From Salipiger sp. H15 (GTDB lineage: Bacteria > Pseudomonadota > Alphaproteobacteria > Rhodobacterales > Rhodobacteraceae): 64,000 nucleotides of DNA. The position numbers and the translations under genes were made by a program. The stretch lies in contig NZ_CP123385.1 in the NCBI RefSeq assembly GCF_040409955.1, forward strand, positions 1,285,501-1,349,500, given 5' to 3'. This document shows positions 1 to 64,000 of the stretch, in pieces. The notes beneath the pieces were generated by a model. It was given only the letters and a program-made list of their open reading frames with translations. It made no database searches and had not been told where the DNA came from. Every line of letters begins with the position of its first letter. The stretch's first letter is position 1.

Positions 1-131
1 TCTCGGCGGTCGCGGCGGCCGAAGAGCTCGAGGAGACCGCCAGGCTGCTCGTCGCGCCGCGAGGTCAGAGGGTGCGGCGGCTGTCCGGCGCCGAGGTGCA
101 GGACCTCAAAGACCGCTTCGGTACGATATGA
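1..131 (+). CDS. Class II aldolase/adducin-family protein, C-terminal end only
   Basis: An open frame enters from the left edge (first full codon at 3) and stops at 129-131. The visible 42 residues begin SAVAAAEELEETARLL and end DLKDRFGTI. This acidic helix followed by a basic stretch and a closing RFG resembles the tail of class II aldolase/epimerase proteins of the OtnC or fuculose-phosphate aldolase type, which cleave or decarboxylate phosphorylated sugar acids in the cytoplasm. The metal-binding core lies outside the window, so the family call rests on the tail alone. Its stop overlaps the next start (ATGA), which indicates one operon. Confidence 0.5.
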   Translation, partial: SAVAAAEELEETARLLVAPRGQRVRRLSGAEVQDLKDRFGTI

Positions 132-1165
132 CCCGGTTTGACCTCGGTGAAGCCCTGAGCGCGCTGGCAACTCTGGCGGTCGCGCTTGCCGCCGGCTGGG
201 TTCTGTCGCTCACCGGGCTGCCGCTGAGCTGGCTTCTTGGCGCGATGCTGACGATGATCGTCGCGTCGCCGGCCAAGCTTCCCGCCGTCCTGCCGCTGCC
301 GGTCATGCCTTGGGTCCGCGCGGCGGTGGGGACCATGCTCGGCGCGTCGATCTCGGCGGGGCTCTGGCACCAGCTGGGCCAGTGGTGGGTCTCGCTGGTC
401 ATCATGTTCGGGGTCATGGCGCTTGGCGGGGTGATCAACTTCACGCTGCTGCGGCGGTTGTTCCACCTGCCGCGGATGGATGCCGCGCTCTGCGCCATGC
501 CCGGCGGCATCGCCGAGATGATCCTGCTCGGCGAGCAGGCCGGGGCCGACCAGCGCCGCGTCGCGATCACCCACGCGCTGCGCATCGCGCTGTCGATCCT
601 GATCATCCCGCTGTTGGCGAGCCTTGTCTTCGGCATCACCGTCAGCAAGGCGAGCGCGGGTGCGCCGGTGCAGATGACACAGCATGACTGGCTCTGGTTC
701 CTTGGCTGCATCGTCATCGGCGTGGCGGCGGGGCGCTGGACGCGGATCCCGCTGGGCCTGATGCTGGTGCCGCTGGTGATCAGCGCCGTCCTTCATGTCA
801 GCGGCACCTCGGGATTCCACGTGCCGCCCGCGGTCTCGGTGATCGTCCAGGTTATGATCGGCCTCAACGTCGGTGCGCGGTTTCTCGGGACATCGTTGCG
901 GGCGGTGGCCAGGGTCGCGGCGGCCTCGGTTGCGGTGGTCGCTGTGCAGATCGCGCTGGCGCTCGGCTCGGCGGTCCTGCTGAGCACGTTTGGCGGCTGG
1001 GACGCGCTGGCGCTGACGCTCGCCTACTCGCCCGGGGGGCTGGCAGAGATGTCGCTGATTGCGATCGCCATGGGCCGCGAGGTCGCCTTCGTCACCTTCC
1101 ACCACATCCTGCGCGTGCTCTTCTCGCTCTTCCTCGCGCCGCCGCTCCTGAAACGACTTGCATAG
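128..1165 (+). CDS. AbrB-family membrane protein (COG3180, AbrB duplication type)
   Basis: This 345-residue protein is almost entirely hydrophobic, with about ten membrane segments. Two related halves can be seen: the first has LSWLLGAMLTM and CAMPGGIAEMILLGEQAG, and the second has LALTLAYSPGGLAEMSLIAIAMG. The repeated PGG-AEM motif is typical of the AbrB duplication family. Despite its historical regulator name, the family looks like an inner-membrane transporter of unknown substrate. It starts in the stop codon of the upstream aldolase fragment, so the two are probably translationally coupled and may share a sugar-acid catabolic operon. No DNA-binding domain is seen. Confidence 0.8.
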   Translation: MTRFDLGEALSALATLAVALAAGWVLSLTGLPLSWLLGAMLTMIVASPAKLPAVLPLPVMPWVRAAVGTMLGASISAGLWHQLGQWWVSLVIMFGVMALGGVINFTLLRRLFHLPRMDAALCAMPGGIAEMILLGEQAGADQRRVAITHALRIALSILIIPLLASLVFGITVSKASAGAPVQMTQHDWLWFLGCIVIGVAAGRWTRIPLGLMLVPLVISAVLHVSGTSGFHVPPAVSVIVQVMIGLNVGARFLGTSLRAVARVAAASVAVVAVQIALALGSAVLLSTFGGWDALALTLAYSPGGLAEMSLIAIAMGREVAFVTFHHILRVLFSLFLAPPLLKRLA

Positions 1166-1172
1166 GTGGCGT

Positions 1173-1568
1173 ATGACCAAACACGCAAAACTCAGGCTTC
1201 ACGCCATCTGTGACCGTCTGGGGCAGACCAGATTGACCTGTCTGGCAGCGCCAGGCAGGAAAGCGATCTTATCGGCGCTCAAGCGCTGACCAGCAGCCTT
1301 CCCAACGTCGAATGGCTGCTCTGGCATCGCGGCTACGACGCTAATTGGTTTTGGGAAGCGTTTCAGGACAAAGGGATACGCGCGTGCATGCCCGGTCGAA
1401 AGCAGCGCAGGACCCCCGTCAAATACGACAAGCGCCGATACGAGCGACGCAACCGCATCAAGATCATGTTCTGTGGCGAGCCGCGACGTCAGATGTCCCA
1501 AGGTCTTCCTCTCGGCCATCGCCCTCGCGGCAACCCTCATCTTCTGGCGATGCATCCTGACCCTATGA
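1173..1568 (+). pseudogene. IS5-family transposase remnant
   Basis: Fragments of the C-terminal half of an IS5-family (IS427-like) DDE transposase can be read in three pieces. The first is an MTKHAKLRLHAICDRLGQ-like stretch that runs into a stop near 1290. The second is WLLWHRGYDANWF through RYERRNRIKIMF (about 1306-1470). After a frameshift and small deletion, the third is PKVFLSAIALAATLIFW, closing at the stop at 1566-1568. The DDE domain is broken by at least one stop and one frameshift, and the N-terminal half is absent. It cannot make an active enzyme. No intact terminal inverted repeats or target duplication were found. Confidence 0.85.
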
Positions 1569-1616
1569 GGGCTGGCTCCCTCGGCGTCACCGAAGCCTGC
1601 GGCTCTGTCGGGCGGA

Positions 1617-1647
1617 GCGCAGGAGGGCGGGTCTTGCCCTCCTGCGC
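1617..1647 (-). terminator. Strong hairpin after the Gfo/Idh/MocA gene
   Basis: GCGCAGGAGGGC and GCCCTCCTGCGC form a perfect 12-bp stem around a 7-base loop. It lies five bases beyond the stop codon of the leftward oxidoreductase gene. There is no long T tract, as is common in GC-rich genomes. Confidence 0.65.
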
Positions 1648-1652
1648 GGGCG

Positions 1653-2795
1653 TTACTCGGTACCGGTCAGCTCGCGTATCTCGACCGCGCGGCGCTCGGT
1701 GATCGAGCGTTGCGCGGCGAGACCCATCAGCACCGCCCACTTCCCATCGGCAAGCGAGACATCGGGCGTGCTGCGCGCGCCGCGCACCAGCTCGAGGAAG
1801 CCGCGGTGCTGGTAGAAGGTCGAGCCGTTGTGGTCGCCGGCCTCGAGGATGGTGGGATCGACCGGGATCTCTCGCACCTCGGGGCCCTTCGGCTCGCGCG
1901 GCGAGACGATGACCTGCGGCACCGGCGGCGCGCCCAGATGCGCCGGCCAGAAGCGGCCCGGCCCCGGCACCAGCGCCTCGATCTTGCCCTTGGGGCCGAC
2001 CGCCGAGATCTCTTCCTGGTAGCGCGAGCCCTCGGCGAACATGCACAGCTCGAGCATGGCGCGCACGCCGCTCTCGAACTCGACGATGACATAGCCGTGG
2101 TCGAAGATATCGGGCGTCTCGCCGGCGTAGGTCTCGTCGAGGTGGTTCGCCGCCTGACCGCCCATCGCCATCACCCGCACCGGGTCGGACTTCAGCGCCA
2201 GCCGCATGAGGTCGAAGAAATGGCAGCACTTCTCGACGAAGGTGCCGCCGGTGAAACGGTTGAAGCGGTTCCAGTCTCCGACCTTCTCGAGGAAGGGGAA
2301 GCGGTGCTCGCGGATGGTCAGCATCTTCACGCCGCCGGTGGCCGCCTCGGCCTCTTCCAGCAGCTTCGCGACGGGCGGCATGTAGCGGTATTCCATCGCC
2401 ACCCAGACCGGCGCGGGGTAGCTCGCGGCAAAGGCGTCGATGGCGGCGGCATGCGCGGGGTCGGTGAAGAGCGGCTTTTCCACCAGCACGGGCAGGGGGC
2501 GCTTGCCGGCGATGGCCTGCAACTGCTCGACGTGGCGGAAGTTCGGGCTGGCGATCAGCAGGCAGTCGACCTCGGGCACGTCCAGCAGCGCCTCGATGCT
2601 GTCGACGAAGCGCGCCTCCGGGGCGAACTGCCGCGCATGGGCGCGCATCTCGGCATCGGGCTCGAAGATCGCGCCGATCGCGGTGTTCTCGAGCAGCGCG
2701 ATATTGCGCAGGTGCTCCTGTCCCATCATGCCGCAACCGATGATGCCGTAGGTGATGGTCCGGGTCTCGCTGCGCGCGAGGGTCTGGGTCGTCAT
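1653..2795 (-). CDS. Gfo/Idh/MocA-family NAD(P)-dependent oxidoreductase, candidate NAD-dependent sulfoquinovosidase
   Basis: The protein has 380 residues. The N-terminal Rossmann fold shows YGIIGCGMMGQEH (about 16-28). The family EKP signature is in VLVEKPLF (about 105-112). The C-terminal domain has a GGTFVEKCCHFFDLM motif whose His is the usual catalytic residue. The start has a good GGGAGG site. The family covers sugar dehydrogenases and NAD-dependent glycosidases that work by transient oxidation. A branch called SqgA (GH188) cleaves sulfoquinovosides and occurs in sulfoquinovose gene clusters. The divergent monooxygenase operon makes that role plausible here, but it is an inference; a plain sugar dehydrogenase is the alternative. 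It lies 18 bases downstream of the gntR gene in one leftward operon. Confidence 0.75.
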   Translation of the reverse strand: MTTQTLARSETRTITYGIIGCGMMGQEHLRNIALLENTAIGAIFEPDAEMRAHARQFAPEARFVDSIEALLDVPEVDCLLIASPNFRHVEQLQAIAGKRPLPVLVEKPLFTDPAHAAAIDAFAASYPAPVWVAMEYRYMPPVAKLLEEAEAATGGVKMLTIREHRFPFLEKVGDWNRFNRFTGGTFVEKCCHFFDLMRLALKSDPVRVMAMGGQAANHLDETYAGETPDIFDHGYVIVEFESGVRAMLELCMFAEGSRYQEEISAVGPKGKIEALVPGPGRFWPAHLGAPPVPQVIVSPREPKGPEVREIPVDPTILEAGDHNGSTFYQHRGFLELVRGARSTPDVSLADGKWAVLMGLAAQRSITERRAVEIRELTGTE

Positions 2796-2813
2796 TGGGG
2801 ATTCCTCCTCCCT

Positions 2814-3539
2814 TCAGATGAGGCGCTGGACGTAGAGCGCCTTTTGCGTGTCGTACCAGGTGCGCGAGAACTCGACCGCCTCGGCGCCCTGCGCCCAGGA
2901 GAGGCGCTCGATGTAGGCAGTGGTGGTGCCGGGGGCGAGCGGGAAGGCTTCCGGGGCCCAGTCGGGCACCTTGCCGATTCCCACTCGGTCCTCGGCGCGG
3001 GTGATCCAGAGCTTCAGCGCGCGCTTGTAGGTGAGGTAGAGCGAGTCCTGCACCATCTCGCGCGGGACCTGGCCCGCGCCGCCATCTAGCCAGATCTCCT
3101 CGACCGCGATGACCACGTCGTCGAGGTAGCGCAGGCGGCGGAACCGGGTGCCGTGGTCGGATGTGCCATAGGCGGGCTGGTGCGAATCCTTGGGCAGGTA
3201 GTCGGCCGAGAGGATGTCGGCGGTGGGCAGGCCGCCACCGCCCTCGGCGTGCTCGAGCCGGAACATCGAGTAGACCGAATCGACCTCGCCGCCGGCGCGG
3301 ACGTAGTTGCCCGAGCCCTGACGGCGCTCGAGCAGGCCCTTTTTCTCGAGCTCCGACAGCGCCTTGCGCAGGGTGCGGACGGTCGTGCCATGGGCCTTCG
3401 CGAAGTCGCGCTCGGGCGGCAGCTTCTGCCCGTCGACGAGCCGGCCGGCAGCGATGTCGCGGATCACCAGCTCGCTGATCTGCATGTAGATCGGCAGCGC
3501 GTCGGGCCGGTGGGCGGAATTCCTGTTTTTTTCCTGCAT
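2814..3539 (-). CDS. GntR-family (HutC/UTRA type) transcriptional regulator
   Basis: The protein has 241 residues. Residues about 17-85 form a GntR winged helix (LPPERDFAKAHGTTVRTLRKALSEL then LLERRQGSGNYVR), and residues about 105-235 form a UTRA-type effector domain. It starts at an ATG behind a GGAGG site. It is the first gene of a leftward operon with the oxidoreductase and is divergent from the monooxygenase-TRAP operon, so it is the obvious local regulator. The effector is probably the imported sugar derivative or a phosphorylated product; this is inferred from position only. Confidence 0.85.
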   Translation of the reverse strand: MQEKNRNSAHRPDALPIYMQISELVIRDIAAGRLVDGQKLPPERDFAKAHGTTVRTLRKALSELEKKGLLERRQGSGNYVRAGGEVDSVYSMFRLEHAEGGGGLPTADILSADYLPKDSHQPAYGTSDHGTRFRRLRYLDDVVIAVEEIWLDGGAGQVPREMVQDSLYLTYKRALKLWITRAEDRVGIGKVPDWAPEAFPLAPGTTTAYIERLSWAQGAEAVEFSRTWYDTQKALYVQRLI

Positions 3540-3588
3540 GTTTCCGCCTCCCCCTGCGGATGCTGCGAACGAAAAAATTGATACACCA

Positions 3589-3602
3589 TTGATCTACATC
3601 AA
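3589..3602. promoter_or_regulatory. Perfect FNR-type palindrome in the divergent gntR/monooxygenase promoter
   Basis: TTGAT-CTAC-ATCAA is an exact inverted repeat and matches the FNR/FnrL consensus TTGAT-N4-ATCAA. It sits 50 bases from both the gntR start and the monooxygenase start. A further TTGAT half lies at 3578-3582, so the repeat could instead be a GntR operator. Confidence 0.55.
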
Positions 3603-3651
3603 AGACGGGGGTAGTCAAAGGGAAAGTTCGGAGGTTTTCAGGGAGGAAACC

Positions 3652-4806
3652 ATGACGGTCGTACCCGTTACATCCGCCGATCTCGACGCGGTCGAGGTGG
3701 CCTGGTTCTCGGCGCTCTGCTCGGATGACTACCAGTTCCTCGGTGTGCCGGACGGCGATCTGCGCTCGTCCTGGGACCACTGCTCGGAGATCGTGAAGAC
3801 CGCCGAGGCGCAGGGCTTCGGCAACATCCTGTGCCCCTCGTCCTACCAGGTCGGGCAGGACACGCTGAGCTTCGTCGCGGGCTGCGCACCGATCACCCGC
3901 GCGATCAACCTGCTGGCCGCCGTGCGCTGCGGCGAGATGCAGCCGATCATGCTGGCGCGCACCATCGCGACGCTCGACCACATGCTGCAGGGGCGGCTGA
4001 CGGTGAACATCATCTCGTCGGACTTCCCGGGCGAGAAGGCCGACAGCCAGTTCCGCTACCAGCGCTCGCGCGAGGTGGTCGAGATCCTCAAGCAGGCCTG
4101 GAACCGCGACGAGATCAACTACGAGGGCGAGGTCTACAACTTCACCGGCCTCACCACCGATCCCGCCAAGCCCTACCAGAAGGGCGGGCCGATGCTCTAT
4201 TTCGGCGGCTACTCGCCCGATGCGCTGGATCTCTGCGGCCAGCACTGCGACGTCTACCTGATGTGGCCGGAAAAGACCGAGGACATTGCCGGGCGGATGA
4301 TGGCGGCCAACGCCGCCGCCGAGCGCCACGGGCGCACGCTCGACTACGGCTTCCGCAGCCACGTGATCGTCCGCGACACCGAGGCCGAGGCCAAGGAGTA
4401 TGCCCGCTTCATCGCCAGCAAGCTCGACGACGAGCTGGGGCAGGCGATCCGCGAGCGGGCGCTCGACGCGGGCAGCCTCGGCGTCAGCCATCAGGCGCGC
4501 AACCGTGAGCTGGCGGACCTCGAGGGCTACATCGAGCCCAACCTCTGGACCGGCATCGGCCGGGCGCGCTCGGGCTGCGGCGCGGCGATCGTCGGCTCGA
4601 CCGACCAGGTGCTGAGCAAGCTCGAAGAGCTGAAGAACATGGGCATCCGCGCCTTCGTGCTCTCGGGCTACCCGCATATCGAGGAGGCCGAGCATTTCGG
4701 CTCGCGCGTGCTGCCGCAGCTGAAGACCTGCCAGCTCAACCAGGCCTGGGGCCGCGTTCCGCAAACCCTTCCGCAGACGCCGCTCGGCGCAGGAGACCGC
4801 CGCTGA
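3652..4806 (+). CDS. LLM-class FMNH2-dependent monooxygenase, SsuD-like (candidate sulfoquinovose monooxygenase)
   Basis: The protein has 384 residues and starts at the ATG behind GGGAGGAAAC; the frame stays open upstream, but that ATG gives the usual family N-terminus. Luciferase-like barrel features include the early AEAQGFGNILCPSSY, then PIMLARTIATLDHMLQGRLTVNIIS, and a closing GIGRARSGCGAAIVGS typical of alkanesulfonate monooxygenases. Such enzymes use reduced flavin and O2 to break a C-S bond, giving sulfite and an aldehyde. The next two genes encode an aldo-keto reductase and a flavin reductase. This order matches SmoC-SmoB-SmoA of the sulfo-SMO pathway, where sulfoquinovose gives 6-oxoglucose. 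The substrate is inferred from context, not from residues. Confidence 0.8.
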   Translation: MTVVPVTSADLDAVEVAWFSALCSDDYQFLGVPDGDLRSSWDHCSEIVKTAEAQGFGNILCPSSYQVGQDTLSFVAGCAPITRAINLLAAVRCGEMQPIMLARTIATLDHMLQGRLTVNIISSDFPGEKADSQFRYQRSREVVEILKQAWNRDEINYEGEVYNFTGLTTDPAKPYQKGGPMLYFGGYSPDALDLCGQHCDVYLMWPEKTEDIAGRMMAANAAAERHGRTLDYGFRSHVIVRDTEAEAKEYARFIASKLDDELGQAIRERALDAGSLGVSHQARNRELADLEGYIEPNLWTGIGRARSGCGAAIVGSTDQVLSKLEELKNMGIRAFVLSGYPHIEEAEHFGSRVLPQLKTCQLNQAWGRVPQTLPQTPLGAGDRR

Positions 4807-5720
4807 TGGATACCGCAAGCGATTTCAACCACGACCGCGTGGCGATTGCCGAGGGGCTGACCTTCTCGCGGCTGGTCTACGGCATGTGGCGGATCGGCGA
4901 TGACAGCGATACCACGGCGGGCCACGTGCGTGCCAAGATCGACGCCTGCCTCGCGCAGGGGATCACCACGCTCGATCAGGCCGACATCTATGGCGAGTAC
5001 ACCGCCGAGGCGATCCTCGGGCAGGCGTTCAAGGCCGACCCGGCGCTGCGCCGGAAGGTCGAGCTGGTCACCAAGTGCGACATCGTCGCGCCCTGCGGCA
5101 AATACGCGGACGTCGCCTGCAAGCACTACGACACGTCGAAGGCGCACATCGAGGCCTCGGTCGAAAGCTCGCTGCGCGCGCTCGGCACCGATTACATCGA
5201 CCTGCTGCTGATCCACCGTCCCGATCCGCTGATGGACCACGAGGAGACCGGCGCGGCGCTCGACGGGCTGGTCAAGGCGGGCAAGATCCGCGCCGCCGGG
5301 GTGTCGAACTTCCGGCCCTGGGACTTTGACCTCCTGCAAAGCGCGATGGAGACGAGGCTCGCCACCAACCAGATCGAGATCTCGCTGGCCCGGATCGAGC
5401 CCTTCACCGATGGCGATCTGGCGTTCCACCAGCGCCGCAAGGATCCGGTGATGGCCTGGTCGCCGCTCGGCGGCGGCAGCCTGATGACGGGCGAGAGCGC
5501 GCTGACCCGGCGCATGGATGCGATGGCCGCCGAGTTCGGTGTCGACCGCGCCGCGATTGCCGTCGCCTTCCTTCTGCGCCACCCGGCGCGCATCCTGCCG
5601 GTTCTGGGCACCAATTCGCTCGAGCGCATCGCGAAAATCTCGGACGCCCGCAAGGTCGCGCTGAGCCGCGTGCAATGGTTCCAGCTCTACGAGGCGGCGC
5701 TCGGCCGCGAGGTGGCGTGA
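4806..5720 (+). CDS. Aldo/keto reductase (candidate SmoB-like 6-oxoglucose reductase)
   Basis: This 304-residue protein is a single AKR barrel. The catalytic tetrad can be read as Asp and Tyr in TLDQADIYGEY (about 56-66), Lys in VTKCDI and His in LLIHRPDP. The C-terminal NADPH-binding part is LPVLGTNSLERI. The start overlaps the monooxygenase stop (TGATG), so the pair is probably co-translated. In sulfo-SMO clusters the equivalent enzyme reduces the aldehyde released by the monooxygenase to glucose. General relatives (the YdhF type) reduce many aldehydes, so the substrate call depends on the neighbours. Confidence 0.85.
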   Translation: MDTASDFNHDRVAIAEGLTFSRLVYGMWRIGDDSDTTAGHVRAKIDACLAQGITTLDQADIYGEYTAEAILGQAFKADPALRRKVELVTKCDIVAPCGKYADVACKHYDTSKAHIEASVESSLRALGTDYIDLLLIHRPDPLMDHEETGAALDGLVKAGKIRAAGVSNFRPWDFDLLQSAMETRLATNQIEISLARIEPFTDGDLAFHQRRKDPVMAWSPLGGGSLMTGESALTRRMDAMAAEFGVDRAAIAVAFLLRHPARILPVLGTNSLERIAKISDARKVALSRVQWFQLYEAALGREVA

Positions 5721-6226
5721 TGCAGATGGCGCAGCCCCAAAGCTTCGTGCCCGACCCGGCCAACGGGCGGGCGCTGCGCGACGCCTTCGGGCTCTTCGCC
5801 ACGGGGGTGACCATCGTCACCGCCTGCGGCCCCGAGGGCTGCGCCGCGATCACCGCCAACAGCTTCGCGTCGGTGTCGATGGATCCGCCGCTGGTGCTCT
5901 GGTCGCCGGCGCGCAGCTCCAGCCGCTTCGCGATTTTTGCCGGGGCCGAGCATTACGCGATCCACGTGCTTTCCGCCGACCAGCAGGAGCTGGCCTGGGC
6001 GGTCGCGAAGGACGGCGCGGCGCTGCTCGGCACCGCGCTCGGGCGCAACGCCAATGGCGTGCCGATCCTCGAGCAATGCCTCGCGCGGTTCGACTGCCGC
6101 CGCCACGCGGTGCACGAGGCCGGGGATCACGCCATCGTCGTCGGCGAGGTGCTGCATGCCACCATGCAACAGGGTGATCCGCTGGCCTTCTTCGGCGGGC
6201 GGGTCGCAAGGGTCGAGGTCAACTGA
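5720..6226 (+). CDS. Flavin reductase family protein (candidate FMN reductase partner of the monooxygenase)
   Basis: The protein has 168 residues and is a split-barrel flavin reductase. Motifs include FATGVTIVTACGPEGCAAITANSFASVSMDPPLVLW at about 20-55 and HAIVVGEVLHATMQQGDPLAFFGGRVARV at the end, which is the HpaC/ActVB/SmoA layout. The chosen ATG overlaps the aldo-keto reductase stop (TGATG); it leaves no long N-terminal extension. Its role would be to supply FMNH2, using NAD(P)H, to the monooxygenase two genes upstream. It completes the three-enzyme oxidative desulfonation set. Confidence 0.85.
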   Translation: MQMAQPQSFVPDPANGRALRDAFGLFATGVTIVTACGPEGCAAITANSFASVSMDPPLVLWSPARSSSRFAIFAGAEHYAIHVLSADQQELAWAVAKDGAALLGTALGRNANGVPILEQCLARFDCRRHAVHEAGDHAIVVGEVLHATMQQGDPLAFFGGRVARVEVN

Positions 6227-6275
6227 CGGCGCGCCGCCACCCTGGAGGAGGGCGCGGCATGACGGGGAGGAGAGA

Positions 6276-6863
6276 ATGGTGCTACTCGACGGGCTGATCC
6301 GGCCGCTGTCCCGGGTCAATGACGTGCTGCTGAAGATCGGCCGCGGCATCGGTGTCGTCGCCATCGCGGTGATGGTGGCGGTGACCCTCGTGCAGGTGTT
6401 CTGCCGCTACGTGCTGGGCAACGCGCTGCCCTGGCCGGACGAGGCCGCGCGCTTCTGCATGCTGTGGATGACCGGGCTGATGGCGCCGACCGCCTTCCGC
6501 CGCGGCGGCTTCGTGGCGATCGACATCCTGCCCTCGATGCTGCCGCGCCGGCCGGCGATCCTTCTGAACCTCGTGCTGCTGGCGATCAGCCTCGTGGTGC
6601 TGGTCGTCGCGCTGCAGATCGGCTGGAAGGAGGTCACCGGGCTCGGCGGGCGCTTCGCCTCGGCCTCGCTCTACTTGCCGACGGCGCTCGACTTCAGCAC
6701 CTGGTACCGGGTGCCGCGCAGCTGGATGATGCTCTCGCTTCTCGTCGGGCTGGTGCTGCTGGTCCTCGTGAACATCGAACTCATCCTCCGCAACATCGCC
6801 GAGCTCTGCTCGGACCACGCGCTCGACGCGCTGCCGCAGCCCAAGACGCAGGGAGCCGAATGA
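6276..6863 (+). CDS. TRAP transporter small permease (DctQ family), system 1
   Basis: The protein has 195 residues with four hydrophobic segments. The family motif is in the first half: VFCRYVLGNALPWPDEAARFCMLWMTGLMAPTAFRRG. A GGGAGGAGAGA site precedes the ATG. DctQ packs against the large DctM subunit in the inner membrane in TRAP importers. It follows the flavin reductase by 49 bases and is followed by dctM one base later, so it belongs to the monooxygenase operon and probably imports that operon's substrate. Confidence 0.9.
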   Translation: MVLLDGLIRPLSRVNDVLLKIGRGIGVVAIAVMVAVTLVQVFCRYVLGNALPWPDEAARFCMLWMTGLMAPTAFRRGGFVAIDILPSMLPRRPAILLNLVLLAISLVVLVVALQIGWKEVTGLGGRFASASLYLPTALDFSTWYRVPRSWMMLSLLVGLVLLVLVNIELILRNIAELCSDHALDALPQPKTQGAE

Positions 6864-6864
6864 C

Positions 6865-8154
6865 ATGCTGATCTGGTTCCTTCCGCTCTTCCTCGTCTTC
6901 CTGATGGTCGGCCTGCCGGTGTTCTTCGGCCTGCTCGCCGCGCCGGGCATCCTGCTCTTTCTCAACGGGCAGGAGCGCGATCTCACGCTGCTCTACCGCA
7001 ACCTCTACAACGGCATGGACAGCTTCCCGCTGATGGCGATCCCGTTCTTCATGCTGGCGGGCGAGATCATGAACCGCGGCGGCATCACCCACCGCCTCGT
7101 CGAGTTCAGCCAGGCCTTCATGGGCCACCTGCGCGGCGGGCTTGCGCATGTGAACGTGCTCTCGTCGATGCTCTTCGCGGGGCTCTCGGGCTCGGCGGTG
7201 GCGGATACCTCGGCGCTCGGCTCCATGCTGATCCCGGCGATGGAAGAGCAGGGCTACACCCGCCGCTTCGCCGCCGCGATCACCGCCGCGAGCTCTGTGA
7301 TCGGGCCGATCATCCCGCCCTCGGGGATCATGATCATCTACGCCTACGTGATGGGCGAGAGCGTCGCCGCGCTGTTCCTCGCCGGGCTGGTGCCGGGGAT
7401 CCTCGTCGGCGTCGGGCTGATGATCCTCATCAAGGTCATGGCCAACCGCTACGACTTCCCCGTCGCCTCGCGCAGGTACAGCTGGGGCGAGCGCGGGCAG
7501 GCGAGCCTCAAGGCCTTCTTCCCGCTGCTGACCCCGGTGATCATCCTCGGCGGCATCCTCGCGGGGGTCTTCACGCCCACCGAGGCGGCGGCGGTGGCGG
7601 TGTTCTACGCGCTCATCATCAGCCTCTTCGTGCTGAAGACCATGCGCGTGTCGGAACTGCCGGACGTGCTGGGCCGGGCTGGGCTGACGTCGGCGGTGGT
7701 GCTGCTGCTGGTCGGCGCGGCCATGTCGTTCAAGACCGTGGTGTCGCTCTCGCACGCGCCGCAGGCCATGGCGGATTTCATCCTGTCGCTGACCGAGAAC
7801 CCGCTGCTGTTGCTCTTCCTGATCAATCTGCTGCTCTTCGCGGTGGGCATGTTCCTCGACGCGGGCCCGGCGATCATCATCCTCGGCCCGATCCTGGGCC
7901 CGGTGTTCATCGACATGGGCGTCGACAGTGTGCACTTCGCCATCATCATGTGCGTGAACCTGACGGTGGGGCTGGCGACGCCGCCCATGGGGCTGGTGCT
8001 CTTCGTCGCCTCCGCCGTCTCGGGCGAGAGGGTGACCACCATCGCCCGCGCCATCGTGCCGTTCCTCGCGGTCGAGATCCTGGTGATCTTCCTGATCACC
8101 TATTTCCCCGCGATTTCCATGACGATCCCGCGCCTGACCGGGTTCGCGAACTGA
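6865..8154 (+). CDS. TRAP transporter large permease (DctM family), system 1
   Basis: The protein has 429 residues with about twelve membrane segments. Diagnostic stretches are MLFAGLSGSAVADTSALGSMLIPAMEEQGY, ITAASSVIGPIIPPSGIMIIY and LTVGLATPPMGLVLFVAS. These mark the ion-coupled elevator subunit of TRAP importers. It starts one base after the dctQ stop. It works with the downstream periplasmic binding protein. Symport is usually with Na+ in marine members (family knowledge). Confidence 0.93.
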   Translation: MLIWFLPLFLVFLMVGLPVFFGLLAAPGILLFLNGQERDLTLLYRNLYNGMDSFPLMAIPFFMLAGEIMNRGGITHRLVEFSQAFMGHLRGGLAHVNVLSSMLFAGLSGSAVADTSALGSMLIPAMEEQGYTRRFAAAITAASSVIGPIIPPSGIMIIYAYVMGESVAALFLAGLVPGILVGVGLMILIKVMANRYDFPVASRRYSWGERGQASLKAFFPLLTPVIILGGILAGVFTPTEAAAVAVFYALIISLFVLKTMRVSELPDVLGRAGLTSAVVLLLVGAAMSFKTVVSLSHAPQAMADFILSLTENPLLLLFLINLLLFAVGMFLDAGPAIIILGPILGPVFIDMGVDSVHFAIIMCVNLTVGLATPPMGLVLFVASAVSGERVTTIARAIVPFLAVEILVIFLITYFPAISMTIPRLTGFAN

Positions 8155-8186
8155 CAAGAAAATCCAGAGCTATCAGGGAGGATAAC

Positions 8187-9245
8187 ATGCTCGGGAAGAA
8201 ACTCACGCTGGCGGCAACGCTGGCCCTCACGGCGGCCTTCGCCACCCATGCCATGGCGAAGGAGTACACGATCCGCGCCGTCGCCAACTCGAACGAGAAC
8301 GACGAGGACTACGACGGGCTCGAGGTCTTCAAGTCCTATGTCGAGAGCGCCTCGAACGGCGCCATCGGCGTCGAGATCTACATGGGCACGCAGCTTTGCT
8401 CGAACGGCGCGGAATGCCTTCAGGGCGTCGCCGACGGCTCGATCGACGTCTACATCTCGACCTCGGGCGGCGCGGCGGGGCTCTTCCCCTACGTGCAGGT
8501 GCTGGACCTGCCGTACCTGATGCAGGACGACCGGGTCGCCGAGAAGGTGCTGTCGGGCGACTTCACCCGCACCATGCGCGCGATGGCGCTCGAGGACTCG
8601 GGCGGCATGATCCGGCTGATGACCATCGGCAACACCGGCGGCTGGCGCAACTTCGCCAACACCAAGCACCGGGTGCAGACGCCGGGCGACCTCAAGGGCA
8701 TGAAGATCCGCACCGTGGTCGCCGACCTGCCGCAGGAACTGGTGCGCGCGCTCGACGCCGCGCCGACGCCGATTCCGTGGCCCGAGCTCTTCACCTCGCT
8801 GCAGACCGGCGTGGTCGAGGGCACCAAGAACGGCATCACCGACATCATGTCGATGAAGTTCCCCGAGGCCGGGCTGAAATACGTCACCCTCGACGGCCAC
8901 GCCTACATGGGCGCGCTGTGGTGGATGTCGAACGAGAAGTTCCTGGCGATGCCCGAGGACATGCGCCGCGTGGTGGTCGACGGCTTCTACCAGCTGCAGC
9001 AGGCGACCTTCGCCTCGCCCAAGCGCAAGTCGATCCCGGCCTACAAGGAGTTCGCCGCGGCGGGCGGCGAACTCTACGTGCCCTCGCCCGAGGAGAAGCA
9101 GGCCTTTGCCGAGGCCGCGCAGCCGGTCTACGCGTGGTTCACCGAGAACGTCGAAGGCGGGCAGGAGATCTTCGACGCCATGCAGGCAGCGGTGAAGACC
9201 GCGACCGAGGAGCTTGACGCCGAGCGCGCGAGCGACATCGAGTAA
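8187..9245 (+). CDS. TRAP transporter periplasmic substrate-binding protein (DctP family), system 1
   Basis: The protein has 352 residues. An N-terminal signal peptide ends near THAMA-KE (about residue 25). DctP features are the AECLQGVADGSIDVYISTSGG stretch, TPGDLKGMKIRT and PWPELFTSLQTGVVEGTKNG, where the Arg of the KIRT segment normally pairs with a ligand carboxylate or other anionic group. The ATG has a GGGAGGATAAC site. Position in the monooxygenase operon suggests that the ligand is the sulfonate-bearing substrate. A terminator-like hairpin follows. Confidence 0.93.
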   Translation: MLGKKLTLAATLALTAAFATHAMAKEYTIRAVANSNENDEDYDGLEVFKSYVESASNGAIGVEIYMGTQLCSNGAECLQGVADGSIDVYISTSGGAAGLFPYVQVLDLPYLMQDDRVAEKVLSGDFTRTMRAMALEDSGGMIRLMTIGNTGGWRNFANTKHRVQTPGDLKGMKIRTVVADLPQELVRALDAAPTPIPWPELFTSLQTGVVEGTKNGITDIMSMKFPEAGLKYVTLDGHAYMGALWWMSNEKFLAMPEDMRRVVVDGFYQLQQATFASPKRKSIPAYKEFAAAGGELYVPSPEEKQAFAEAAQPVYAWFTENVEGGQEIFDAMQAAVKTATEELDAERASDIE

Positions 9246-9260
9246 GCCCAGACGATCGCG

Positions 9261-9284
9261 GGCGCGCCCCATGCCGGGCGCGCC
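9261..9284 (+). terminator. Hairpin after TRAP system 1
   Basis: GGCGCGCCC and GGGCGCGCC form a 9-bp stem around CATGCC, 15 bases after the binding-protein stop. There is no T tract. It could attenuate transcription into the downstream exporter rather than end it. Confidence 0.5.
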
Positions 9285-9368
9285 TGTCCCGGCGCGGCCC
9301 TCCATGGGGCGCACCGGATGGATGCAGAAGACCGCAGGGGCGGCACGGCCCCGCATCGAGGACAGGAC

Positions 9369-10394
9369 ATGAGCGCACTCACCGCCACTCTCAGCGACCC
9401 CCGCCGCCTTATCGCCCGCGCGAAGATCCTCGCGCCCGGCACGGCGCTGGCCATCGTGCTGGCCATGGCGGCGCAGTTCCTGTCGAACCATTACGGCGCG
9501 CCGGTCATGCTCATGGCGATCCTGCTCGGCATCCCGTTCCATTTCCTGTCGGAGCACGAGAACACCGGCCCCGGCATCACCTTCGCCGCCAAGGCGCTGC
9601 TGCGCATGGGCGTGGCACTGCTCGGCCTCAGGGTCTCGATCGACATGGTGCGGCAGATCGGCTGGGGCTTCGTGCTGATCATCGGGCTCTGCGTCGCGGT
9701 GACCATTCTCGGCTCGATCCTGCTGGCGCGCTTCGTCGGTAAGGACCGTGCCTTCGGCTTCCTCACCGGCGGCTCGGTGGCGATCTGCGGCGCCTCGGCG
9801 GCGATGGCGATCGCGTCGATCCTGCCGCAGCGCGACACCGCCGAGCGGGATCTTTCGTTCACCGTGATCTCGGTCACCGCCTTCTCGACCGTGGCGATGA
9901 TCGTCTATCCCATCCTCGCCCAGTCCCTCGGGCTGAACGAGCACCTGACCGGGCTCTTCCTCGGCGGCACGATCCACGACGTGGCGCAGGTGGTCGGCGC
10001 GGGCTACTCGGTCTCGGACGAAACCGGCGACATCGCGACCGTGGTCAAGCTGATCCGGGTGACCATGCTGGCGCCGGTGGTGCTGATCGGCGCGCTGGCC
10101 ATGCGCCGCCACGCCCCGGCGGCCGAGGCGCGCCCGCCGCTGCTTCCGGGCTTCGTCGCGGCCTTCCTCGTGCTCGCTGCGCTCAATTCCTTCCACCTCG
10201 TGCCCGAGGTTGTGCTCGAGCCTGCCTCGACCCTGTCGCGCGCGCTCTTGGTGACGGCGGTGGCGGCGGTGGGGATGAAGACCTCGCTGGCAAAGCTGGC
10301 CGACGTCGGCGGCACGGCGATCGCGATGCTGGCGGTGCAGACCGCCGTGCTGGCGGCGCTGGTGCTGATCCCGCTCATGCTCGGGCTGGTCTGA
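9369..10394 (+). CDS. YeiH/PSE1-family putative sulfate (or sulfite) exporter
   Basis: The protein has 341 residues and about ten membrane segments. Family signatures are LLRMGVALLGLRVS, TGGSVAICGASAAMAIA and FLGGTIHDVAQVVGAGY, which define the COG2855/UPF0324 putative sulfate exporter family. The chosen ATG follows GAGGACAGGAC. It lies 123 bases after the TRAP binding protein on the same strand. In a desulfonation cluster an exporter for the toxic sulfite product is expected. Known sulfo-SMO clusters often use a TauE-type protein for this, so this would be a family replacement. Confidence 0.82.
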   Translation: MSALTATLSDPRRLIARAKILAPGTALAIVLAMAAQFLSNHYGAPVMLMAILLGIPFHFLSEHENTGPGITFAAKALLRMGVALLGLRVSIDMVRQIGWGFVLIIGLCVAVTILGSILLARFVGKDRAFGFLTGGSVAICGASAAMAIASILPQRDTAERDLSFTVISVTAFSTVAMIVYPILAQSLGLNEHLTGLFLGGTIHDVAQVVGAGYSVSDETGDIATVVKLIRVTMLAPVVLIGALAMRRHAPAAEARPPLLPGFVAAFLVLAALNSFHLVPEVVLEPASTLSRALLVTAVAAVGMKTSLAKLADVGGTAIAMLAVQTAVLAALVLIPLMLGLV

Positions 10395-10404
10395 GCCCCG
10401 CCCG

Positions 10405-11187
10405 CTACTGGCGGTCGCTGTAGAGAAGTGCCGTCAGCTGCGTCGTCGTCGCGACCTGCAGCCGCCGGTAGGCGCGCCGTCGCAGGGTGCGGACGGTGTT
10501 CGCCGAGATGCCGAGGTCAAGCGCCGTGCCCTCGACCGAGAGGCCCCGCGCGGCAAGATCGCAGATCTCGGCCTCGCGCATGGTCAGCCCGGCGAAAGCG
10601 CCCACGTTGTCCGCCCGCAGCGCCGCGAAGGAGCGGCCCGCGGCCAGCCTCGGCTGGTTGCCGACGATGCGGTGGCGCAGGCCGATGAGCTCATGCGCCA
10701 GCGGCAACACCGCGCGCAGCCGGGTCACCTCCTCGTCCGAGAGCCACCCCGCCTGCACCCCGCGCAGGTAGAAGGACACGAGCCCTCCGCGTCCGATCCG
10801 CGAGGCCACCGAGACGCGCTCGATCACCTGGTCGCGGGCATAGATCGTCGCGCGCGGGTCGTCCGCCGGGGGATGCCAGCGGTCGATCACCAGCCCGCCC
10901 TCGGGCGCGCGGCGGATGCGGTCCGAGAAATCCTGCCGCAGGCTGTCGTGCGAGGCGATGGTGCGGGCGTTGCGGCGGAACCAGTAATCGCTCATCTCGC
11001 CGGACCAGATCGACAGCACGGGCTCCGGGCGCTTGAGATCCGACACGTAGAAGGCGCCGAAGTTCACGATGTCGGCGGCGTCGCGGATATAGGTGAGCAG
11101 CGCGGCGCCGAAGCCCGGCTCCGGCACCAGCGCGGCAAGCGCCGCGCTTCGGTCGCGCGGCAGGGGCGAGGGGGCGATGTCACTCAT
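10405..11187 (-). CDS. LuxR-family transcriptional regulator
   Basis: The protein has 260 residues. The C-terminal 65 residues form a LuxR/GerE helix-turn-helix: LTMREAEICDLAARGLSVEGTALDLGISANTVRTLRRRAYRRL. The N-terminal 190 residues show no receiver domain and no clear acyl-homoserine-lactone site, so the signal is unknown. It converges with the exporter (10-base gap) and is divergent from the reductive dehalogenase across 71 bases. Control of that gene is the simplest guess. Confidence 0.85.
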   Translation of the reverse strand: MSDIAPSPLPRDRSAALAALVPEPGFGAALLTYIRDAADIVNFGAFYVSDLKRPEPVLSIWSGEMSDYWFRRNARTIASHDSLRQDFSDRIRRAPEGGLVIDRWHPPADDPRATIYARDQVIERVSVASRIGRGGLVSFYLRGVQAGWLSDEEVTRLRAVLPLAHELIGLRHRIVGNQPRLAAGRSFAALRADNVGAFAGLTMREAEICDLAARGLSVEGTALDLGISANTVRTLRRRAYRRLQVATTTQLTALLYSDRQ

Positions 11188-11258
11188 TCGGGTGACAGAA
11201 TAGGCGGCCCGGCTGGGCTAGATCAAGGCAGTTCGAACCACACGCATGGGGAGGTGCC

Positions 11259-14200
11259 GTGACTCGACTGTTCTCCGACCGCAACCGCCCGGTCCACATG
11301 GGGCCGTTCCCGCTCGAGACGCTGGCGCGGGCGGAGGAGGCCGACCTTGCGCAGGTCCCGCCGATGCGGCCCGTGGCCTTCGCCCGCCCCGACGCGCCCG
11401 AGAGCATCGTCAACGCCATGCGCGAGTACCAGGCGATCCTCGACACGATCCGCGGCGGCCTCACCAACCCGGTGCCCTCGGAGATCCCCGGCGACCCGAA
11501 TGAGCGGGCCAACCACCTGAAGGCCTTCGGCTATTTCAACGACGCGGCGATGGTCGGCATCTGCCGCCTGACCGAGAAGATGCTCCTCGCCGAGCCCATT
11601 CGCAACCCAGACATCGACCGGCTCGGCCAGGACATCCTCACCCGGCAGACCAAGACACTGGCCTCCGGCATCGACGTCATCATGGCCGACCTCAGGGACA
11701 GCATCGCCGCGCCGCCCGAGCCGATCACCACCCATAGCCACGCGATTGTCTACCTCTACGAGAACCCGCGCGAGCCGGGCGAGGAGGAGGAGGGCTGCGA
11801 ATGGCTGAAGGATGCGCTGGCGCAGCGCGCCTGCCTGCGCGCCTCGGAGACGGCCAACGTCATCGCCAACTACATCCGCCTGCTCGGCCATGACGCCAAG
11901 GCGCATTCGCGCGCCGCGTCGGACGTGGATCTCAACCGGCTGACCGTCGCCTCGGGCCTCGCGCGGGTCCGGGGCGGGCAGCTTGTCGCGCCCTTCCTCG
12001 GAACGCGGTTCGGCGTCGGTGTCGTCACCTGCCGGCTCGAGCTGGCCTGCGACCGCCCGCTCGCCGACCAGCCGGGCTCGGGCGGGCTGGCGTGGCGCGT
12101 CGGCAGGGGCGTGCAGCGCTCGGCGCTGAACGGCAACCCCTACGACCGCCGCCGCTTCGTCGACGGCGCGCATTCCTTCGAAAAGCTGAAGCGGGTGGAC
12201 GCGCCCACGACCTTCATCGACGAGGCGCGCGTCGCCCGCGTGCCGAAGCGCGCCGACATGTTCGCCCGCGCGCAGTTCGGTGACATGGGCAAGGCGCTGC
12301 AGGAAGGGGCCAAGGGCGGGCACTACGCGCGCAAGGCGGCCCCCTCCTACGCGCAGCGGCGTGCGCTCGGGGCCTTCGTGCTGACCCAGGACGGGGCGCC
12401 TAACCCCGCCGGGCCGCGCCCCTCGGACGCCGCGCGCAATGCCGCCAACATCAAGGCGGCGAGCTACTTCCTTGGCGCCGATGCCGTCGGCATCTCGCGC
12501 TGCCCCGACTGGGCGTGGTACTCGCACGACGCGCTCGGCACGCCTATCGACCCGCCGCATGACCAGGCGATCAGCATGATCATCGACCAGGGCTTCGAGA
12601 CGATGGAGGGCGCGAGCGGCGACGACTGGATCAGCGTCGCGCAGTCGATGCGTGCCTACCTGCGCTTCTCATTGCTCGGCGGGGTGATAGCGCAACAGAT
12701 CCGCAACCTCGGCTACAGCGCCAAGGCGCACACCGTCATGGACGGCGAGGTGCTGCAGCCGCCGCTCCTGCTGCTCTCGGGTCTCGGCGAGGTGAGCCGG
12801 ATCGGCGAGGTGATCCTCAACCCCTATCTCGGGCCGCGGCTCAAGTCCGGCGTGGTGACCACCGACATGCCGCTGGCGCATGACCAGCCCATCGACTTCG
12901 GCCTGCAGAGCTTCTGCGAGAGCTGCAACAAATGCGCGCGCGAATGCCCCTCGGGGGCGATCACCGCGGGGCCGAAGCTGATGTTCAACGGCTACGAGAT
13001 CTGGAAGTCCGACAGCCAGAAATGCGCGACCTACCGGATCACCGCCAAGGGCGGCGCGATGTGCGGGCGCTGCATGAAGACCTGCCCTTGGAACCTCGAG
13101 GGGCTGTTCGCCGAGCGGCCGTTCCGCTGGGCCGCGATGAACCTCCCGAAGGCCGCGCCGCTGCTGGCCCGGCTCGACGACGCGGTCGGCAACGGCGGGC
13201 TCAACGCGGCGAAGAAATGGTGGTGGGACATCGAGCTCGAGGAGGACGGCGCCTACCGCCCGACGCGGCATCCGGTCAACCGCCGGGACCTGCAGCCCGG
13301 GCTGAAGCTGCGCCCCGAGGACCAGACGCTGGCGGTCTATCCCGCGCCGCTCGCGCCGCATCCCTGGCCCTATCCCTTCCCGATGGACCGCGAGAAGGGG
13401 ATCGAGGCCTACCAGGCGATGGTCACCGCCGCCGAATACAAGCTACGCCTGCAAGAGGGCCGGACCGACCACCTGCACGAGTATTCCCTGCCCGCCGATG
13501 CGCCGGTGATCCGGGTCGAGGTCGCAAAGGCGCAGGCCATGACCGAGGGCGTGACGAAATACGAGTTCCGCAGCCTCGACGGCTCGGACCTGCCGGAATG
13601 GACCGCCGGGGCGCATCTCGACATCGTGGTCGCGCCGGAATTCCTGCGGCAATACTCGATGAGCGGCGATCCCGCCGACCGGACGCGCTACCAGATCGCC
13701 GTGCTGCGCGAGGATGCGGGGCGCGGCGGCTCGAAGCTGATGCACCGGATCTTCACGCCGGGGCGGAAGGTCTTCATCTCGCGGCCGATCAACCATTTCC
13801 CGCTCGACGAGAGTGCGCCCATGTCGCTGCTCATGGGCGGCGGCATCGGGATCACGCCGATGATCGCCTTTGCCCATCGGCTGTACGCCCTGGGCCGGGA
13901 TTTCGCGCTGCACTATTCCTGCGCGCGGCGGGCCGATGCCGGGTTCCTCGACGATCTCGCGGCGATGCCCTGGGCCGGGAAGGTGCAGCTGCATGTCTCT
14001 GGCGAGGGGACGCGGGCGGACCTCGGCGCGATCATGGGCCGCTACGAGCCGGGCTGGCACGTCTACACCTGCGGGCCCGACCGCTACATGCAGGGCGTCA
14101 TGGCGGCGGCCGAGCGCGCGGGCTTCCCCGACGAGGCGCGGCACCTCGAGTATTTCTCGGTCCCCGAGCAGCCCGAGTACGAGAACCACCCCTTTGCCCT

Positions 14201-14450
14201 GCGTCTGAAGGACGGGCGCGAGCTCTTGGTGCCCGAGGACCAGAGCGCCGCCGAGGTGCTGCGCGGGGCCGGCATCCCGATCGACCTCAAGTGCGACGAC
14301 GGCATCTGCGGCGTCTGCAAGTGCGGCGTCCGGTCGGGCGAGATCGAGCACCGCGACTTCGTGCTGTCGAAGGCACAGCAGCAGGGCGCGATGATCACCT
14401 GCCAGAGCCGCGCGGCAAAGCCCGGCGGGGTGATCGAGCTCGACCTCTAG
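11259..14450 (+). CDS. Self-sufficient reductive dehalogenase fused to an FMN/[2Fe-2S] reductase
   Basis: The protein has 1063 residues and a GTG start behind GGGGAGG. Residues 1 to about 700 are a cobalamin-dependent RdhA with two 4Fe-4S sites: C553-x2-C556-x2-C559-x3-C563P and C589-x12-C602-x2-C605-x3-C609P. Y467, K529 and R593 have the same spacing as Tyr426, Lys488 and Arg552 recalled for NpRdhA of Nitratireductor. Residues about 730-960 form a flavin reductase (RQYS at 797-800, MGGGIG at 859-864). Residues about 970-1063 form a phthalate-dioxygenase-reductase-type ferredoxin (C1012, C1017, C1020, C1048). There is no Tat signal, so the enzyme should be cytoplasmic, NAD(P)H-driven and possibly oxygen tolerant, like BhbA-type catabolic enzymes. 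The organohalide is unknown. No membrane anchor gene (rdhB) or cobalamin gene is adjacent. Confidence 0.92.
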   Translation: MTRLFSDRNRPVHMGPFPLETLARAEEADLAQVPPMRPVAFARPDAPESIVNAMREYQAILDTIRGGLTNPVPSEIPGDPNERANHLKAFGYFNDAAMVGICRLTEKMLLAEPIRNPDIDRLGQDILTRQTKTLASGIDVIMADLRDSIAAPPEPITTHSHAIVYLYENPREPGEEEEGCEWLKDALAQRACLRASETANVIANYIRLLGHDAKAHSRAASDVDLNRLTVASGLARVRGGQLVAPFLGTRFGVGVVTCRLELACDRPLADQPGSGGLAWRVGRGVQRSALNGNPYDRRRFVDGAHSFEKLKRVDAPTTFIDEARVARVPKRADMFARAQFGDMGKALQEGAKGGHYARKAAPSYAQRRALGAFVLTQDGAPNPAGPRPSDAARNAANIKAASYFLGADAVGISRCPDWAWYSHDALGTPIDPPHDQAISMIIDQGFETMEGASGDDWISVAQSMRAYLRFSLLGGVIAQQIRNLGYSAKAHTVMDGEVLQPPLLLLSGLGEVSRIGEVILNPYLGPRLKSGVVTTDMPLAHDQPIDFGLQSFCESCNKCARECPSGAITAGPKLMFNGYEIWKSDSQKCATYRITAKGGAMCGRCMKTCPWNLEGLFAERPFRWAAMNLPKAAPLLARLDDAVGNGGLNAAKKWWWDIELEEDGAYRPTRHPVNRRDLQPGLKLRPEDQTLAVYPAPLAPHPWPYPFPMDREKGIEAYQAMVTAAEYKLRLQEGRTDHLHEYSLPADAPVIRVEVAKAQAMTEGVTKYEFRSLDGSDLPEWTAGAHLDIVVAPEFLRQYSMSGDPADRTRYQIAVLREDAGRGGSKLMHRIFTPGRKVFISRPINHFPLDESAPMSLLMGGGIGITPMIAFAHRLYALGRDFALHYSCARRADAGFLDDLAAMPWAGKVQLHVSGEGTRADLGAIMGRYEPGWHVYTCGPDRYMQGVMAAAERAGFPDEARHLEYFSVPEQPEYENHPFALRLKDGRELLVPEDQSAAEVLRGAGIPIDLKCDDGICGVCKCGVRSGEIEHRDFVLSKAQQQGAMITCQSRAAKPGGVIELDL

Positions 14451-14454
14451 GCGG

Positions 14455-14487
14455 GGCGGGGCGCGGAGCAGCCCTCCGCGCCCCGCC
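14455..14487 (+). terminator. Terminator hairpin after the reductive dehalogenase
   Basis: A perfect 14-bp stem (GGCGGGGCGCGGAG with CTCCGCGCCCCGCC) with a 5-base loop begins four bases after the stop codon. It separates the dehalogenase from TRAP system 2, so the two are probably separate transcription units. Confidence 0.75.
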
Positions 14488-14636
14488 TTCGCGGCGCCCC
14501 GGACGGGACGAGACGGGCCAGCGTCGGCCTGCCGCGCAGAACCATTGGTCTGTCCCATCGGAAGCATAGCCCCAGCCTATTTGCGCATTCTCCCCCCGCG
14601 AGGTTCTATCCCGGCACAAACCAACGGGAGTCCCAA

Positions 14637-15620
14637 ATGAACCTCAACACCCTCCTCAAGAGCGCCGTCGCCTCGGCCGTGCTCGGCCTCGGCTGCGCCG
14701 GCGGGGCGCTGGCCGAGACCACCATCCGCATCGGTCACGTGCTGGCCGACAGCCACAGCTGGAACGTCGCCGCCACCGGCTTTGCCGAAGAGGTCGCCGA
14801 AAAGACCGAGGGCCGCGTGAAGATCGAGATCTTCCCCGGTGGCCAGCTCGGCAACGAGAAGGACATGATCGAAGGGCTGCAGTTCGGCTCGGTGCAGGGC
14901 GGCGTCATCGGCGCGGGCTCGTTCCAGACCGTCGAGCCCAAGATGGGCATCATCGAGATGCCCTACGCCTGGACCAGCCGCGAGCAGGCCTTTGCCGCGC
15001 TCGACGGCAAGCTGGGCGAGAAGCTGGCCGAGCTGCTCGACGCGCAGAACGTCAAGGTGCTGGCCTGGTGGGAGAACGGCTACCGCAACGTGACCAACTC
15101 CAAGCACCCGATCGAGACCCCCGCCGATCTCGCCGGGCTGAAGATCCGCGTGACCCCCGACAAGGTGCGCCTCGCAACCTTCGAGGCGCTCGGTGCCGAA
15201 CCCGCGCCGCTGGCCTTCGGCGAGCTCTACTCGGCGCTGCAGCAGGGCGTGTTCGACGCGCAGGAGAACCCGCTCTCGATCATCTACTCGGCCTCGTTCT
15301 ACGAGGTGCAGAAATACGTCTCGATGACCGGCCACGTCTGGGGCGCGGCAACTCTCGTCCTGTCGAAGCCGGTCTGGGAGCAGCTCTCGCCCGAGGACCA
15401 GGAGATCGTGCAGGCCGCCGCCCTCGAGTGGGGTGACAAGCAGCGCCAGATGGTCGCCGACAGCGACGCCGAGATGATCGCCCAGCTCAAGGAGCATGGC
15501 ATGGAGGTCAACGAGGTCGACAAGGCGCCCTTCATCGAGGCCGTGCAGCCGATCTGGGACGAGAACGCCGGTCTTTACGGCGACGAGCTGCTCTCGATCC
15601 TGAACGAGTACCGCAAATGA
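14637..15620 (+). CDS. TRAP transporter periplasmic substrate-binding protein (DctP family), system 2
   Basis: The protein has 327 residues. A signal peptide ends near GGALA-ET (residue 26). DctP features are FPGGQLGNEKDMIEGLQFGSVQGGV, ETPADLAGLKIRVTP and FGELYSALQQGVFDAQENPLSII, which includes the conserved Arg of the KIRV stretch that usually binds a ligand carboxylate. The start has a GGGAG site. It is the first gene of a compact operon: binding protein, cupin, DctQ, DctM, M20 hydrolase. The transported acid is unknown; the hydrolase suggests an amide- or carbamoyl-bearing compound. Confidence 0.93.
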   Translation: MNLNTLLKSAVASAVLGLGCAGGALAETTIRIGHVLADSHSWNVAATGFAEEVAEKTEGRVKIEIFPGGQLGNEKDMIEGLQFGSVQGGVIGAGSFQTVEPKMGIIEMPYAWTSREQAFAALDGKLGEKLAELLDAQNVKVLAWWENGYRNVTNSKHPIETPADLAGLKIRVTPDKVRLATFEALGAEPAPLAFGELYSALQQGVFDAQENPLSIIYSASFYEVQKYVSMTGHVWGAATLVLSKPVWEQLSPEDQEIVQAAALEWGDKQRQMVADSDAEMIAQLKEHGMEVNEVDKAPFIEAVQPIWDENAGLYGDELLSILNEYRK

Positions 15621-15994
15621 GCGAGCGCCTGCCGGAAGTGAAGGAGCTGGGCGAGATCGCCCCCGTCCAGCTGTTCGATTTCAGCCAGAAGGTGCTGTTT
15701 TCGCCGAAGGAACGTGGGGAAGGCTTCATCAAGTTCGCGGTCACGACCGGCAGGCGGGGCGCGCGCAGCGTGCCCCACGCCCATCCGCGCGACGAGGTCA
15801 CGCTGACGCTGAAGGGCGAGGCGGTGCTGCGCGCGAACGGGCAGGAGTTCTTCATGAAGGAGGGCACCGCCCTGCGCCTGCCGCCGGGCGTGGTGCACGA
15901 GGTCGAGGTGCTGAGCGAGGAATGGGTGGTGGTTGCCGCCTATTGCGACGAATGCCAGCTCTGCCACGTGCCCGAGTTCGGGGTGCCGAAATGA
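15617..15994 (+). CDS. Cupin-domain protein inside TRAP operon 2, with a C-terminal cysteine cluster
   Basis: This 125-residue protein is a single cupin barrel. Motif 1 is HAHPRDEVTLTLKGEAVL and motif 2 is ALRLPPGVVHEVEVL, giving His and Glu metal ligands. The end carries C-x2-C-x2-C in YCDECQLCHV, unusual for a small cupin. It overlaps the binding protein (ATGA) and the DctQ gene (ATGA), so all three are translationally coupled. It may be an isomerase or lyase for the imported compound, or a ligand sensor; the sequence does not decide. Confidence 0.8.
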   Translation: MSERLPEVKELGEIAPVQLFDFSQKVLFSPKERGEGFIKFAVTTGRRGARSVPHAHPRDEVTLTLKGEAVLRANGQEFFMKEGTALRLPPGVVHEVEVLSEEWVVVAAYCDECQLCHVPEFGVPK

Positions 15995-16458
15995 CCGCTC
16001 TGCGCTCCCGTGCCGCCGCGCTGCTTGACGGCGCGGCGCGCCGTGTCGGCGCGCTCGGCGTCGCCGCGTTGGCGGCGCTCGTCGCCTGGGTCGTGCTGTC
16101 GCGCTACGCGCTTGGCCAGACCCCGCGCTGGTCCGAGGAACTGCCGCGACTGATCCTCGTCTGGATCACCTTCATCGGCATCATCTCGGGCTTCCTGAGA
16201 AATTCGCATTTCCGCGCCGGCATCCTCGAGATGCTGCTGCCGGATGGCGCGCCGCGCCGCGCGCTGCTGGCCCTCGCGTGGCTGGCGAGCGCCGCCTTCC
16301 TGGTGATCCTCATGGTCACCGGCTGGAAGATCACGCTCTTCACCTGGCACCACCAGACCACGGCGATGAGCCTGCCGGGCGGGCTCTTCTACCTCTGCCT
16401 GCCGATCGGCGCCGGGCTCTCGGTGCTGGCGCTGCTGCTGCGCGGAGGCCGGTCATGA
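15991..16458 (+). CDS. TRAP transporter small permease (DctQ family), system 2
   Basis: The protein has 155 residues and four hydrophobic segments. The DctQ motif is VVLSRYALGQTPRWSEELPRLILVWITFIG. The ATG overlaps the cupin stop, and its own stop overlaps the DctM start. An upstream in-frame start would only extend into the cupin gene and is not needed. It is the membrane partner of the following DctM. Confidence 0.9.
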   Translation: MTALRSRAAALLDGAARRVGALGVAALAALVAWVVLSRYALGQTPRWSEELPRLILVWITFIGIISGFLRNSHFRAGILEMLLPDGAPRRALLALAWLASAAFLVILMVTGWKITLFTWHHQTTAMSLPGGLFYLCLPIGAGLSVLALLLRGGRS

Positions 16459-17735
16459 GCATGGAACTTGCGCTGCTGCTTGGCAGCTTCGTGGTGCTGA
16501 TCCTGATCGACGCACCCATCGCCGTGGCGCTGGGGCTGGCCTCGGCGCTCTACATCGCCGTCGCCGACCTTGCCCCGATGATGGTCGTCGCGCAGCGGAT
16601 GATCGCCGGGATCGACAGCTTCACGCTGCTCGCCATCCCGCTCTTCCTGATGGCCGGGATGCTGATGGTGCAGGGCGGGCTTGCCCCGCGCATCGTCGCG
16701 CTCTGCGCGGCGCTGGTCGGGCGCAGCACCGGCGGGCTTGCCATCGTGATGATCACCGCCTGCCTGCTCTTCGGCTCGCTCTCTGGCTCGGGCGTGGCGG
16801 ACGTGGTCGCCGTGGGCACCATGCTGCTGCCCGCGATGAAGGAGCGCGGCTACGAGCCGGGCTTCTCCTGCGCGGCGCTCGGCTGCGCCGGCTCGCTCGG
16901 CACCGTCGTGCCGCCCTCGATCGTGCTCATCGTCTACGGCACCGCCACCAACACCTCGATCGGCCAACTCTTCCTCGGCGCGATCATCCCCGGCCTGCTG
17001 CTGGGCCTCGGGCTGATGGTCGTGGCCTGGTTCATCTCGCGCCGCTACGGCTGGCGCGGCGGCGAGCCGGTCTCGGGCGCCAACGTGCGGCGCCGGCTGG
17101 TCGAGGCGGTCCCCGCGCTCATCGCCCCGGTGATCATCGTCGGCGGCATCCGCTTCGGCATCTTCACCCCGACCGAGGCGGCGGGGGCGGGCGTGGTCTA
17201 CGCGCTGCTGACCGGCGGGCTGCTCTACCGCAGCCTCGACCTGCGCGGCATCGGGAAGATCCTGCGCGACACCACCGAGATGACCGGATCGATCCTCTTC
17301 GTGATCGCCGCGGCCTCGGTCTTCGGCTGGATCCTTGCTGCCGAGCAGGTGCCGCAGCTGGCGGTGAACGGCATCCTCGCGCTGACCGAGAACGCCACCG
17401 TGGCGCTGCTGCTGATCATGCTGCTGGTGCTGATCCTCGGCACCTTCATGGAAAGCATCGCGATCATCCTGATCCTCGCGCCGGTGTTCCTGCCGGTGCT
17501 GCGGGCCTACGGGATCGACCCGGTCTATTTCGGCATCCTGCTGACCATCAACCTCGCCATCGGCGCCAACACCCCGCCGCTCGGCATCGACCTCATGGCC
17601 GCCTGCCGCACCGGGGGCATCCCGATGTCCGCCGCCTTCCGCTACCTCCTGCCGTTCCTCGGCTCGATGGTCGCGGTGCTGCTTCTCCTGGTCCTGTTCC
17701 CCGGGATCATCACCGGCCTGACCGGGGCGCTCTGA
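16455..17735 (+). CDS. TRAP transporter large permease (DctM family), system 2
   Basis: The protein has 426 residues with about twelve membrane segments. DctM signatures are LLFGSLSGSGVADVVAVGTMLLPAMKERGY, LGTVVPPSIVLIVYG and NLAIGANTPPLGIDLMAAC. The chosen start (ATGAGCATGGAA) overlaps the DctQ stop. It forms the transport core with DctQ and receives ligand from the binding protein of this operon. Confidence 0.93.
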   Translation: MSMELALLLGSFVVLILIDAPIAVALGLASALYIAVADLAPMMVVAQRMIAGIDSFTLLAIPLFLMAGMLMVQGGLAPRIVALCAALVGRSTGGLAIVMITACLLFGSLSGSGVADVVAVGTMLLPAMKERGYEPGFSCAALGCAGSLGTVVPPSIVLIVYGTATNTSIGQLFLGAIIPGLLLGLGLMVVAWFISRRYGWRGGEPVSGANVRRRLVEAVPALIAPVIIVGGIRFGIFTPTEAAGAGVVYALLTGGLLYRSLDLRGIGKILRDTTEMTGSILFVIAAASVFGWILAAEQVPQLAVNGILALTENATVALLLIMLLVLILGTFMESIAIILILAPVFLPVLRAYGIDPVYFGILLTINLAIGANTPPLGIDLMAACRTGGIPMSAAFRYLLPFLGSMVAVLLLLVLFPGIITGLTGAL

Positions 17736-17768
17736 CGCCCCGCTCCCTCTCACGTCACGAGGCAAGAA

Positions 17769-19013
17769 ATGAGCTTTTCCCCTGAAACCCGCGTCTCGCT
17801 GGACCGGTTCTGGTCGACCATCGAGGCCTCGGCCGAGATCGGCAAGGGCCGTCCCGGCGGCCTGTCGCGGCTGACCCTGACCGACAGCGACCGCGAGATG
17901 CGCGACCTCTTCGTGAGCTGGTGCGAGGACGCCGGGCTCGCGGTCGAGATCGACGAGCTTGGCTCGATCTTCGCGCGGCGCGAGGGCACCGACGCGGCGC
18001 TGCCGCCGATCTACATCGGCAGCCACCTCGACACGCAGATCAACGGCGGCCGCTTCGACGGTATCGCCGGGGTGCTGGCGGGGCTCGAGCTGGTGCGCTG
18101 CCTGAACGATCTGGGCCACGTCACCCGCCGCCCCATCGTCGTCGTCGACTGGACCAACGAGGAGGGCGCGCGCTTCTCGCCGCCGATGGTCGCCTCGGGC
18201 TGCTTCGTCGGCAAGTACGAGCGGGACTGGGTCTACGCGCTCGAGGCCGATGACGGCCCGCGCTTCGGCGACGAGCTCGAGCGCATCGGCTACAAGGGCG
18301 CGATGCCCTGCAAGGCCGGCGAGATCGACGCCTATTTCGAGCTGCACATCGAGCAGGGCCCGATCCTCGACGCCGAGAAGCGGCAGGTGGGCGTGGTCAC
18401 CGGCGGCTATCCCTCGCACGGCGTGCGGGTCCGCTTCGACGGCGAGACCGCCCATACCGGCCCGACCCCGATGGACCTGCGCCACAACGCGCTGATCGCC
18501 GGGGCGCGCTTCCTGACCGCCGTCGACGACATCGGCTGGGAGTTCGCCGTGGGCGACGGCAAGGCCACCGGCTCGCGCCTCGCCGCCTGGCCGAACAAGC
18601 CGGGGATCCTGTCGGACACCGCGCAATGCATCGCCGACGTGCGCCACCCCGATCCGATCACCGCGCGGGTGATGGCCGAGAAGATGCGCCGCGCCGCCCA
18701 TGCCGCCGCCGCCATGGCGGGCTGCCAGGCGGTGATCGAGGACGAGTGGAGCTGGGGCGGCGACATCTTCGACGCCGAGCTGATCACCGGCATCCGTGAC
18801 GAGGCCATCCGGCAGGGCTGGAACTGGCGCGACATCCAGTCCCAGGCGGGGCATGACGCCTATCACATGGCGCTGCACTGCCCGACGGCGATGATCTTCA
18901 CCCCCTGCAAGGGCGGCATCACCCACAACAACAACGAAAGCTGCGAGCCCGCGGATTTCGAGGCCGGGCTCAACATGCTGCTGCACGCGGTGGTCGCGCG
19001 CGCCGACCGCTGA
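17769..19013 (+). CDS. Zn-dependent M20-family hydrolase (N-carbamoyl-L-amino acid hydrolase/allantoate amidohydrolase type)
   Basis: The protein has 414 residues. The metal site reads GSHLDTQINGGRFDGIAGVLAGLE (His then Asp, about 79-102), WTNEEGARFSP with the catalytic Glu pair, and an ELHIEQGP His/Glu. The dimer domain follows (GETAHTGPTPMDLRHNA), and QAGHDAYHMA gives the last metal His. This is the HyuC/AllC/beta-ureidopropionase group, which removes carbamoyl or ureido groups as CO2 and ammonia. It has a GAGG site and is the last gene of TRAP operon 2. The specific substrate cannot be read from sequence. Confidence 0.88.
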   Translation: MSFSPETRVSLDRFWSTIEASAEIGKGRPGGLSRLTLTDSDREMRDLFVSWCEDAGLAVEIDELGSIFARREGTDAALPPIYIGSHLDTQINGGRFDGIAGVLAGLELVRCLNDLGHVTRRPIVVVDWTNEEGARFSPPMVASGCFVGKYERDWVYALEADDGPRFGDELERIGYKGAMPCKAGEIDAYFELHIEQGPILDAEKRQVGVVTGGYPSHGVRVRFDGETAHTGPTPMDLRHNALIAGARFLTAVDDIGWEFAVGDGKATGSRLAAWPNKPGILSDTAQCIADVRHPDPITARVMAEKMRRAAHAAAAMAGCQAVIEDEWSWGGDIFDAELITGIRDEAIRQGWNWRDIQSQAGHDAYHMALHCPTAMIFTPCKGGITHNNNESCEPADFEAGLNMLLHAVVARADR

Positions 19014-19043
19014 TCTGACCGCCGCAACACGAAGCGATAGGGT

Positions 19044-19061
19044 CCCGGCCGGCAGGCCGGG
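19044..19061. terminator. Short hairpin between the convergent hydrolase and lysR genes
   Basis: CCCGGCC-GGCA-GGCCGGG forms a 7-bp stem in the 69-base gap between two convergent genes. It could stop transcription from both sides. Confidence 0.45.
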
Positions 19062-19082
19062 GCCGATCGCCGCGCGGATCGC

Positions 19083-20018
19083 TCAGGACATCTCGGGGTA
19101 GAGGTTCAGAAGCTCCTCGATCAGGTCGACGAAGAGCTGTTCCGGCGGCGTCAGCTGGCTCTGCTGGCTGTGCACGAGGAAGACGTCCGCGCCGAGCGGC
19201 TGGTCGACCAGCTTCAGCGGCCAGAGCTGGCCCTGCTCGACCTCCTCGACCACGGCCACCGCGGGCAGGATGCCGATGCCGAGCCCGCAGACGATCATCC
19301 GCCGCACCTCCTCGAGGTCATGGCTCGAGCCGCTGATGCGGTTGCCGAGCCCCAGCCCCTCGCGCAGCATGATCATCGGCTCGAGCCCCATGCCCTCGGT
19401 CGCGCAGGAGAAGGCGACGACCGGCTCCTGCTGCAGGTCGCGCACGTCGACCTCGGTCTTGCCGAAGAGCCGGTGCTCGGCCCCGCAGAAGACGCTGAAC
19501 TCCTCGCGGAAGAGATGCCGGCAGGTCAGCCCGATGATCGGCTTGGTCAGCAGGCAGATGCCGATGCCGGCCTTCTCCTGCGAGATGCGCCGGACGGTCT
19601 CGGCCGAGTTCTGCACCTCGATCCGCCAGGTGATCGACGGGCAGCGCTGGTGGTAGAGCCGCAGCGCCTCGTCGATCAGCGGCGAGTTCAGGCGCGAGAT
19701 GATCGACAGGTTGAGCTCGCCGAATTCCTCGTCGTTGCGATCCTCCGAGAGCACCGCGATGCGGTCCACGCCGCGGAAGATCTCGGAGCATTCCTGGTAG
19801 ATCTTCTCGCCCCGGAGGGTCAGCGCGAAATGCCGGCTGCCGCGGAACACGAGCTGGCAGCCGAGCTGTTCCTCGAGCCGCTGCAGCGCGAGGCTCACCG
19901 AGGGCTGGCTCATGTTCAGCCGCTTGGCGGCGCGGGTGATGCCCTTCTCCTCGGCGATCACGCAGAAGCTGCGCAGCAGGTTCCAGTTCAGATCGGCGAT
20001 GGCCGGTTTCGCAGGCAT
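19083..20018 (-). CDS. LysR-family transcriptional regulator
   Basis: The protein has 311 residues. The N-terminal winged helix reads LLRSFCVIAEEKGITRAAKRLNMSQPSVSLALQRLEEQLG, followed by a type 2 periplasmic-binding-like effector domain. I chose the ATG with a GAGGT site five bases upstream; an ATG at 20033 and further upstream starts are possible. It is convergent with TRAP operon 2 and divergent from the RraA-like gene across a region holding a classic LysR box, so it probably controls itself and the RraA-like gene. Confidence 0.88.
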   Translation of the reverse strand: MPAKPAIADLNWNLLRSFCVIAEEKGITRAAKRLNMSQPSVSLALQRLEEQLGCQLVFRGSRHFALTLRGEKIYQECSEIFRGVDRIAVLSEDRNDEEFGELNLSIISRLNSPLIDEALRLYHQRCPSITWRIEVQNSAETVRRISQEKAGIGICLLTKPIIGLTCRHLFREEFSVFCGAEHRLFGKTEVDVRDLQQEPVVAFSCATEGMGLEPMIMLREGLGLGNRISGSSHDLEEVRRMIVCGLGIGILPAVAVVEEVEQGQLWPLKLVDQPLGADVFLVHSQQSQLTPPEQLFVDLIEELLNLYPEMS

Positions 20019-20075
20019 GGCACCTCGACTCATGGGACTGACAGGCATGTAGCACGGGACGGCCGCAACCCGGCC

Positions 20076-20090
20076 ATAGGCAGGGCTTAT
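20076..20090. promoter_or_regulatory. LysR-type operator (ATAGGC-N3-GCTTAT)
   Basis: A near-perfect interrupted palindrome carrying the T-N11-A core of LysR sites lies 58 bases upstream of the lysR start and 89 bases upstream of the RraA-like gene, in the divergent promoter. Confidence 0.6.
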
Positions 20091-20178
20091 CGTTCCGATC
20101 GGCGGCGGCGGCAATGACGGCTTCGCGCCCGGCGCCGCGACGGGCTAGTCTCGGGCCAACCGCTGACAGGAGCCGCCC

Positions 20179-20790
20179 ATGCTACCCGATCTTTCCGGGG
20201 TTGAAACCGCCACGCTCGGCCGCGTCCTGCGCGAGGGCTTCATGGCGCCCTCGATCCAGTCGCTGTTTCCCGGCCACCGCATCTTCGGCCCGGCGCTGAC
20301 CGTGCGGCTGCCCGGTCCCGACGGCTCGGCGCTGATCGAGGCGCTGTCGGTGGCCGTGCCGGGCGAGGTCATCGTGATCGACCGCTGCGGCGACCTGCGC
20401 CACGCCTGCTTCGGCGCGGTCACCGGTCACGCGGCCCGGGCGCGGGGCGTCGCCGGGGTGGTGATCGACGGCTTCGTCACCGACCGCGCCGCGCTCGAGG
20501 CGCTCGGCCTGCCGGTCTGGTGCCGCGGCCGCTCGCCGCTGACCACCCGCATCCGCAACCTCGCCGGAGAGATCGGCGGGCTGATCAGCTGCGGCGGGAC
20601 CAAGGTCTCGCGCGGGGACATCATCCTCGCCGACGAGAACGGCGTCGTCGTGCTCGATCCCGCGGAGGCGGCGCGCCACGCGGCCACGGCCCTGCGCCTG
20701 CAGCAGGAGGAGGCGGAGATCATCCGCCGCCTCGGGAAGGGCGAGACGCTGGCCGCCCTGACGGCCTCCCTCGCGGGCGTCTCGAAATGA
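20179..20790 (+). CDS. RraA-like / HMG-CHA aldolase-family protein
   Basis: The protein has 203 residues in the RraA/HMG-aldolase fold: GPALTVRLPGPDGSALIEALSVAVPGEVIVID, then GAVTGHAARARGVAGVVIDGFVTDRAALEALGLPVWCRG. Catalytic members have an Arg-Asp pair in VVIDGxxRD; here the Arg is Thr (GFVTD) and the Asp is kept. The enzyme may therefore have altered chemistry or be a non-aldolase RraA relative. It has a CAGGAG site. It is divergent from lysR and may take part in oxo-acid metabolism with TRAP system 2. Confidence 0.75.
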   Translation: MLPDLSGVETATLGRVLREGFMAPSIQSLFPGHRIFGPALTVRLPGPDGSALIEALSVAVPGEVIVIDRCGDLRHACFGAVTGHAARARGVAGVVIDGFVTDRAALEALGLPVWCRGRSPLTTRIRNLAGEIGGLISCGGTKVSRGDIILADENGVVVLDPAEAARHAATALRLQQEEAEIIRRLGKGETLAALTASLAGVSK

Positions 20791-20960
20791 CACCGGGCGC
20801 GTGCCGCCGCGCGTAAGGCTCGCGCTGGCACCTCGATGCGTAGGACATCCGACGTCGGGGGCCGCGTGCCACCTTTCGCCGGCCCGGCAATGCCGTGCGC
20901 CGGTGCCGCAGGGTCAAAGACACGCATGACAGCGACTGCATATGATCGTACTTCTACGGC

Positions 20961-23066
20961 ATGGGATTTTCGCTCGACCAGATCCTGCCGTCTCTCGAGA
21001 GCTTCGGGCTCTGGTCCTACTGGATCATAGGGCTCGCCGCGCTGCTCGAAGCGGTTTTCGTGACCGGCATCTTCCTGCCCGGAACCCTCGTCGTCGATGC
21101 CGGTGGGGTGCTCGTCCAGCAAGGGGCGCTTGATTTCCTCGACCTCGTCTGGTTCGTCGTCGTCGGCTCGGTGCTGGGCGGCGAGATCAGCTACTGGCTC
21201 GGCGTGCTGCTGCGCCGGGGTGTCGAGAAGCGCAAAAAGCTGGAGGACTCGGCGAGCTACCGGCGCGCGGTAAGGCTCTTCGAGCGATACGGCGGTTTCG
21301 CGCTGGTGCTGGGCCGCTTCTTCGGGCCCGTCTCCGGCCTCGTCCCGCTCGCCGCCTCGGCGGCCGGGATGCCGCGGCGGCGCTTCGTGCTGTGGAATAT
21401 CGTCAGCGGCGTGCCCTACGCGCTGGCCCATGTCGGCTTCGGCTACGTGATCGGCCATGTCGCCTCGAGCTTCGGCCCCTATGCCACGCGGCTCGGTCTC
21501 TTCGCCGTTGCGGTGCTGGCGGCACTGGGGGTGCTCTGGTGGCTGATCCTGAGGATCCTGCGGCTGATGCCCTTCCTTGTCTCGGTGCTCACCTCGATAG
21601 GTGGGGCCATCCGCGACAATCCCGACGTGCGGCGCTGGACTCTGAGCCACCCGAAGACCGCGGCCTTCCTCGCACACCGGTTCGACAGGACGCGGTTTTC
21701 CGGCCTGACGGCCACGCTGCTCGGATGCGCGGCCTTCTACATCCTCTGCGTCTGGTGCGGCTCGGTCTTCGACTTTCTCACGGCCGATCCGATCGTGCTG
21801 GTGGACACGCGGCTGGCAAGCCTCATCCACGCCTTCTGGTCACCGGAACTGCTGACGCTCGCGGGCCACGTGACGGCGCTCGGCGACAGGCGGGTCATCG
21901 CGCTGCTCTGCGTGGCGTCCGGGGTGCTCCTGCTCGAGCGGCGGCGGCCCGACCTGCTGCTGGGTCTCGGTGTCGCGCTGGCCGGCGATATCGTCTCGGT
22001 GGCGCTGCTCAAGCGCATCTTCCACCGCCCGCGCTCGGACCTCGGCTATTTCACCGAGGTCTCGGGCAGCTTCCCTTCGGGCCATGCCGGGCTGTCGGTC
22101 GCCTTCTACGGCTTCCTGTTCTTCATCCTCTGGCGGGTGAAGCTGCTGCGCGCGCCGGTGGCGCTGGGCGGCGCGGTCACGCTGGCCTTCTTCGTCGGGC
22201 TGAGCCGCGTCTACCTCATCGAGCACTACCTCTCCGACGTACTGAACGGCTGGCTCGTCGGAGCGATCTGGCTGCTGGCAGGCGTGGCCGCGGCGGAATG
22301 GTGGCGCGACAGCCGGAGCGTGCCGGAGCGCCCGGGCACGGGAGGGCCATGGCACATCGCGGTCGTCGGCCTCGCCGCGGTCTGTCTCGCCGCCGCGGCG
22401 TGGCAGGTCGCGACCTACGACAAGGCGCGCAACGTGCCGGTCCCGGTCCGGGCGGACGAGACCTTCGACAGGGTGGAGACTCTCGTCGCCTCCGGCCGCC
22501 TGCCGGGAGGGACGGAGTCCGTCGCCGGCACGCCACTTGAGCCGGTCAACGTGCTGCTGCTGGCGCGGGACGAGGCGGCGGTCGAGGCCGCGCTGGACAA
22601 GGCCGGCTGGCGGCGCGCGGCGGAGCCCGGCTTCGGCACGCTGGCCCGGGCCGCCATCGCCGCCTGGGGCAACAAGGCCGACGCCACCGCGCCGGTGACC
22701 CCCTATTTCTGGCACGATCTTCCCAACGACCTCGCCTTCCAGCAGCAGACCCCGGACGCGACCCTGCGCAAGCGCCACCACATCCGGCTCTGGCGCACCG
22801 ATTTCGTCGATGCCGCGGGGCTGCGGCTCTTCGTCGGCGCCGCGAGCTTCGACGACGGGCTCGACTGGGGCATCGACTGGGGCCTGCTGCACCACATCGA
22901 TCCGAATGTCGACGCCGAGCGCGACGGGGTCGTGGCCGACATTGAGGCCACCGGAGAGGTCGCTTCCACGACCCGCATCCGCCTGTCCGAGCCGCGCCTC
23001 GGGCAGTCGGTGGCCGGGGACCCGTGGTTCTCGGACGGGATCGCCGCCGTGCTGACGCTGCGCTGA
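20961..23066 (+). CDS. DedA-PAP2-LssY fusion membrane protein
   Basis: The protein has 701 residues in three modules. Residues 1 to about 200 are DedA (VFVTGIFLPGTLVVDAGG, GRFFGPVSGLVPLAASAAGMPRRRF), a family of undecaprenyl-phosphate and lipid flippases. Residues about 240-460 are a PAP2 acid phosphatase with KRIFHRPRSD, SFPSGHAGLSVAF and SRVYLIEHYLSDVLNG, a complete active site. Residues about 500-700 are an LssY C-terminal domain with LWRTDFVDAAGLRLFVGAASFDDG. The likely role is recycling or dephosphorylation of polyprenyl or phospholipid phosphates at the outer face of the inner membrane. It stands alone, with no strong ribosome site. Confidence 0.88.
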   Translation: MGFSLDQILPSLESFGLWSYWIIGLAALLEAVFVTGIFLPGTLVVDAGGVLVQQGALDFLDLVWFVVVGSVLGGEISYWLGVLLRRGVEKRKKLEDSASYRRAVRLFERYGGFALVLGRFFGPVSGLVPLAASAAGMPRRRFVLWNIVSGVPYALAHVGFGYVIGHVASSFGPYATRLGLFAVAVLAALGVLWWLILRILRLMPFLVSVLTSIGGAIRDNPDVRRWTLSHPKTAAFLAHRFDRTRFSGLTATLLGCAAFYILCVWCGSVFDFLTADPIVLVDTRLASLIHAFWSPELLTLAGHVTALGDRRVIALLCVASGVLLLERRRPDLLLGLGVALAGDIVSVALLKRIFHRPRSDLGYFTEVSGSFPSGHAGLSVAFYGFLFFILWRVKLLRAPVALGGAVTLAFFVGLSRVYLIEHYLSDVLNGWLVGAIWLLAGVAAAEWWRDSRSVPERPGTGGPWHIAVVGLAAVCLAAAAWQVATYDKARNVPVPVRADETFDRVETLVASGRLPGGTESVAGTPLEPVNVLLLARDEAAVEAALDKAGWRRAAEPGFGTLARAAIAAWGNKADATAPVTPYFWHDLPNDLAFQQQTPDATLRKRHHIRLWRTDFVDAAGLRLFVGAASFDDGLDWGIDWGLLHHIDPNVDAERDGVVADIEATGEVASTTRIRLSEPRLGQSVAGDPWFSDGIAAVLTLR

Positions 23067-23213
23067 GGCGGGGGTGTCACTCCTTGGGCCAGGTCCAGGA
23101 CGCCGGTCGTGCCACATGGAATGAGGGTCAGGCGGGGTTCCGAAGTCCGTTTTCCGTAACCGCAAGCCACCCGGAGCAGCGCGCTTGGCGCGATCGGCAC
23201 ATCGACGCGGCGC

Positions 23214-23876
23214 TCAGGTCCAGCCTGGGAAACCCTCGGGGCGGAAGCGGACCATCGCGTTCGGGCCGCGGGGCTCGAGCTCGTAAAGGGAGGGCCGGGC
23301 TGCGAGATAGGCCCTCCAACTGCGCTCTTGATACTTGCTGATCTTGACGCCGTGCGCTTGATACATCTTGGGAGATAGCTCGGTGATCCTCATACCAGCG
23401 CCCTGCTTGCTGTGCTGGGCGACCATCGCCCGGATCTGCAGGTCGAGTTCGCCCGGCGTTTGCGGATCGCCGGCATCGGCAAGCGAGATTTCTTTGAACT
23501 CCGAGCAGCAGGCGCGGTAGGCCGGCGGCGCCTTCTTCTCTCCGAGACCGATGACGCTGGCGCCATGCTCGCGCAGCCGCGTCACGAGGTGGCGGAAGTC
23601 GCCATCCGAGCTCACGATGACAAAGCTCCGCATTTGCTGCGTCAGAAGAAGTTCCATTGCGTCGAGGGCGAGGAGAATATCAGCCGCGTTCTTGCCAATT
23701 CCCGCATGGATGAGGCGATAGCCGGCCGCGTCGTGCCATTCGGACCCACGCTGCGCGTCGGTATAGACCCGGCTGACGCTGGCCGTGCCATAATGGGCAG
23801 CGAGGTGCTGAATGCGCGCGGCAAGTCTTCCACTGACATTGTCTCCATCAACCAGAACGGCAACCAACTTCGACAT
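23214..23876 (-). CDS. NYN-domain (PIN-like) protein with OST-HTH/LOTUS domain
   Basis: The protein has 220 residues. Residues 1 to about 125 form a NYN nuclease-like domain with acidic positions in VLVDGDNVSG, GKNAADILLALDAMELL and FVIVSSDGDFRHLVTRLREHGASVIGLG. Residues about 140-215 look like an OST-HTH/LOTUS RNA-binding domain (IRAMVAQHSKQGAGMRITELSPKMYQAHGVKISKY). Relatives of the LabA/DUF88 type act in RNA metabolism, including mammalian MARF1. The acidic site looks intact, so RNase activity is plausible. It is a single gene with no operon partner and is convergent with the DedA fusion. Confidence 0.85.
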   Translation of the reverse strand: MSKLVAVLVDGDNVSGRLAARIQHLAAHYGTASVSRVYTDAQRGSEWHDAAGYRLIHAGIGKNAADILLALDAMELLLTQQMRSFVIVSSDGDFRHLVTRLREHGASVIGLGEKKAPPAYRACCSEFKEISLADAGDPQTPGELDLQIRAMVAQHSKQGAGMRITELSPKMYQAHGVKISKYQERSWRAYLAARPSLYELEPRGPNAMVRFRPEGFPGWT

Positions 23877-24523
23877 CCTGCTCCCCCAACATGTTTCTCG
23901 AGAATACTCCGGAAACCGCGATCAAATTAACTTCATGCGGCCTCAGGAAATTATCTGGAGAGCAGAAACCCAAATGCAAGTGTCGAATTGATAAGGATGT
24001 TCAAGCTGAACGTGAATGGTGCTCTTGTGTCCCCAGCGTTGCAAACACAGAAGATATTCGAAAATCACACCGGAAACACGGGAGGGGGACAACCGCGCCG
24101 TAAGATCGCCAATATGACCGGAGGTGAAGCGGAAATCCGTGCTGAATTCGCAATCTCCCTGCGGCGGTTGTGCCTAGAATTGTCAGGGGCAACCCGCGTC
24201 GCGATTTCAATTGTACGCTGCTTTTTGCGGGTTTCTCCATCGGATCATCTCGCCCTCTCGGGCCGTGTGCAGTCCGAAATTGCAGCAGGGTTCAGGGCGC
24301 AAATGGCGCATTTCTGCCGGAAATAGTGGCAAGCGCCCTGCGGGCCGAATTCAGGTGTCTCCATCGGGCCGGGCGGAGTAGCGCCTTGCACCTTTCACTT
24401 CCGCCTGTCGCGCAGGGACAAACCGTCCGAACCCGCACCGTGCCGCGAGGTCATGCGCGCAGCCGGTGACTTCCTTGCAACGGTTTGTGGCGGCGGCCTT
24501 TCCTCGGTCGACAGCGCCTCTAT
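23877..24523. other. Lower-GC intergenic stretch between the NYN gene and the histidine kinase
   Basis: About 650 bases with noticeably less GC than the flanks. A 70-codon open frame from the ATG at 24115 to a stop at 24327 lacks the high third-position GC of neighbours and has no recognisable motif, so it is not called. The stretch must hold the promoters of the two divergent genes. No terminator, tRNA or repeat was found. Confidence 0.4.
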
Positions 24524-26680
24524 ATGAGCGCCTATATGGTCCCTTCTCATATGTCAGAAGTCGAAATGCGCCTGCCGTTCATGAAAACTCGACCTCCGGC
24601 ACCTGAAGCGGGCGCCGAAAATTCAATGAAATTCGCCACGCAGCGCGAGGCTGGACGTCAGGCCCTGTTCGAGATCATCGACGACGGCTTCTGCATCATC
24701 CAGTTCATCGACGGACCGGACGGCCCGCTGTCCGACTATGTCCACGTCGAGGCCAACTCGGGCTACGAGCGCCATACCGGCATCAAGGACATCGTCGGCA
24801 AGACCGTGTTCGACGTGGCGCCCGAGGATGGCCGCGAGTGGGTGAAGATCTACGGGGCGGTGCTCGAGAACGGCGAGCCCCTGCGGTTCGAAAGGAATTT
24901 CTCCGAGGCCGGGCGCTTCATCGAAGTCTCGGCGCGGCGGCTCGAGCCCCGGAGTCTCGGGCAGGTCGCGGTGCTCTTCCGCGACATCTCCGACCGCAAG
25001 CGCGCCGAGGCCGAGCTCAAGGCCAGCGAGAAGACCTCGCGCGAGAACGAGCAGCGCGTCGCGCTGGCGCTCGAGGCCGGGGCCATCGTCGGCACCTGGG
25101 TCTGGCACGTTCCCGAGGACGCGTTCACCGTCGACGAGGGTCTCTTTTCGGCCATGGGTCTCGACCGGGACCGTGACGCAAGCGCGCTGAAACTCGACGA
25201 CATCACCGTGCACGTCCACCCGGAGGACAAGCCGCGCCTCAACGCCGATGTCGAGGCCGCGCTGCGCGAAGGCGGGGCGTATTTCCAGCAGTTCCGCGTG
25301 CTTCGCGAGGACCGGAAATACCACTGGATCGAGGCGAGCGGGAAGGTCGAGCTCGATCGCAACGGCAAGGCGGTGACCTTTTCCGGGGTGCTGATGGACA
25401 TCAGCGGCCGGCGCGAGATCGAGGCCGAGCGCGACCGGGTGACCGCCGAGCTCTTTCGGCTCAACGAAACGCTCGAGCGCAGGGTCTCCGAGCAGACGGC
25501 CGAGCTCATGGCCAAGGAAGAGGTGCTGCGCCACGCCCAGAAGATGGAGGCGGTCGGGCAGCTCACCGGCGGGCTTGCCCATGACTTCAACAATCTTCTC
25601 GCGGCCGTCTCGGGCGCGGTCGACATGGCGCAATCGCGCCTTTCCGAGCGGCGCTTCGACGAGATCGGGCGCTACCTATGCGCGATCAAGAGCTCGGCCG
25701 GCCGGGCCGCGAACCTGACCCAGCGCCTGATGGCCTTTGCCCGAAAGCAGACGCTGGAGCCCAAGCCCACGGATGTCGTGCGGCTCTGCGGCGGCATGGC
25801 GGAGCTCGTGCAGCGCACCGTCGGGCCGCATATCGAGCTGAAGATGACGGCGGACGAGGGCACGTGGCTTTCGCATGTCGACCAGAACCAGCTCGAGAAC
25901 GCGCTGCTCAACCTCTGCATCAACGCGCGGGACGCCATGCCCGACGGGGGCAGCCTCGCGGTCCGCTCCGAGAACAGGAGCCTCGGCAAGGCCGAGGCGA
26001 AGGCGGTCGGGGTCGCGGAGGGGGACTATGTCTGCATCAGCGTCGCCGACACCGGCGCGGGCATGAGCGAAGAGCTGATCGACCGGGCCTTCGAGCCCTT
26101 CTTCACGACCAAGCCGCTGGGCGAGGGCACGGGGCTGGGCCTGTCGATGGTCTACGGCTTCGCCCAGCAGTCCGGCGGCGCGGCAAAGATCCGCTCCCGG
26201 CTCGGCGAGGGCACGGTGGTTTCCCTCTACCTTCCGCGCAGCTTCGAGGCGCAGGAAGAGGTGCCGGACGCGGCCGGGGCAGAGACCGGCGGGTCGCGTC
26301 CGGTGCCCGGAAAGACGATCCTCGTGGTGGAGGACGAGATCCTCGTCCGGATGGTCGTCGTCGATGCGCTGCGCGACCGGGGATATGCGGTTCTCGAGGC
26401 CGGCACGGGCGCCGAGGCGCTCGACATCCTCAGGGCCACGCCGCAGGTCGATGTGCTGCTCACGGACGTCGGGCTTCCGCGCGGCATGAACGGGCGGCAG
26501 CTTGCCGAGGCCGCCCGCGCCGAACGTCCGGGTCTCAGGATCGTCTTCGTCACCGGCTACGACGAGGACGCCGCGGGCGGTGAACGGCTGTCGGCGGCGG
26601 ATGTCGAGGTCGTTCAGAAGCCCTTCGACCTCGACCTGCTTGTCGGAAAGGTCGGCGAGCTCGCCTCTGCAAAACCCTGA
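24524..26680 (+). CDS. Hybrid sensor histidine kinase with two PAS domains and a receiver
   Basis: The protein has about 718 residues; the start is uncertain, with ATGs at 24524, 24536 and 24551 and no clear ribosome site. Order: PAS (about 45-160, ending VAVLFRDISDRKRAEAEL), PAS/PAC (about 180-315, VLMDISGRREIEAE), HisKA with the phosphoacceptor His in GGLAHDFNNLLAAVSG, HATPase with NARDAMPDGG, DTGAGM and GTGLGLSM, and a C-terminal receiver with ILVVEDE and the Asp in LLTDVGLP. No membrane segment is seen, so it senses a cytoplasmic signal. There is no adjacent response regulator; the fused receiver suggests a phosphorelay or autonomous control. Confidence 0.9.
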   Translation: MSAYMVPSHMSEVEMRLPFMKTRPPAPEAGAENSMKFATQREAGRQALFEIIDDGFCIIQFIDGPDGPLSDYVHVEANSGYERHTGIKDIVGKTVFDVAPEDGREWVKIYGAVLENGEPLRFERNFSEAGRFIEVSARRLEPRSLGQVAVLFRDISDRKRAEAELKASEKTSRENEQRVALALEAGAIVGTWVWHVPEDAFTVDEGLFSAMGLDRDRDASALKLDDITVHVHPEDKPRLNADVEAALREGGAYFQQFRVLREDRKYHWIEASGKVELDRNGKAVTFSGVLMDISGRREIEAERDRVTAELFRLNETLERRVSEQTAELMAKEEVLRHAQKMEAVGQLTGGLAHDFNNLLAAVSGAVDMAQSRLSERRFDEIGRYLCAIKSSAGRAANLTQRLMAFARKQTLEPKPTDVVRLCGGMAELVQRTVGPHIELKMTADEGTWLSHVDQNQLENALLNLCINARDAMPDGGSLAVRSENRSLGKAEAKAVGVAEGDYVCISVADTGAGMSEELIDRAFEPFFTTKPLGEGTGLGLSMVYGFAQQSGGAAKIRSRLGEGTVVSLYLPRSFEAQEEVPDAAGAETGGSRPVPGKTILVVEDEILVRMVVVDALRDRGYAVLEAGTGAEALDILRATPQVDVLLTDVGLPRGMNGRQLAEAARAERPGLRIVFVTGYDEDAAGGERLSAADVEVVQKPFDLDLLVGKVGELASAKP

Positions 26681-26685
26681 CCGGC

Positions 26686-26707
26686 CGCGGCGGCGATGCT
26701 CGCCGCG
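26686..26707 (+). terminator. Hairpin after the hybrid kinase
   Basis: CGCGGCG-GCGATGCT-CGCCGCG forms a 7-bp stem starting six bases after the stop codon. There is no T tract. Confidence 0.45.
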
Positions 26708-27188
26708 AGGTTGCAGAGCTTCGCGTGTGGTCTCCCTGTTTCGACCATGGCGGCATGCGGCCCCCGCATTCTCCCAACATTGACCGGGTAGCCCGCGCGC
26801 CACGCGCGCCGGGGCCGCCCTCGCGCGGTCTCTGACCCGCCGTCCCCGCCCGTGAACCAACGCGCTCGGGCAAGGGACCCTCCCGAAACACGAGGGTAAC
26901 CTGCGGATTGTCCTGCGCGGTCCGCAGGATGGCCGGTTGCCGCTTGTCGCTCCCCGATCGCCGCTCGGGAATGGGCGCAGCCGGTGGCGGCCACGACGCA
27001 TGTCGGGCGCCAGATATGTGGCCTTCCGAATTCGACATCACGGACCGACATTTTGAGGAACCCCGCGCGGATCGACGGGTTTCTGCTGCGGATCGTCCGG
27101 CCGGCCAGATCAGAGCGACCCCGAGTGCGGCGAGGTGCTGGAAAGCGCCCGGCGCAAGGCTTTCAATCTTCCTGACAGGGCCAGACCC
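26708..27188. other. Intergenic region upstream of the glgC-like gene
   Basis: About 480 bases without a credible gene; open frames here have no family motif. Apart from the possible stress-sigma promoter at 27057-27081, nothing was recognised. Confidence 0.4.
27057..27081 (+). promoter_or_regulatory. Possible EcfG-type general stress promoter
   Basis: GGAAC, a 16-base spacer and GGTT match the alphaproteobacterial EcfG consensus GGAAC-N16/17-CGTT with one mismatch. It lies 108 bases before the glgC-like start. Confidence 0.35.
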
Positions 27189-28349
27189 ATGCGCATTTCA
27201 CGAAGCGTCCCGAGCACGTCTCGCTGCCTGCCGTTCCTGCTGGCCGGTGGCCGCGGCTCCCGCCTGTTCGAACTCACCGACCACACCTGCAAGCCGGCGC
27301 TGGGTTTCGCCTCCGCCGATGGGCGCATCGTCGATTTCATCCTCGCCGCGCTGGTCGCCGCGCAGTTCGACAAGCTCTTCGTCGCCACCCAGTATCGCCC
27401 GACCGACCTCTGCCAGCATCTCGACCGGCATTGGGCGCACGCGTTTCCGCGCGGCATCACCATCCGCGACGGGGAATTCCTGAGCCCCCACGGCTATCGC
27501 GGCACGGCGGATGCGGTCCGGGTGAACATCACGACGCTCGATGCCTACGGGCCGCGGGAGATCATGATCCTGTCGGGCGACCACGTGCTCGACATCGACC
27601 TGGAGGCGTTCCTGCGCCACCACCGCTCGCACGCCCGCCCCGTCACCGTCGCCGCGACGGCGGTGCCGCTCGCCGAGGCGGGCGGCTTCGGCATCTTCGA
27701 GCTCGACGCGGAGGGAGAGGTGAAGGGCTTTGCCGAGAAGCCGATGCGCCCGGCGCCGATGCCCGGCGACGCGGGCCGCGCGCTCGCCTCGACCGGCATC
27801 TACGTCTTCGACTGGATCTGGCTCAAGCAGGCCCTGCGCGAGGAGCCCTGCCGGCTCGATTTCGGCAATGACATCCTTCCGGGCGCGGTGCGCGACGGAG
27901 AGCTGGCGGTCTACCGTCTGCCGGACGGGCCGGACGGGCAGGGCGCCTACTGGCGGGACGTCGGCACGCTGGATGCCTATCGCCTCGCCCAGCTGGATTT
28001 CGCCCAGCCGGAAACGCCGGTCGCCCTGCCGAAGACCATGGGGCGCGCGGTCACCCGCTCGCTCGACAGCATGGCGGAAGGCACGGTGTTCCTGCCGGGA
28101 AGCAGAATCGGCCGCCGCTGCCAGATCCGCAACGCGATCGTCGGGCCGGGTGTCCGGCTGCCGGACGGCTTCCGCGCCGGCCTGAATCCCGAGGAGGATG
28201 CCCGCTGGTTCCGCCGCACGCCGGGCGGAACGCTGCTCATCACCGCCGAAATGATGGCGCGGCGCGAGTCCGCTTTGAGAAAGACGCCGGAGCGTCCACT
28301 CTTTCGCCGAACCCCTCGGACGCCGACTCTTTCCACCCTGAAAGGCTGA
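27189..28349 (+). CDS. Glucose-1-phosphate adenylyltransferase-like protein (GlgC family)
   Basis: The protein has 386 residues from the chosen ATG; a GTG at 27135 would add 18. Nucleotidyltransferase motifs are PFLLAGGRGSRLFELTDHTCKPAL, LSGDHVLDIDLE (catalytic Asp) and GFAEKPMRP (sugar-phosphate Lys), then YWRDVGTLDAYRLAQLDF, the GlgC signature. The N-terminal stretch is divergent from standard GlgC and the left-handed helix at the end is short, which may change allosteric control. It makes ADP-glucose for glycogen. glgX follows after one base, but glgA, glgB and glgP are absent nearby, so this is probably a satellite copy. Confidence 0.8.
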   Translation: MRISRSVPSTSRCLPFLLAGGRGSRLFELTDHTCKPALGFASADGRIVDFILAALVAAQFDKLFVATQYRPTDLCQHLDRHWAHAFPRGITIRDGEFLSPHGYRGTADAVRVNITTLDAYGPREIMILSGDHVLDIDLEAFLRHHRSHARPVTVAATAVPLAEAGGFGIFELDAEGEVKGFAEKPMRPAPMPGDAGRALASTGIYVFDWIWLKQALREEPCRLDFGNDILPGAVRDGELAVYRLPDGPDGQGAYWRDVGTLDAYRLAQLDFAQPETPVALPKTMGRAVTRSLDSMAEGTVFLPGSRIGRRCQIRNAIVGPGVRLPDGFRAGLNPEEDARWFRRTPGGTLLITAEMMARRESALRKTPERPLFRRTPRTPTLSTLKG

Positions 28350-28350
28350 C

Positions 28351-30423
<2,073 letters not shown>

Positions 30424-30657
30424 GGACGGGGACGCGGCGAGGAGGCCAAAGCACTCTCCGGTCGCCCGGGTGGCACCCGGCTTGAAAGGCGTCGAAGGCC
30501 CATGGACCACGGCTGGCCCGGCACGTCCTCCCGACCGTTCCGGCCCCGTCGGCAGAAATCCTCCTGCCGCAGCGCCGTTGTCCCCTGTCTTGCCGGAACC
30601 GATGCCGCCCGACCGAGTTCGGCTAGGGGCGTTGGTCCCATCCCTCCAGCGAGCGAC
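30424..30657. other. Intergenic region before the FAD-binding gene
   Basis: 234 bases. The frame of the following gene stays open back to 30502, but the codons before the ATG at 30658 have no conserved motif. No hairpin or promoter was recognised. Confidence 0.35.
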
Positions 30658-32337
30658 ATGCGCATGGCATATCAAAGACCCATCCCAGCACCCGTCAAGG
30701 GCAATCGCCCGGTCAGCGGCCCTGCCGCCAAACCGCAGACGGGCCGCCCCGCGCCCCACCGCGTGGCGATTGTCGGGGCGGGACCGACGGGCGTCTACAC
30801 GCTCGCCGGGATGCTCGCCGCGGCCCCCTCGGCGCTCAGCGTCGACATCTTCGAGAAGGGCGCCTGCGCCGGGCCGGGCATGCCCTACAGCCCCGACATG
30901 AACGCGCCCTGCATGCTCTCGAACATCGCGAGCCGGGAACTCCCCCCCGTCGTCACGTCGCTCAACGACTGGCTGCGCTCGCTGGACATGTCCGACCTGT
31001 CGGGGCTGGGGCTGGCGCCCGGGCTGATCAGCGACGAAGCCTTCTATCCCCGTGTCGCCCTAGGCGCCTACTTCACCGCCCAGATGGCGGCGCTGATCGC
31101 GCAGGGGCGGCGGCAGGGGCACCGGATCGAGCTGCACCTGCGCCACGCCGTCACCGATGTCCGGCCCCGTGAGGCCGGGATCGAGGTGAGCTGGACCTTC
31201 CCGGGCGGAACTTCCGGGGCGGTGTTCGCGGACGTGGTCCTTGCCACCGGGCATCGCTGGCCGGACTCGGTTGAGGAGGGCGGGGTCATGCTGCAGTCAC
31301 CCTGGCCCGCGGAAAAGATCGCGCGGCTTCCCGAGGAAAGGATCGGCGTGCTGGGCAGCTCGCTTTCGGCGATCGACGTCGCGGTCACCGTGGCCAGCGC
31401 GCGCGGGCGGTTCGCCGAGGCCGGGGGAGCGCTTCGCTACGAGGCGCAGCAAGGACGCGGCGGCTTCCGCCTCAGCCTGATGTCGCGCAAGGGCCTGCTT
31501 CCCGAGGCCGACTACTGGTACGAGCTGCCCCTGCCGGAGTTGCGGCGCCTCGCGGCCATCGCCGGGGAGGCGACCGCGCGCAGCGATGGCACGCTGCTCG
31601 AGAGGGCGTATGGCGCGTTCCTCGACGACTTCCACGACGCGGACCCGGACTGGCTCGCCGCGCTGGGCGGCGCCGATCTTCCGCGCGACGAGTTCGCGGC
31701 GGCCTATTTCGCCCCCCGCCTTGCGGCGGACCCCTTCGATTGGGCGCGGAAAAACCTCGCGGTGGCCGAGAGGACTGTCGCGGAGAAACGCCCGACGCCG
31801 TGGCGCAGCGCGCTGCTCAGGGCGCACGAGCTCTTCGAGGGCCTCGTCCCGCGGCTCACCGACGCCGAGCTCGAGGCGTTTCACGACACGCTGAAGCCGG
31901 TTTTCACCGACAGCTACGCCTGCGTTCCGCATGCCTCGATCCGGCGGCTTCTGGCGCTGCACGAGGCGGGGGTGCTCGAGGTGATCCGCCTTGGGTCCGA
32001 CAGCCGGCTGGTCGATGGGCCGGGCGGCCCTGCGGTCGAGTACGGCGGCAGGCGCGCCGAGTTCGAGATCGTCGTGGATGCGCGCGGCCAGCGGCCCATG
32101 ACGCTGGCCGATCTCGGCTTCCCGTCGCTCGCGGAGGGCGACCTGCTGTCCGGGCCGCTGCGTTTCGACGAGTTCGTCCTGCCGCTGCGCTCCTCGTCGC
32201 CGGGGCGCATCCATTGCGTGGCGCTGCCGGCGCTGCTCCGCCGTCACCCCTTCGTGCAGGGGCTGGTGAATGCCAGCGAGATGGGAGGCGCGACGGCCGG
32301 CGCCATCCTCCGCGCGATGCGCGAAACGGGCCACTGA
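30658..32337 (+). CDS. FAD/NAD(P)-binding protein
   Basis: The protein has 559 residues from the ATG at 30658; another ATG lies two codons on. A dinucleotide-binding motif VAIVGAGPTGVYTLAGML (about 36-53) opens an FAD/NAD(P)-binding domain of the pfam13454 type, with the typical GMPYSPDMNAPCMLSNIASREL stretch and a second nucleotide motif near RIGVLGSSLSAIDVAVTVA. It ends with FVQGLVNASEMGGATAGAIL. Members are cytoplasmic flavoproteins of unknown substrate. No partner gene is evident; the glgX gene upstream and the gene scar downstream give no clue. Confidence 0.8.
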   Translation: MRMAYQRPIPAPVKGNRPVSGPAAKPQTGRPAPHRVAIVGAGPTGVYTLAGMLAAAPSALSVDIFEKGACAGPGMPYSPDMNAPCMLSNIASRELPPVVTSLNDWLRSLDMSDLSGLGLAPGLISDEAFYPRVALGAYFTAQMAALIAQGRRQGHRIELHLRHAVTDVRPREAGIEVSWTFPGGTSGAVFADVVLATGHRWPDSVEEGGVMLQSPWPAEKIARLPEERIGVLGSSLSAIDVAVTVASARGRFAEAGGALRYEAQQGRGGFRLSLMSRKGLLPEADYWYELPLPELRRLAAIAGEATARSDGTLLERAYGAFLDDFHDADPDWLAALGGADLPRDEFAAAYFAPRLAADPFDWARKNLAVAERTVAEKRPTPWRSALLRAHELFEGLVPRLTDAELEAFHDTLKPVFTDSYACVPHASIRRLLALHEAGVLEVIRLGSDSRLVDGPGGPAVEYGGRRAEFEIVVDARGQRPMTLADLGFPSLAEGDLLSGPLRFDEFVLPLRSSSPGRIHCVALPALLRRHPFVQGLVNASEMGGATAGAILRAMRETGH

Positions 32338-32380
32338 GGCACCGGGATTGCCGCGCATGTCTGGGGACTTGGGGTGGCGC

Positions 32381-32532
32381 CTATGCCCCGAACGCCCCCT
32401 CGCAAAAGAGCGCCTCGAACCGCACGGCCACGGGGCTTGCCGCGCGGCGGGAGGGTGTCAGGAGGTAAAGCTTCCGCTCTAGGGTCAGATCGGCCACCGG
32501 CACTAAGGCGATCCCCGGGTCGTTGAGCAAAA
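32381..32532 (-). pseudogene. LysR-family regulator, C-terminal remnant
   Basis: Reading leftward, LLNDPGIALVPVADLTLERKLYLLTPSRRA runs to a stop at 32381-32383. This is the final strand-helix part of a LysR effector domain. The remaining roughly 250 residues, including the DNA-binding domain, are missing. The break abuts the MFS remnant on the other strand. Confidence 0.75.
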
Positions 32533-32535
32533 ACG

Positions 32536-33023
32536 CTCTACGGCGCGGCGATCTTGATCGGGCCGACGCTGGGCGGCTGGCCGACCGAGAACTTCGACAG
32601 GCGCTACGTGTTCCTCATCAACCTGCCGATCGGCCTGCCGCAGAGCGAGAGGAAGCGGCGCCGCTTCGACCTCTTCGGCTTGCCATGCTCGCGCTCGCCG
32701 TGGGCGCCATGCAGATGCTGCTCGACGGCGGCGAGGCGGTGGAATGGTTCGCCTCGGCCGAGACCTGGATCTACCTCGGCCTCTCGGTCAGCGGGCTCTG
32801 GGTCTTCCTCGTCCACTGCTGGACGGCGCGGACACCCTTCGTCGACCTCGCGATCTTCCGGGACCGCAATGTCGTCATGGGCCCCGCCTTCATGTTCCTG
32901 CTCGGGATGACGCTGTTCTCCGGCCTCGCGCTGCTGTCGCCGCTCCTGCAGAAGCCGATGAGTTCCCCGGTGGTCTATTCCAGTCTGGTCATGGTGCCGG
33001 GCGGGGTGGCGGCGCGGAGATAG
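32536..33023 (+). pseudogene. DHA2/EmrB-type MFS transporter, internal remnant with frameshift
   Basis: LYGAAILIGPTLGGWPTENFDRRYVFLINLPIGLP is the conserved mid-part of a 14-TM drug-proton antiporter. The frame shifts by one base near 32683 (FDLFGL to AMLALAVGAMQML) and continues through FVDLAIFRDRNVVMGPAFMFLLGMTLFSGLALLSPLLQ to a stop at 33021-33023. About 150 N-terminal residues and the C-terminal third are missing. It cannot be functional. With the LysR remnant it marks an old divergent regulator-efflux pair. Confidence 0.85.
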
Positions 33024-33161
33024 CGGGCAGGCGGTGTCCGGCGGCGGTCCTTCAGCTGCGGAGAGCCCGGAGCGCAACGCCCGCGCATTGACGGCAGTCA
33101 ACGCGCCCCGGGGCCCGGACGGGGCAGACTGCGCCATGGCTCTTTCGAAAGGATCTCCGAG

Positions 33162-34490
33162 ATGCGAGATTTCCTCCTGGCTGCAGTCCTTGCCCTCGGC
33201 GCGACCGCCGCGATGGCGCAAGAGGCGGCGCATCGGACGCTCTTCACCAATGTCAACGTGTTCGACGGGATCAGCGCGGAGCTTCTCTCCGGCGCCGATG
33301 TCCTCGTCGAAGGCAACCTCATCGCGCAGGTCTCGACCTCGCCGATCGCGGCCGAAGGGGCGACGGTGATCGACGGCGGCGGGCGCACGCTCATGCCCGG
33401 GCTGATCGACGCGCACTGGCACACGATGCTGAACTTCATGCCGATCAGCCGGATCCTCGGCGAGAACTTCGGCTACCTCAACATCGCCGCAGCGGTGGCC
33501 TCGCGCGAGACGCTGATGCGCGGCTTCACCACGGTGCGGGACGTCGGGGGCAACTGTTTCGGCGTCAAGGCGGCGATCGACGAGGGGCTCGCGGAAGGTC
33601 CCCGCATCTTCCCCTCCGGCCCCTATATCGGGCAGACGAGCGGGCATGGCGATTTCCGGGGTCCCAACGACGTGCCCGAGACCCCCGGCACCGCGCTCGA
33701 CTACCCGCAGAGGGTCGGCAACACGCTGCTCGCCGATGGCGTTCCGGAGGTGATCAAGCGCACGCGCGAGGCGCTGCGCATGGGCGCCTCGCAGATCAAG
33801 GTGATGGGCGGCGGCGGCGTCTCGTCGCTCTATGATCCGCTCGACGTCACCGAGTACACGTTCGAGGAAATGAAGGCGGCTGTCGACGTGGCGAGGACCT
33901 GGAACACCTATGTCGCCGTTCACGTCAACACCAGCGCGGCCATCAAGCTCTGGGTCGAGGCCGGGGCGATGTCGATGGAGCACGGTTTCTTCCTCGACGA
34001 CGAGGCTGCGAAGCTGATGGCCGAGAAGGGCGTCTGGTGGAGCATGCAGCCGATGGACGCCGAGGGCGAGGATCCGTTCCGGTTCGAAAGCCCGGTCAGC
34101 ACGGCGAAATACCTCGAGGCCGTGGCGGGCCTCGACCAGGCCGTCGCCCTTGCCAGGAAGTACGGCGTCAAGACCGCCTTCGGCACCGACCTGCTTTTCG
34201 ATGCGGGGCTCGCGGCAAAGCAGGGCAAGTTCCTCGCCAAGCTGCAGAAATGGTACACGCCCTACGAAGCGCTGAAGATGGCGACGCACGACAATGCCGA
34301 GCTGCTGGCGCTGAGCGGGCCGCGCAATCCCTACCCGGGAGAGCTGGGTGTGGTGCGGGAAGGCGCGCTCGCCGACCTGCTGCTGGTCGAGGGCAATCCG
34401 CTCGAGAGCCTCGACCTGGTTGCCGATCCCGAGCGGAACTTCAAGGTGATCATGAAGGACGGCGTGATCTACAAGAACGACCTCCCCTAG
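33162..34490 (+). CDS. Exported amidohydrolase-family protein (imidazolonepropionase/prolidase-like)
   Basis: The protein has 442 residues. A signal peptide ends at ATAAMA-QE (about residue 19), so it is periplasmic. Metal-site motifs are MPGLIDAHWHTM (HxH), QIKVMGGGGVSS (Lys for carbamylation), VAVHVNT and MSMEHGFF (two His) and TAFGTDLLFD (Asp), a complete binuclear site. C-terminal EGALADLLLVEGNPLESL is the usual composite-sandwich strand. Relatives hydrolyse Xaa-Pro or Xaa-Arg dipeptides and cyclic amides. It starts 138 bases after the MFS scar and has no operon partner. Confidence 0.87.
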   Translation: MRDFLLAAVLALGATAAMAQEAAHRTLFTNVNVFDGISAELLSGADVLVEGNLIAQVSTSPIAAEGATVIDGGGRTLMPGLIDAHWHTMLNFMPISRILGENFGYLNIAAAVASRETLMRGFTTVRDVGGNCFGVKAAIDEGLAEGPRIFPSGPYIGQTSGHGDFRGPNDVPETPGTALDYPQRVGNTLLADGVPEVIKRTREALRMGASQIKVMGGGGVSSLYDPLDVTEYTFEEMKAAVDVARTWNTYVAVHVNTSAAIKLWVEAGAMSMEHGFFLDDEAAKLMAEKGVWWSMQPMDAEGEDPFRFESPVSTAKYLEAVAGLDQAVALARKYGVKTAFGTDLLFDAGLAAKQGKFLAKLQKWYTPYEALKMATHDNAELLALSGPRNPYPGELGVVREGALADLLLVEGNPLESLDLVADPERNFKVIMKDGVIYKNDLP

Positions 34491-34819
34491 CGGCTGCTGC
34501 CCTGCGCGCCCGCCGGCAGCCGCGCCGAGTGGCTGGACGTGGCCTCCGCATCTGCCCCCGGTCTCGCCGGGCGGACATCGACCATGCCGGAGAGAGATGC
34601 TTCACGCCGCGCGGTGCAGGACCATGGACCATCATGCGCCATGACCAGAGGGACGCGCAAACGTTCTCCGTTGGCCAGCGCCTGCAAAGTCCGCCGCGGA
34701 TCCTTCCTTGCGCTTTCCCTCACGCGGAATTCTTGATCAATTCCTTCGGATTTGCGAAACGCATCGGGACGGGGGCCTTGCCGCGCCGGGTCTTGCAGCT
34801 TCTTGAGGTCGAACCAGTG
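34491..34819. other. Intergenic region upstream of the sucrase/ferredoxin-like gene
   Basis: About 330 bases. A weak stem (CGGCTGC with GCAGCCG, long loop) at the left may end the amidohydrolase transcript. The frame of the next gene is open through this region but shows no conserved residues. Nothing else was recognised. Confidence 0.35.
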
Positions 34820-35680
34820 ATGACGCGCGAGTTTTGTTCCGATGCCAGCCTTGCCGCCGAGGAGCCTCTCGAGGGCACGGCCAAGCACGCCGAGCGCATC
34901 CTGCTGATCCGCTGGCCCAAGGGCGGCTGGAGCCGGAACCTTGCCGTGGCCGGGGACATGGCGCCGGAACTCGCTTTGGTCATCGAGAAGCTCCGCGAGA
35001 GCGGGCTGCGGGTCAACCTGATCGATCGCAAAGGCGAGGCCGGGGACCGGAGCCGCCTCTTCCTCTACCCCGAGTCCCTGACGCGGGAGGTCGCCCGGGC
35101 CGACCTGCCGGAGGTTCTCGCGGGGCTCCTCGCCGGGGAGCGGGCTGGCTGGAGCCAGGCGGAGCGCCCGGTCATCATGGTCTGCACGCATGGGCAGAAG
35201 GACCGCTGCTGCGCGCTTCACGGCTATGCGCTCTACCGCGCGCTGCGCGAGGAAGGGCGCGAGGTCGACCTCTGGGAGAGCACCCATCTCGGCGGGTGCC
35301 GGCTGTCCGCCGGAGCGCTCACGCTCCCCGCGATGCACAAGTACGGCCGGCTGAAGCCTGCGGATGCCGCGGCGCTGCTCGAGGCCGAGGCGGAGGGGCG
35401 TCCCTGGTTGCCGAAGTGGCGCGGCCCGTGCGATCTGCCGCCGGAAGCGCAGGCGGTGGCGGTGAGCGCGGCGCGGGCGGGGCTGCGCGATCCCGAGCTG
35501 GAGAACCCGCGGCCGGGGCTATGGCGCGCGACCACACCGTCGGGCAGCATCTGGCTCGCCACGACGCGGCACTCGGTCGAGCGGCCGTCCACCTGCAGCG
35601 ATCTCGACCTTGGCTGCTCGGAGGCGGCCGAGGTCTACCGGGTCCGCGAGATCGCGGGACCGGCAGAGGTCACTTCCTGA
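34820..35680 (+). CDS. Sucrase/ferredoxin-like family protein (thioredoxin-like [2Fe-2S] protein)
   Basis: The protein has 286 residues. Cysteine-rich motifs typical of this family are FCSDAS near the start, MVCTHGQKDRCCALHGYALYRAL (about 117-140) and ESTHLGGCRLSAGALTLPAMHKYGRL. The standard family motif is SHLGGHRF; here the second His is Cys (HLGGCRL), which may change cluster ligation. The fold resembles thioredoxin-like ferredoxins and probably carries electrons in the cytoplasm. It converges on fetB (11-base overlap) beside siderophore-type genes, so a part in iron handling is possible, by position only. Confidence 0.8.
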   Translation: MTREFCSDASLAAEEPLEGTAKHAERILLIRWPKGGWSRNLAVAGDMAPELALVIEKLRESGLRVNLIDRKGEAGDRSRLFLYPESLTREVARADLPEVLAGLLAGERAGWSQAERPVIMVCTHGQKDRCCALHGYALYRALREEGREVDLWESTHLGGCRLSAGALTLPAMHKYGRLKPADAAALLEAEAEGRPWLPKWRGPCDLPPEAQAVAVSAARAGLRDPELENPRPGLWRATTPSGSIWLATTRHSVERPSTCSDLDLGCSEAAEVYRVREIAGPAEVTS

Positions 35681-36464
35681 CGGTCAGCCGTTCGAGCCGC
35701 AGCCGGTGCCGCGCGTCGGTCACCCGGTGCGCCATGGCATGGGTCGCGCCGAGCGTGCCGAGCCCGGTCGCGCCGGCAAGCAGGAACATGAGGAACATCT
35801 GCAGCCGCGCGGCGCCGAAGACCTCGGCCCCGGCCAGCAGCTGGCCGGTCATCATGCCCGGGATGGTCACCAGACCGATCGCCGCCATCGCGTTGATCGT
35901 CGGCATCATGCCGCGCGTGACCGCCTGCCGGACCAACGGCCGCAGCGCCTCGTTGCGGGTGGCGCCGAGGGCCAGCTGCGCCTCGATGGCGCGGGCGTCG
36001 CGCAGGACCCCCTGCGCAAAGGTGTCGAGCGCGAGCGAGACCCCGGTCATCGCCGAGCCCGCGACCATGCCGAAGACCGGCAGGGCGATGCGCGGATGCC
36101 ACCATTCCGCCGCGCCGTTGAGGATGAGCAGCGCGGGCAGCGTCACGACCAGCCCGGCGGTCAGCATGGCCGACACCCCGACGAGGCCGGTCCAGAGCCG
36201 GCCCGGTGGCTGCTCCTGACGGGCGACCACCTCGGCCCCGGCAAAGCCCGCCATCGCGACCATCGCCGCAAGCGTGACGAGGACGTGATCGGTGCGGAAG
36301 AGCCAGCCGAGGACGAAGGCGAGCAGGATCAGCTGCAGCACCATGCGCAGCGCCGAGATCACCAGCGATCTGCCGAAGCCGAGGCGCAGCAGGCGCGACA
36401 GCGCGGCGCTGAAGATCACGAGGCTCGCCGCGGCGAGGATCTGGGGCAGGTCGGGCGGAGTCAT
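35670..36464 (-). CDS. fetB: FetB-type ABC transporter permease (UPF0014)
   Basis: The protein has 264 residues with about seven membrane segments. UPF0014 signatures are ALRMVLQLILLAFVLGWLF, VFGMVAGSAMTGVSLALDTF and the loop LVTIPGMMTGQLLAGAEVFGAARLQMFLMF. In E. coli FetAB exports iron and protects against oxidative stress. The gene overlaps the fetA stop (ATGA) in a leftward pair, and its 3' end overlaps the convergent sucrase/ferredoxin-like gene. Confidence 0.9.
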   Translation of the reverse strand: MTPPDLPQILAAASLVIFSAALSRLLRLGFGRSLVISALRMVLQLILLAFVLGWLFRTDHVLVTLAAMVAMAGFAGAEVVARQEQPPGRLWTGLVGVSAMLTAGLVVTLPALLILNGAAEWWHPRIALPVFGMVAGSAMTGVSLALDTFAQGVLRDARAIEAQLALGATRNEALRPLVRQAVTRGMMPTINAMAAIGLVTIPGMMTGQLLAGAEVFGAARLQMFLMFLLAGATGLGTLGATHAMAHRVTDARHRLRLERLTVRK

Positions 36465-37030
36465 CGGTGGAACCTCAGGCGCGCGGTGGCGAGGCGCTCG
36501 GCCTGTTCCTCGTCATGGGTGACAAGGACGATGGTGCCGCCGGAGCGCAGGAACCCCTGCAGGACCGCCTCGACCTGGTTTGTGCTGGCGGCGTCGAGCG
36601 AGCTCGTCGGCTCGTCGAGCAGCAGGACGCGCGGCGATCCGGCCAGCGCCCTCAGCAGCCCGCCGCGCTGGCGCTCGCCGGACGACAGCTGGTGCACGGG
36701 CGCCTCGAGCCGGTCGCGGCGCAGGCCCACGGCGGCGAGCGTGGCATCGGCGGGCGGCGCGGCGAAATGGGCGCCGAGCGTCGGCAACCAGAAGGCGGGC
36801 TCGGCGGCGAGGTAGCAGACCTTGCGGCGCCACTCGGGCGCGGGGACGCTCTCGCGCAGGCAGGTGTCGAGGCTGATCCTCCCCTCCGCCGGGTCGAGGT
36901 CGGCGATGGCGCGCAGCATCAGGGACTTGCCGGTTCCCGAGGGGCCGGTCACCGCGAGGCAGGCTCCGCCCGGCACCTCGAAGTCCGGGACCGGGCCGGC
37001 GGTGGTCACCAATTGGCTGACGGAAAGCAT
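36461..37030 (-). CDS. fetA: FetA-type ABC transporter ATP-binding protein
   Basis: The protein has 189 residues from the ATG at 37030 (AGGAC site upstream); an upstream start at 37084 would add 18 residues. Motifs are Walker A VTGPSGTGKSLML, the signature LSSGERQRGGLLRAL and Walker B VLLLDEPTSSLD followed by VTHDEEQ. It is somewhat shorter than typical FetA. It pairs with fetB and is divergent from the iron-siderophore importer, so import and export of iron start from one 157-base promoter region. Confidence 0.9.
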   Translation of the reverse strand: MLSVSQLVTTAGPVPDFEVPGGACLAVTGPSGTGKSLMLRAIADLDPAEGRISLDTCLRESVPAPEWRRKVCYLAAEPAFWLPTLGAHFAAPPADATLAAVGLRRDRLEAPVHQLSSGERQRGGLLRALAGSPRVLLLDEPTSSLDAASTNQVEAVLQGFLRSGGTIVLVTHDEEQAERLATARLRFHR

Positions 37031-37187
37031 GGCGTCCTCGCGCAACAACGCGGCCTTCCTGCCGCAAGCACGCGGCGCGGACAACCACTCTTTCTCCGGT
37101 GTGCCGGGCGCCGACGACCCGCTTTACGCCCCCGAAAAATCCGACTATTCCACTCGGACAAATCTGAACGCTCCGGGAGGGACAGGT

Positions 37188-38102
37188 ATGCGTACCATTC
37201 TGTGTGCGCTGGCGATCGCCAGCCTCACTGCAACCGCAGGCTTCGCGCGCGAGGTCACCCATGCCCTCGGCACCACCGAGGTCCCGGACGCGCCGACGCG
37301 CGTCGTGGTGCTGGAGTTCTCCTTCGTCGACGCGCTCGCCGCTGTCGACCTTGCGCCGGTGGGCATCGCCGACGACAACAAGCGCGAGCGCATCCAGCCG
37401 GTGCTGACGGCGGTGATCGGCGACGACTGGACCAGCGTCGGCACCCGCAAGACGCCGAGCCTCGAGGTCATTGCCTCGCTGCAGCCCGACCTCATCATCG
37501 CCGACAAGACCCGGCACGAGGCGATCTACGACACGCTGGGGCAGATCGCGCCGACGGTGGTCTATGACAGCCTCACCGGCGACTACCCGGCCGTCCTCGA
37601 GGAGGCCGCGCGCATCGGCGAGGCGGTCGGCCGGAGCGGCGAGATGACCGAGTTCCTCGAGCAGCACCGGCAACGCATGGCGGCGATCCGCGACGAGATC
37701 GCCGATCGGGTCGCGGGGCGCGAGGCGCAGTTCGCCGTGATCAACGGCAACGGCCTCTGGCTGCACAGCCCGCAGTCCTACGTCGGCAGCCTGCTCGACT
37801 ACTTCGGCTTCGCGCCGGCGATGACCGCCACGGGCGCGGACAGCTACGGCGATCTCTACCAGCAGGTCACGCTTGAACAGGTCTCCGAGCTTGACCCGGG
37901 CGTGATGATCCTCGGCAAGACCGAGGGCGAGCATACGCTCGACCAGGACTGGCAGGCCGAGGCGCTCTGGCAGGAGATCGAGGCGGTGCGCAGCGGTAAT
38001 GTCTTCGACGTCTCGTCCGACCTCTGGTCGCGGTCGCGCGGCATGCTGACCGCCGAGGCCACCGCGAAGGACATCCGCGAGATCGCGCAGACGCTCAAGT
38101 GA
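37188..38102 (+). CDS. Iron-siderophore ABC transporter substrate-binding protein (FecB/FhuD type)
   Basis: The protein has 304 residues. A signal peptide ends near ATAGFA-RE (residue 20). The type III binding fold shows PTRVVVLEFSFVDALAAVDLAPVGIADDNK, SLEVIASLQPDLIIAD and ALWQEIEAVRSGNVFDVSSDLW. FecB-like proteins bind ferric dicitrate or hydroxamate chelates. The start has GGGAGGGAC. It overlaps the permease gene (GTGA) in a four-gene operon. Confidence 0.9.
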   Translation: MRTILCALAIASLTATAGFAREVTHALGTTEVPDAPTRVVVLEFSFVDALAAVDLAPVGIADDNKRERIQPVLTAVIGDDWTSVGTRKTPSLEVIASLQPDLIIADKTRHEAIYDTLGQIAPTVVYDSLTGDYPAVLEEAARIGEAVGRSGEMTEFLEQHRQRMAAIRDEIADRVAGREAQFAVINGNGLWLHSPQSYVGSLLDYFGFAPAMTATGADSYGDLYQQVTLEQVSELDPGVMILGKTEGEHTLDQDWQAEALWQEIEAVRSGNVFDVSSDLWSRSRGMLTAEATAKDIREIAQTLK

Positions 38103-39142
38103 GACCGCTGGCGCTTCGGGGGGTGCCGGGCCGCTCCGGCGGGGCAGGGTGGCGCCGGCTGGCGGTGCCCGCCCTGGCCCTTGCCACCGTGGCCGCCGGC
38201 TGTGCCCTGTCGCTGGCCACCGGCGGACGCAGCGACGTCGGCCTGTCGGACCTCTCGGGCCTCTTCTCAGGCGCGGGGGCGACGCTCGCCGAGCAGACCA
38301 TGCGCGACATCCGCCTGCCGCGCACGCTCTGCGCGATGTTCCTCGGGATCAACCTCGGCCTTGCCGGGCTGATCCTGCAGGCCGTCACCCGCAACGCGCT
38401 GGCCGCGCCCGGCCTGCTCGGCATCAACCAGGGGGCGGCGCTGGGGATCGTCCTCGGCCTTGTCGTCCCGGCGCTCTCCGGCGTGCCGCAGTCGCTTCTG
38501 GCCGCGCTCTGCGGCCTTGTCTCCGTGGCCGCGACGTTTGCGATCTCGGGCGCCTTCTCGGGGCGCATCGAGTCGCTGCGGCTGATCCTCGGCGGTGTCG
38601 CGGTCGGGGCGCTCGGCTTTGCCGCCGTCCGGCTCGGCTACACGCTCGAGGATGACCTCGCGCGACAGGTGGTGCGCTGGACGGTGGGCGACATCGGCGG
38701 CGTGCGGATGCCCGAGGCGCTGCGGCTCGGCGCGACGGCGCTCTTTGCGACGCTGGCCGCCGTCGCGCTGGCGCAGCGGCTCAACCTCATGGCGCTGGGA
38801 CAGGCCGCCAGCCACGGGCTTGGCGCCGACCCGATGCGCACGCTGATCCTCGGCGCCGGCGTCGCCTCCGTGGTGACCGGCGTCTGCGTCTCGGTCGCGG
38901 GGCCCATCGCCTTCGCCGGTCTCATCGTGCCGCACCTTGCCAAGGCGCTTGCCGGGGCCGACCACCGCCGGCTCGTGCCGGTGACCGCCGCGCTCGGCGC
39001 CGGGCTAATGGCCTGGGCGGACGCGGGATCGAAGCTCTGGCCGGGCTTTGCCGAGATCCCGGTCGGCGTGGTCGTCTCCGCCATCGGCGCGCCCTGGTTC
39101 CTGGTCAGCGTGCTTGCGCGGAAGGGGCGGTCGCATGGCTGA
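38099..39142 (+). CDS. FecCD-family ABC permease, first subunit
   Basis: The protein has 347 residues and a GTG start overlapping the binding-protein stop. About nine or ten membrane segments; FecCD motifs are RLPRTLCAMFLGINLGLAGLILQAVTRNALAAPGLLGINQGAALG and PIAFAGLIVPHLAKALAGADHRRLVPVTAALGA. It forms a heterodimeric inner-membrane channel with the next gene for ferric-chelate import. Confidence 0.9.
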   Translation: MRPLALRGVPGRSGGAGWRRLAVPALALATVAAGCALSLATGGRSDVGLSDLSGLFSGAGATLAEQTMRDIRLPRTLCAMFLGINLGLAGLILQAVTRNALAAPGLLGINQGAALGIVLGLVVPALSGVPQSLLAALCGLVSVAATFAISGAFSGRIESLRLILGGVAVGALGFAAVRLGYTLEDDLARQVVRWTVGDIGGVRMPEALRLGATALFATLAAVALAQRLNLMALGQAASHGLGADPMRTLILGAGVASVVTGVCVSVAGPIAFAGLIVPHLAKALAGADHRRLVPVTAALGAGLMAWADAGSKLWPGFAEIPVGVVVSAIGAPWFLVSVLARKGRSHG

Positions 39143-40172
39143 GGTCTCGATGGCACAGGCAGGATCGCGTGCCCCGCGCCGCACGCCGGTGGTGCTGCTC
39201 GCGCTCGGCGCCTGCCTCGTCGCCGTGCTGGCGCTCGGCCTCTGCCTCGGGGCGGTCCGGGTTCCGCCCGCGACGGTGCTCAACACGCTGCTGGGGCTCG
39301 ACGGACCGCGACAGGACTTCATCATCCTCGGCTCGCGCCTGCCGCGCACGCTGCTCGCGGCGCTGACCGGCGCGTCGCTGGGCCTCTCGGGCGCGATCAT
39401 CCAGTCACTGCTGCGCAACCCGCTCGCCAGCCCGAAGATCGTCGGCATCAACTCGGGCGCGGCCTTCGCGGTGCTGCTCTGCGCCTTCCTGCTTCCCGAC
39501 GCGGCGGCCCGGCTGACGCCCTTCGCCGCCGCCACCGGGGGCGTGGTGGCAGGCTCGGTGGTCTGGCTCATGGCCGGGCGGCTGGCGCTCGACGCGACGC
39601 GGCTCACGCTGGTGGGCATCGCGGTCGGCTTCGTCATGGAGGCGGGGGTCGAGTTCCTGCTGGTGACCCAGACCGGGCCGGAGTTCTCGGCGCCGCTGGT
39701 CTGGCTGACCGGCAGCCTCTGGGGGCGGGGCTGGACGCATCTCGCCTCGGTCGCGCCGGCGCTCGGGGGGCTCATGGCGCTCGCCCTGCTGATGTCCTTC
39801 CGGCTCGACCTGCAGTACCTCGGCCCGCAGCGCGCCGCCGCGCTCGGCGTGCGCCTCGGGCTCGAGCGCGGCCTGCTGCTGCTGATCGGCGTGCTTCTGG
39901 CCGCGCTCTCGGTGGGCGTGGTGGGCGTGGTCGGCTTCATCGGCCTCATGGCGCCGCACATCGCCGCCCGGCTCGTCGGCGGCCGCCACCGCGCGTTGCT
40001 GCCCACCGCTGCGCTGGTCGGAGCCGTGCTCTGCGCCGGGGCGGATGTCGCCGGCCGGTCGCTCGTGCCGCCGATCGAGATCTCGGCGGGCATCCTGACT
40101 GCGCTCTTCGGCGCGCCCTTCTTCATCTGGCTCCTGCTGACAGAGAGCCGCCGTCCGGGAGCGACCCGATGA
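39135..40172 (+). CDS. FecCD-family ABC permease, second subunit
   Basis: The protein has 345 residues. It starts at the ATG inside the previous gene's last codons (8-base overlap). Motifs are RLPRTLLAALTGASLGLSGAIIQSLLRNPLASPKIVGINSGAAFA and VVGFIGLMAPHIAARLVGGRHRALLPTAALVGA. It is the partner of the preceding permease; its stop overlaps the ATPase start. Confidence 0.9.
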   Translation: MAEVSMAQAGSRAPRRTPVVLLALGACLVAVLALGLCLGAVRVPPATVLNTLLGLDGPRQDFIILGSRLPRTLLAALTGASLGLSGAIIQSLLRNPLASPKIVGINSGAAFAVLLCAFLLPDAAARLTPFAAATGGVVAGSVVWLMAGRLALDATRLTLVGIAVGFVMEAGVEFLLVTQTGPEFSAPLVWLTGSLWGRGWTHLASVAPALGGLMALALLMSFRLDLQYLGPQRAAALGVRLGLERGLLLLIGVLLAALSVGVVGVVGFIGLMAPHIAARLVGGRHRALLPTAALVGAVLCAGADVAGRSLVPPIEISAGILTALFGAPFFIWLLLTESRRPGATR

Positions 40173-40978
40173 TCCGACTTGACGCCGTCGAGGCTGGCTA
40201 CAACAGCTTCCGCCTCGCGCCCGCGACGCTCGACTTTCCCGAGGGCACGCTGACCGCGCTCATCGGCCCCAACGGCTGCGGCAAGTCGACGATGCTGAAG
40301 GTGATCTCCCGCCAGCTGCGGCCCGCGGCGGGCCGCGTGATGCTGGGCGCGGAGGATGCGGCGCGGCTCGCGCCCCGCGCGCTGGCGCGGCGGCTGGCGC
40401 TGCTGCCGCAGGAGAACCTCGCCCCGCCGGGCGTCACGGTCGCGGACCTCGTCGGCTACGGCCGCGCGCCGCACCAGAACCTTCTCGGCATGCAGACCGC
40501 CGCCGACCGCGAGCACGTATCGCGCGCGATCTCCCGCATGGGCCTCGAGGAGTTCGCGGAGCGGGAGGTCGGCACGCTCTCCGGCGGGCAGCGGCAGCGC
40601 GTCTTCATCGCCATGGCGCTGGCGCAGGACGCGCCGGTGATGCTGTTCGACGAACCGACCAACTGGCTCGACATCCAGCACCAGGTGGACGTGCTGCGGC
40701 TCATGCGCGAGCTTGCCGAGGAGGGGCGGACCTGCGTCGTGGTGCTGCACGACATCGCGCAGGCGGCGCGCTACGCGGATCGGCTCGTGGTGATGAAGTC
40801 CGGGAAGATCGTGGCGAGCGGCGCCCCCGAAGCGGTGCTGACCGCCGGGCTGGTGCGCGAGGTCTACGACCTGCCGGTCGAGATCCACCCCGATCCGGTC
40901 ACCGGAACGCCGGTGCCGGTGCCGCTGGAGCCCGGGCGGGAGGCGCAGGCCGCGCGGCGGGTCCGGCTCGGTGCCTAG
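40169..40978 (+). CDS. FecE-type iron-chelate ABC transporter ATP-binding protein
   Basis: The protein has 269 residues. Walker A IGPNGCGKSTML, signature LSGGQRQRVFIAMALAQ, Walker B VMLFDEPTNWLD and switch His in VVLHDIAQ are all present. It is the last gene of the import operon. It runs into the convergent amidase gene with a 4-base overlap of stops. The whole operon imports ferric siderophore or a similar chelate; no outer-membrane receptor is in the window. Confidence 0.92.
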   Translation: MIRLDAVEAGYNSFRLAPATLDFPEGTLTALIGPNGCGKSTMLKVISRQLRPAAGRVMLGAEDAARLAPRALARRLALLPQENLAPPGVTVADLVGYGRAPHQNLLGMQTAADREHVSRAISRMGLEEFAEREVGTLSGGQRQRVFIAMALAQDAPVMLFDEPTNWLDIQHQVDVLRLMRELAEEGRTCVVVLHDIAQAARYADRLVVMKSGKIVASGAPEAVLTAGLVREVYDLPVEIHPDPVTGTPVPVPLEPGREAQAARRVRLGA

Positions 40979-42390
40979 GGCGAAACACCCGTAAGGCGGT
41001 CGTTCAGCGCCGCGGCCTGCAGCACGAGCGCATCGCCGAGGTGCCGCCCGGCGATCTGCAGGCCTATGGGAAGACCGCGCGACGACAGCCCGGCCGGGAC
41101 CGAGACCGCCGGCTGGCCGGTGAGGTTCATGGGGAAGAGGGCAGGGGTCCAGCCATCGTCGGGAACTCCGATGCCGTTGATCTCGCCGGGCCCGTTCCGC
41201 CCTGCCGCGAAGGGCATGCAGGCGGTCGCCGGGGTCATCAGCAGGTCGTGGCCTTGCATGAGCTCTGCCATGGCGTTCACCGCCTTCATCCGCCCGAAGC
41301 GCGCGGTTCGCATCATTTCCGGCGTCAGCTCGGTCCCGAGGACGTCCCGGAGGTTGGCCGACAAGGCGCAGGGATGATCGCCCGCCATGCGGCGGAGCCC
41401 CGCGATGTCTGTATCCACGGCAACGACCGCCCGGTAGAGCTCGAGCGGGACGTCGGGCGCCTCGATCTCGGCCATCCGCGCGCCGAGCGCGTCGCAGAGG
41501 CGGGCCGCGGCGCGGCGCACGGTCGTGGCGATCTCGGGGTCGACGGGAATGCTCGCCCAGCTCTCGCAATAGGCGACCCGCAGCCCCTTCGGCGCGGGCA
41601 GGCTGAGCGCGCCGAGCCAGTCGATGTCGGCGGAGGGGATGGAATACCTGTCCCTCGGGTCGGGGCCCGCGATCACCGAAAGCACCAGCGCCGCGTCCTC
41701 TGCCGTGCGGGCCAGCGGGCCGACATGTTCGACCGTCTCCCAGCCCGAGGCGCCCGGCATGTCGGGCGTGCGGCAGCCCGGCCAGAGCGGCACCCGTCCC
41801 ATCGAGGCCTTCACCCCGACGAGGCCGGTGAAGGCGGCGGGCAGGCGGATCGAGCCGCCGCCGTCGGAGCCGAGCGCCACCGGGCAGATGCCGGTCGCCA
41901 CCGCGACCGCCGATCCCGCGCTCGAGCCGCCGGAGGTGAGCGCGGGATCGAGAGGGTGCCGCGTGGCCGGAAACACCAGGTTGTGGCCGAAGCCGCCGTA
42001 GCCGAATTCCGAGCAGTTGGTCTTGCCGAGCAGGATCGCGCCCGCCTCCCTGAGCCGGGCGACCGAGATCTCGTCCACCTCCGAGCGGTGGGAACGGTAG
42101 AGGCCCGAGCCGAAGCTGGTCGGCATGTCCCGCGTCGGCAGGAGGTCCTTGATCGCCACGGGAACGCCCGCGAGCGGCCCGGGCCTGCGACCCGCGGCAA
42201 GGCTCCGGTCCAGCCGCTCGGCCTGTGCGATCACGTCGGAGGCGACGTGGACAAAGGCGTGAAGGCGGGGGTCGACCTCGTCGAGACGGGATAGGGCGGC
42301 CCGCGCGATCTCGGCCGCGGAGACCTCGCCGCCGCCGACGGCGCGGGCGATCTGCCGTGCCGTCATCGCGGCATAGTCATGGAAATTCAC
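40975..42390 (-). CDS. Amidase (amidase signature family)
   Basis: The protein has about 471 residues from a GTG giving VNFHDYAAMTARQIA; an ATG at 42450 would add 20 residues without conserved content. The Ser-cisSer-Lys triad can be read: Lys in PVAIKDLLPT, and the serines in TSGGSSAGSAVAVATGICPVALGSDGGGSIRLPAAFTGLVG. The ending GLPIGLQIAGRHLGD is typical. It follows the dipeptide-type binding-protein gene leftward and probably hydrolyses the amide that the transporter brings in. Confidence 0.88.
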   Translation of the reverse strand: MNFHDYAAMTARQIARAVGGGEVSAAEIARAALSRLDEVDPRLHAFVHVASDVIAQAERLDRSLAAGRRPGPLAGVPVAIKDLLPTRDMPTSFGSGLYRSHRSEVDEISVARLREAGAILLGKTNCSEFGYGGFGHNLVFPATRHPLDPALTSGGSSAGSAVAVATGICPVALGSDGGGSIRLPAAFTGLVGVKASMGRVPLWPGCRTPDMPGASGWETVEHVGPLARTAEDAALVLSVIAGPDPRDRYSIPSADIDWLGALSLPAPKGLRVAYCESWASIPVDPEIATTVRRAAARLCDALGARMAEIEAPDVPLELYRAVVAVDTDIAGLRRMAGDHPCALSANLRDVLGTELTPEMMRTARFGRMKAVNAMAELMQGHDLLMTPATACMPFAAGRNGPGEINGIGVPDDGWTPALFPMNLTGQPAVSVPAGLSSRGLPIGLQIAGRHLGDALVLQAAALNDRLTGVSP

Positions 42391-42446
42391 TTGCGAGGAT
42401 CCTCTGGTCAGGGTGCGCAGCCGGGGCTCCCGGCTGCGCGGCCCGT

Positions 42447-44078
42447 TCACTCGCCGCGGGTGAGCGTGCGGTAATCGAGCGTCAGGTGGAACCAGTAGGT
42501 GTAGCCACCGAGGTCCTTCTGCATCGCGACGTCGCGGTAATCCTGCACCAGCGGGATGCGCGGCACGTCGTTCATCGCGATCTGGATGAAGCTCTTCACC
42601 TCGTCCTCGTAGAGCGCGGGGTCGGTCTCGAACCGGGCCTTGGCGATCTGCGCATCCATCTCGGGATTGACGTAGTTCATCGCGTTGAAGACCGAGTTGT
42701 TCACCCCGTCATAGGTCCAGTAGAAGTAGTAGTCCGGGTAATTCAGCCATGCCTTGAACGACATGATCAGGAACGGCATGTCCTTGTTGCCGAGCCGGGT
42801 GTACCAGTCCGCGCCCGGCACCTTCTCGATGTTCACCGTCACGCCGATCTTCTTGAGGCTGTCCTGCACCAGCAGGGCGATCGGCTCGCGCGTGGTGGCG
42901 GTGGTGACGTCGTAGCTGAGCGTGGTGGTGAACCCGTCCGGGTAGCCCGCCTCGGCCAGCAGCGCCTTGGCCTTCTCGAGGTCGGTGTCATAGGGCGAGG
43001 GCTGCGGCCAGTCGGTGGTGGTCACTTCCTCGGGGCCGCCGAACATGCCGATGCCGCGCCCGTAGACCGCCGAGTCGATGATGCTGGCATAGGGCATGGC
43101 ATAGGCCATCGCCTTGCGCACGAGCGGGTTGTCGAAGGGCGCCATCGTGACGTTCATGTCGAGATAGAGCAGCTCCGCGTCCACCGGCGTGCCGATGACC
43201 TTCAGCGTGCCCGCATCCGCGAGCTCCTTGAAATCCTTTGGCGGCAGGTTGAACGAGAGGTCCACGTCACCCTTCTCGAGCAGGGCGCGGCGTGTCCCGG
43301 CAGAGGCGATCTGCTTGACGATGACCTTCTTCATCTCGGGCAGCGGGCCGGACTTCCAGTCCTCGAAGCGCGAGAAGGCGATCTCGTTGCCCGGCTTCCA
43401 GCCGTCGACCATGTAGGCGCCGCTGCCGGCATCGTTGTTGCCGACCCATTCCAGCGCCCAGGGATCGCTCGCCGTGGCGTGCTCCTTGGCGAGCTCCGAG
43501 TTGACGATCTGCGCGACCGGCACCGCGAGGTTAGCGAGCACCAGCTTGTTGGGCTTGGGGAAATCGACGCGGATCGTGTGATCGTCGAGGATGACGAACT
43601 GGTCGGCGGACTTCATCTCGCTGGCGCCCATCTGGATCGCCGGGAAGCCGCCGACCGCCACCGCGCGCTCGAGCGACCATTTCACGTCCGCCGCGGTCAC
43701 CGGGCGACCGTCGTGGAAGGTGGCGTCGGCCCGAAGCTTGAAGGTGACCGAGCCGTTGTCGGGCGCCACCTCCCAGCTTTCCGCCAACTCGGGCTCGAAG
43801 GTCTTGTAGTCATAGGCAAAGCTGCCGTCCCCGACCGGCGTCTTGGCATGGGTGATCAGGCGGTCGTAGACGTTCCACGACACTTCGTGCGTGGGCACGT
43901 TGGCGGTGGCACCGTGGATGTCGAGGGTGGAGGGCCCCTCTTCGGAGACCACGACCAGCGTTTCGGCGCGGGATTGCGCGGCGACCGGCTGGGCCGAGGT
44001 CATGACGGTCGAGCCGAGGGCGAGCGCGAGGGCGCCGGCCCGCAGCAAACCGGGCAGTCTGTAAGGTAGCTGTGACAT
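42447..44078 (-). CDS. ABC transporter substrate-binding protein, dipeptide/oligopeptide (SBP family 5)
   Basis: The protein has about 543 residues from the ATG with AGGGG nine bases upstream; starts at 44087 and 44126 are possible. A signal peptide ends near VAAQS. Family 5 marks are SWNVYDRLITHAKT, SVTFKLRADATFHDGRPVTAADVKWSLERA, a central MNVTMAPFDNPLVRKAMAYAM and the DVPRIPLVQDYRD end. It is divergent from the permease-ATPase genes. It binds peptides or amide-like ligands in the periplasm. A candidate operator lies 51 bases upstream. Confidence 0.92.
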   Translation of the reverse strand: MSQLPYRLPGLLRAGALALALGSTVMTSAQPVAAQSRAETLVVVSEEGPSTLDIHGATANVPTHEVSWNVYDRLITHAKTPVGDGSFAYDYKTFEPELAESWEVAPDNGSVTFKLRADATFHDGRPVTAADVKWSLERAVAVGGFPAIQMGASEMKSADQFVILDDHTIRVDFPKPNKLVLANLAVPVAQIVNSELAKEHATASDPWALEWVGNNDAGSGAYMVDGWKPGNEIAFSRFEDWKSGPLPEMKKVIVKQIASAGTRRALLEKGDVDLSFNLPPKDFKELADAGTLKVIGTPVDAELLYLDMNVTMAPFDNPLVRKAMAYAMPYASIIDSAVYGRGIGMFGGPEEVTTTDWPQPSPYDTDLEKAKALLAEAGYPDGFTTTLSYDVTTATTREPIALLVQDSLKKIGVTVNIEKVPGADWYTRLGNKDMPFLIMSFKAWLNYPDYYFYWTYDGVNNSVFNAMNYVNPEMDAQIAKARFETDPALYEDEVKSFIQIAMNDVPRIPLVQDYRDVAMQKDLGGYTYWFHLTLDYRTLTRGE

Positions 44079-44405
44079 TGAGAACATCCCCTGTCTGATG
44101 TCGGCTTGGCTTGAACTGTGTCTCAAGCATTAGATGCATTAAAATCAAGTCAAGTGAATTTGAGGCGCATCCGCCGCTGGTCGGGACCTGCGAGGAAAAT
44201 GGTCGAAGCGCCGGCAATTCCGGCGCCGTTCCTGCGATGAATGATGAAAATGCGGGCAATCCTGGGTCGGTCGCTGTGCGTGAGGACCCGCGAGATCGGA
44301 AGTCTCTTCCGCGGCAGGATCGAATCTGAAACCAAGTGAGCGGGAAAATGTGACGGAGAGGAATATGACCTGCATCAAGTGCAGCGCCATGGAGGGGCAG
44401 GGCGG
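44079..44405. other. Divergent promoter region of the dipeptide-type importer
   Basis: About 327 bases with a lower-GC core near 44100-44160 and 44330-44370. Besides the operator candidate at 44129-44149, no gene or hairpin was recognised. Promoters for the binding protein (leftward) and the permease operon (rightward) must lie here. Confidence 0.5.
44129..44149. promoter_or_regulatory. Candidate operator shared with the XRE-cupin regulator promoter
   Basis: The 21-base site reads ATTARATGCA, four bases, then AATCAAG. The copy at 48755-48775 matches at 16 of 21 positions, and nine of the first ten and all of the last seven bases agree. It contains the palindrome ATGCAT. Confidence 0.6.
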
Positions 44406-45419
44406 ATGGTGGGTCTGATCCTGCGCCGGTTGCTCGGGGCCCTGCCGGCGATTGCCGGGATCGTGGTGCTGACCTTCGTGCTGACCCGGCTGCTGCCCGG
44501 CGATCCCGCCGCCTTTTTCGCCGGACCCGCCGCGACGCAGGCCTCGATCGAGGAAGTCCGCCGGCAGCTCGGGCTCGACCGCTCGCTCGCGCTCCAGTTC
44601 ATCGACTACGTGGGCGACCTGCTGCGGCTCGATCTCGGGCGCTCGCTGGCCAGCGGGCAGAGCGTCGTCCACGACCTCGCCGCCCGGCTCCCGGCGACAC
44701 TGGAACTGACGCTGGCCGCGCTGGCCGTCGCCGCGCTGGTCGGCATCGCGCTCGGCGTCGGGGCCGCGCTGCGGCCGGGGCGCTGGCCGGATCGCCTCTG
44801 CTCGGCGGTGACGGTCCTCGGGCAGGCGCTGCCGACCTTCTTCCTTGGGTTGATGCTGGTCTATGTCTTCTACTACCTGCTCGAATGGGCGCCGGCTCCG
44901 ATGGGGCGGCTCGAGATCTTCGTCTCCTCTCCGACCGAGGTGACGGGCTTCTGGTCGATCGACGCGCTGATCGGGGGCGAGTTCGACACCTTCCGGGGGG
45001 TGATGCGCCAGCTGGTGCTGCCGGTGCTGACGCTGGCCGCCTTCGGCGCGGGCCCGATCGCCCGGATGACGCGCACGGCGCTGATCGAGGTGCTGCAGGG
45101 CGAGTCCGTGCGCATGGTGTGCGCCTATGGCCTCTCGTCCCGCCGGGTGCTCTGGACCTATGGCTTCCTGCCCGCCGCGGTGCCGATCCTCAACACCATC
45201 GGCATGGTCTCATCCTTCCTGCTGGGCGCGAACGTGCTCGTCGAGAAGGTCTTCGGCTGGCCCGGGGTCAGCGCCTATGCCATCGAGTCGCTGCTGGTTT
45301 CGGACTTCGCGCCGGTGCAGGGCTTCGTGCTGCTGATGGCGGTGATCTACGTGCTGGTGAACCTGCTGATCGACATCACGGCGGCGCTCATTGACCCGCG
45401 GGTGCGGCTCCATGGCTGA
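44406..45419 (+). CDS. ABC transporter permease (DppB type)
   Basis: The protein has 337 residues and six membrane segments. Family marks are LTRLLPGDPAAFF, RRQLGLDRSLALQFIDYVGDLLRLDLGRSL and an EAA loop GLSSRRVLWTYGFLPAAVPILNTIG. The ATG follows GGAGGGGCAGGGCGG. It is the first gene of a four-gene rightward operon completing the importer whose binding protein is divergent. Confidence 0.92.
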   Translation: MVGLILRRLLGALPAIAGIVVLTFVLTRLLPGDPAAFFAGPAATQASIEEVRRQLGLDRSLALQFIDYVGDLLRLDLGRSLASGQSVVHDLAARLPATLELTLAALAVAALVGIALGVGAALRPGRWPDRLCSAVTVLGQALPTFFLGLMLVYVFYYLLEWAPAPMGRLEIFVSSPTEVTGFWSIDALIGGEFDTFRGVMRQLVLPVLTLAAFGAGPIARMTRTALIEVLQGESVRMVCAYGLSSRRVLWTYGFLPAAVPILNTIGMVSSFLLGANVLVEKVFGWPGVSAYAIESLLVSDFAPVQGFVLLMAVIYVLVNLLIDITAALIDPRVRLHG

Positions 45420-46248
45420 CGCGGCCCGCGCAAGGCGCAGGGCGCGCCGTCTCCCCGGCACCCCGGCGGTCTGGATGGTCGGCCTGCTGGTGCTGCTGGC
45501 CCTGCTGGGGCCGTGGCTCGCGCCGTGGGACCCGCTCGCCACGGACACGCCGAGCGCGCTTCAGCCGCCCTCGGCCGCGCATTGGTTCGGGACCGACCAG
45601 CTGGGCAGGGACGTGTTCTCGCGCACGCTGGTCGCCGCCCGGACGGACCTTTCGGTCGGCGCCATCGCCGTGTCGGTCTCGCTGCTGCTCGGCATCCTGG
45701 CCGGCGCCACCGGCGGCTGGCTCGGAGGGCGGGTCGATGCCGTGCTGGGAAGGGTGGTGGATTCCATAATGGCCTTCCCCCTCTTCGTGCTGGCGGTCGG
45801 CATCGCCGCCGGGCTGGGCAATTCGGTGACCTCGGTGATCATCGCCACGGCCATCGTCAACCTGCCGTTCTACGCGCGGCAGGTCCGCTTCGAGGTCAGC
45901 CGAAGGCGCTCGGCCGGCTGGGTCGAGGCGGCGCGGCTCTCGGGCATCGGCGCCCCCAGCATCATCGGCCTGCACATCCTGCCGAACCTCGCGGGCCTGC
46001 TGGCGACGCAATCTTCGCTCAACATGGCCTGGGCGATCCTGAACGCGGCGGGGCTCTCGTTCATCGGTCTCGGCATCCTGCCACCCACGCCGGAATGGGG
46101 GATTATGGTGGCCGATGGCGCGAGCTACATCTTCTCGGGCGAGTGGTGGATCTTCACCTTCCCCGGCATTGCGCTGCTGTTCGCCGTGCTCGGCTTCATG
46201 CTGCTGGGCGATTTCCTCAGGGACTTCTTCGATCCGTACCGCCGATGA
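45412..46248 (+). CDS. ABC transporter permease (DppC type)
   Basis: The protein has 278 residues. An N-terminal cytoplasmic arm is followed by HWFGTDQLGRDVFSRTLVAART, the DppC signature, and the EAA loop WVEAARLSGIGAPSIIGLHILPN. Its start lies 8 bases inside the preceding gene and its stop overlaps the next start. Confidence 0.92.
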   Translation: MADAARARRRARRLPGTPAVWMVGLLVLLALLGPWLAPWDPLATDTPSALQPPSAAHWFGTDQLGRDVFSRTLVAARTDLSVGAIAVSVSLLLGILAGATGGWLGGRVDAVLGRVVDSIMAFPLFVLAVGIAAGLGNSVTSVIIATAIVNLPFYARQVRFEVSRRRSAGWVEAARLSGIGAPSIIGLHILPNLAGLLATQSSLNMAWAILNAAGLSFIGLGILPPTPEWGIMVADGASYIFSGEWWIFTFPGIALLFAVLGFMLLGDFLRDFFDPYRR

Positions 46249-47207
46249 CATCACACTGGACCAACACGCTGCTGCGCGCCCGCGAGCTTTCGATCACCTT
46301 CGGCGAGACGCGGGTCGTCGATCGCGCCTCCTTCGATCTCGCGCAGGGCGGGATCACCGCGCTCGTCGGCGAGAGCGGCTCGGGCAAGTCGCTGATCGCC
46401 CATGCCATCGCCGGGATCCTGAGCCCGGCCGCTCGGCTCGAGAGCGCGGAGTTCGCCTTTGCCGGGGTCGATCTCTCGGACCCGCGCGGATCGCAGTGGC
46501 GCGACCTGCGCGGGCGGCAGATCGCCATCATCTTCCAGAACCCGCGCGCGCTCAGCCCGGTGCGCCGGATCGGTGACCAGATCGGCGACATCATCGCGCG
46601 CCACCGGGGCCTGCGCGGCAGGAAGCTCGAGGCGGCGGTGATCGAGGCGCTGGCCTCGGTGCGGATCGCCGATCCCGAGGTCCGGCGCAGTGCCTATCCG
46701 GGCGAGCTTTCGGGCGGGATGTGCCAGCGGGTGATGATCGCGCTGGCGCTGGCCTGCAACCCGCGCCTGCTGATCGCGGACGAGCCGACCACGGGGCTCG
46801 ACACCACGACGCAGGCGGCAATCCTCGACCTTGTCGCCGAGGCGATCCGGGCGCGCGGCATGTCCTGCCTGCTGATCACCCACGACCTCGCGCTGGCCCG
46901 CGAGCATGCGGACGAGATCCGCGTCATGCATGCCGGGCAGATCGTCGAGGACAGCCGGACCGAGGCGCTGTTCGGCGATCCGCGCCACCCTTATACCGGG
47001 GCGCTGCTGAAGGCCTCTGCCTCGCAGGCCGAGGCCATCGCCGCGCTCGAGCCGATCCCCGGCAGCTTTCCCGACCTCTCGGGCCCGCTGCCCGCCTGCC
47101 GCTATGCCGATCGCTGCCCCCGCGCCGAGGCGCGCTGCCGGGACGAGAGGCCCGCCCTCTCGGGGCCGGCCGGACGCCGTGTCGCCTGCTGGAGGCCGAA
47201 CGCATGA
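46245..47207 (+). CDS. ABC transporter ATP-binding protein (DppD type)
   Basis: The protein has 320 residues. Walker A VGESGSGKSLIA, signature ELSGGMCQRVMIALAL and Walker B LLIADEPTTGLD are intact. The C-terminal oligopeptide extension with its Cys cluster reads CRYADRCPRAEARCRDERPAL, probably holding an Fe-S cluster as in DppD. The start is the ATG overlapping the DppC stop. Confidence 0.92.
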   Translation: MTSHWTNTLLRARELSITFGETRVVDRASFDLAQGGITALVGESGSGKSLIAHAIAGILSPAARLESAEFAFAGVDLSDPRGSQWRDLRGRQIAIIFQNPRALSPVRRIGDQIGDIIARHRGLRGRKLEAAVIEALASVRIADPEVRRSAYPGELSGGMCQRVMIALALACNPRLLIADEPTTGLDTTTQAAILDLVAEAIRARGMSCLLITHDLALAREHADEIRVMHAGQIVEDSRTEALFGDPRHPYTGALLKASASQAEAIAALEPIPGSFPDLSGPLPACRYADRCPRAEARCRDERPALSGPAGRRVACWRPNA

Positions 47208-48139
47208 CCCTGCTCGACGTGCGCAACCTGACCAAGACCTTCGGCGCCGGACGGGGCCGCAGGGTCGTCGCCGTCGACGACGTGAGCTTCACAGTGGCCA
47301 AGGGCGAGACCCTCGGGCTGGTCGGCGAGAGCGGCTCGGGCAAGTCGACGCTGTCGCGGCTGGTCTGCGGGCTTGCCCTGCCCGACAGCGGGACGGTGCA
47401 TGTGGACGGCGCGCCGCTGGTGCCGGGCAGCGGCCGGGTCCAGATGGTGTTCCAGAGCGCGGACGAGGCGCTCAACCCGGCCTTTTCCATCGCGCGCAAT
47501 ATCGGGGTCGGTCTCGGCCTCAGCACTGCCACGGCCGATGACGCGATCCGTGGCATCGCGCAGGAGGTGGGCCTGCCGCTCGACCTTCTCGGGCGCAGGC
47601 CGCACCAGCTCTCGGGCGGCCAGCAGGCGCGGGCGGGCATCGCGCGGGCGCTGATCTCGAAGCCGGAGCTCCTGCTGCTCGACGAGCCCACGGCGGCGCT
47701 GGACGTGTCGGTGCAGGCGCTGGTGCTGCGGCTGCTGCACCGGATGCGCGGCGAGCTCGGCTGCGGCATGCTGCTGATCTCGCACGATCTCGACGTGGTG
47801 CGGCTGATGTGCGACCGGGTGATGGTGATCTACCACGGCCGCATCGTCGAGGAGGGGCCCGTCGCGCAGATCACCCGCGCGCCGCGCCATCCCTACACGC
47901 GCGCGCTGCTCGCCGCGACGCCCGGCGCCAGGCGTGCGCCCGCGCCCGAGCGGGCCGAGCGCATGGCCGAGCTGCGCGCGGATGCCTGCCATTTCCGCGC
48001 GTCGTGTCCCATGGCGACCGCAGCCTGCGGCCAGAGCCGCCCGCGCCTGGCGCAGGTGGGCGCCGGCCATAGCGCCGCGTGCCACGCGCTGGTCGAGGCG
48101 GCGGGCGCTGCCCCCGTCAGTGAATCTGCGGCGTGTTGA
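47204..48139 (+). CDS. ABC transporter ATP-binding protein (DppF type)
   Basis: The protein has 311 residues. Walker A LVGESGSGKSTLSRL, signature QLSGGQQARAGIARAL and Walker B LLLLDEPTAALDVSVQ are intact. A C-terminal Cys-bearing extension (CHFRASCPMATAAC) matches the oligopeptide group. It overlaps the DppD stop. Its last 23 bases overlap the 3' end of the oppositely oriented XRE-cupin regulator. Confidence 0.92.
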   Translation: MTLLDVRNLTKTFGAGRGRRVVAVDDVSFTVAKGETLGLVGESGSGKSTLSRLVCGLALPDSGTVHVDGAPLVPGSGRVQMVFQSADEALNPAFSIARNIGVGLGLSTATADDAIRGIAQEVGLPLDLLGRRPHQLSGGQQARAGIARALISKPELLLLDEPTAALDVSVQALVLRLLHRMRGELGCGMLLISHDLDVVRLMCDRVMVIYHGRIVEEGPVAQITRAPRHPYTRALLAATPGARRAPAPERAERMAELRADACHFRASCPMATAACGQSRPRLAQVGAGHSAACHALVEAAGAAPVSESAAC

Positions 48140-48734
48140 CCCAGATGATACGGGCGGGCCGGTCGCTGGTGTTGCGGTAGCTGTTCGGCAGGTAGGCCTT
48201 GAAGAAGAAGGAATCCCCGGCGGTCATCCTGTAGACTTCGCCGTCGATGGTGAGCTCGATCTCGCCCTCGATGAGGTAGCCCGTCGCCTCGCCCTGGTGG
48301 GTGATGTTGTCGATCTTCTCGCCGCCGGGCTCGACCACATGGACATTCGCCTCGAGCAGGTTGCCCGCCGCCAGCGGCACCATGCGCTCGTACTTCACCC
48401 CGTGCCCGCCGCGCAGCGCGTCGCCCTCGACGATGATCCGGTCCTTCGGGCTCAGCACCATGCGGTGCATCTCGATCTCGAGGCCGAAGAACGAGGCGAG
48501 GTCGCGGTCGAGCGCGGTGACGATCCGGTTGAGCATGGTCAGCGACGGGGTGACCTTGCCCGCCTCGATCTTGGAGATCATGCTCTCGTTGTAGCCGACG
48601 AGCTCGGCGAGGTCCTTCATCCTCAGTCCCTTGAGGATACGTGCGTGCCGGACGCGGGCCGCGATCTGCAGAGCCTCCGCCTCCTTCTGGTCTTCCGGTT
48701 TCGCTGGCATCTGACCTGTCTCGCTGCTCGTCAT
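48117..48734 (-). CDS. XRE-family regulator with C-terminal cupin domain
   Basis: The protein has 205 residues. Residues about 25-85 form an XRE helix-turn-helix (RILKGLRMKDLAELVGYNESMISKIEAGKVTPSLTMLNRIVTAL). Residues about 125-200 form a cupin (EPGGEKIDNITHQGEATGYLIEGEIELTIDGEVYRMTAGDSFFFKA). This is the layout of PuuR-like ligand-responsive repressors. It probably controls the adjacent importer and amidase: its own promoter carries the 21-base motif that also lies in the importer's divergent promoter. The ligand is probably the imported compound. Confidence 0.9.
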   Translation of the reverse strand: MTSSETGQMPAKPEDQKEAEALQIAARVRHARILKGLRMKDLAELVGYNESMISKIEAGKVTPSLTMLNRIVTALDRDLASFFGLEIEMHRMVLSPKDRIIVEGDALRGGHGVKYERMVPLAAGNLLEANVHVVEPGGEKIDNITHQGEATGYLIEGEIELTIDGEVYRMTAGDSFFFKAYLPNSYRNTSDRPARIIWVNTPQIH

Positions 48735-48754
48735 TCGAGTTGAATGCTATGCCG

Positions 48755-48775
48755 ATTAAATGCAAATGAATCAAG
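48755..48775. promoter_or_regulatory. Candidate operator upstream of the XRE-cupin regulator
   Basis: Second copy of the 21-base motif, ATTAAATGCA-N4-AATCAAG, 20 bases upstream of the regulator start, where binding would give autorepression. Confidence 0.6.
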
Positions 48776-48907
48776 AACGGAGCGGAAATCCGTCGGGCGT
48801 TGCCGGGGCACCGCTTCAACGCCGCATCGCGGCGCCCCTGCGCCGGGCCGGTGGCGGAGCGGCGCGCGCATTCCCGGGAAAGCACATCGCGCTTGCATGA
48901 GCGCAGG

Positions 48908-49804
48908 TCATGGTTTCCGCGCGCGCAGCCGGTCGATCAGCAGCCGAAGCGCCGAGCTGAGGTTGCGCCGCCCCATGTAGCACAGGTGATAGCCGTCGAA
49001 GGGCGGGCAGTAGTCGGCAAGCACCCGCCTCAGCCGCCCGCTGTCGAGGTCCGCCCGCACCTCCGGCAGGGGCAGGAAGCCGAACCCGTGGCCGGCCCGC
49101 GCCGCCTCGAGCACGAGGCCCGGATCGTTCAGGATGAAGGGACCGGTCAGCTTCTTGACTACCTCGACGCCGCCGATTTCGAACTCCCAGTCATAGACCG
49201 GACCGTCGGAGCGGTGCCGCATCAGGATGCAGTCATGCGCGTCGAGATCGTCGGGATGCAGCGGCGTTCCGCGCCGCGCGAGGTAGTCGGAGCTGGCGAT
49301 CGCGGCCATCTCGAGTTGCGGCCCGACGGGCAGGGCGATCATGTCCGGGCCCAGGTGTTCGCCCAGCCGGATCGCGCAGTCGAACCGGTCCTCGGCGAGC
49401 TCCGAGAGCCGCCCCTCGCTGCTGATCTCGATCCGCACCTCGGGGTAGTCGAGCACCAGCTGCGAGACCACCGGCCAGAGGATGTCGCGCGTCGCCGGGA
49501 CGCTGGAGGTCACGCGCACGAGGCCTGAGGGACGCTCGCCGAGGGTTCGGATTTCCTCGATCCGGTTGCCGAGCTGCTGGAAACTGGGGCGCAGCGCTGC
49601 CAGCAGCTGCTCGCCCGCGTCGGTCGGGGTCACCTTGCGGGCGCTGCGATTGAGCAGCCGTACCCCGATCCTGTCCTCGAGCCGCCGGATCGTGTGGCTG
49701 ACGGCGGATTGCGACACACCGAGCCGGTGGCCGGCGCGGGTGAAGTTGCCCTCCTCGGCGACGGCGAGAAGGGTCGAGAGATCGCCAAGCAATTCGCGGT
49801 CCAT
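48908..49804 (-). CDS. LysR-family transcriptional regulator
   Basis: The protein has 298 residues from the ATG preceded by a textbook AGGAGGT site. The helix-turn-helix is LLAVAEEGNFTRAGHRLGVSQSAVSHTIRRLEDRIGVRLLNRSARKVTPT. The effector domain ends MGRRNLSSALRLLIDRLRARKP. It belongs to the large group of LysR regulators that sit divergently beside small oxidoreductase or hydrolase genes. Here the divergent gene is the Tat-exported hydrolase, 178 bases away, which is the probable target. Confidence 0.9.
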   Translation of the reverse strand: MDRELLGDLSTLLAVAEEGNFTRAGHRLGVSQSAVSHTIRRLEDRIGVRLLNRSARKVTPTDAGEQLLAALRPSFQQLGNRIEEIRTLGERPSGLVRVTSSVPATRDILWPVVSQLVLDYPEVRIEISSEGRLSELAEDRFDCAIRLGEHLGPDMIALPVGPQLEMAAIASSDYLARRGTPLHPDDLDAHDCILMRHRSDGPVYDWEFEIGGVEVVKKLTGPFILNDPGLVLEAARAGHGFGFLPLPEVRADLDSGRLRRVLADYCPPFDGYHLCYMGRRNLSSALRLLIDRLRARKP

Positions 49805-49982
49805 GCGGGCACCTCCTGTGGTTTGCGCCTGTGTGGGACAGCCCGCCGCATGACGCAAAGGAAAACCGCAGCCAGAGCATGAATCCATTTCATGGGCGCG
49901 ATAAGGCGGGGCGATCTTATCCGGCCCCGGGTGCCGCTCCAGATTGGCAGGCAGACGCCACATCCGCATTGGAGCCCCCGAC

Positions 49983-51068
49983 ATGACCTCGCCGATCCCT
50001 TCGACCGATCCCCGCAACCCCGCTCGCCGCGAGCTGCTGCTCGCCGGCGCGATGGGCGCTGCCGCGCTTGGTGTCGCCTCGCTGAGCGCCGAGTCCGCGC
50101 TGGCGCAGGCAGACACAGAATGGGACAAGACCTTCCCGCAGAGCGACCGCGTCGAGCACGCGAAGGTCAGCTTCACCAACCGCTACGGCATCGCGCTGGT
50201 CGGTGATCTCTACCTGCCGAAGGATCGCGGCGACGCGCCGCTTGCCGCGCTGGCCGTCGCCGGCCCCTTCGGCGCCGTCAAGGAACAGGCCGCGGGCCTC
50301 TACGCGCAGGAGATGGCCGAGCGCGGCTTTGCCACGCTTGCCTTCGATCCCTCATACATCGGCGAGAGCGGCGGCACGCCGCGCTATGTCGCCTCGCCCG
50401 ACATCAACACCGAGGATTTCATGGCCGCGGTCGACTTCCTCGGCCTGCACGGCGCGGTGGACCGCGAACGCATCGGTTTGATCGGCATCTGCGGATTTGG
50501 CGGCATGGCGCTGAACGCGGCAGCGCCCGACAAGCGGGTCAGGGCCGTGGCGGTGACCTCGATGTACGACATGAGCCGGGTGATCGCGCGCGGCTATTAC
50601 GACGCGATGACCGACGCGCAGCGCGCCGAGGCGCTGACCGCGATGAGCCTGCAGCGCTGGGAGGACGCGGCATCGGGCGGCGCCCCTAAGCTGGCGGGCG
50701 GCCTGCCAGAAACGCTCGACGGCATCGATGATCCGGTGATCGCCATGTACCACGCCTATTACAAGACGGAGCGCGGCTATCACCCGCGCGCGCTCAACTC
50801 GAACGGCGGCTGGAACGTCACTTCGGGCCTGTCCTTCATGAACATGCCGCTGCTGACCTACATCGACGAGATCTCGCCCCGCCCGGCGCTGATCATCGCC
50901 GGGTCGGAGGCGCATTCGCGCTACTTCAGCGAAGACGCCTACGCCGCGGCCGCCGAACCGAAGGAGCTGATGATCATCGACGGCGCGGATCACTGCGATC
51001 TTTACGACCAAAAGGACATCATCCCCTTCGACCGGCTGCAGGCGTTCTTCGAGGGCCATCTGGCGTAA
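49983..51068 (+). CDS. Alpha/beta hydrolase with Tat signal (YcjY-like)
   Basis: The protein has 361 residues. The N-terminus carries a twin-arginine motif (ARRELLLAGAMGAAALG) and a likely cleavage after ESALA-QA (about residue 40), so export is by Tat. The hydrolase core shows AVAGPFGAVKEQAAGLYAQEMAERGFATLAFDPSYIGES and the nucleophile elbow GLIGICGFGGMALNAA, where Cys rather than Ser is the candidate nucleophile. Asp lies near LIIAGSEAHSRYF and His is in IIDGADHCDLYD. It probably acts on a small ester or lactone. It is followed by a cupin gene and is divergent from lysR. Confidence 0.87.
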   Translation: MTSPIPSTDPRNPARRELLLAGAMGAAALGVASLSAESALAQADTEWDKTFPQSDRVEHAKVSFTNRYGIALVGDLYLPKDRGDAPLAALAVAGPFGAVKEQAAGLYAQEMAERGFATLAFDPSYIGESGGTPRYVASPDINTEDFMAAVDFLGLHGAVDRERIGLIGICGFGGMALNAAAPDKRVRAVAVTSMYDMSRVIARGYYDAMTDAQRAEALTAMSLQRWEDAASGGAPKLAGGLPETLDGIDDPVIAMYHAYYKTERGYHPRALNSNGGWNVTSGLSFMNMPLLTYIDEISPRPALIIAGSEAHSRYFSEDAYAAAAEPKELMIIDGADHCDLYDQKDIIPFDRLQAFFEGHLA

Positions 51069-51285
51069 CGCTCCGGGCAGATGGGCTTTCATCTGAGCCG
51101 CGCGCTGGACACCGGGCTCACGCGGGCAAGGGCGGGCGGACAGACGTCGCCTCTTGCATTCCACGCGGGCTGGCCCAGGGTCTTCCCGGCCATGCCCGCC
51201 GCGCGCCCGCTCTTCGCGGGCCGCGCCAACTGAAATCCTGCGGCGCGGCCGTTGCGCCCCGCCGTTCCACCAAGGGAGACACCCC

Positions 51286-51681
51286 ATGAAGATCACCCGA
51301 GCCGGCACAACGCCCTCCGCCCCCGGTCCCGAGGCCTATTTCACCGGCACCGTGCGCATAGACCCGATGTTCCAGGCCGAGGCGCCGGGCCGCACCGGCG
51401 GCGCCCATGTCACCTTCGAGCCCGGCGCCCGCACCGCCTGGCACACGCACCCGGCGGGGCAGACGATCATCATCACCTTCGGCCGCGGCCGCGTGCAGCG
51501 CGAGGGCGGTCCGGTCGAGGAGGTCACCGCGGGCGACGTGGTCTTCTTCCCCGCCGGGGAGAAACACTGGCACGGCGCCGCGCCCGAGACCGCCATGTCG
51601 CATATCGCCATCCAGGAGAGCATCGACGGCACGGCGGTGACCTGGCTCGAGAAGGTCGCGGACGCGGATTACAACGGCTGA
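51286..51681 (+). CDS. Cupin of the (R)-hydroxynitrile lyase type (GtHNL-like)
   Basis: The protein has 131 residues with an AAGGGAG site. The metal ligands fall at H53, H55, Q59 and H94 (WHTHPAGQ and GEKHWHG), the same numbers I recall for the Mn-dependent hydroxynitrile lyase of Granulicella tundricola; A40, V42 and Q110 of that enzyme are also present. Such cupins are common beside LysR genes, and most have no known natural substrate, so lyase activity may be incidental. It lies 217 bases downstream of the Tat hydrolase and may belong to the same regulon. Confidence 0.85.
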
Positions 51682-52298
51682 GGTCCAGCGGACCCCGGCG
51701 GGGGGGCCAGGATGACCCCTTTGCCGGGGCGGGCGATGTCCGGCCCGGTGAGGCTCCGAAGTTGCCATGGCCCTCCGGCGGGCGTCGGCGGGGCGGCAAA
51801 GGGACCTTGCGTCATCCTGCCGTGTGCGCAGGTGGCAAGGGGAAATGTCCCGAGGGGTTCGATGCGCGGTGCCTCGGTGTCTATTTTTCGTGCAAAAAAC
51901 GCTCGGCGCGGGCCAAAAGCCCATTTTCTGGACAGGACGCCCGCGGGATTTCGCTCAGACGGGCTCGGCGAGGGCTCGCCGAGATCCCGTCCGGACACAG
52001 AGTTATCGTTTCCGTACAAAACTCATTGTGAGTCAATCGTTTCTAAAAAATTCAAAATCGCGCATCGGCGCGCATGTATCGGCACATCACCGCCTTCCGG
52101 CGGGATCTGTCCGCTTTTCCTGAGCGGATCCGGGGCCTGAGCGCCGATCCGCCAGCGGCGTGTCGGCGGCAAGTCACCCAGTCTTTCAAGCGAGGCTTCC
52201 AATCGAAAGGCACCTCTGGGTGGATGCAGCGTCCAATCGATTTTCAAGATGGACCAAGCATTTGCAAACCAAAGCAGCAATTCGGGACAAAGTTACAA
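51682..52298. other. Leader region of the pectate-lyase-like gene with lower-GC segments
   Basis: About 617 bases. The left 200 are GC-rich. Segments at about 51880-51930 and 52010-52060 have A/T runs, and the 60 bases before the next gene are clearly poorer in GC than the genome. One hairpin is listed separately. The downstream frame is open back to 52074, but the codons there have no conserved content. The A/T-rich parts probably hold the promoter. Confidence 0.45.
51964..51983 (+). terminator. Hairpin in the pectate-lyase leader
   Basis: CTCGGCGA-GGGC-TCGCCGAG is a perfect 8-bp stem with a 4-base loop. It could end the cupin transcript or act as a leader structure. Confidence 0.4.
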
Positions 52299-54008
<1,710 letters not shown>

Positions 54009-54033
54009 TCGCCGAACGGGTCTCGGACCTTCC

Positions 54034-54058
54034 GGGCGGCGTGCCTCTCGCGCCGCCC
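54034..54058. terminator. Hairpin between convergent genes
   Basis: GGGCGGCG and CGCCGCCC form an 8-bp stem with a 9-base loop, 26 bases after the pectate-lyase-like stop. It could serve both converging transcripts. Confidence 0.55.
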
Positions 54059-54125
54059 GCGGTGACATACGGATGCGGCTCCGTTCTGACCGAGGCTTGA
54101 CGCGCGGGGGCTAAGGGCCACGGCG

Positions 54126-55469
54126 TTATTCCGGCCCGGACTCCAGCGACAGCGCGCCGTCGATGTCGAGCCGCAGCCGCCCCCGCTCGACCCGCAGCAC
54201 GCGGACGGGTGCCTGCTTTTCCTCGAGCCGCCGTCGCAGCAGAAGCAGGCGGGTTTCGAGGTTGTCCTTGATCTCCGGCATCCGGCTGCCCGCGGCCAGT
54301 CGCAATTCGCGGTTGGTGAACTCGCTCCTGCCCTCGTTCAGGTGCCAGTCCAGCATCATGCGCAGCAGCATCCCGGCGACCCCCTTCACGATGTAGACGC
54401 CATCGACGAAGACGCTGTCGTCGTAGCCATGATGAAGCACGCGGACCTGCCGGCCCGGGGCAGGGAGCGGCCGGGGGCGCAGTCGCCCCGGCTCTGCCGC
54501 CGCCGCCTCCTGCTCGCTCGCCCGCAGCGCGGTCGCGGCCTGGGCCGCGAGGATCCGCAGCGCGGCCTCGTCCTCCTCGCGGAAGGCGAGCCGCTCGGGG
54601 CTCTCGACGAAGAGCACCCCGGTCAACACTCCCCGGGACATCATCGGGACGGCGATCTGGCTCATCGCCGAGGGCAGCTGCGGGAAGGCGACCGAGCGGG
54701 TCGCGTTTTCCGAGGCGTCTGCTTCGGCCTCGAGCGTGATCGCCTCTCCGAAGCGGCGGACCCTGCTCATGTCGCTGACCTTGATCGCTCGGCCGCTGGC
54801 CGCAGCCTCGCCGATCAGCCCCGCGCCGCCCGGAGCCTCGGAGCCGAGGCCCGAGCGCGCGTAACCCATGCTTCCGGTCGTCACCAGCGCCCCGGACGCG
54901 CCGTCGCGGATGAGCACCAGCGCCTGCTCGTGGCCGAGCACCTGCCGGACCCCCGCCAGCAGGCTGTCGATGATCCCGTCGGCGGCGGCCTGCATCTCGA
55001 TCCCGGCGACAGCCTCGGCCAGGGCGGCCAGATCGACCGGGTCGCGGCGCGGGGCAGGGCGGCACTCCACCGGCGAGGGCACCTTCTCGATGGCGTGGAC
55101 GCGGAAGATGTCGGCGCTGCGCAGCCGCATGACCTCGGACATGCCGACCTGCGCGCTGCTCGCCTTGAGCTGGCCGGCGATCCGCTCGAACAGCGCGCCG
55201 CTCTCCACAGATCGCTGGAAGCCGATGTCGAGCAGGTATTGCTCGCCGGTGGTGCCGTCGACGAGGATCAGCGTGACCTGCGTGTTTGCGCGCACGTTTG
55301 CCGCCGTCTTGGCGAAGAACTGGTTGGAAATCGCCACGTGGTCGTCATCCACCCGCAGCACGTGCGACAGGTAGGAGATGTTCGGCGTCCCGTCGGCGGC
55401 GGCGGTGGCGATGATCGAAGGGATGACGCCCTCGAAACAGGCCGAGAGATCGGCGAGGCGCAGGTTCAT
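54126..55469 (-). CDS. Split-barrel (PNPOx-like) + GAF + C-terminal winged-helix-like signalling protein
   Basis: The protein has 447 residues from the ATG giving MNLRLADLSACFEG; upstream codons are in the partner gene. Residues 1 to about 150 are a pyridoxamine-phosphate-oxidase-like flavin or heme split barrel (GVIPSIIATAAADGTPNISYLSHVLRVDDDHVAISNQFF). Residues about 165-325 are a GAF domain (LLAGVRQVLGHEQALVLI, AVPMMSRGVLTGVLFVESPERLAFREEDEAALRILAAQAATAL). The last 90 residues (FTNRELRLAAGSRMPEIKDNLETRLLLLRRRLEEK) look like a winged helix or a bacterial-enhancer-type output. It overlaps the upstream partner by ATGA. It could be a redox- or NO-responsive regulator; this is inferred. Confidence 0.7.
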   Translation of the reverse strand: MNLRLADLSACFEGVIPSIIATAAADGTPNISYLSHVLRVDDDHVAISNQFFAKTAANVRANTQVTLILVDGTTGEQYLLDIGFQRSVESGALFERIAGQLKASSAQVGMSEVMRLRSADIFRVHAIEKVPSPVECRPAPRRDPVDLAALAEAVAGIEMQAAADGIIDSLLAGVRQVLGHEQALVLIRDGASGALVTTGSMGYARSGLGSEAPGGAGLIGEAAASGRAIKVSDMSRVRRFGEAITLEAEADASENATRSVAFPQLPSAMSQIAVPMMSRGVLTGVLFVESPERLAFREEDEAALRILAAQAATALRASEQEAAAAEPGRLRPRPLPAPGRQVRVLHHGYDDSVFVDGVYIVKGVAGMLLRMMLDWHLNEGRSEFTNRELRLAAGSRMPEIKDNLETRLLLLRRRLEEKQAPVRVLRVERGRLRLDIDGALSLESGPE

Positions 55470-56011
55470 CGGGCACCCGTTCCGGCACTCATCCCGGCAA
55501 GCGGGCCGGGCGTCTGGTGGTAGATCTCGCGGATGCTCATCCGGGCGACCCGCGCGTCGCTGGCGGTGAGCCACTGCTCGATCAGGGGCGTCGCCACGCC
55601 GAGCGATTCAAGCTCGCGCGTCGCCGAGGCGATGAAGCGCCCGGCGCTCTCGCGATCCGCCGCGCCCGGCGCGCGCAGGACCGCCGCGCCCTTCAACTGG
55701 AAGCTGACATAGTCGGACGGGCTCACGAATGTGGCAGCAAGCTTTCCGACCTCGCGGATGCAGGTCTCGAGCCGCGGCCATTGCCAGGCCGAAAAGAGCA
55801 GGTCGATGGTCGCGCGATCCTCGTGCAGCGCGAACCCGATGCCGCGACCGGCCGCGGGTCGCCCGCCGCCGTCCGTCGCCGCGATGATGCACATCAGCGG
55901 CCGGTCGAAGAAGTCGAGAAGCCTGTCGTCAACGTTCAAGGCCGCAACCGCCGCTGGTCCGGAATCACTTAGCAATCTTTTAAGATATCCGGACCCGATT
56001 TGCGCATTCAT
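55466..56011 (-). CDS. Pyridoxamine 5'-phosphate oxidase-like split-barrel protein
   Basis: The protein has 181 residues. The core reads LLDFFDRPLMCIIAATDGGGRPAAGRGIGFALHEDRATIDLLFSAWQWPRLETCIREVGKLAATFVSPSDYVSFQLKGAAV, the usual barrel of flavin- or heme-binding PNPOx relatives. Catalytic PNPOx residues are not evident, so a binding or sensing role is more likely. It is first in a leftward two-gene operon, coupled to the split-barrel/GAF protein, and is divergent from the acetyltransferase across 132 bases. Confidence 0.7.
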   Translation of the reverse strand: MNAQIGSGYLKRLLSDSGPAAVAALNVDDRLLDFFDRPLMCIIAATDGGGRPAAGRGIGFALHEDRATIDLLFSAWQWPRLETCIREVGKLAATFVSPSDYVSFQLKGAAVLRAPGAADRESAGRFIASATRELESLGVATPLIEQWLTASDARVARMSIREIYHQTPGPLAGMSAGTGAR

Positions 56012-56143
56012 TTAGGAACGCCGGTTTTCCAGTGGCGGTATTCAGGCGCCATCCCGGTCGGTGGCCCGCGAGCCTGCGGACCAAGCCGCACCGAGACACA
56101 GCAACAGGGCCGGACCCCGCGCCCGTCCAGAGGAAACCGACAG

Positions 56144-56989
56144 ATGACACAGATGACCCCGATCAGGGACGACTACACGCTGAGCCAGAGCCAGATCGAC
56201 ACCTATCTCGCGCGGATCGGCATGGCGCGGCCGGTGCAGGCGGACCTGCAGAGCCTCACTCAGCTGCACCGCGCCCACCTGCTGACCTTCCCCTTCGAGG
56301 CGCTCGATGCCTTCATGGGCTGGCCCTCGGGCTTCACGCCCGCGGCCGCCTTCGACAAGATGGTCCTGCAGCGGCGCGGCGGCTGGTGTTTCGAGATGAA
56401 CGGCCTCTTCGGCGCGGTGCTGCAGGGGCTCGGCTTCCGCGTCACCCGGCTTTGCGGCGGCGTGCACCGCGAGATGCTCGGGGACATGGCGGTCGGCAAC
56501 CACCTGACGCTGCGGGTCGACCTCGATCGCCCCTACCTCGCCGAGGTCGGCGTGGCGGATGCCATCTTCGAGCCGGTGCCGCTTGCGCTCGGACCAATCC
56601 GCCAGCGTGGCTTCGACTTCGAGATCACCGAGGCGGACGGGGGCTGGCTGCGCTTCAACAACCACCCGCAGGGCATCGCGAGGAGCTTCGACTTCCGCCC
56701 CGATCACGCCGACGAGGAAGCGATGACCGCCGCCCATGCCTGGCTGATGCAGGACCCCGGCTCGCCCTTCACCAACGCGCTCGCGGTGATGCGGCATACC
56801 GAGGACGGCTATGTCGCGCTGCAGAACGACCAGCTGCGCCGCGTCACCTCCGGCAAGGTCTTCGAAGGGCAGGTGACCGGGGCCGCGCATCTGGCGGAGA
56901 TTCTGGAGACGGTCTTCGACCTCGATGTCCCGAAACCCGAAGACATCTGGGCGCGGGTCCAGTCGCGCGTCCGGAGCGAGGCCGCCTGA
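56144..56989 (+). CDS. nat: Arylamine N-acetyltransferase with Glu in the triad
   Basis: The protein has 281 residues from the ATG behind AGAGGAAAC. NAT marks are LTFPFEALDAFMG, RRGGWCFEMNGLFGAVL (catalytic Cys82) and GNHLTLRVDLDRPYLAEVG with His120. The third triad position, Asp in VDVGFG-type motifs, is Glu134 here (LAEVG). It transfers acetyl from acetyl-CoA to arylamines or hydrazines in the cytoplasm. It is divergent from the split-barrel pair, so both may respond to aromatic or redox stress. Confidence 0.9.
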   Translation: MTQMTPIRDDYTLSQSQIDTYLARIGMARPVQADLQSLTQLHRAHLLTFPFEALDAFMGWPSGFTPAAAFDKMVLQRRGGWCFEMNGLFGAVLQGLGFRVTRLCGGVHREMLGDMAVGNHLTLRVDLDRPYLAEVGVADAIFEPVPLALGPIRQRGFDFEITEADGGWLRFNNHPQGIARSFDFRPDHADEEAMTAAHAWLMQDPGSPFTNALAVMRHTEDGYVALQNDQLRRVTSGKVFEGQVTGAAHLAEILETVFDLDVPKPEDIWARVQSRVRSEAA

Positions 56990-56997
56990 CACGCGCA

Positions 56998-57023
56998 CCT
57001 GCGCCTTGTTCGCGAGGCGCAGG
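56998..57023 (+). terminator. First hairpin after nat
   Basis: CCTGCGCCT and AGGCGCAGG form a 9-bp stem with an 8-base loop nine bases after the stop codon. Confidence 0.6.
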
Positions 57024-57041
57024 ACCTTCCGTCCCGCGAAA

Positions 57042-57070
57042 CGGGCTCTCTCCGTCAGGGAGAGGGCCCG
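57042..57070 (+). terminator. Second hairpin after nat
   Basis: CGGGC-T-CTCTC pairs with GAGAG-G-GCCCG (one T-G wobble) around a 7-base loop. Together with the preceding stem it insulates the tad locus. Confidence 0.5.
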
Positions 57071-57158
57071 AGCGTGGAAAGCAACCTCTTTGCGCGTGAA
57101 TGTCCGAGATTGAACAAATGCAGGGTGCGCCGGGCGCAATATGGCCTGCAGGCGGTCT

Positions 57159-57167
57159 TGTGGATAA
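57159..57167 (-). promoter_or_regulatory. Single DnaA-box match upstream of the tad locus
   Basis: TTATCCACA on the minus strand (TGTGGATAA on plus) is a perfect 9-mer DnaA box, 120 bases before the first tad gene. Only one copy is present, so it is not an origin. Confidence 0.3.
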
Positions 57168-57286
57168 CTTGCAACAGCTTCCGCCTGATGAATTGTCCTT
57201 ATTGAATACCTTTTCGCGATCTTTCCGCATCGTCCTAGCATGGGCGACAAGTGGGGCACGAGAAACGGTGTAACGGGGAGCAGGGG

Positions 57287-57790
57287 ATGAAGCGGGTACT
57301 GGTACTTTCGGTAATCTTGGCGCTCGGCGCTTGCGAGAACGCATCCTACAGTGATCGGACTCTGTCGACGAAGGACACGGCGAGCCTCGGTTTCTATCCC
57401 GATGATCAGCTTCTGGTTTCGGCCAAGATGCAGTTCCGGGAAAGAAACTACGGGAAATCCTACAAGCTGTTCAAGGAAGCTCTGGACGTCGTGCCGGACG
57501 ATACCGAGGCATGGCTTGGATACGCGGCAAGCGCGGACATGCTGCGGCAATTCGAGCGTGCGGATTACGCCTATCGCCGCCTGCAGCCGGTCATCGGGCA
57601 ACGCGTGGAATTCCTGAACAATTACGGTTACTCCATGCTGTTGCGCGGAGAGCTGGTGGCGGCCCGGAAATATTTCCTTGCCGCCTACGAAAAGGATCCG
57701 TCCAATCCGATCACCGCGAACAATCTCGAACTTCTCAGGAATTCGGTGAGTTCGCCGAAGCGCGCGGTCGGAGATCTGCGCGGCATCTGA
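57287..57790 (+). CDS. tadD: TadD-like TPR lipoprotein of the Flp pilus system
   Basis: The protein has 167 residues. A lipobox LALGAC (Cys about 16) follows a short hydrophobic signal, so it is probably anchored in the outer membrane. The body consists of TPR units (AKMQFRERNYGKSYKLFKEALDVVPDDTEAWLGYAASADMLRQFERADYAYRRL, then FLNNYGYSMLLRGELVAARKYFLAAYEKDPSNPITANNLELL). TadD acts in secretin assembly in Flp/Tad pili. The ATG follows GGGGAGCAGGGG. It opens the tad locus. Confidence 0.85.
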   Translation: MKRVLVLSVILALGACENASYSDRTLSTKDTASLGFYPDDQLLVSAKMQFRERNYGKSYKLFKEALDVVPDDTEAWLGYAASADMLRQFERADYAYRRLQPVIGQRVEFLNNYGYSMLLRGELVAARKYFLAAYEKDPSNPITANNLELLRNSVSSPKRAVGDLRGI

Positions 57791-57802
57791 CGCGATATCT
57801 CC

Positions 57803-58288
57803 ATGGAGGTGATATCGACGCTCGCGCAATTGGCCGCCGTCGGGCTTCTCGGCTGGGTGGCGGTCCATGACGCGCGGCATTTCCGCATCCGCAACGCCAC
57901 CGTGCTCGCCATGCTCGGCCTTTATGTCCTGGCCCAGGGCGCGATGCTCTTCCCGACCCTGCCCGGCGATCTGCTGGTGGGCGGGCTGCTGTTCGGCGTC
58001 GGCTTCGTCATGTGGCTCCTTCGCGCCCTCGGGGCAGGGGACGTCAAGCTCATGCTGCCGCTGGGGATGATGCTCGGGGTGCAGGGCGTTCTTCCCTTCG
58101 CCGTCCTGCTCATGGTGCTGTCTCTGGTATTCTACCTGCTGATCGTCATCTTCTGGAAATTTCGCGCAGAAACAGGCCCTTGGGGGTGGTTCGCGCGCAT
58201 GAAGGCCGAGGGGCGCGTGCCCTATGGCGTGCTTCTCGCGCTGGCGGGCGCGCCGGTCCTCTTCATACATGCTATTTGGAATGTTTGA
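57803..58288 (+). CDS. cpaA: Prepilin peptidase (CpaA/TadV type)
   Basis: The protein has 161 residues and about five membrane segments. The two catalytic Asp sites are in VAVHDARHFRIRNATVLA and LRALGAGDVKLMLPLG (GxGDxK). The short size without an N-methylase domain is typical of CpaA/TadV, which cleaves Flp prepilin and TadE/F pseudopilins at the inner membrane. It starts 12 bases after tadD. Confidence 0.9.
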   Translation: MEVISTLAQLAAVGLLGWVAVHDARHFRIRNATVLAMLGLYVLAQGAMLFPTLPGDLLVGGLLFGVGFVMWLLRALGAGDVKLMLPLGMMLGVQGVLPFAVLLMVLSLVFYLLIVIFWKFRAETGPWGWFARMKAEGRVPYGVLLALAGAPVLFIHAIWNV

Positions 58289-58379
58289 ATTTCGGCAAAA
58301 ATGAGGTAAGCTGGTCTTACATTGAACGTGACTTTTGCCGCTTGTTCTGGCGCACCCCGTTGGTAACCAGTTCGGAAAG

Positions 58380-60104
58380 ATGAATATGTTTAAAGGGTTT
58401 CGCAGGGCCGAGGACGGCTTCATTCTCATTTTTTCCCTGCTGCTGCTTCCACTTTTCCTTGGGTTCGGGCTGATTCTTTTCGATATCGGCCGGGGCAATA
58501 ACGCGCACGCGGATCTCCAGGCGGCGGCTGACGCCGTGGCGCTGGCCGGTGCCCGCGAACTCGACGGTGGCGCCGATGCCCTGGACAGGGCGCGCAATGC
58601 GATGGCGCAGCTCGACAATTCGGTGACGCTGCTGCAATTCGCCAGCACCACGCCCATTTCCCTGAGATATGACGCAACGGATTCGCCGTTCTATGTCCGA
58701 TTCCTCGACGAGATTCCGGAATTGGACACGACGCCGATCAACGCAGCATGGCTCACCAATCACACGACATCGGATCCCGCAGAGGCGGAATATGTCTTCG
58801 TCCAGGCGCAATCCGCGGATCTCGAGACGCTATTCGCGCGGGCGCTGAATGCCGTCGCCGGAGGTGTTCCGGTGGCCGCTGTCGCCGTGGCGAAAGCTGA
58901 ATCGGCCGCCTGCGATATTCCGCCGCTCTTCATCTGCAATCCCTTCGAATATGATTCGTCCGGAAATTATGTCGGGGATGGCCTGCAGCTCGCGTTCCAG
59001 AATGGAGACCTGCACGGGCGCCTGATTCGCCTGCACCCTTCCGGAAATGAAACGCCGATGCCGGGCAACTTCGGATTTCTCGACGTGAGCGCCGCGAATG
59101 TCTCGACGGCTGAAAGTCCGAGTGGTGGCGCGCGCTCGATCAACGACTATTTCGCGGGGCGGCGGAACCAGACCTGCTATTCCTCTGACCGTGTCACCAC
59201 GAAGCCGGGGGCCAGCAATTCGATCCGGAGCGGTATCAATACGCGGTTCGACATGTTCGCCGGTCCCTACAGTTCGGGCAGCGTCAAGGGGCAGGAGCCC
59301 TTCAATGTCCGCACGTCGCTCAACGTCAGGAAGGGCATCCTGCCGGCCACGCAGGGCAACAAGGTGGACAATTGCGTGATGAAAGGCGGTTCGATCAACA
59401 GCAAGGCCGTCATTGGGGACGATCACGTCTGGACACCGGGTGTCGGCTTCAATGCCAATGGGGTCACGGATTATGCCTATGGGCTGCCGGACAACCTCAC
59501 GATGCAGGCGCCGGCGACCGGCGGCTCGGTTACTGCCGATGACGTGGCCGGGGCCTATATCGGCCGCGGCGCATGGAGCGGACAGACCTACCTCGACCGG
59601 AACTACGGCAGCTACGCGCCGGTCTACGCGGACATTCCAAGCTCATTCCCGGGAACGGTCGAGGGCTATTCGGGCCCGGGAACGGTCGGCGCGTCGCGCT
59701 ATGACGTCTACCAGTACGAGCTGGGGACGCAGGTGACGGTGAACGGATCGCAGGTCCCGCTCTACGAGGTCCGCGCGCCGGGCAATCCCGCGGTCACGAA
59801 TCCCTCGCCGAACGGCGAGAGCGGGGCCGCGCTGTGCAATCCGGACAACGTGGTGGACGAAGAGCTGCCGGACCCGCGCGTCCTGGTCGCGGCAATCATC
59901 GACTGCGGCACCAATGCGGACGAGAGCGGCCGCAGCGAGCTGCCGGTGAACAGCTATGCCAGCATCTTCATGGCACGACCGATGATGAGCTATTCCCCGG
60001 GTGTCGATATGACGATCGACGTCGAGATCATCGATATTACCGGATATGGCGGCAACGGAACGCTCGAGACTTTCATTCGCCAGGAGGCGGTTCTCGTCCG
60101 CTGA
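58380..60104 (+). CDS. Tad-domain pilus assembly protein (TadG-like)
   Basis: The protein has 574 residues from the ATG with a GGAAAG site. The N-terminus reads FRRAEDGFILIFSLLLLPLFLGFGLILFDIGRGNNAHADLQAAADAVALAGARELDGG, the Tad/TadG membrane helix followed by the conserved ADLQxAxDAAALAGA segment. The remaining 500 residues form a large periplasmic part rich in Gly, Asn and Ser with few Cys. No von Willebrand A motif (DxSxS) is recognisable, unlike many TadG proteins. It probably anchors or stabilises the Flp assembly machine in the envelope. Confidence 0.78.
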   Translation: MNMFKGFRRAEDGFILIFSLLLLPLFLGFGLILFDIGRGNNAHADLQAAADAVALAGARELDGGADALDRARNAMAQLDNSVTLLQFASTTPISLRYDATDSPFYVRFLDEIPELDTTPINAAWLTNHTTSDPAEAEYVFVQAQSADLETLFARALNAVAGGVPVAAVAVAKAESAACDIPPLFICNPFEYDSSGNYVGDGLQLAFQNGDLHGRLIRLHPSGNETPMPGNFGFLDVSAANVSTAESPSGGARSINDYFAGRRNQTCYSSDRVTTKPGASNSIRSGINTRFDMFAGPYSSGSVKGQEPFNVRTSLNVRKGILPATQGNKVDNCVMKGGSINSKAVIGDDHVWTPGVGFNANGVTDYAYGLPDNLTMQAPATGGSVTADDVAGAYIGRGAWSGQTYLDRNYGSYAPVYADIPSSFPGTVEGYSGPGTVGASRYDVYQYELGTQVTVNGSQVPLYEVRAPGNPAVTNPSPNGESGAALCNPDNVVDEELPDPRVLVAAIIDCGTNADESGRSELPVNSYASIFMARPMMSYSPGVDMTIDVEIIDITGYGGNGTLETFIRQEAVLVR

Positions 60105-60433
60105 GTCGGGTCAAATCAATTGCTCTGGCGGCATATTTTATCTGACGATTCGTGAATTGATTCTGATTTGTGTCCTGAGAATTCCGGGATTCTCGACTTA
60201 AGAGCATCTCGAGGGGCAACGTTTCCATTGATTGTTGCTATATTCGTAATCAGTTTGTTCGAATTCGTGAAATCTGTTCCGCAATTTCAGATCCTGGTGC
60301 AAATCATATTTACTTGCTGTCGATATTGTGTCAGACTTTTGGTCATAAGGTGCAGATTGTTGGGCGCCTTTGATCCTGGAAGTCTTGTAACGATCCTGCG
60401 CTCGGAGTGAGCGCTCATTTTATGGAGAAACAC
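60105..60433. other. A/T-rich promoter and leader of the Flp pilin gene
   Basis: About 330 bases, the most A/T-rich stretch in the window. It separates the tadG-like gene from flp and must hold the flp promoter. It has one TTAA but no TTAA-N7-TTAA CtrA site. A short frame at 60168-60410 has no protein-like features and is not called. Confidence 0.5.
60398..60414 (+). promoter_or_regulatory. Leader hairpin just upstream of the flp ribosome site
   Basis: GCGCTC-GGAGT-GAGCGC is a perfect 6-bp stem whose loop contains GGAG, a mimic of the ribosome site. It is followed by TCATTTTA and then the real GGAG at 60424. It could stabilise the flp mRNA 5' end or tune its translation. Confidence 0.4.
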
Positions 60434-60676
60434 ATGTTTGTACGTTTGAAAATGGTTCCGGTTTTCGCCAAGGACATCGCGCAGCGTTTCCGCCGTGATG
60501 AAGACGGCCTGGCGCTCACCGAATATCTGGTCGTTCTGGGCCTGCTGATCGGTGGCGTCATCGCGGCGGTCACGCTCTTCGGTGACAACCTGAACATTGC
60601 CTGGACGCAGTGGGCAGGCTGGATCCTGACCAACATCTCCGCGCCGGGCTCGACGGTCACCACGCCGACTCCGTAA
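60434..60676 (+). CDS. flp: Flp-family type IVb pilin
   Basis: The protein has 80 residues from the ATG with GGAG six bases upstream; an ATG at 60422 would add four residues. The prepilin site is RRDEDG/LALTEYLVVLGLLIGGVIAAVTLFG: cleavage after Gly, Glu at +5 and Tyr at +6 as in Flp pilins. The mature protein is about 55 residues and ends in a Thr/Pro/Ser tail. It is processed by the CpaA peptidase upstream and polymerised as the major pilin for adhesion and biofilm. Its own leader and strong following hairpin suggest high separate expression. Confidence 0.93.
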   Translation: MFVRLKMVPVFAKDIAQRFRRDEDGLALTEYLVVLGLLIGGVIAAVTLFGDNLNIAWTQWAGWILTNISAPGSTVTTPTP

Positions 60677-60708
60677 CGACCAGGTCCGGTCGAGCTGCGA
60701 CTGACCAA

Positions 60709-60756
60709 ATCCGATGCGGGAGTAGCGCGAAGATACTGCTTCGCCCCGCATCGGAT
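60709..60756 (+). terminator. Two-tier hairpin after flp (attenuator)
   Basis: A perfect 12-bp outer stem (ATCCGATGCGGG with CCCGCATCGGAT) encloses a second 6-bp stem (GCGAAG with CTTCGC). A further AACTC-TTTT-GAGTT element lies at 60766-60779. It probably terminates most flp transcripts and protects their 3' end. Confidence 0.8.
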
Positions 60757-60872
60757 AACTCTCCCAACTCTTTTGAGTTCTCCGCCGGGCTCGAACGCCT
60801 TGCACAGGGCGCAAGACCGTGGAGCTTTCGGCCTCATTTCCGGCAAAGGTATTTCCCTTCAGGAGAAAACCC

Positions 60873-61955
60873 ATGCGTTTCTCGGTAGTTCTCAGTTTCA
60901 TTGTTGCAATCGCGCTCGCGGCGCTGGCCGTCTTCGGCGCGCGGGGTTGGCTCAACGACCAGCGCATCCTGCTGATGTCGTCCGATGGCCAGCAGACCCC
61001 CGCCAAGCCGGAACACACCATCGTCGTCGCGGGCGAGCCGATCTCCTTCGGTGAGCGGTTGATCCCGACCAAGCTGCGCGAGATTGCCTGGAGCGGCGAG
61101 ATCGTGCCCGAGGGGGCCTTCCTGAAGGCCACGGATCTCGTGCCCGACGACAGCGACGAGAAGGCGCGTTTCGCGCTCACCAACATGTCCGTGGGCGAGC
61201 CGATCCTCGCCAGCAAGATCACCATGCCGGGGCAGCGCGCCAAGATGTCGACCGCGCTCAGCCCGGGGATGAAGGCGATCTCCATCCGCGTGAACGACGT
61301 GCTGGGCGTGGCCGGGTTTGTCCTTCCGGGCGACCGGGTCGACGTATTGCTGACCCGCCGCGGCGAAAACCAGGACTCCTATGTCGATGTCCTGCTCCAG
61401 GGGGTCCGCGTATTGGCGATCGACCAGATCGCCGACGAATTGAAGGACCAGCCGAGCGTCGTCCGCTCCGTCACGTTCGAGGTGAATACCTCCGAGGCGC
61501 AGAAACTGGTGCTTGGCGGAAACGTCGGCACGCTTTCGCTGGCGCTGCGCAATGTCGCTTCCAATGACATCGAGGCGAACGAGCGTATTACGCTGGCCGA
61601 TCTTTCCGACTTCGACGTGGCCGAGGATTTGGTCCCGGTTCCGGTCCAGGCGGTCCCGGACGAGAATTCCAGGCAGCTGGACGAGATGCAAGTGTTGCTC
61701 AAAAGCACTCTTGACGGGATTTCCGATCGTCTGGGCAGCGTCGAGGATAAAATTGAGAAGTCAAAACCGGTTGAAATTGAGAAGGTAGTCGAACGTGTTG
61801 TGGTTGCGCCGCCGCCGAGAGCCGAAAAGGCCACGGTGACCGTGATCCGCGACGGACGACGTGACGAATACAAGGTCCAGCCAAGTTTTGCGGGCTCCCA
61901 TGACGTCAGAATGAGCGGCGAGCCGGAACTTCTGACGGTTCAGCTGAAAGAGTAG
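60873..61955 (+). CDS. cpaB: Flp pilus assembly protein CpaB (RcpC)
   Basis: The protein has 360 residues. An N-terminal membrane helix is followed by a SAF-type domain (HTIVVAGEPISFGERLIPTKLREIAWSGEIVPEGAFLKATDLV), then SPGMKAISIRVNDVLGVAGFVLPGDRVDVLLTR, the CpaB core. A long C-terminal part has charged helices (SRQLDEMQVLLKSTLDGISDRLGSVEDKIEK) and a basic tail VIRDGRRDEYKV. The start has AGGAGAAAACCC. CpaB is periplasmic and aids pilus passage to the secretin, which follows. Confidence 0.92.
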   Translation: MRFSVVLSFIVAIALAALAVFGARGWLNDQRILLMSSDGQQTPAKPEHTIVVAGEPISFGERLIPTKLREIAWSGEIVPEGAFLKATDLVPDDSDEKARFALTNMSVGEPILASKITMPGQRAKMSTALSPGMKAISIRVNDVLGVAGFVLPGDRVDVLLTRRGENQDSYVDVLLQGVRVLAIDQIADELKDQPSVVRSVTFEVNTSEAQKLVLGGNVGTLSLALRNVASNDIEANERITLADLSDFDVAEDLVPVPVQAVPDENSRQLDEMQVLLKSTLDGISDRLGSVEDKIEKSKPVEIEKVVERVVVAPPPRAEKATVTVIRDGRRDEYKVQPSFAGSHDVRMSGEPELLTVQLKE

Positions 61956-62013
61956 GCGGGGAGCGCTGCAGGACGGAGGGCCGGGCAAGAAAATCGAGCA
62001 GCGGGACAAAGTC

Positions 62014-63459
62014 ATGATTTGGTCGAGTTCACTTTCCAGGTGGTTGGTACGTCGAATTGAAAGGTCAGCGGTCATCCTGGCACTGGGGCTGTGTTCCCTT
62101 GCCGGGGTGCCGGGGGAGCTGGCGGCGCAAAGCCAGGACATCATCATCGACGACGGGAGCGTGTCGAAAGTGGTGCTTTCGCCCAGCACGACGCTGACGG
62201 TCAACACCAACCAGCCCTTCGCGGACATCGTCATCGGCGACACGAACATCGCGGACGTGTTCCCGCTGACCGACAATTCGCTCTACATCCAGGCCAAGAC
62301 CGCGGGGCTCACCAACGTCACGCTCTACTCGAACGACAAGCAGTTGCTCGAAGTGATCGACGTCCGCGTGCAGGTCGACTTCAGCGACCTGGAAAACGTC
62401 ATCCGCCGCACCGTGCCGAGCGCGCAGGTGGACGTGCTCAACGTCAACAACCGCATTCGCGTCTCGGGGCTGGTGAAGGACAACGTCGACCGCCAGCGCA
62501 TCCTGCAGATCGCCTCGCAGTACTCGGCCGACCCGGTGGTCGATGCGCTCAAGGTCGCCAGCGCGCAGCAGGTCGAGCTCGACGTGCGCATCCTCGAGGT
62601 CGAGCGCAACTCGGGCCGCAGCCTGGGCGTCGACCTGACCGGCACGCGCGACAATGGCGAGACCGCCTTCGTGACGAACGGCGCGACCCTCGCGGCGCAG
62701 TCGGGCACGCCCTTCGGGACCGCCGTGGGCGAGCTGCTGGAGATCTCCGGCTTCGAGATCGACATCGTGATCAACGCGCTCGAGCAGAAGGGCCTCGCGC
62801 GGCGTCTCGCCAACCCCAAGCTGGTGACCACCAGCGGGATCGAGGCGAACTTCGTGGTCGGCGGCGAGGTGCCGATCAGCGTGGCGCAGGTGAACGAGAA
62901 CGGCACCGCGGTGCAGAGCACCGACTACCGTGAATACGGTGTGCGCCTGAACTTCGTACCCGTGGTGCTCGACGATCAGCTGATCAGCCTGCGCATCATG
63001 CCCGAGGTCAGCGACATCGACCCCTCGGTCTCGGTGAACGGCCAGCCTGCCTTCATCTCGCGCAAGGCCGAGACCACCGTCTCGCTGCGCAACGGCCAGA
63101 GCTTTGCCATCGCCGGCCTGCTGCAGGCGAACAACGCGCGCAGCGTCGACCAGGTGCCGTGGCTCGGGCAGATCCCGGTGCTGGGCACGCTGTTCAGCTC
63201 GCGCAGCTTCGAGAAGCGCGAGTCCGACCTGGTGATCCTCGTGACGCCGCGGCTCGTGGCCCCGGTCGGCCCGGACACACCGCTGCGCTCGCCGCTCGAC
63301 AACACGCGCTCGTCCAACGACATCGAGCTCTTCCTGCTCGGCATGCTCGAGGTCGACCGTGATCTCCTGCGCCGTTTCCGCGAGGGTGCCGGCGTCGTCG
63401 GCCCCTATGGCCACATGATCGATCTGGAGTTCGACGATGCCGTCATCGCAAAGAAATAA
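62014..63459 (+). CDS. rcpA: Tad secretin RcpA/CpaC
   Basis: The protein has 481 residues. A signal peptide ends near PGELAAQS. The N domain reads TLTVNTNQPFADIVIGDTNIADVFPLTDNSLYIQAKTAGLTNVTLY, then a BON-like segment (NVIRRTVPSAQVDVLNVNNRIRVSGLVKDNVDRQRI). The secretin domain follows: VELDVRILEVERNSGRSLGVDL, ANPKLVTTSGIEANFVVGGEVPI, VRLNFVPVVLDDQLISLRIMPEVSDID and VPWLGQIPVLGTLFSSRSFEKRESDLVILVTPRLV. It is the outer-membrane pore for Flp pili. Its last 23 bases overlap the next gene. Confidence 0.94.
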   Translation: MIWSSSLSRWLVRRIERSAVILALGLCSLAGVPGELAAQSQDIIIDDGSVSKVVLSPSTTLTVNTNQPFADIVIGDTNIADVFPLTDNSLYIQAKTAGLTNVTLYSNDKQLLEVIDVRVQVDFSDLENVIRRTVPSAQVDVLNVNNRIRVSGLVKDNVDRQRILQIASQYSADPVVDALKVASAQQVELDVRILEVERNSGRSLGVDLTGTRDNGETAFVTNGATLAAQSGTPFGTAVGELLEISGFEIDIVINALEQKGLARRLANPKLVTTSGIEANFVVGGEVPISVAQVNENGTAVQSTDYREYGVRLNFVPVVLDDQLISLRIMPEVSDIDPSVSVNGQPAFISRKAETTVSLRNGQSFAIAGLLQANNARSVDQVPWLGQIPVLGTLFSSRSFEKRESDLVILVTPRLVAPVGPDTPLRSPLDNTRSSNDIELFLLGMLEVDRDLLRRFREGAGVVGPYGHMIDLEFDDAVIAKK

Positions 63460-63643
63460 GGCTCTCTTTGCCGCCGGTGCGGTGGCGCTGCTGCTGTCGG
63501 CCTGCGGCCCGGCGGACTACCTGAACAACTGGGACACGTCCTCCGCGCGCAGCGGGGACGCCATGGAGGCCAACACCGCCATCCAGGAACTCGAAGCCTG
63601 GCCGCCCGCGGCCTACAGGACGACGGTGGGCTCCGGCGGCTAA
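63437..63643 (+). CDS. Small tad-locus lipoprotein
   Basis: The protein has 68 residues. A lipobox LLLSAC (Cys about 23) follows a basic hydrophobic signal peptide. The mature 46 residues (PADYLNNWDTSSARSGDAMEANTAIQELEAWPPAAYRTTVGSGG) show no known fold. It starts inside the secretin gene, 23 bases before its stop, so translation is coupled. Position and size suggest a secretin pilotin or a reduced CpaD/RcpB equivalent; this is an inference. Confidence 0.75.
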   Translation: MPSSQRNKALFAAGAVALLLSACGPADYLNNWDTSSARSGDAMEANTAIQELEAWPPAAYRTTVGSGG

Positions 63644-63663
63644 GCCGACACGACAAGATCGCC

Positions 63664-63691
63664 GGACCCGGGTGCAGTCTTATCCGGGTCC
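63664..63691 (+). terminator. Hairpin between the lipoprotein and tadE
   Basis: GGACCCGG and CCGGGTCC form an 8-bp stem with a 12-base loop. A T5 run follows at 63703-63707. It probably attenuates transcription into tadE. Confidence 0.6.
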
Positions 63692-63742
63692 CGCAGGGCA
63701 AATTTTTCGGCCCGAGGTGAATTTTTTTATGCGAGTTTTGAT

Positions 63743-64000
63743 ATGTTCAAGTGGAGACGCGGATTCAGGGGCGACGAACGGGGTGCTGTCCTCGTCGAGG
63801 CGCTCATCGTGTTTCCGGTGATGACCATCGTCACCTTCGGCCTGCTCGAGGTCGGCAACATCCTCTGGGTCCGCGAGCAGATGCAGGCAGGGCTGCGCGA
63901 TGCCGCCCGCTACTGGTCGCGGTGCCGCCCGGAAACCGTCAATTTCACCTCGAGCTGTTCCGAGGCGATCGCGCGCAACATCGCCTTCTACGGCGGGCCG
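63743..64000 (+). CDS. TadE-like pseudopilin, 5' part
   Basis: 86 residues are visible before the window ends. The sequence FRGDERGAVLVEALIVFPVMTIVTFGLLEVGNILWVREQMQAGLRDAARYWSRC is the TadE-like N-terminus: basic leader, G/AVLVEAL cleavage site for the prepilin peptidase, and one membrane helix. The start ATG at 63743 lacks a strong ribosome site. The gene continues the tad operon; tadF and the ATPase genes would be expected to the right. Confidence 0.85.
   Translation, partial: MFKWRRGFRGDERGAVLVEALIVFPVMTIVTFGLLEVGNILWVREQMQAGLRDAARYWSRCRPETVNFTSSCSEAIARNIAFYGGP

Follow-up and report, generated by a model that had tools for sequence, protein, structure and literature searches.

Positions 1653–10394 of the window (the whole 64,000-nucleotide stretch of Salipiger sp. 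H15 DNA that was analyzed) are, as judged from their gene content, a sulfo-SMO island, which very probably imports and breaks down sulfoquinovose (SQ), the sulfur-containing sugar found in the sulfolipid of plants and algae. Specifically, we consider it highly likely that these genes constitute a sulfolytic SQ operon with uptake by the TRAP transporter DctPQM, breakdown by SqgA and SmoABC, a putative YeiH/PSE exporter, and control by a GntR-family regulator, and that the TRAP transporter is a cassette suited to either of two SQ pathways.

Locus layout and distribution

All nine ORFs between 1653 and 10394 are intact, open, and ATG-started, and every gene family named in the earlier note was matched by Pfam (GFO_IDH_MocA, GntR and UTRA, Bac_luciferase, Aldo_ket_red, Flavin_Reduct, DctQ, DctM, DctP, and Cons_hypoth698). 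The features are as follows:

1653..2795, − strand: SqgA, NAD-dependent sulfoquinovosidase (GH188), 380 aa (phmmer, 558 bits to 8zn9 and 374 bits to ArSqgA 8qc3)
2814..3539, − strand: GntR-family regulator with UTRA domain, divergent from smoC (Pfam GntR and UTRA above cut-off)
3589..3602, no strand: candidate operator TTGATCTACATCAA, a near-palindrome in the regulator–smoC gap (recurrence in sampled gaps)
3652..4806, + strand: SmoC, FMNH2-dependent sulfoquinovose monooxygenase, 384 aa (identity to 7olf/7oh2, bit scores, tree)
4806..5720, + strand: SmoB, aldo-keto reductase (6-dehydroglucose to glucose; 411 bits to 7bbz/7bby)
5720..6226, + strand: SmoA, flavin reductase (Pfam Flavin_Reduct)
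6276..6863, + strand: DctQ, TRAP small membrane subunit (Pfam DctQ)
6865..8154, + strand: DctM, TRAP large membrane subunit, short form, 429 aa (Pfam DctM; TIGR00786 above cut-off)
8187..9245, + strand: DctP, TRAP solute-binding protein, putative SQ/SQGro binder (Pfam DctP, model, linkage)
9369..10394, + strand: YeiH/PSE-family putative sulfite/sulfate exporter (Pfam Cons_hypoth698)

The cluster contains the genes by which sulfo-SMO is recognized (a SmoC-type monooxygenase, a SmoB-type aldo-keto reductase, and a flavin reductase), and DctP, DctQ, and DctM are encoded together, as in a TRAP transporter. With the sulfo-SMO (sulfo-ASMO) pathway of Agrobacterium tumefaciens, it shares SmoC, SmoB, and flavin-reductase chemistry, with sulfite and glucose as the predicted products. 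The A. tumefaciens form has a GH31 SQase and an ABC importer, whereas the window has GH188 and TRAP. This ABC importer is described in a passage of PMC9594981. Of the three replacements proposed in the earlier note, two were borne out: the cluster has no ABC importer, DctQMP being the only importer genes between 1653 and 10394, and a search of the host genome for GH31 (PF01055) gave no match (a control search was positive in 6 of 14 well-known genomes), with the GH188 SqgA present in the locus. According to PMC10755693, GH188 in place of GH31 has already been published for sulfo-SMO clusters of the Roseobacter clade, which, like the window, carry SmoC with SqgA and lack GH31.

Across a survey sample of approximately one genome per genus (74 SmoC loci), GH188 was found near SmoC at 67 loci and this TRAP at 43, making the TRAP form the commonest layout in the sample. 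The sulfo-SMO function proposed in the earlier note was supported by enzyme identities and SqgA residues (see below), while rarity of the layout was rejected, given the 74-locus survey and the published GH188 clusters. SqgA, GntR, SmoB, SmoA, and DctQMP occurred jointly around SmoC at 65 of 80 named loci, and one plasmid each of Salipiger and Rhizobium kept the gene order, as did the Ruegeria TM1040 megaplasmid (with the exporter shifted away by three genes). Since the order recurs on three replicons and the joint set at 65 of 80 loci, the grouping is not due to chance. In Salipiger sp. CCB-MM3 plasmid unnamed3 (NZ_CP014599.1), the order is identical, exporter included, with 87–96% protein identity over nine genes; that plasmid is 280 kb, whereas the contig holding the window is 1.75 Mb long. 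Related clusters occur on plasmids.

The TRAP importer and its cargo

We found a DctP homologue in 144 of the 394 sampled genomes of the host's bacterial family. Where the positions of both proteins were listed (99 genomes), DctP and SmoC were no more than 10 kb apart in 92, and in the other 7 the two were on different contigs. A further 35 genomes had DctP with SmoC below threshold; in 23 of these, DctP belonged to a sulfo-EMP-like cluster, a label based on family-level matches plus a single SQ-isomerase model match that, at 279 bits, fell short of the 700-bit cut-off. All 23 carried SQ-isomerase and kinase homologues and SqgA, and 21 carried the aldolase too; 7 of the 35 had SmoB, SmoA, or a partial SmoC, and the remaining 5 fell in neither group. 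These clusters, from the same bacterial family, share TRAP and GH188 with the window, often with a di-haem cytochrome, and have an SQ isomerase, a PfkB kinase, and a LacD-like aldolase where the window has SmoABC. On the DctP tree, whose resolution is weak (97 rows; stars on 16 of the 93 inner branches), the EMP label required 13 changes, at least 7 of them forced by starred, well-supported branches.

Because SQ is the substrate common to both pathways found with this TRAP, the likely cargo of DctPQM is SQ or its glycerol glycoside (SQGro), and the use of one TRAP ahead of two predicted SQ pathways speaks against a DctP that does not bind SQ derivatives. The enzymes might instead degrade SQ next to a merely co-located TRAP that carries a sugar acid, sulfolactate, isethionate, or C4 acid, a reading we regard as unlikely. 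The usual ligands of TRAP binding proteins are carboxylates, and the AlphaFold model of DctP (pLDDT 79.6, with residues 209–223 poorly predicted and the pocket modeled without ligand) matched TRAP binding proteins including the isethionate protein IseP, the nearest structures being binders of sialic acid, sugar acids, isethionate, and dicarboxylates. IseP (8t9t, 8te9) shares the TRAP binding-protein fold and binds a sulfonate, although a small C2 one, and is 23–24% identical to the window's DctP. In addition, 31 of the 74 sampled SmoC loci had no such TRAP in the stretch examined (some stretches stop at a contig edge), and 55 of 164 SmoC genomes had no DctP match, so the TRAP is not indispensable. 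Some of these TRAP-less loci have ABC genes after SmoC, and the binding proteins of two such systems gave no match to a chain labeled SQ-binding. Against this other cargo stand the tight linkage to SmoC, the reuse in sulfo-EMP-like loci, the repeated label changes on the tree, and the absence of a second importer gene within the cluster, as a cytoplasmic SqgA would require import of the glycoside.

We did not find a TRAP transporter in SQ catabolism in the literature searched, although one may be reported elsewhere, nor a description of SQ-glycoside uptake by marine Roseobacter-type bacteria. The literature pairing sulfoquinovose with a TRAP transporter yielded passages on taurine and sulfolactate. 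In PMC12421959, "trap" refers to a trap column or to ion trapping, and words starting with "transport" or "trap" are absent from the main text of PMC10755693.

Identity of the enzymes

Among solved structures, SmoC comes closest to 7olf and 7oh2 (75% and 74% identity), which we take to be SmoC chains. Its score was 672 bits, compared with 178 bits for SsuD, and a tree of the kind suggested in the earlier note placed it with 7olf/7oh2 and apart from SsuD. SmoB reached 411 bits to 7bbz/7bby (7bbz presumably being a SmoB chain), with the next different chain at 222 bits. The smoA start overlaps the smoB stop, and SmoA has a Flavin_Reduct domain, its top NCBIfam match being FerA at 203 bits, below the cut-off of 260.

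SqgA showed 50.8% identity to ArSqgA in alignment and kept all nine of the catalytic and sulfonate-contact residues checked (K107, Y136, E163, R165, L169, K171, E188, H192, and H322), so that the SqgA-type sulfonate-binding residues on which the earlier note had made its assignment depend are retained. The ArSqgA counterparts are the contacts R166, L170, and K172, together with K107, Y136, E189, H193, H321, and a nearby Glu (164 in our numbering, 163 in the paper). As no signal peptide was seen by eye, SqgA is probably cytoplasmic.

Passages of PMC12421959 describe a Paracoccus that catabolizes sulfofucose, and the operon could in principle serve mainly another 6-sulfosugar of this kind, with SQ secondary. 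We consider this improbable, given that SqgA, SmoC, and SmoB are close to SQ-pathway enzymes, SqgA retains the SQ-contact residues that were checked, and the alternative clusters match the SQ isomerase model. A general alkanesulfonate or methanesulfonate monooxygenase for sulfur scavenging is barely credible: the chains closest to SmoC are named methanesulfonate sulfonatase and alkanesulfonate monooxygenase in the PDB, but the enzyme is distant from SsuD by score and tree, and such an operon is not expected to hold a glycosidase and a sulfur exporter.

Regulation, export, and the proposed pathway

A GntR homologue adjoins SmoC at 70 of the 74 sampled loci. The TTGATCTACATCAA site starts 63 bases upstream of the smoC ATG, and with up to two mismatches it occurred in 34 of 74 sampled regulator–smoC gaps versus 0.07% of simple shuffles; the 6.1-Mb genome has no perfect copy other than that at 3589–3602. 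The GntR consensus is GTNTANAC; of 183 stretches preceding smoC, 4 contained it, fewer than the shuffled mean of 9, and it was rejected. The near-palindrome TTGATCTACATCAA turned up in its place.

The exporter scored 217 bits for Cons_hypoth698 (Pfam cut-off, 24.5) and 139 bits for TIGR00698, below the NCBIfam cut-off of 232.6, and its Salipiger homologue is annotated as a putative sulfate exporter. It is the less common part of the layout, present at the SmoC locus in 4 of 74 sampled cases and at 27 of the 80 named loci, the set closest to the window. Replacement of the exporter by the di-haem cytochrome in sulfite handling was weakened as an explanation, since the cytochrome also accompanies sulfo-EMP-like loci; both were present at 5 of 80 named loci.

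In the sulfolytic SQ operon that we favor, DctPQM would take up SQ and SQGro on a cation gradient, and SqgA, with its conserved residues, would cleave cytoplasmic SQGro, NAD serving as a cycling cofactor, as shown for homologues. SmoA would supply reduced flavin, with which SmoC and O2 would cut the C–S bond to give sulfite and 6-dehydroglucose, which SmoB would reduce to glucose, again as shown for homologues. Sulfite, or sulfate after oxidation, would leave via the YeiH/PSE protein, and the GntR regulator may act at TTGATCTACATCAA until an SQ-derived ligand binds. The TRAP transporter would be an uptake cassette, which relatives place before a sulfo-SMO or a sulfo-EMP-like pathway. A more tentative and rather doubtful extension is that DctPQM represents a TRAP family specific for SQ/SQGro, one that moves as an uptake cassette from oxidative sulfolysis to sulfoglycolysis or back, and that the di-haem MauG-type cytochrome accompanying it in many relatives is a periplasmic enzyme acting on sulfolipid-derived substrates before uptake.

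Sulfoquinovose is among the largest organosulfur pools, at ~10 billion tons per year according to PMC10755693. The importer family of the window appears to serve also a second, different SQ breakdown route in relatives. DctP, with homologues in over a third of the family genomes sampled, is a testable importer candidate and a possible marker of SQ use, independent of the downstream pathway present.

Enzymes and surroundings of the island

All nine island genes are intact and run in the order sqgA, regulator gene, smoC, smoB, smoA, dctQ, dctM, dctP, exporter gene; the gene families given in the earlier note were borne out with Pfam and NCBIfam. One-base overlaps join smoC to smoB and smoB to smoA; dctQ, dctM, dctP and the exporter gene lie downstream on the smoC strand, while sqgA and the regulator gene diverge from the smoC operon at a 112-base gap.

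The monooxygenase shares 75% identity with 7olf and 74% with 7oh2, both of which we take to be SmoC; these two score 672 and 655 bits, versus 189 bits for 7jv3 (presumably MsuD) and 178 bits for SsuD (1m41). In the comparison with SmoC and SsuD that had been called for, a 42-row tree, it grouped with 7olf and 7oh2, away from 7jv3 and 1m41. The same tree contained a distinct 11-row branch from other families of the class (~48 to 55% identity). Of all 19 classifiable loci outside the family, 13 include a SqgA homologue and 15 a SmoB homologue. The aldo-keto reductase scored 411 bits against 7bbz, which we assume to be SmoB, and 222 bits against the next different chain. SqgA shows 50.8% identity with ArSqgA and 65.7% with 8zn9. 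All nine checked residues that PMC10755693 locates around the sugar, its sulfonate group and the reaction centre are kept, the expected sulfonate contacts included (Glu163 of that paper is position 164 of ArSqgA in the present numbering). The earlier prediction of a sulfo-SMO function is, with high confidence, right. The host genome has two matches over the cut-off to PF00174 (molybdopterin oxidoreductase domain of sulfite oxidases), and the putative exporter may carry either sulfite or sulfate.

The window sits on a 1.75-Mb contig of a 6.1-Mb genome. The nearest relatives of its SmoC (97% identity) are from Salipiger mangrovisoli and Alloyangia pacifica, and SmoC is present in 6 of 20 genomes of the genus, this one counted. 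Two further genes were observed near the island:

Window 128-1165, + strand: AbrB-family (PF05145) membrane protein, adjoining the island
Window 11259-14450, + strand: 1063-residue protein with 4Fe-4S and C-terminal 2Fe-2S domains (Pfam gives Fe-S domains only), by eye presumably resembling a self-sufficient reductive dehalogenase

Occurrence of the layout

SmoC was found in 164 of 394 family genomes (about one per genus; E 1e-100). Our sample of 74 of the 150 SmoC places listed contained GntR in 70, SmoB in 70, SqgA in 67, SmoA in 62, DctP in 43 and YeiH in 4, and the named set (the 80 loci nearest by SmoC among 576 confirmed, sharing some organisms with the sample) contained SqgA in 78, DctP in 66 and YeiH in 27; absences are upper bounds, since some stretches stop at contig edges. 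By these counts, the window has the commonest layout of its family, with the YeiH exporter as the less common addition. ABC transport genes (at least two, same strand, 1.5 to 7 kb after SmoC) occurred in 6/31 TRAP-less loci of the sample and 7/14 of the named set. In place of the TRAP, the genes after SmoABC can encode a sugar ABC importer, of which two kinds were seen, one accompanied by a GH13 gene:

L204 (another genome), 8232-13079, + strand: sugar ABC importer genes
L070 (another genome), 12733-19265, + strand: sugar ABC importer genes

Of the 74 gaps sampled, 34 contain the candidate regulator site TTGATCTACATCAA (window 3589-3602) with at most two mismatches, versus 0.07% of simple shuffles; the gap counts are not independent because the sequences are related. 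At that threshold the site was found in 30/43 TRAP loci and 4/31 other loci, and the host genome has a single perfect copy.

Plasmid records carried SmoC at 74 to 96% identity in 11 cases and at 50 to 54% in 18 more; DctP was found on 11, one at 53%. The complete cluster was read in Salipiger sp. CCB-MM3, in Ruegeria sp. TM1040 and, outside the Roseobacter group, in Rhizobium sp. SL42. In Ruegeria, further genes separate dctP from the exporter gene:

L256 (Ruegeria sp. TM1040), 10073-13307: Dabb-domain protein, TPR protein (opposite strand) and MauG-type cytochrome

The TRAP importer and its likely cargo

An AlphaFold model of DctP (25 sequences; pLDDT 79.6; residues 1-22 and 209-223 below 50) matched TRAP binding proteins. 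Among the 50 structure matches listed, all at ≤27% identity, 4ovs ranked first by E-value and 4p47 by TM-score, with the isethionate protein IseP and the sugar-acid protein DctPAm near the top. R155, R176 and N216 (numbering with one extra leading residue) are kept in ≥97% of 94 homologues and are common to 4p47 and 4nq8; W154, D220, W246 and Y287 are kept in the homologues and absent from both structures. Across 95 frames, DctM measured 400-459 residues in 48 and 480-539 in 37. Compared with the window DctM (6865-8154), two long forms (stretches L030 and L125 of other genomes) have ~60 additional residues, including hydrophobic stretches, inserted between its two halves.

DctP homologues formed a sharp group (142 of 144 at 66 to 100% identity, two at 51 to 52%). 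DctP lay ≤10 kb from SmoC in 92 of the 99 genomes with a listed SmoC place, out of 109 having both, and on a different contig in the remaining seven; SmoC without DctP in 55 genomes counts against a strict link. Another 35 genomes had DctP and no SmoC at threshold. Seven of these have SmoB, SmoA or partial SmoC, and 23 carry a set with SQ (sulfoquinovose) isomerase and PfkB kinase homologues (23/23), a LacD-like aldolase (21/23) and SqgA (23/23). We call this pathway sulfo-EMP-like, a presumptive name because the sole NCBIfam match of the isomerase, sulfoquinovose isomerase, scored 279 bits, below the cut-off of 700, and the kinase and aldolase match at family level. The remaining five, assigned to neither kind, comprise one genome with a kinase match only and four with a di-haem cytochrome gene (one also with SqgA, one on a 3.6-kb contig).

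This MauG/CCP-family gene occurs in many TRAP stretches, usually some kb after DctP on its strand (22/43 sample TRAP loci, 41/66 named TRAP loci and 19/23 sulfo-EMP-like loci), for example:

L080 (another genome), 15596-17362, + strand: di-haem cytochrome gene
L237 (another genome), 7590-9401, - strand: di-haem cytochrome gene
L162 (another genome), 4995-6311, - strand: di-haem cytochrome gene

There is none within the island of the window; a host protein 44% identical to it is encoded ~180 kb away. Within the literature searched, papers naming both sulfoquinovose and MauG included none on this subject, judged by title.

GH188 has been reported in sulfo-SMO clusters and as near-universal in Roseobacter clade bacteria (PMC10755693), in the main text of which a search found no occurrence of "trap" or "transport". 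In the searchable part of the literature, searches on TRAP and sulfoquinovose turned up no paper that evidently describes a TRAP for SQ, and the TRAP as a putative cassette common to two SQ pathways was likewise not found in print within the literature searched.

In a DctP tree (97 rows; quick method, SH-aLRT as the sole support measure, stars on 16 of the 93 inner branches), the sulfo-EMP-like rows were scattered: the label changes 13 times, of which starred branches force 7 or more, against a mean of 20.9 changes after shuffling. Relative to the window, SqgA of these loci is 45 to 54% identical and DctP 68 to 79%, except for one DctP at 50%. As DctP is the closer of the two, exchange seems to have been freer for the importer than for the glycosidase. 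That the same importer stands before two pathways with a common first substrate points to SQ or its glycerol glycoside, SQGro, as the cargo. The sequence of SqgA, judged by eye, suggests a cytoplasmic enzyme; if so, the glycoside would have to enter whole.
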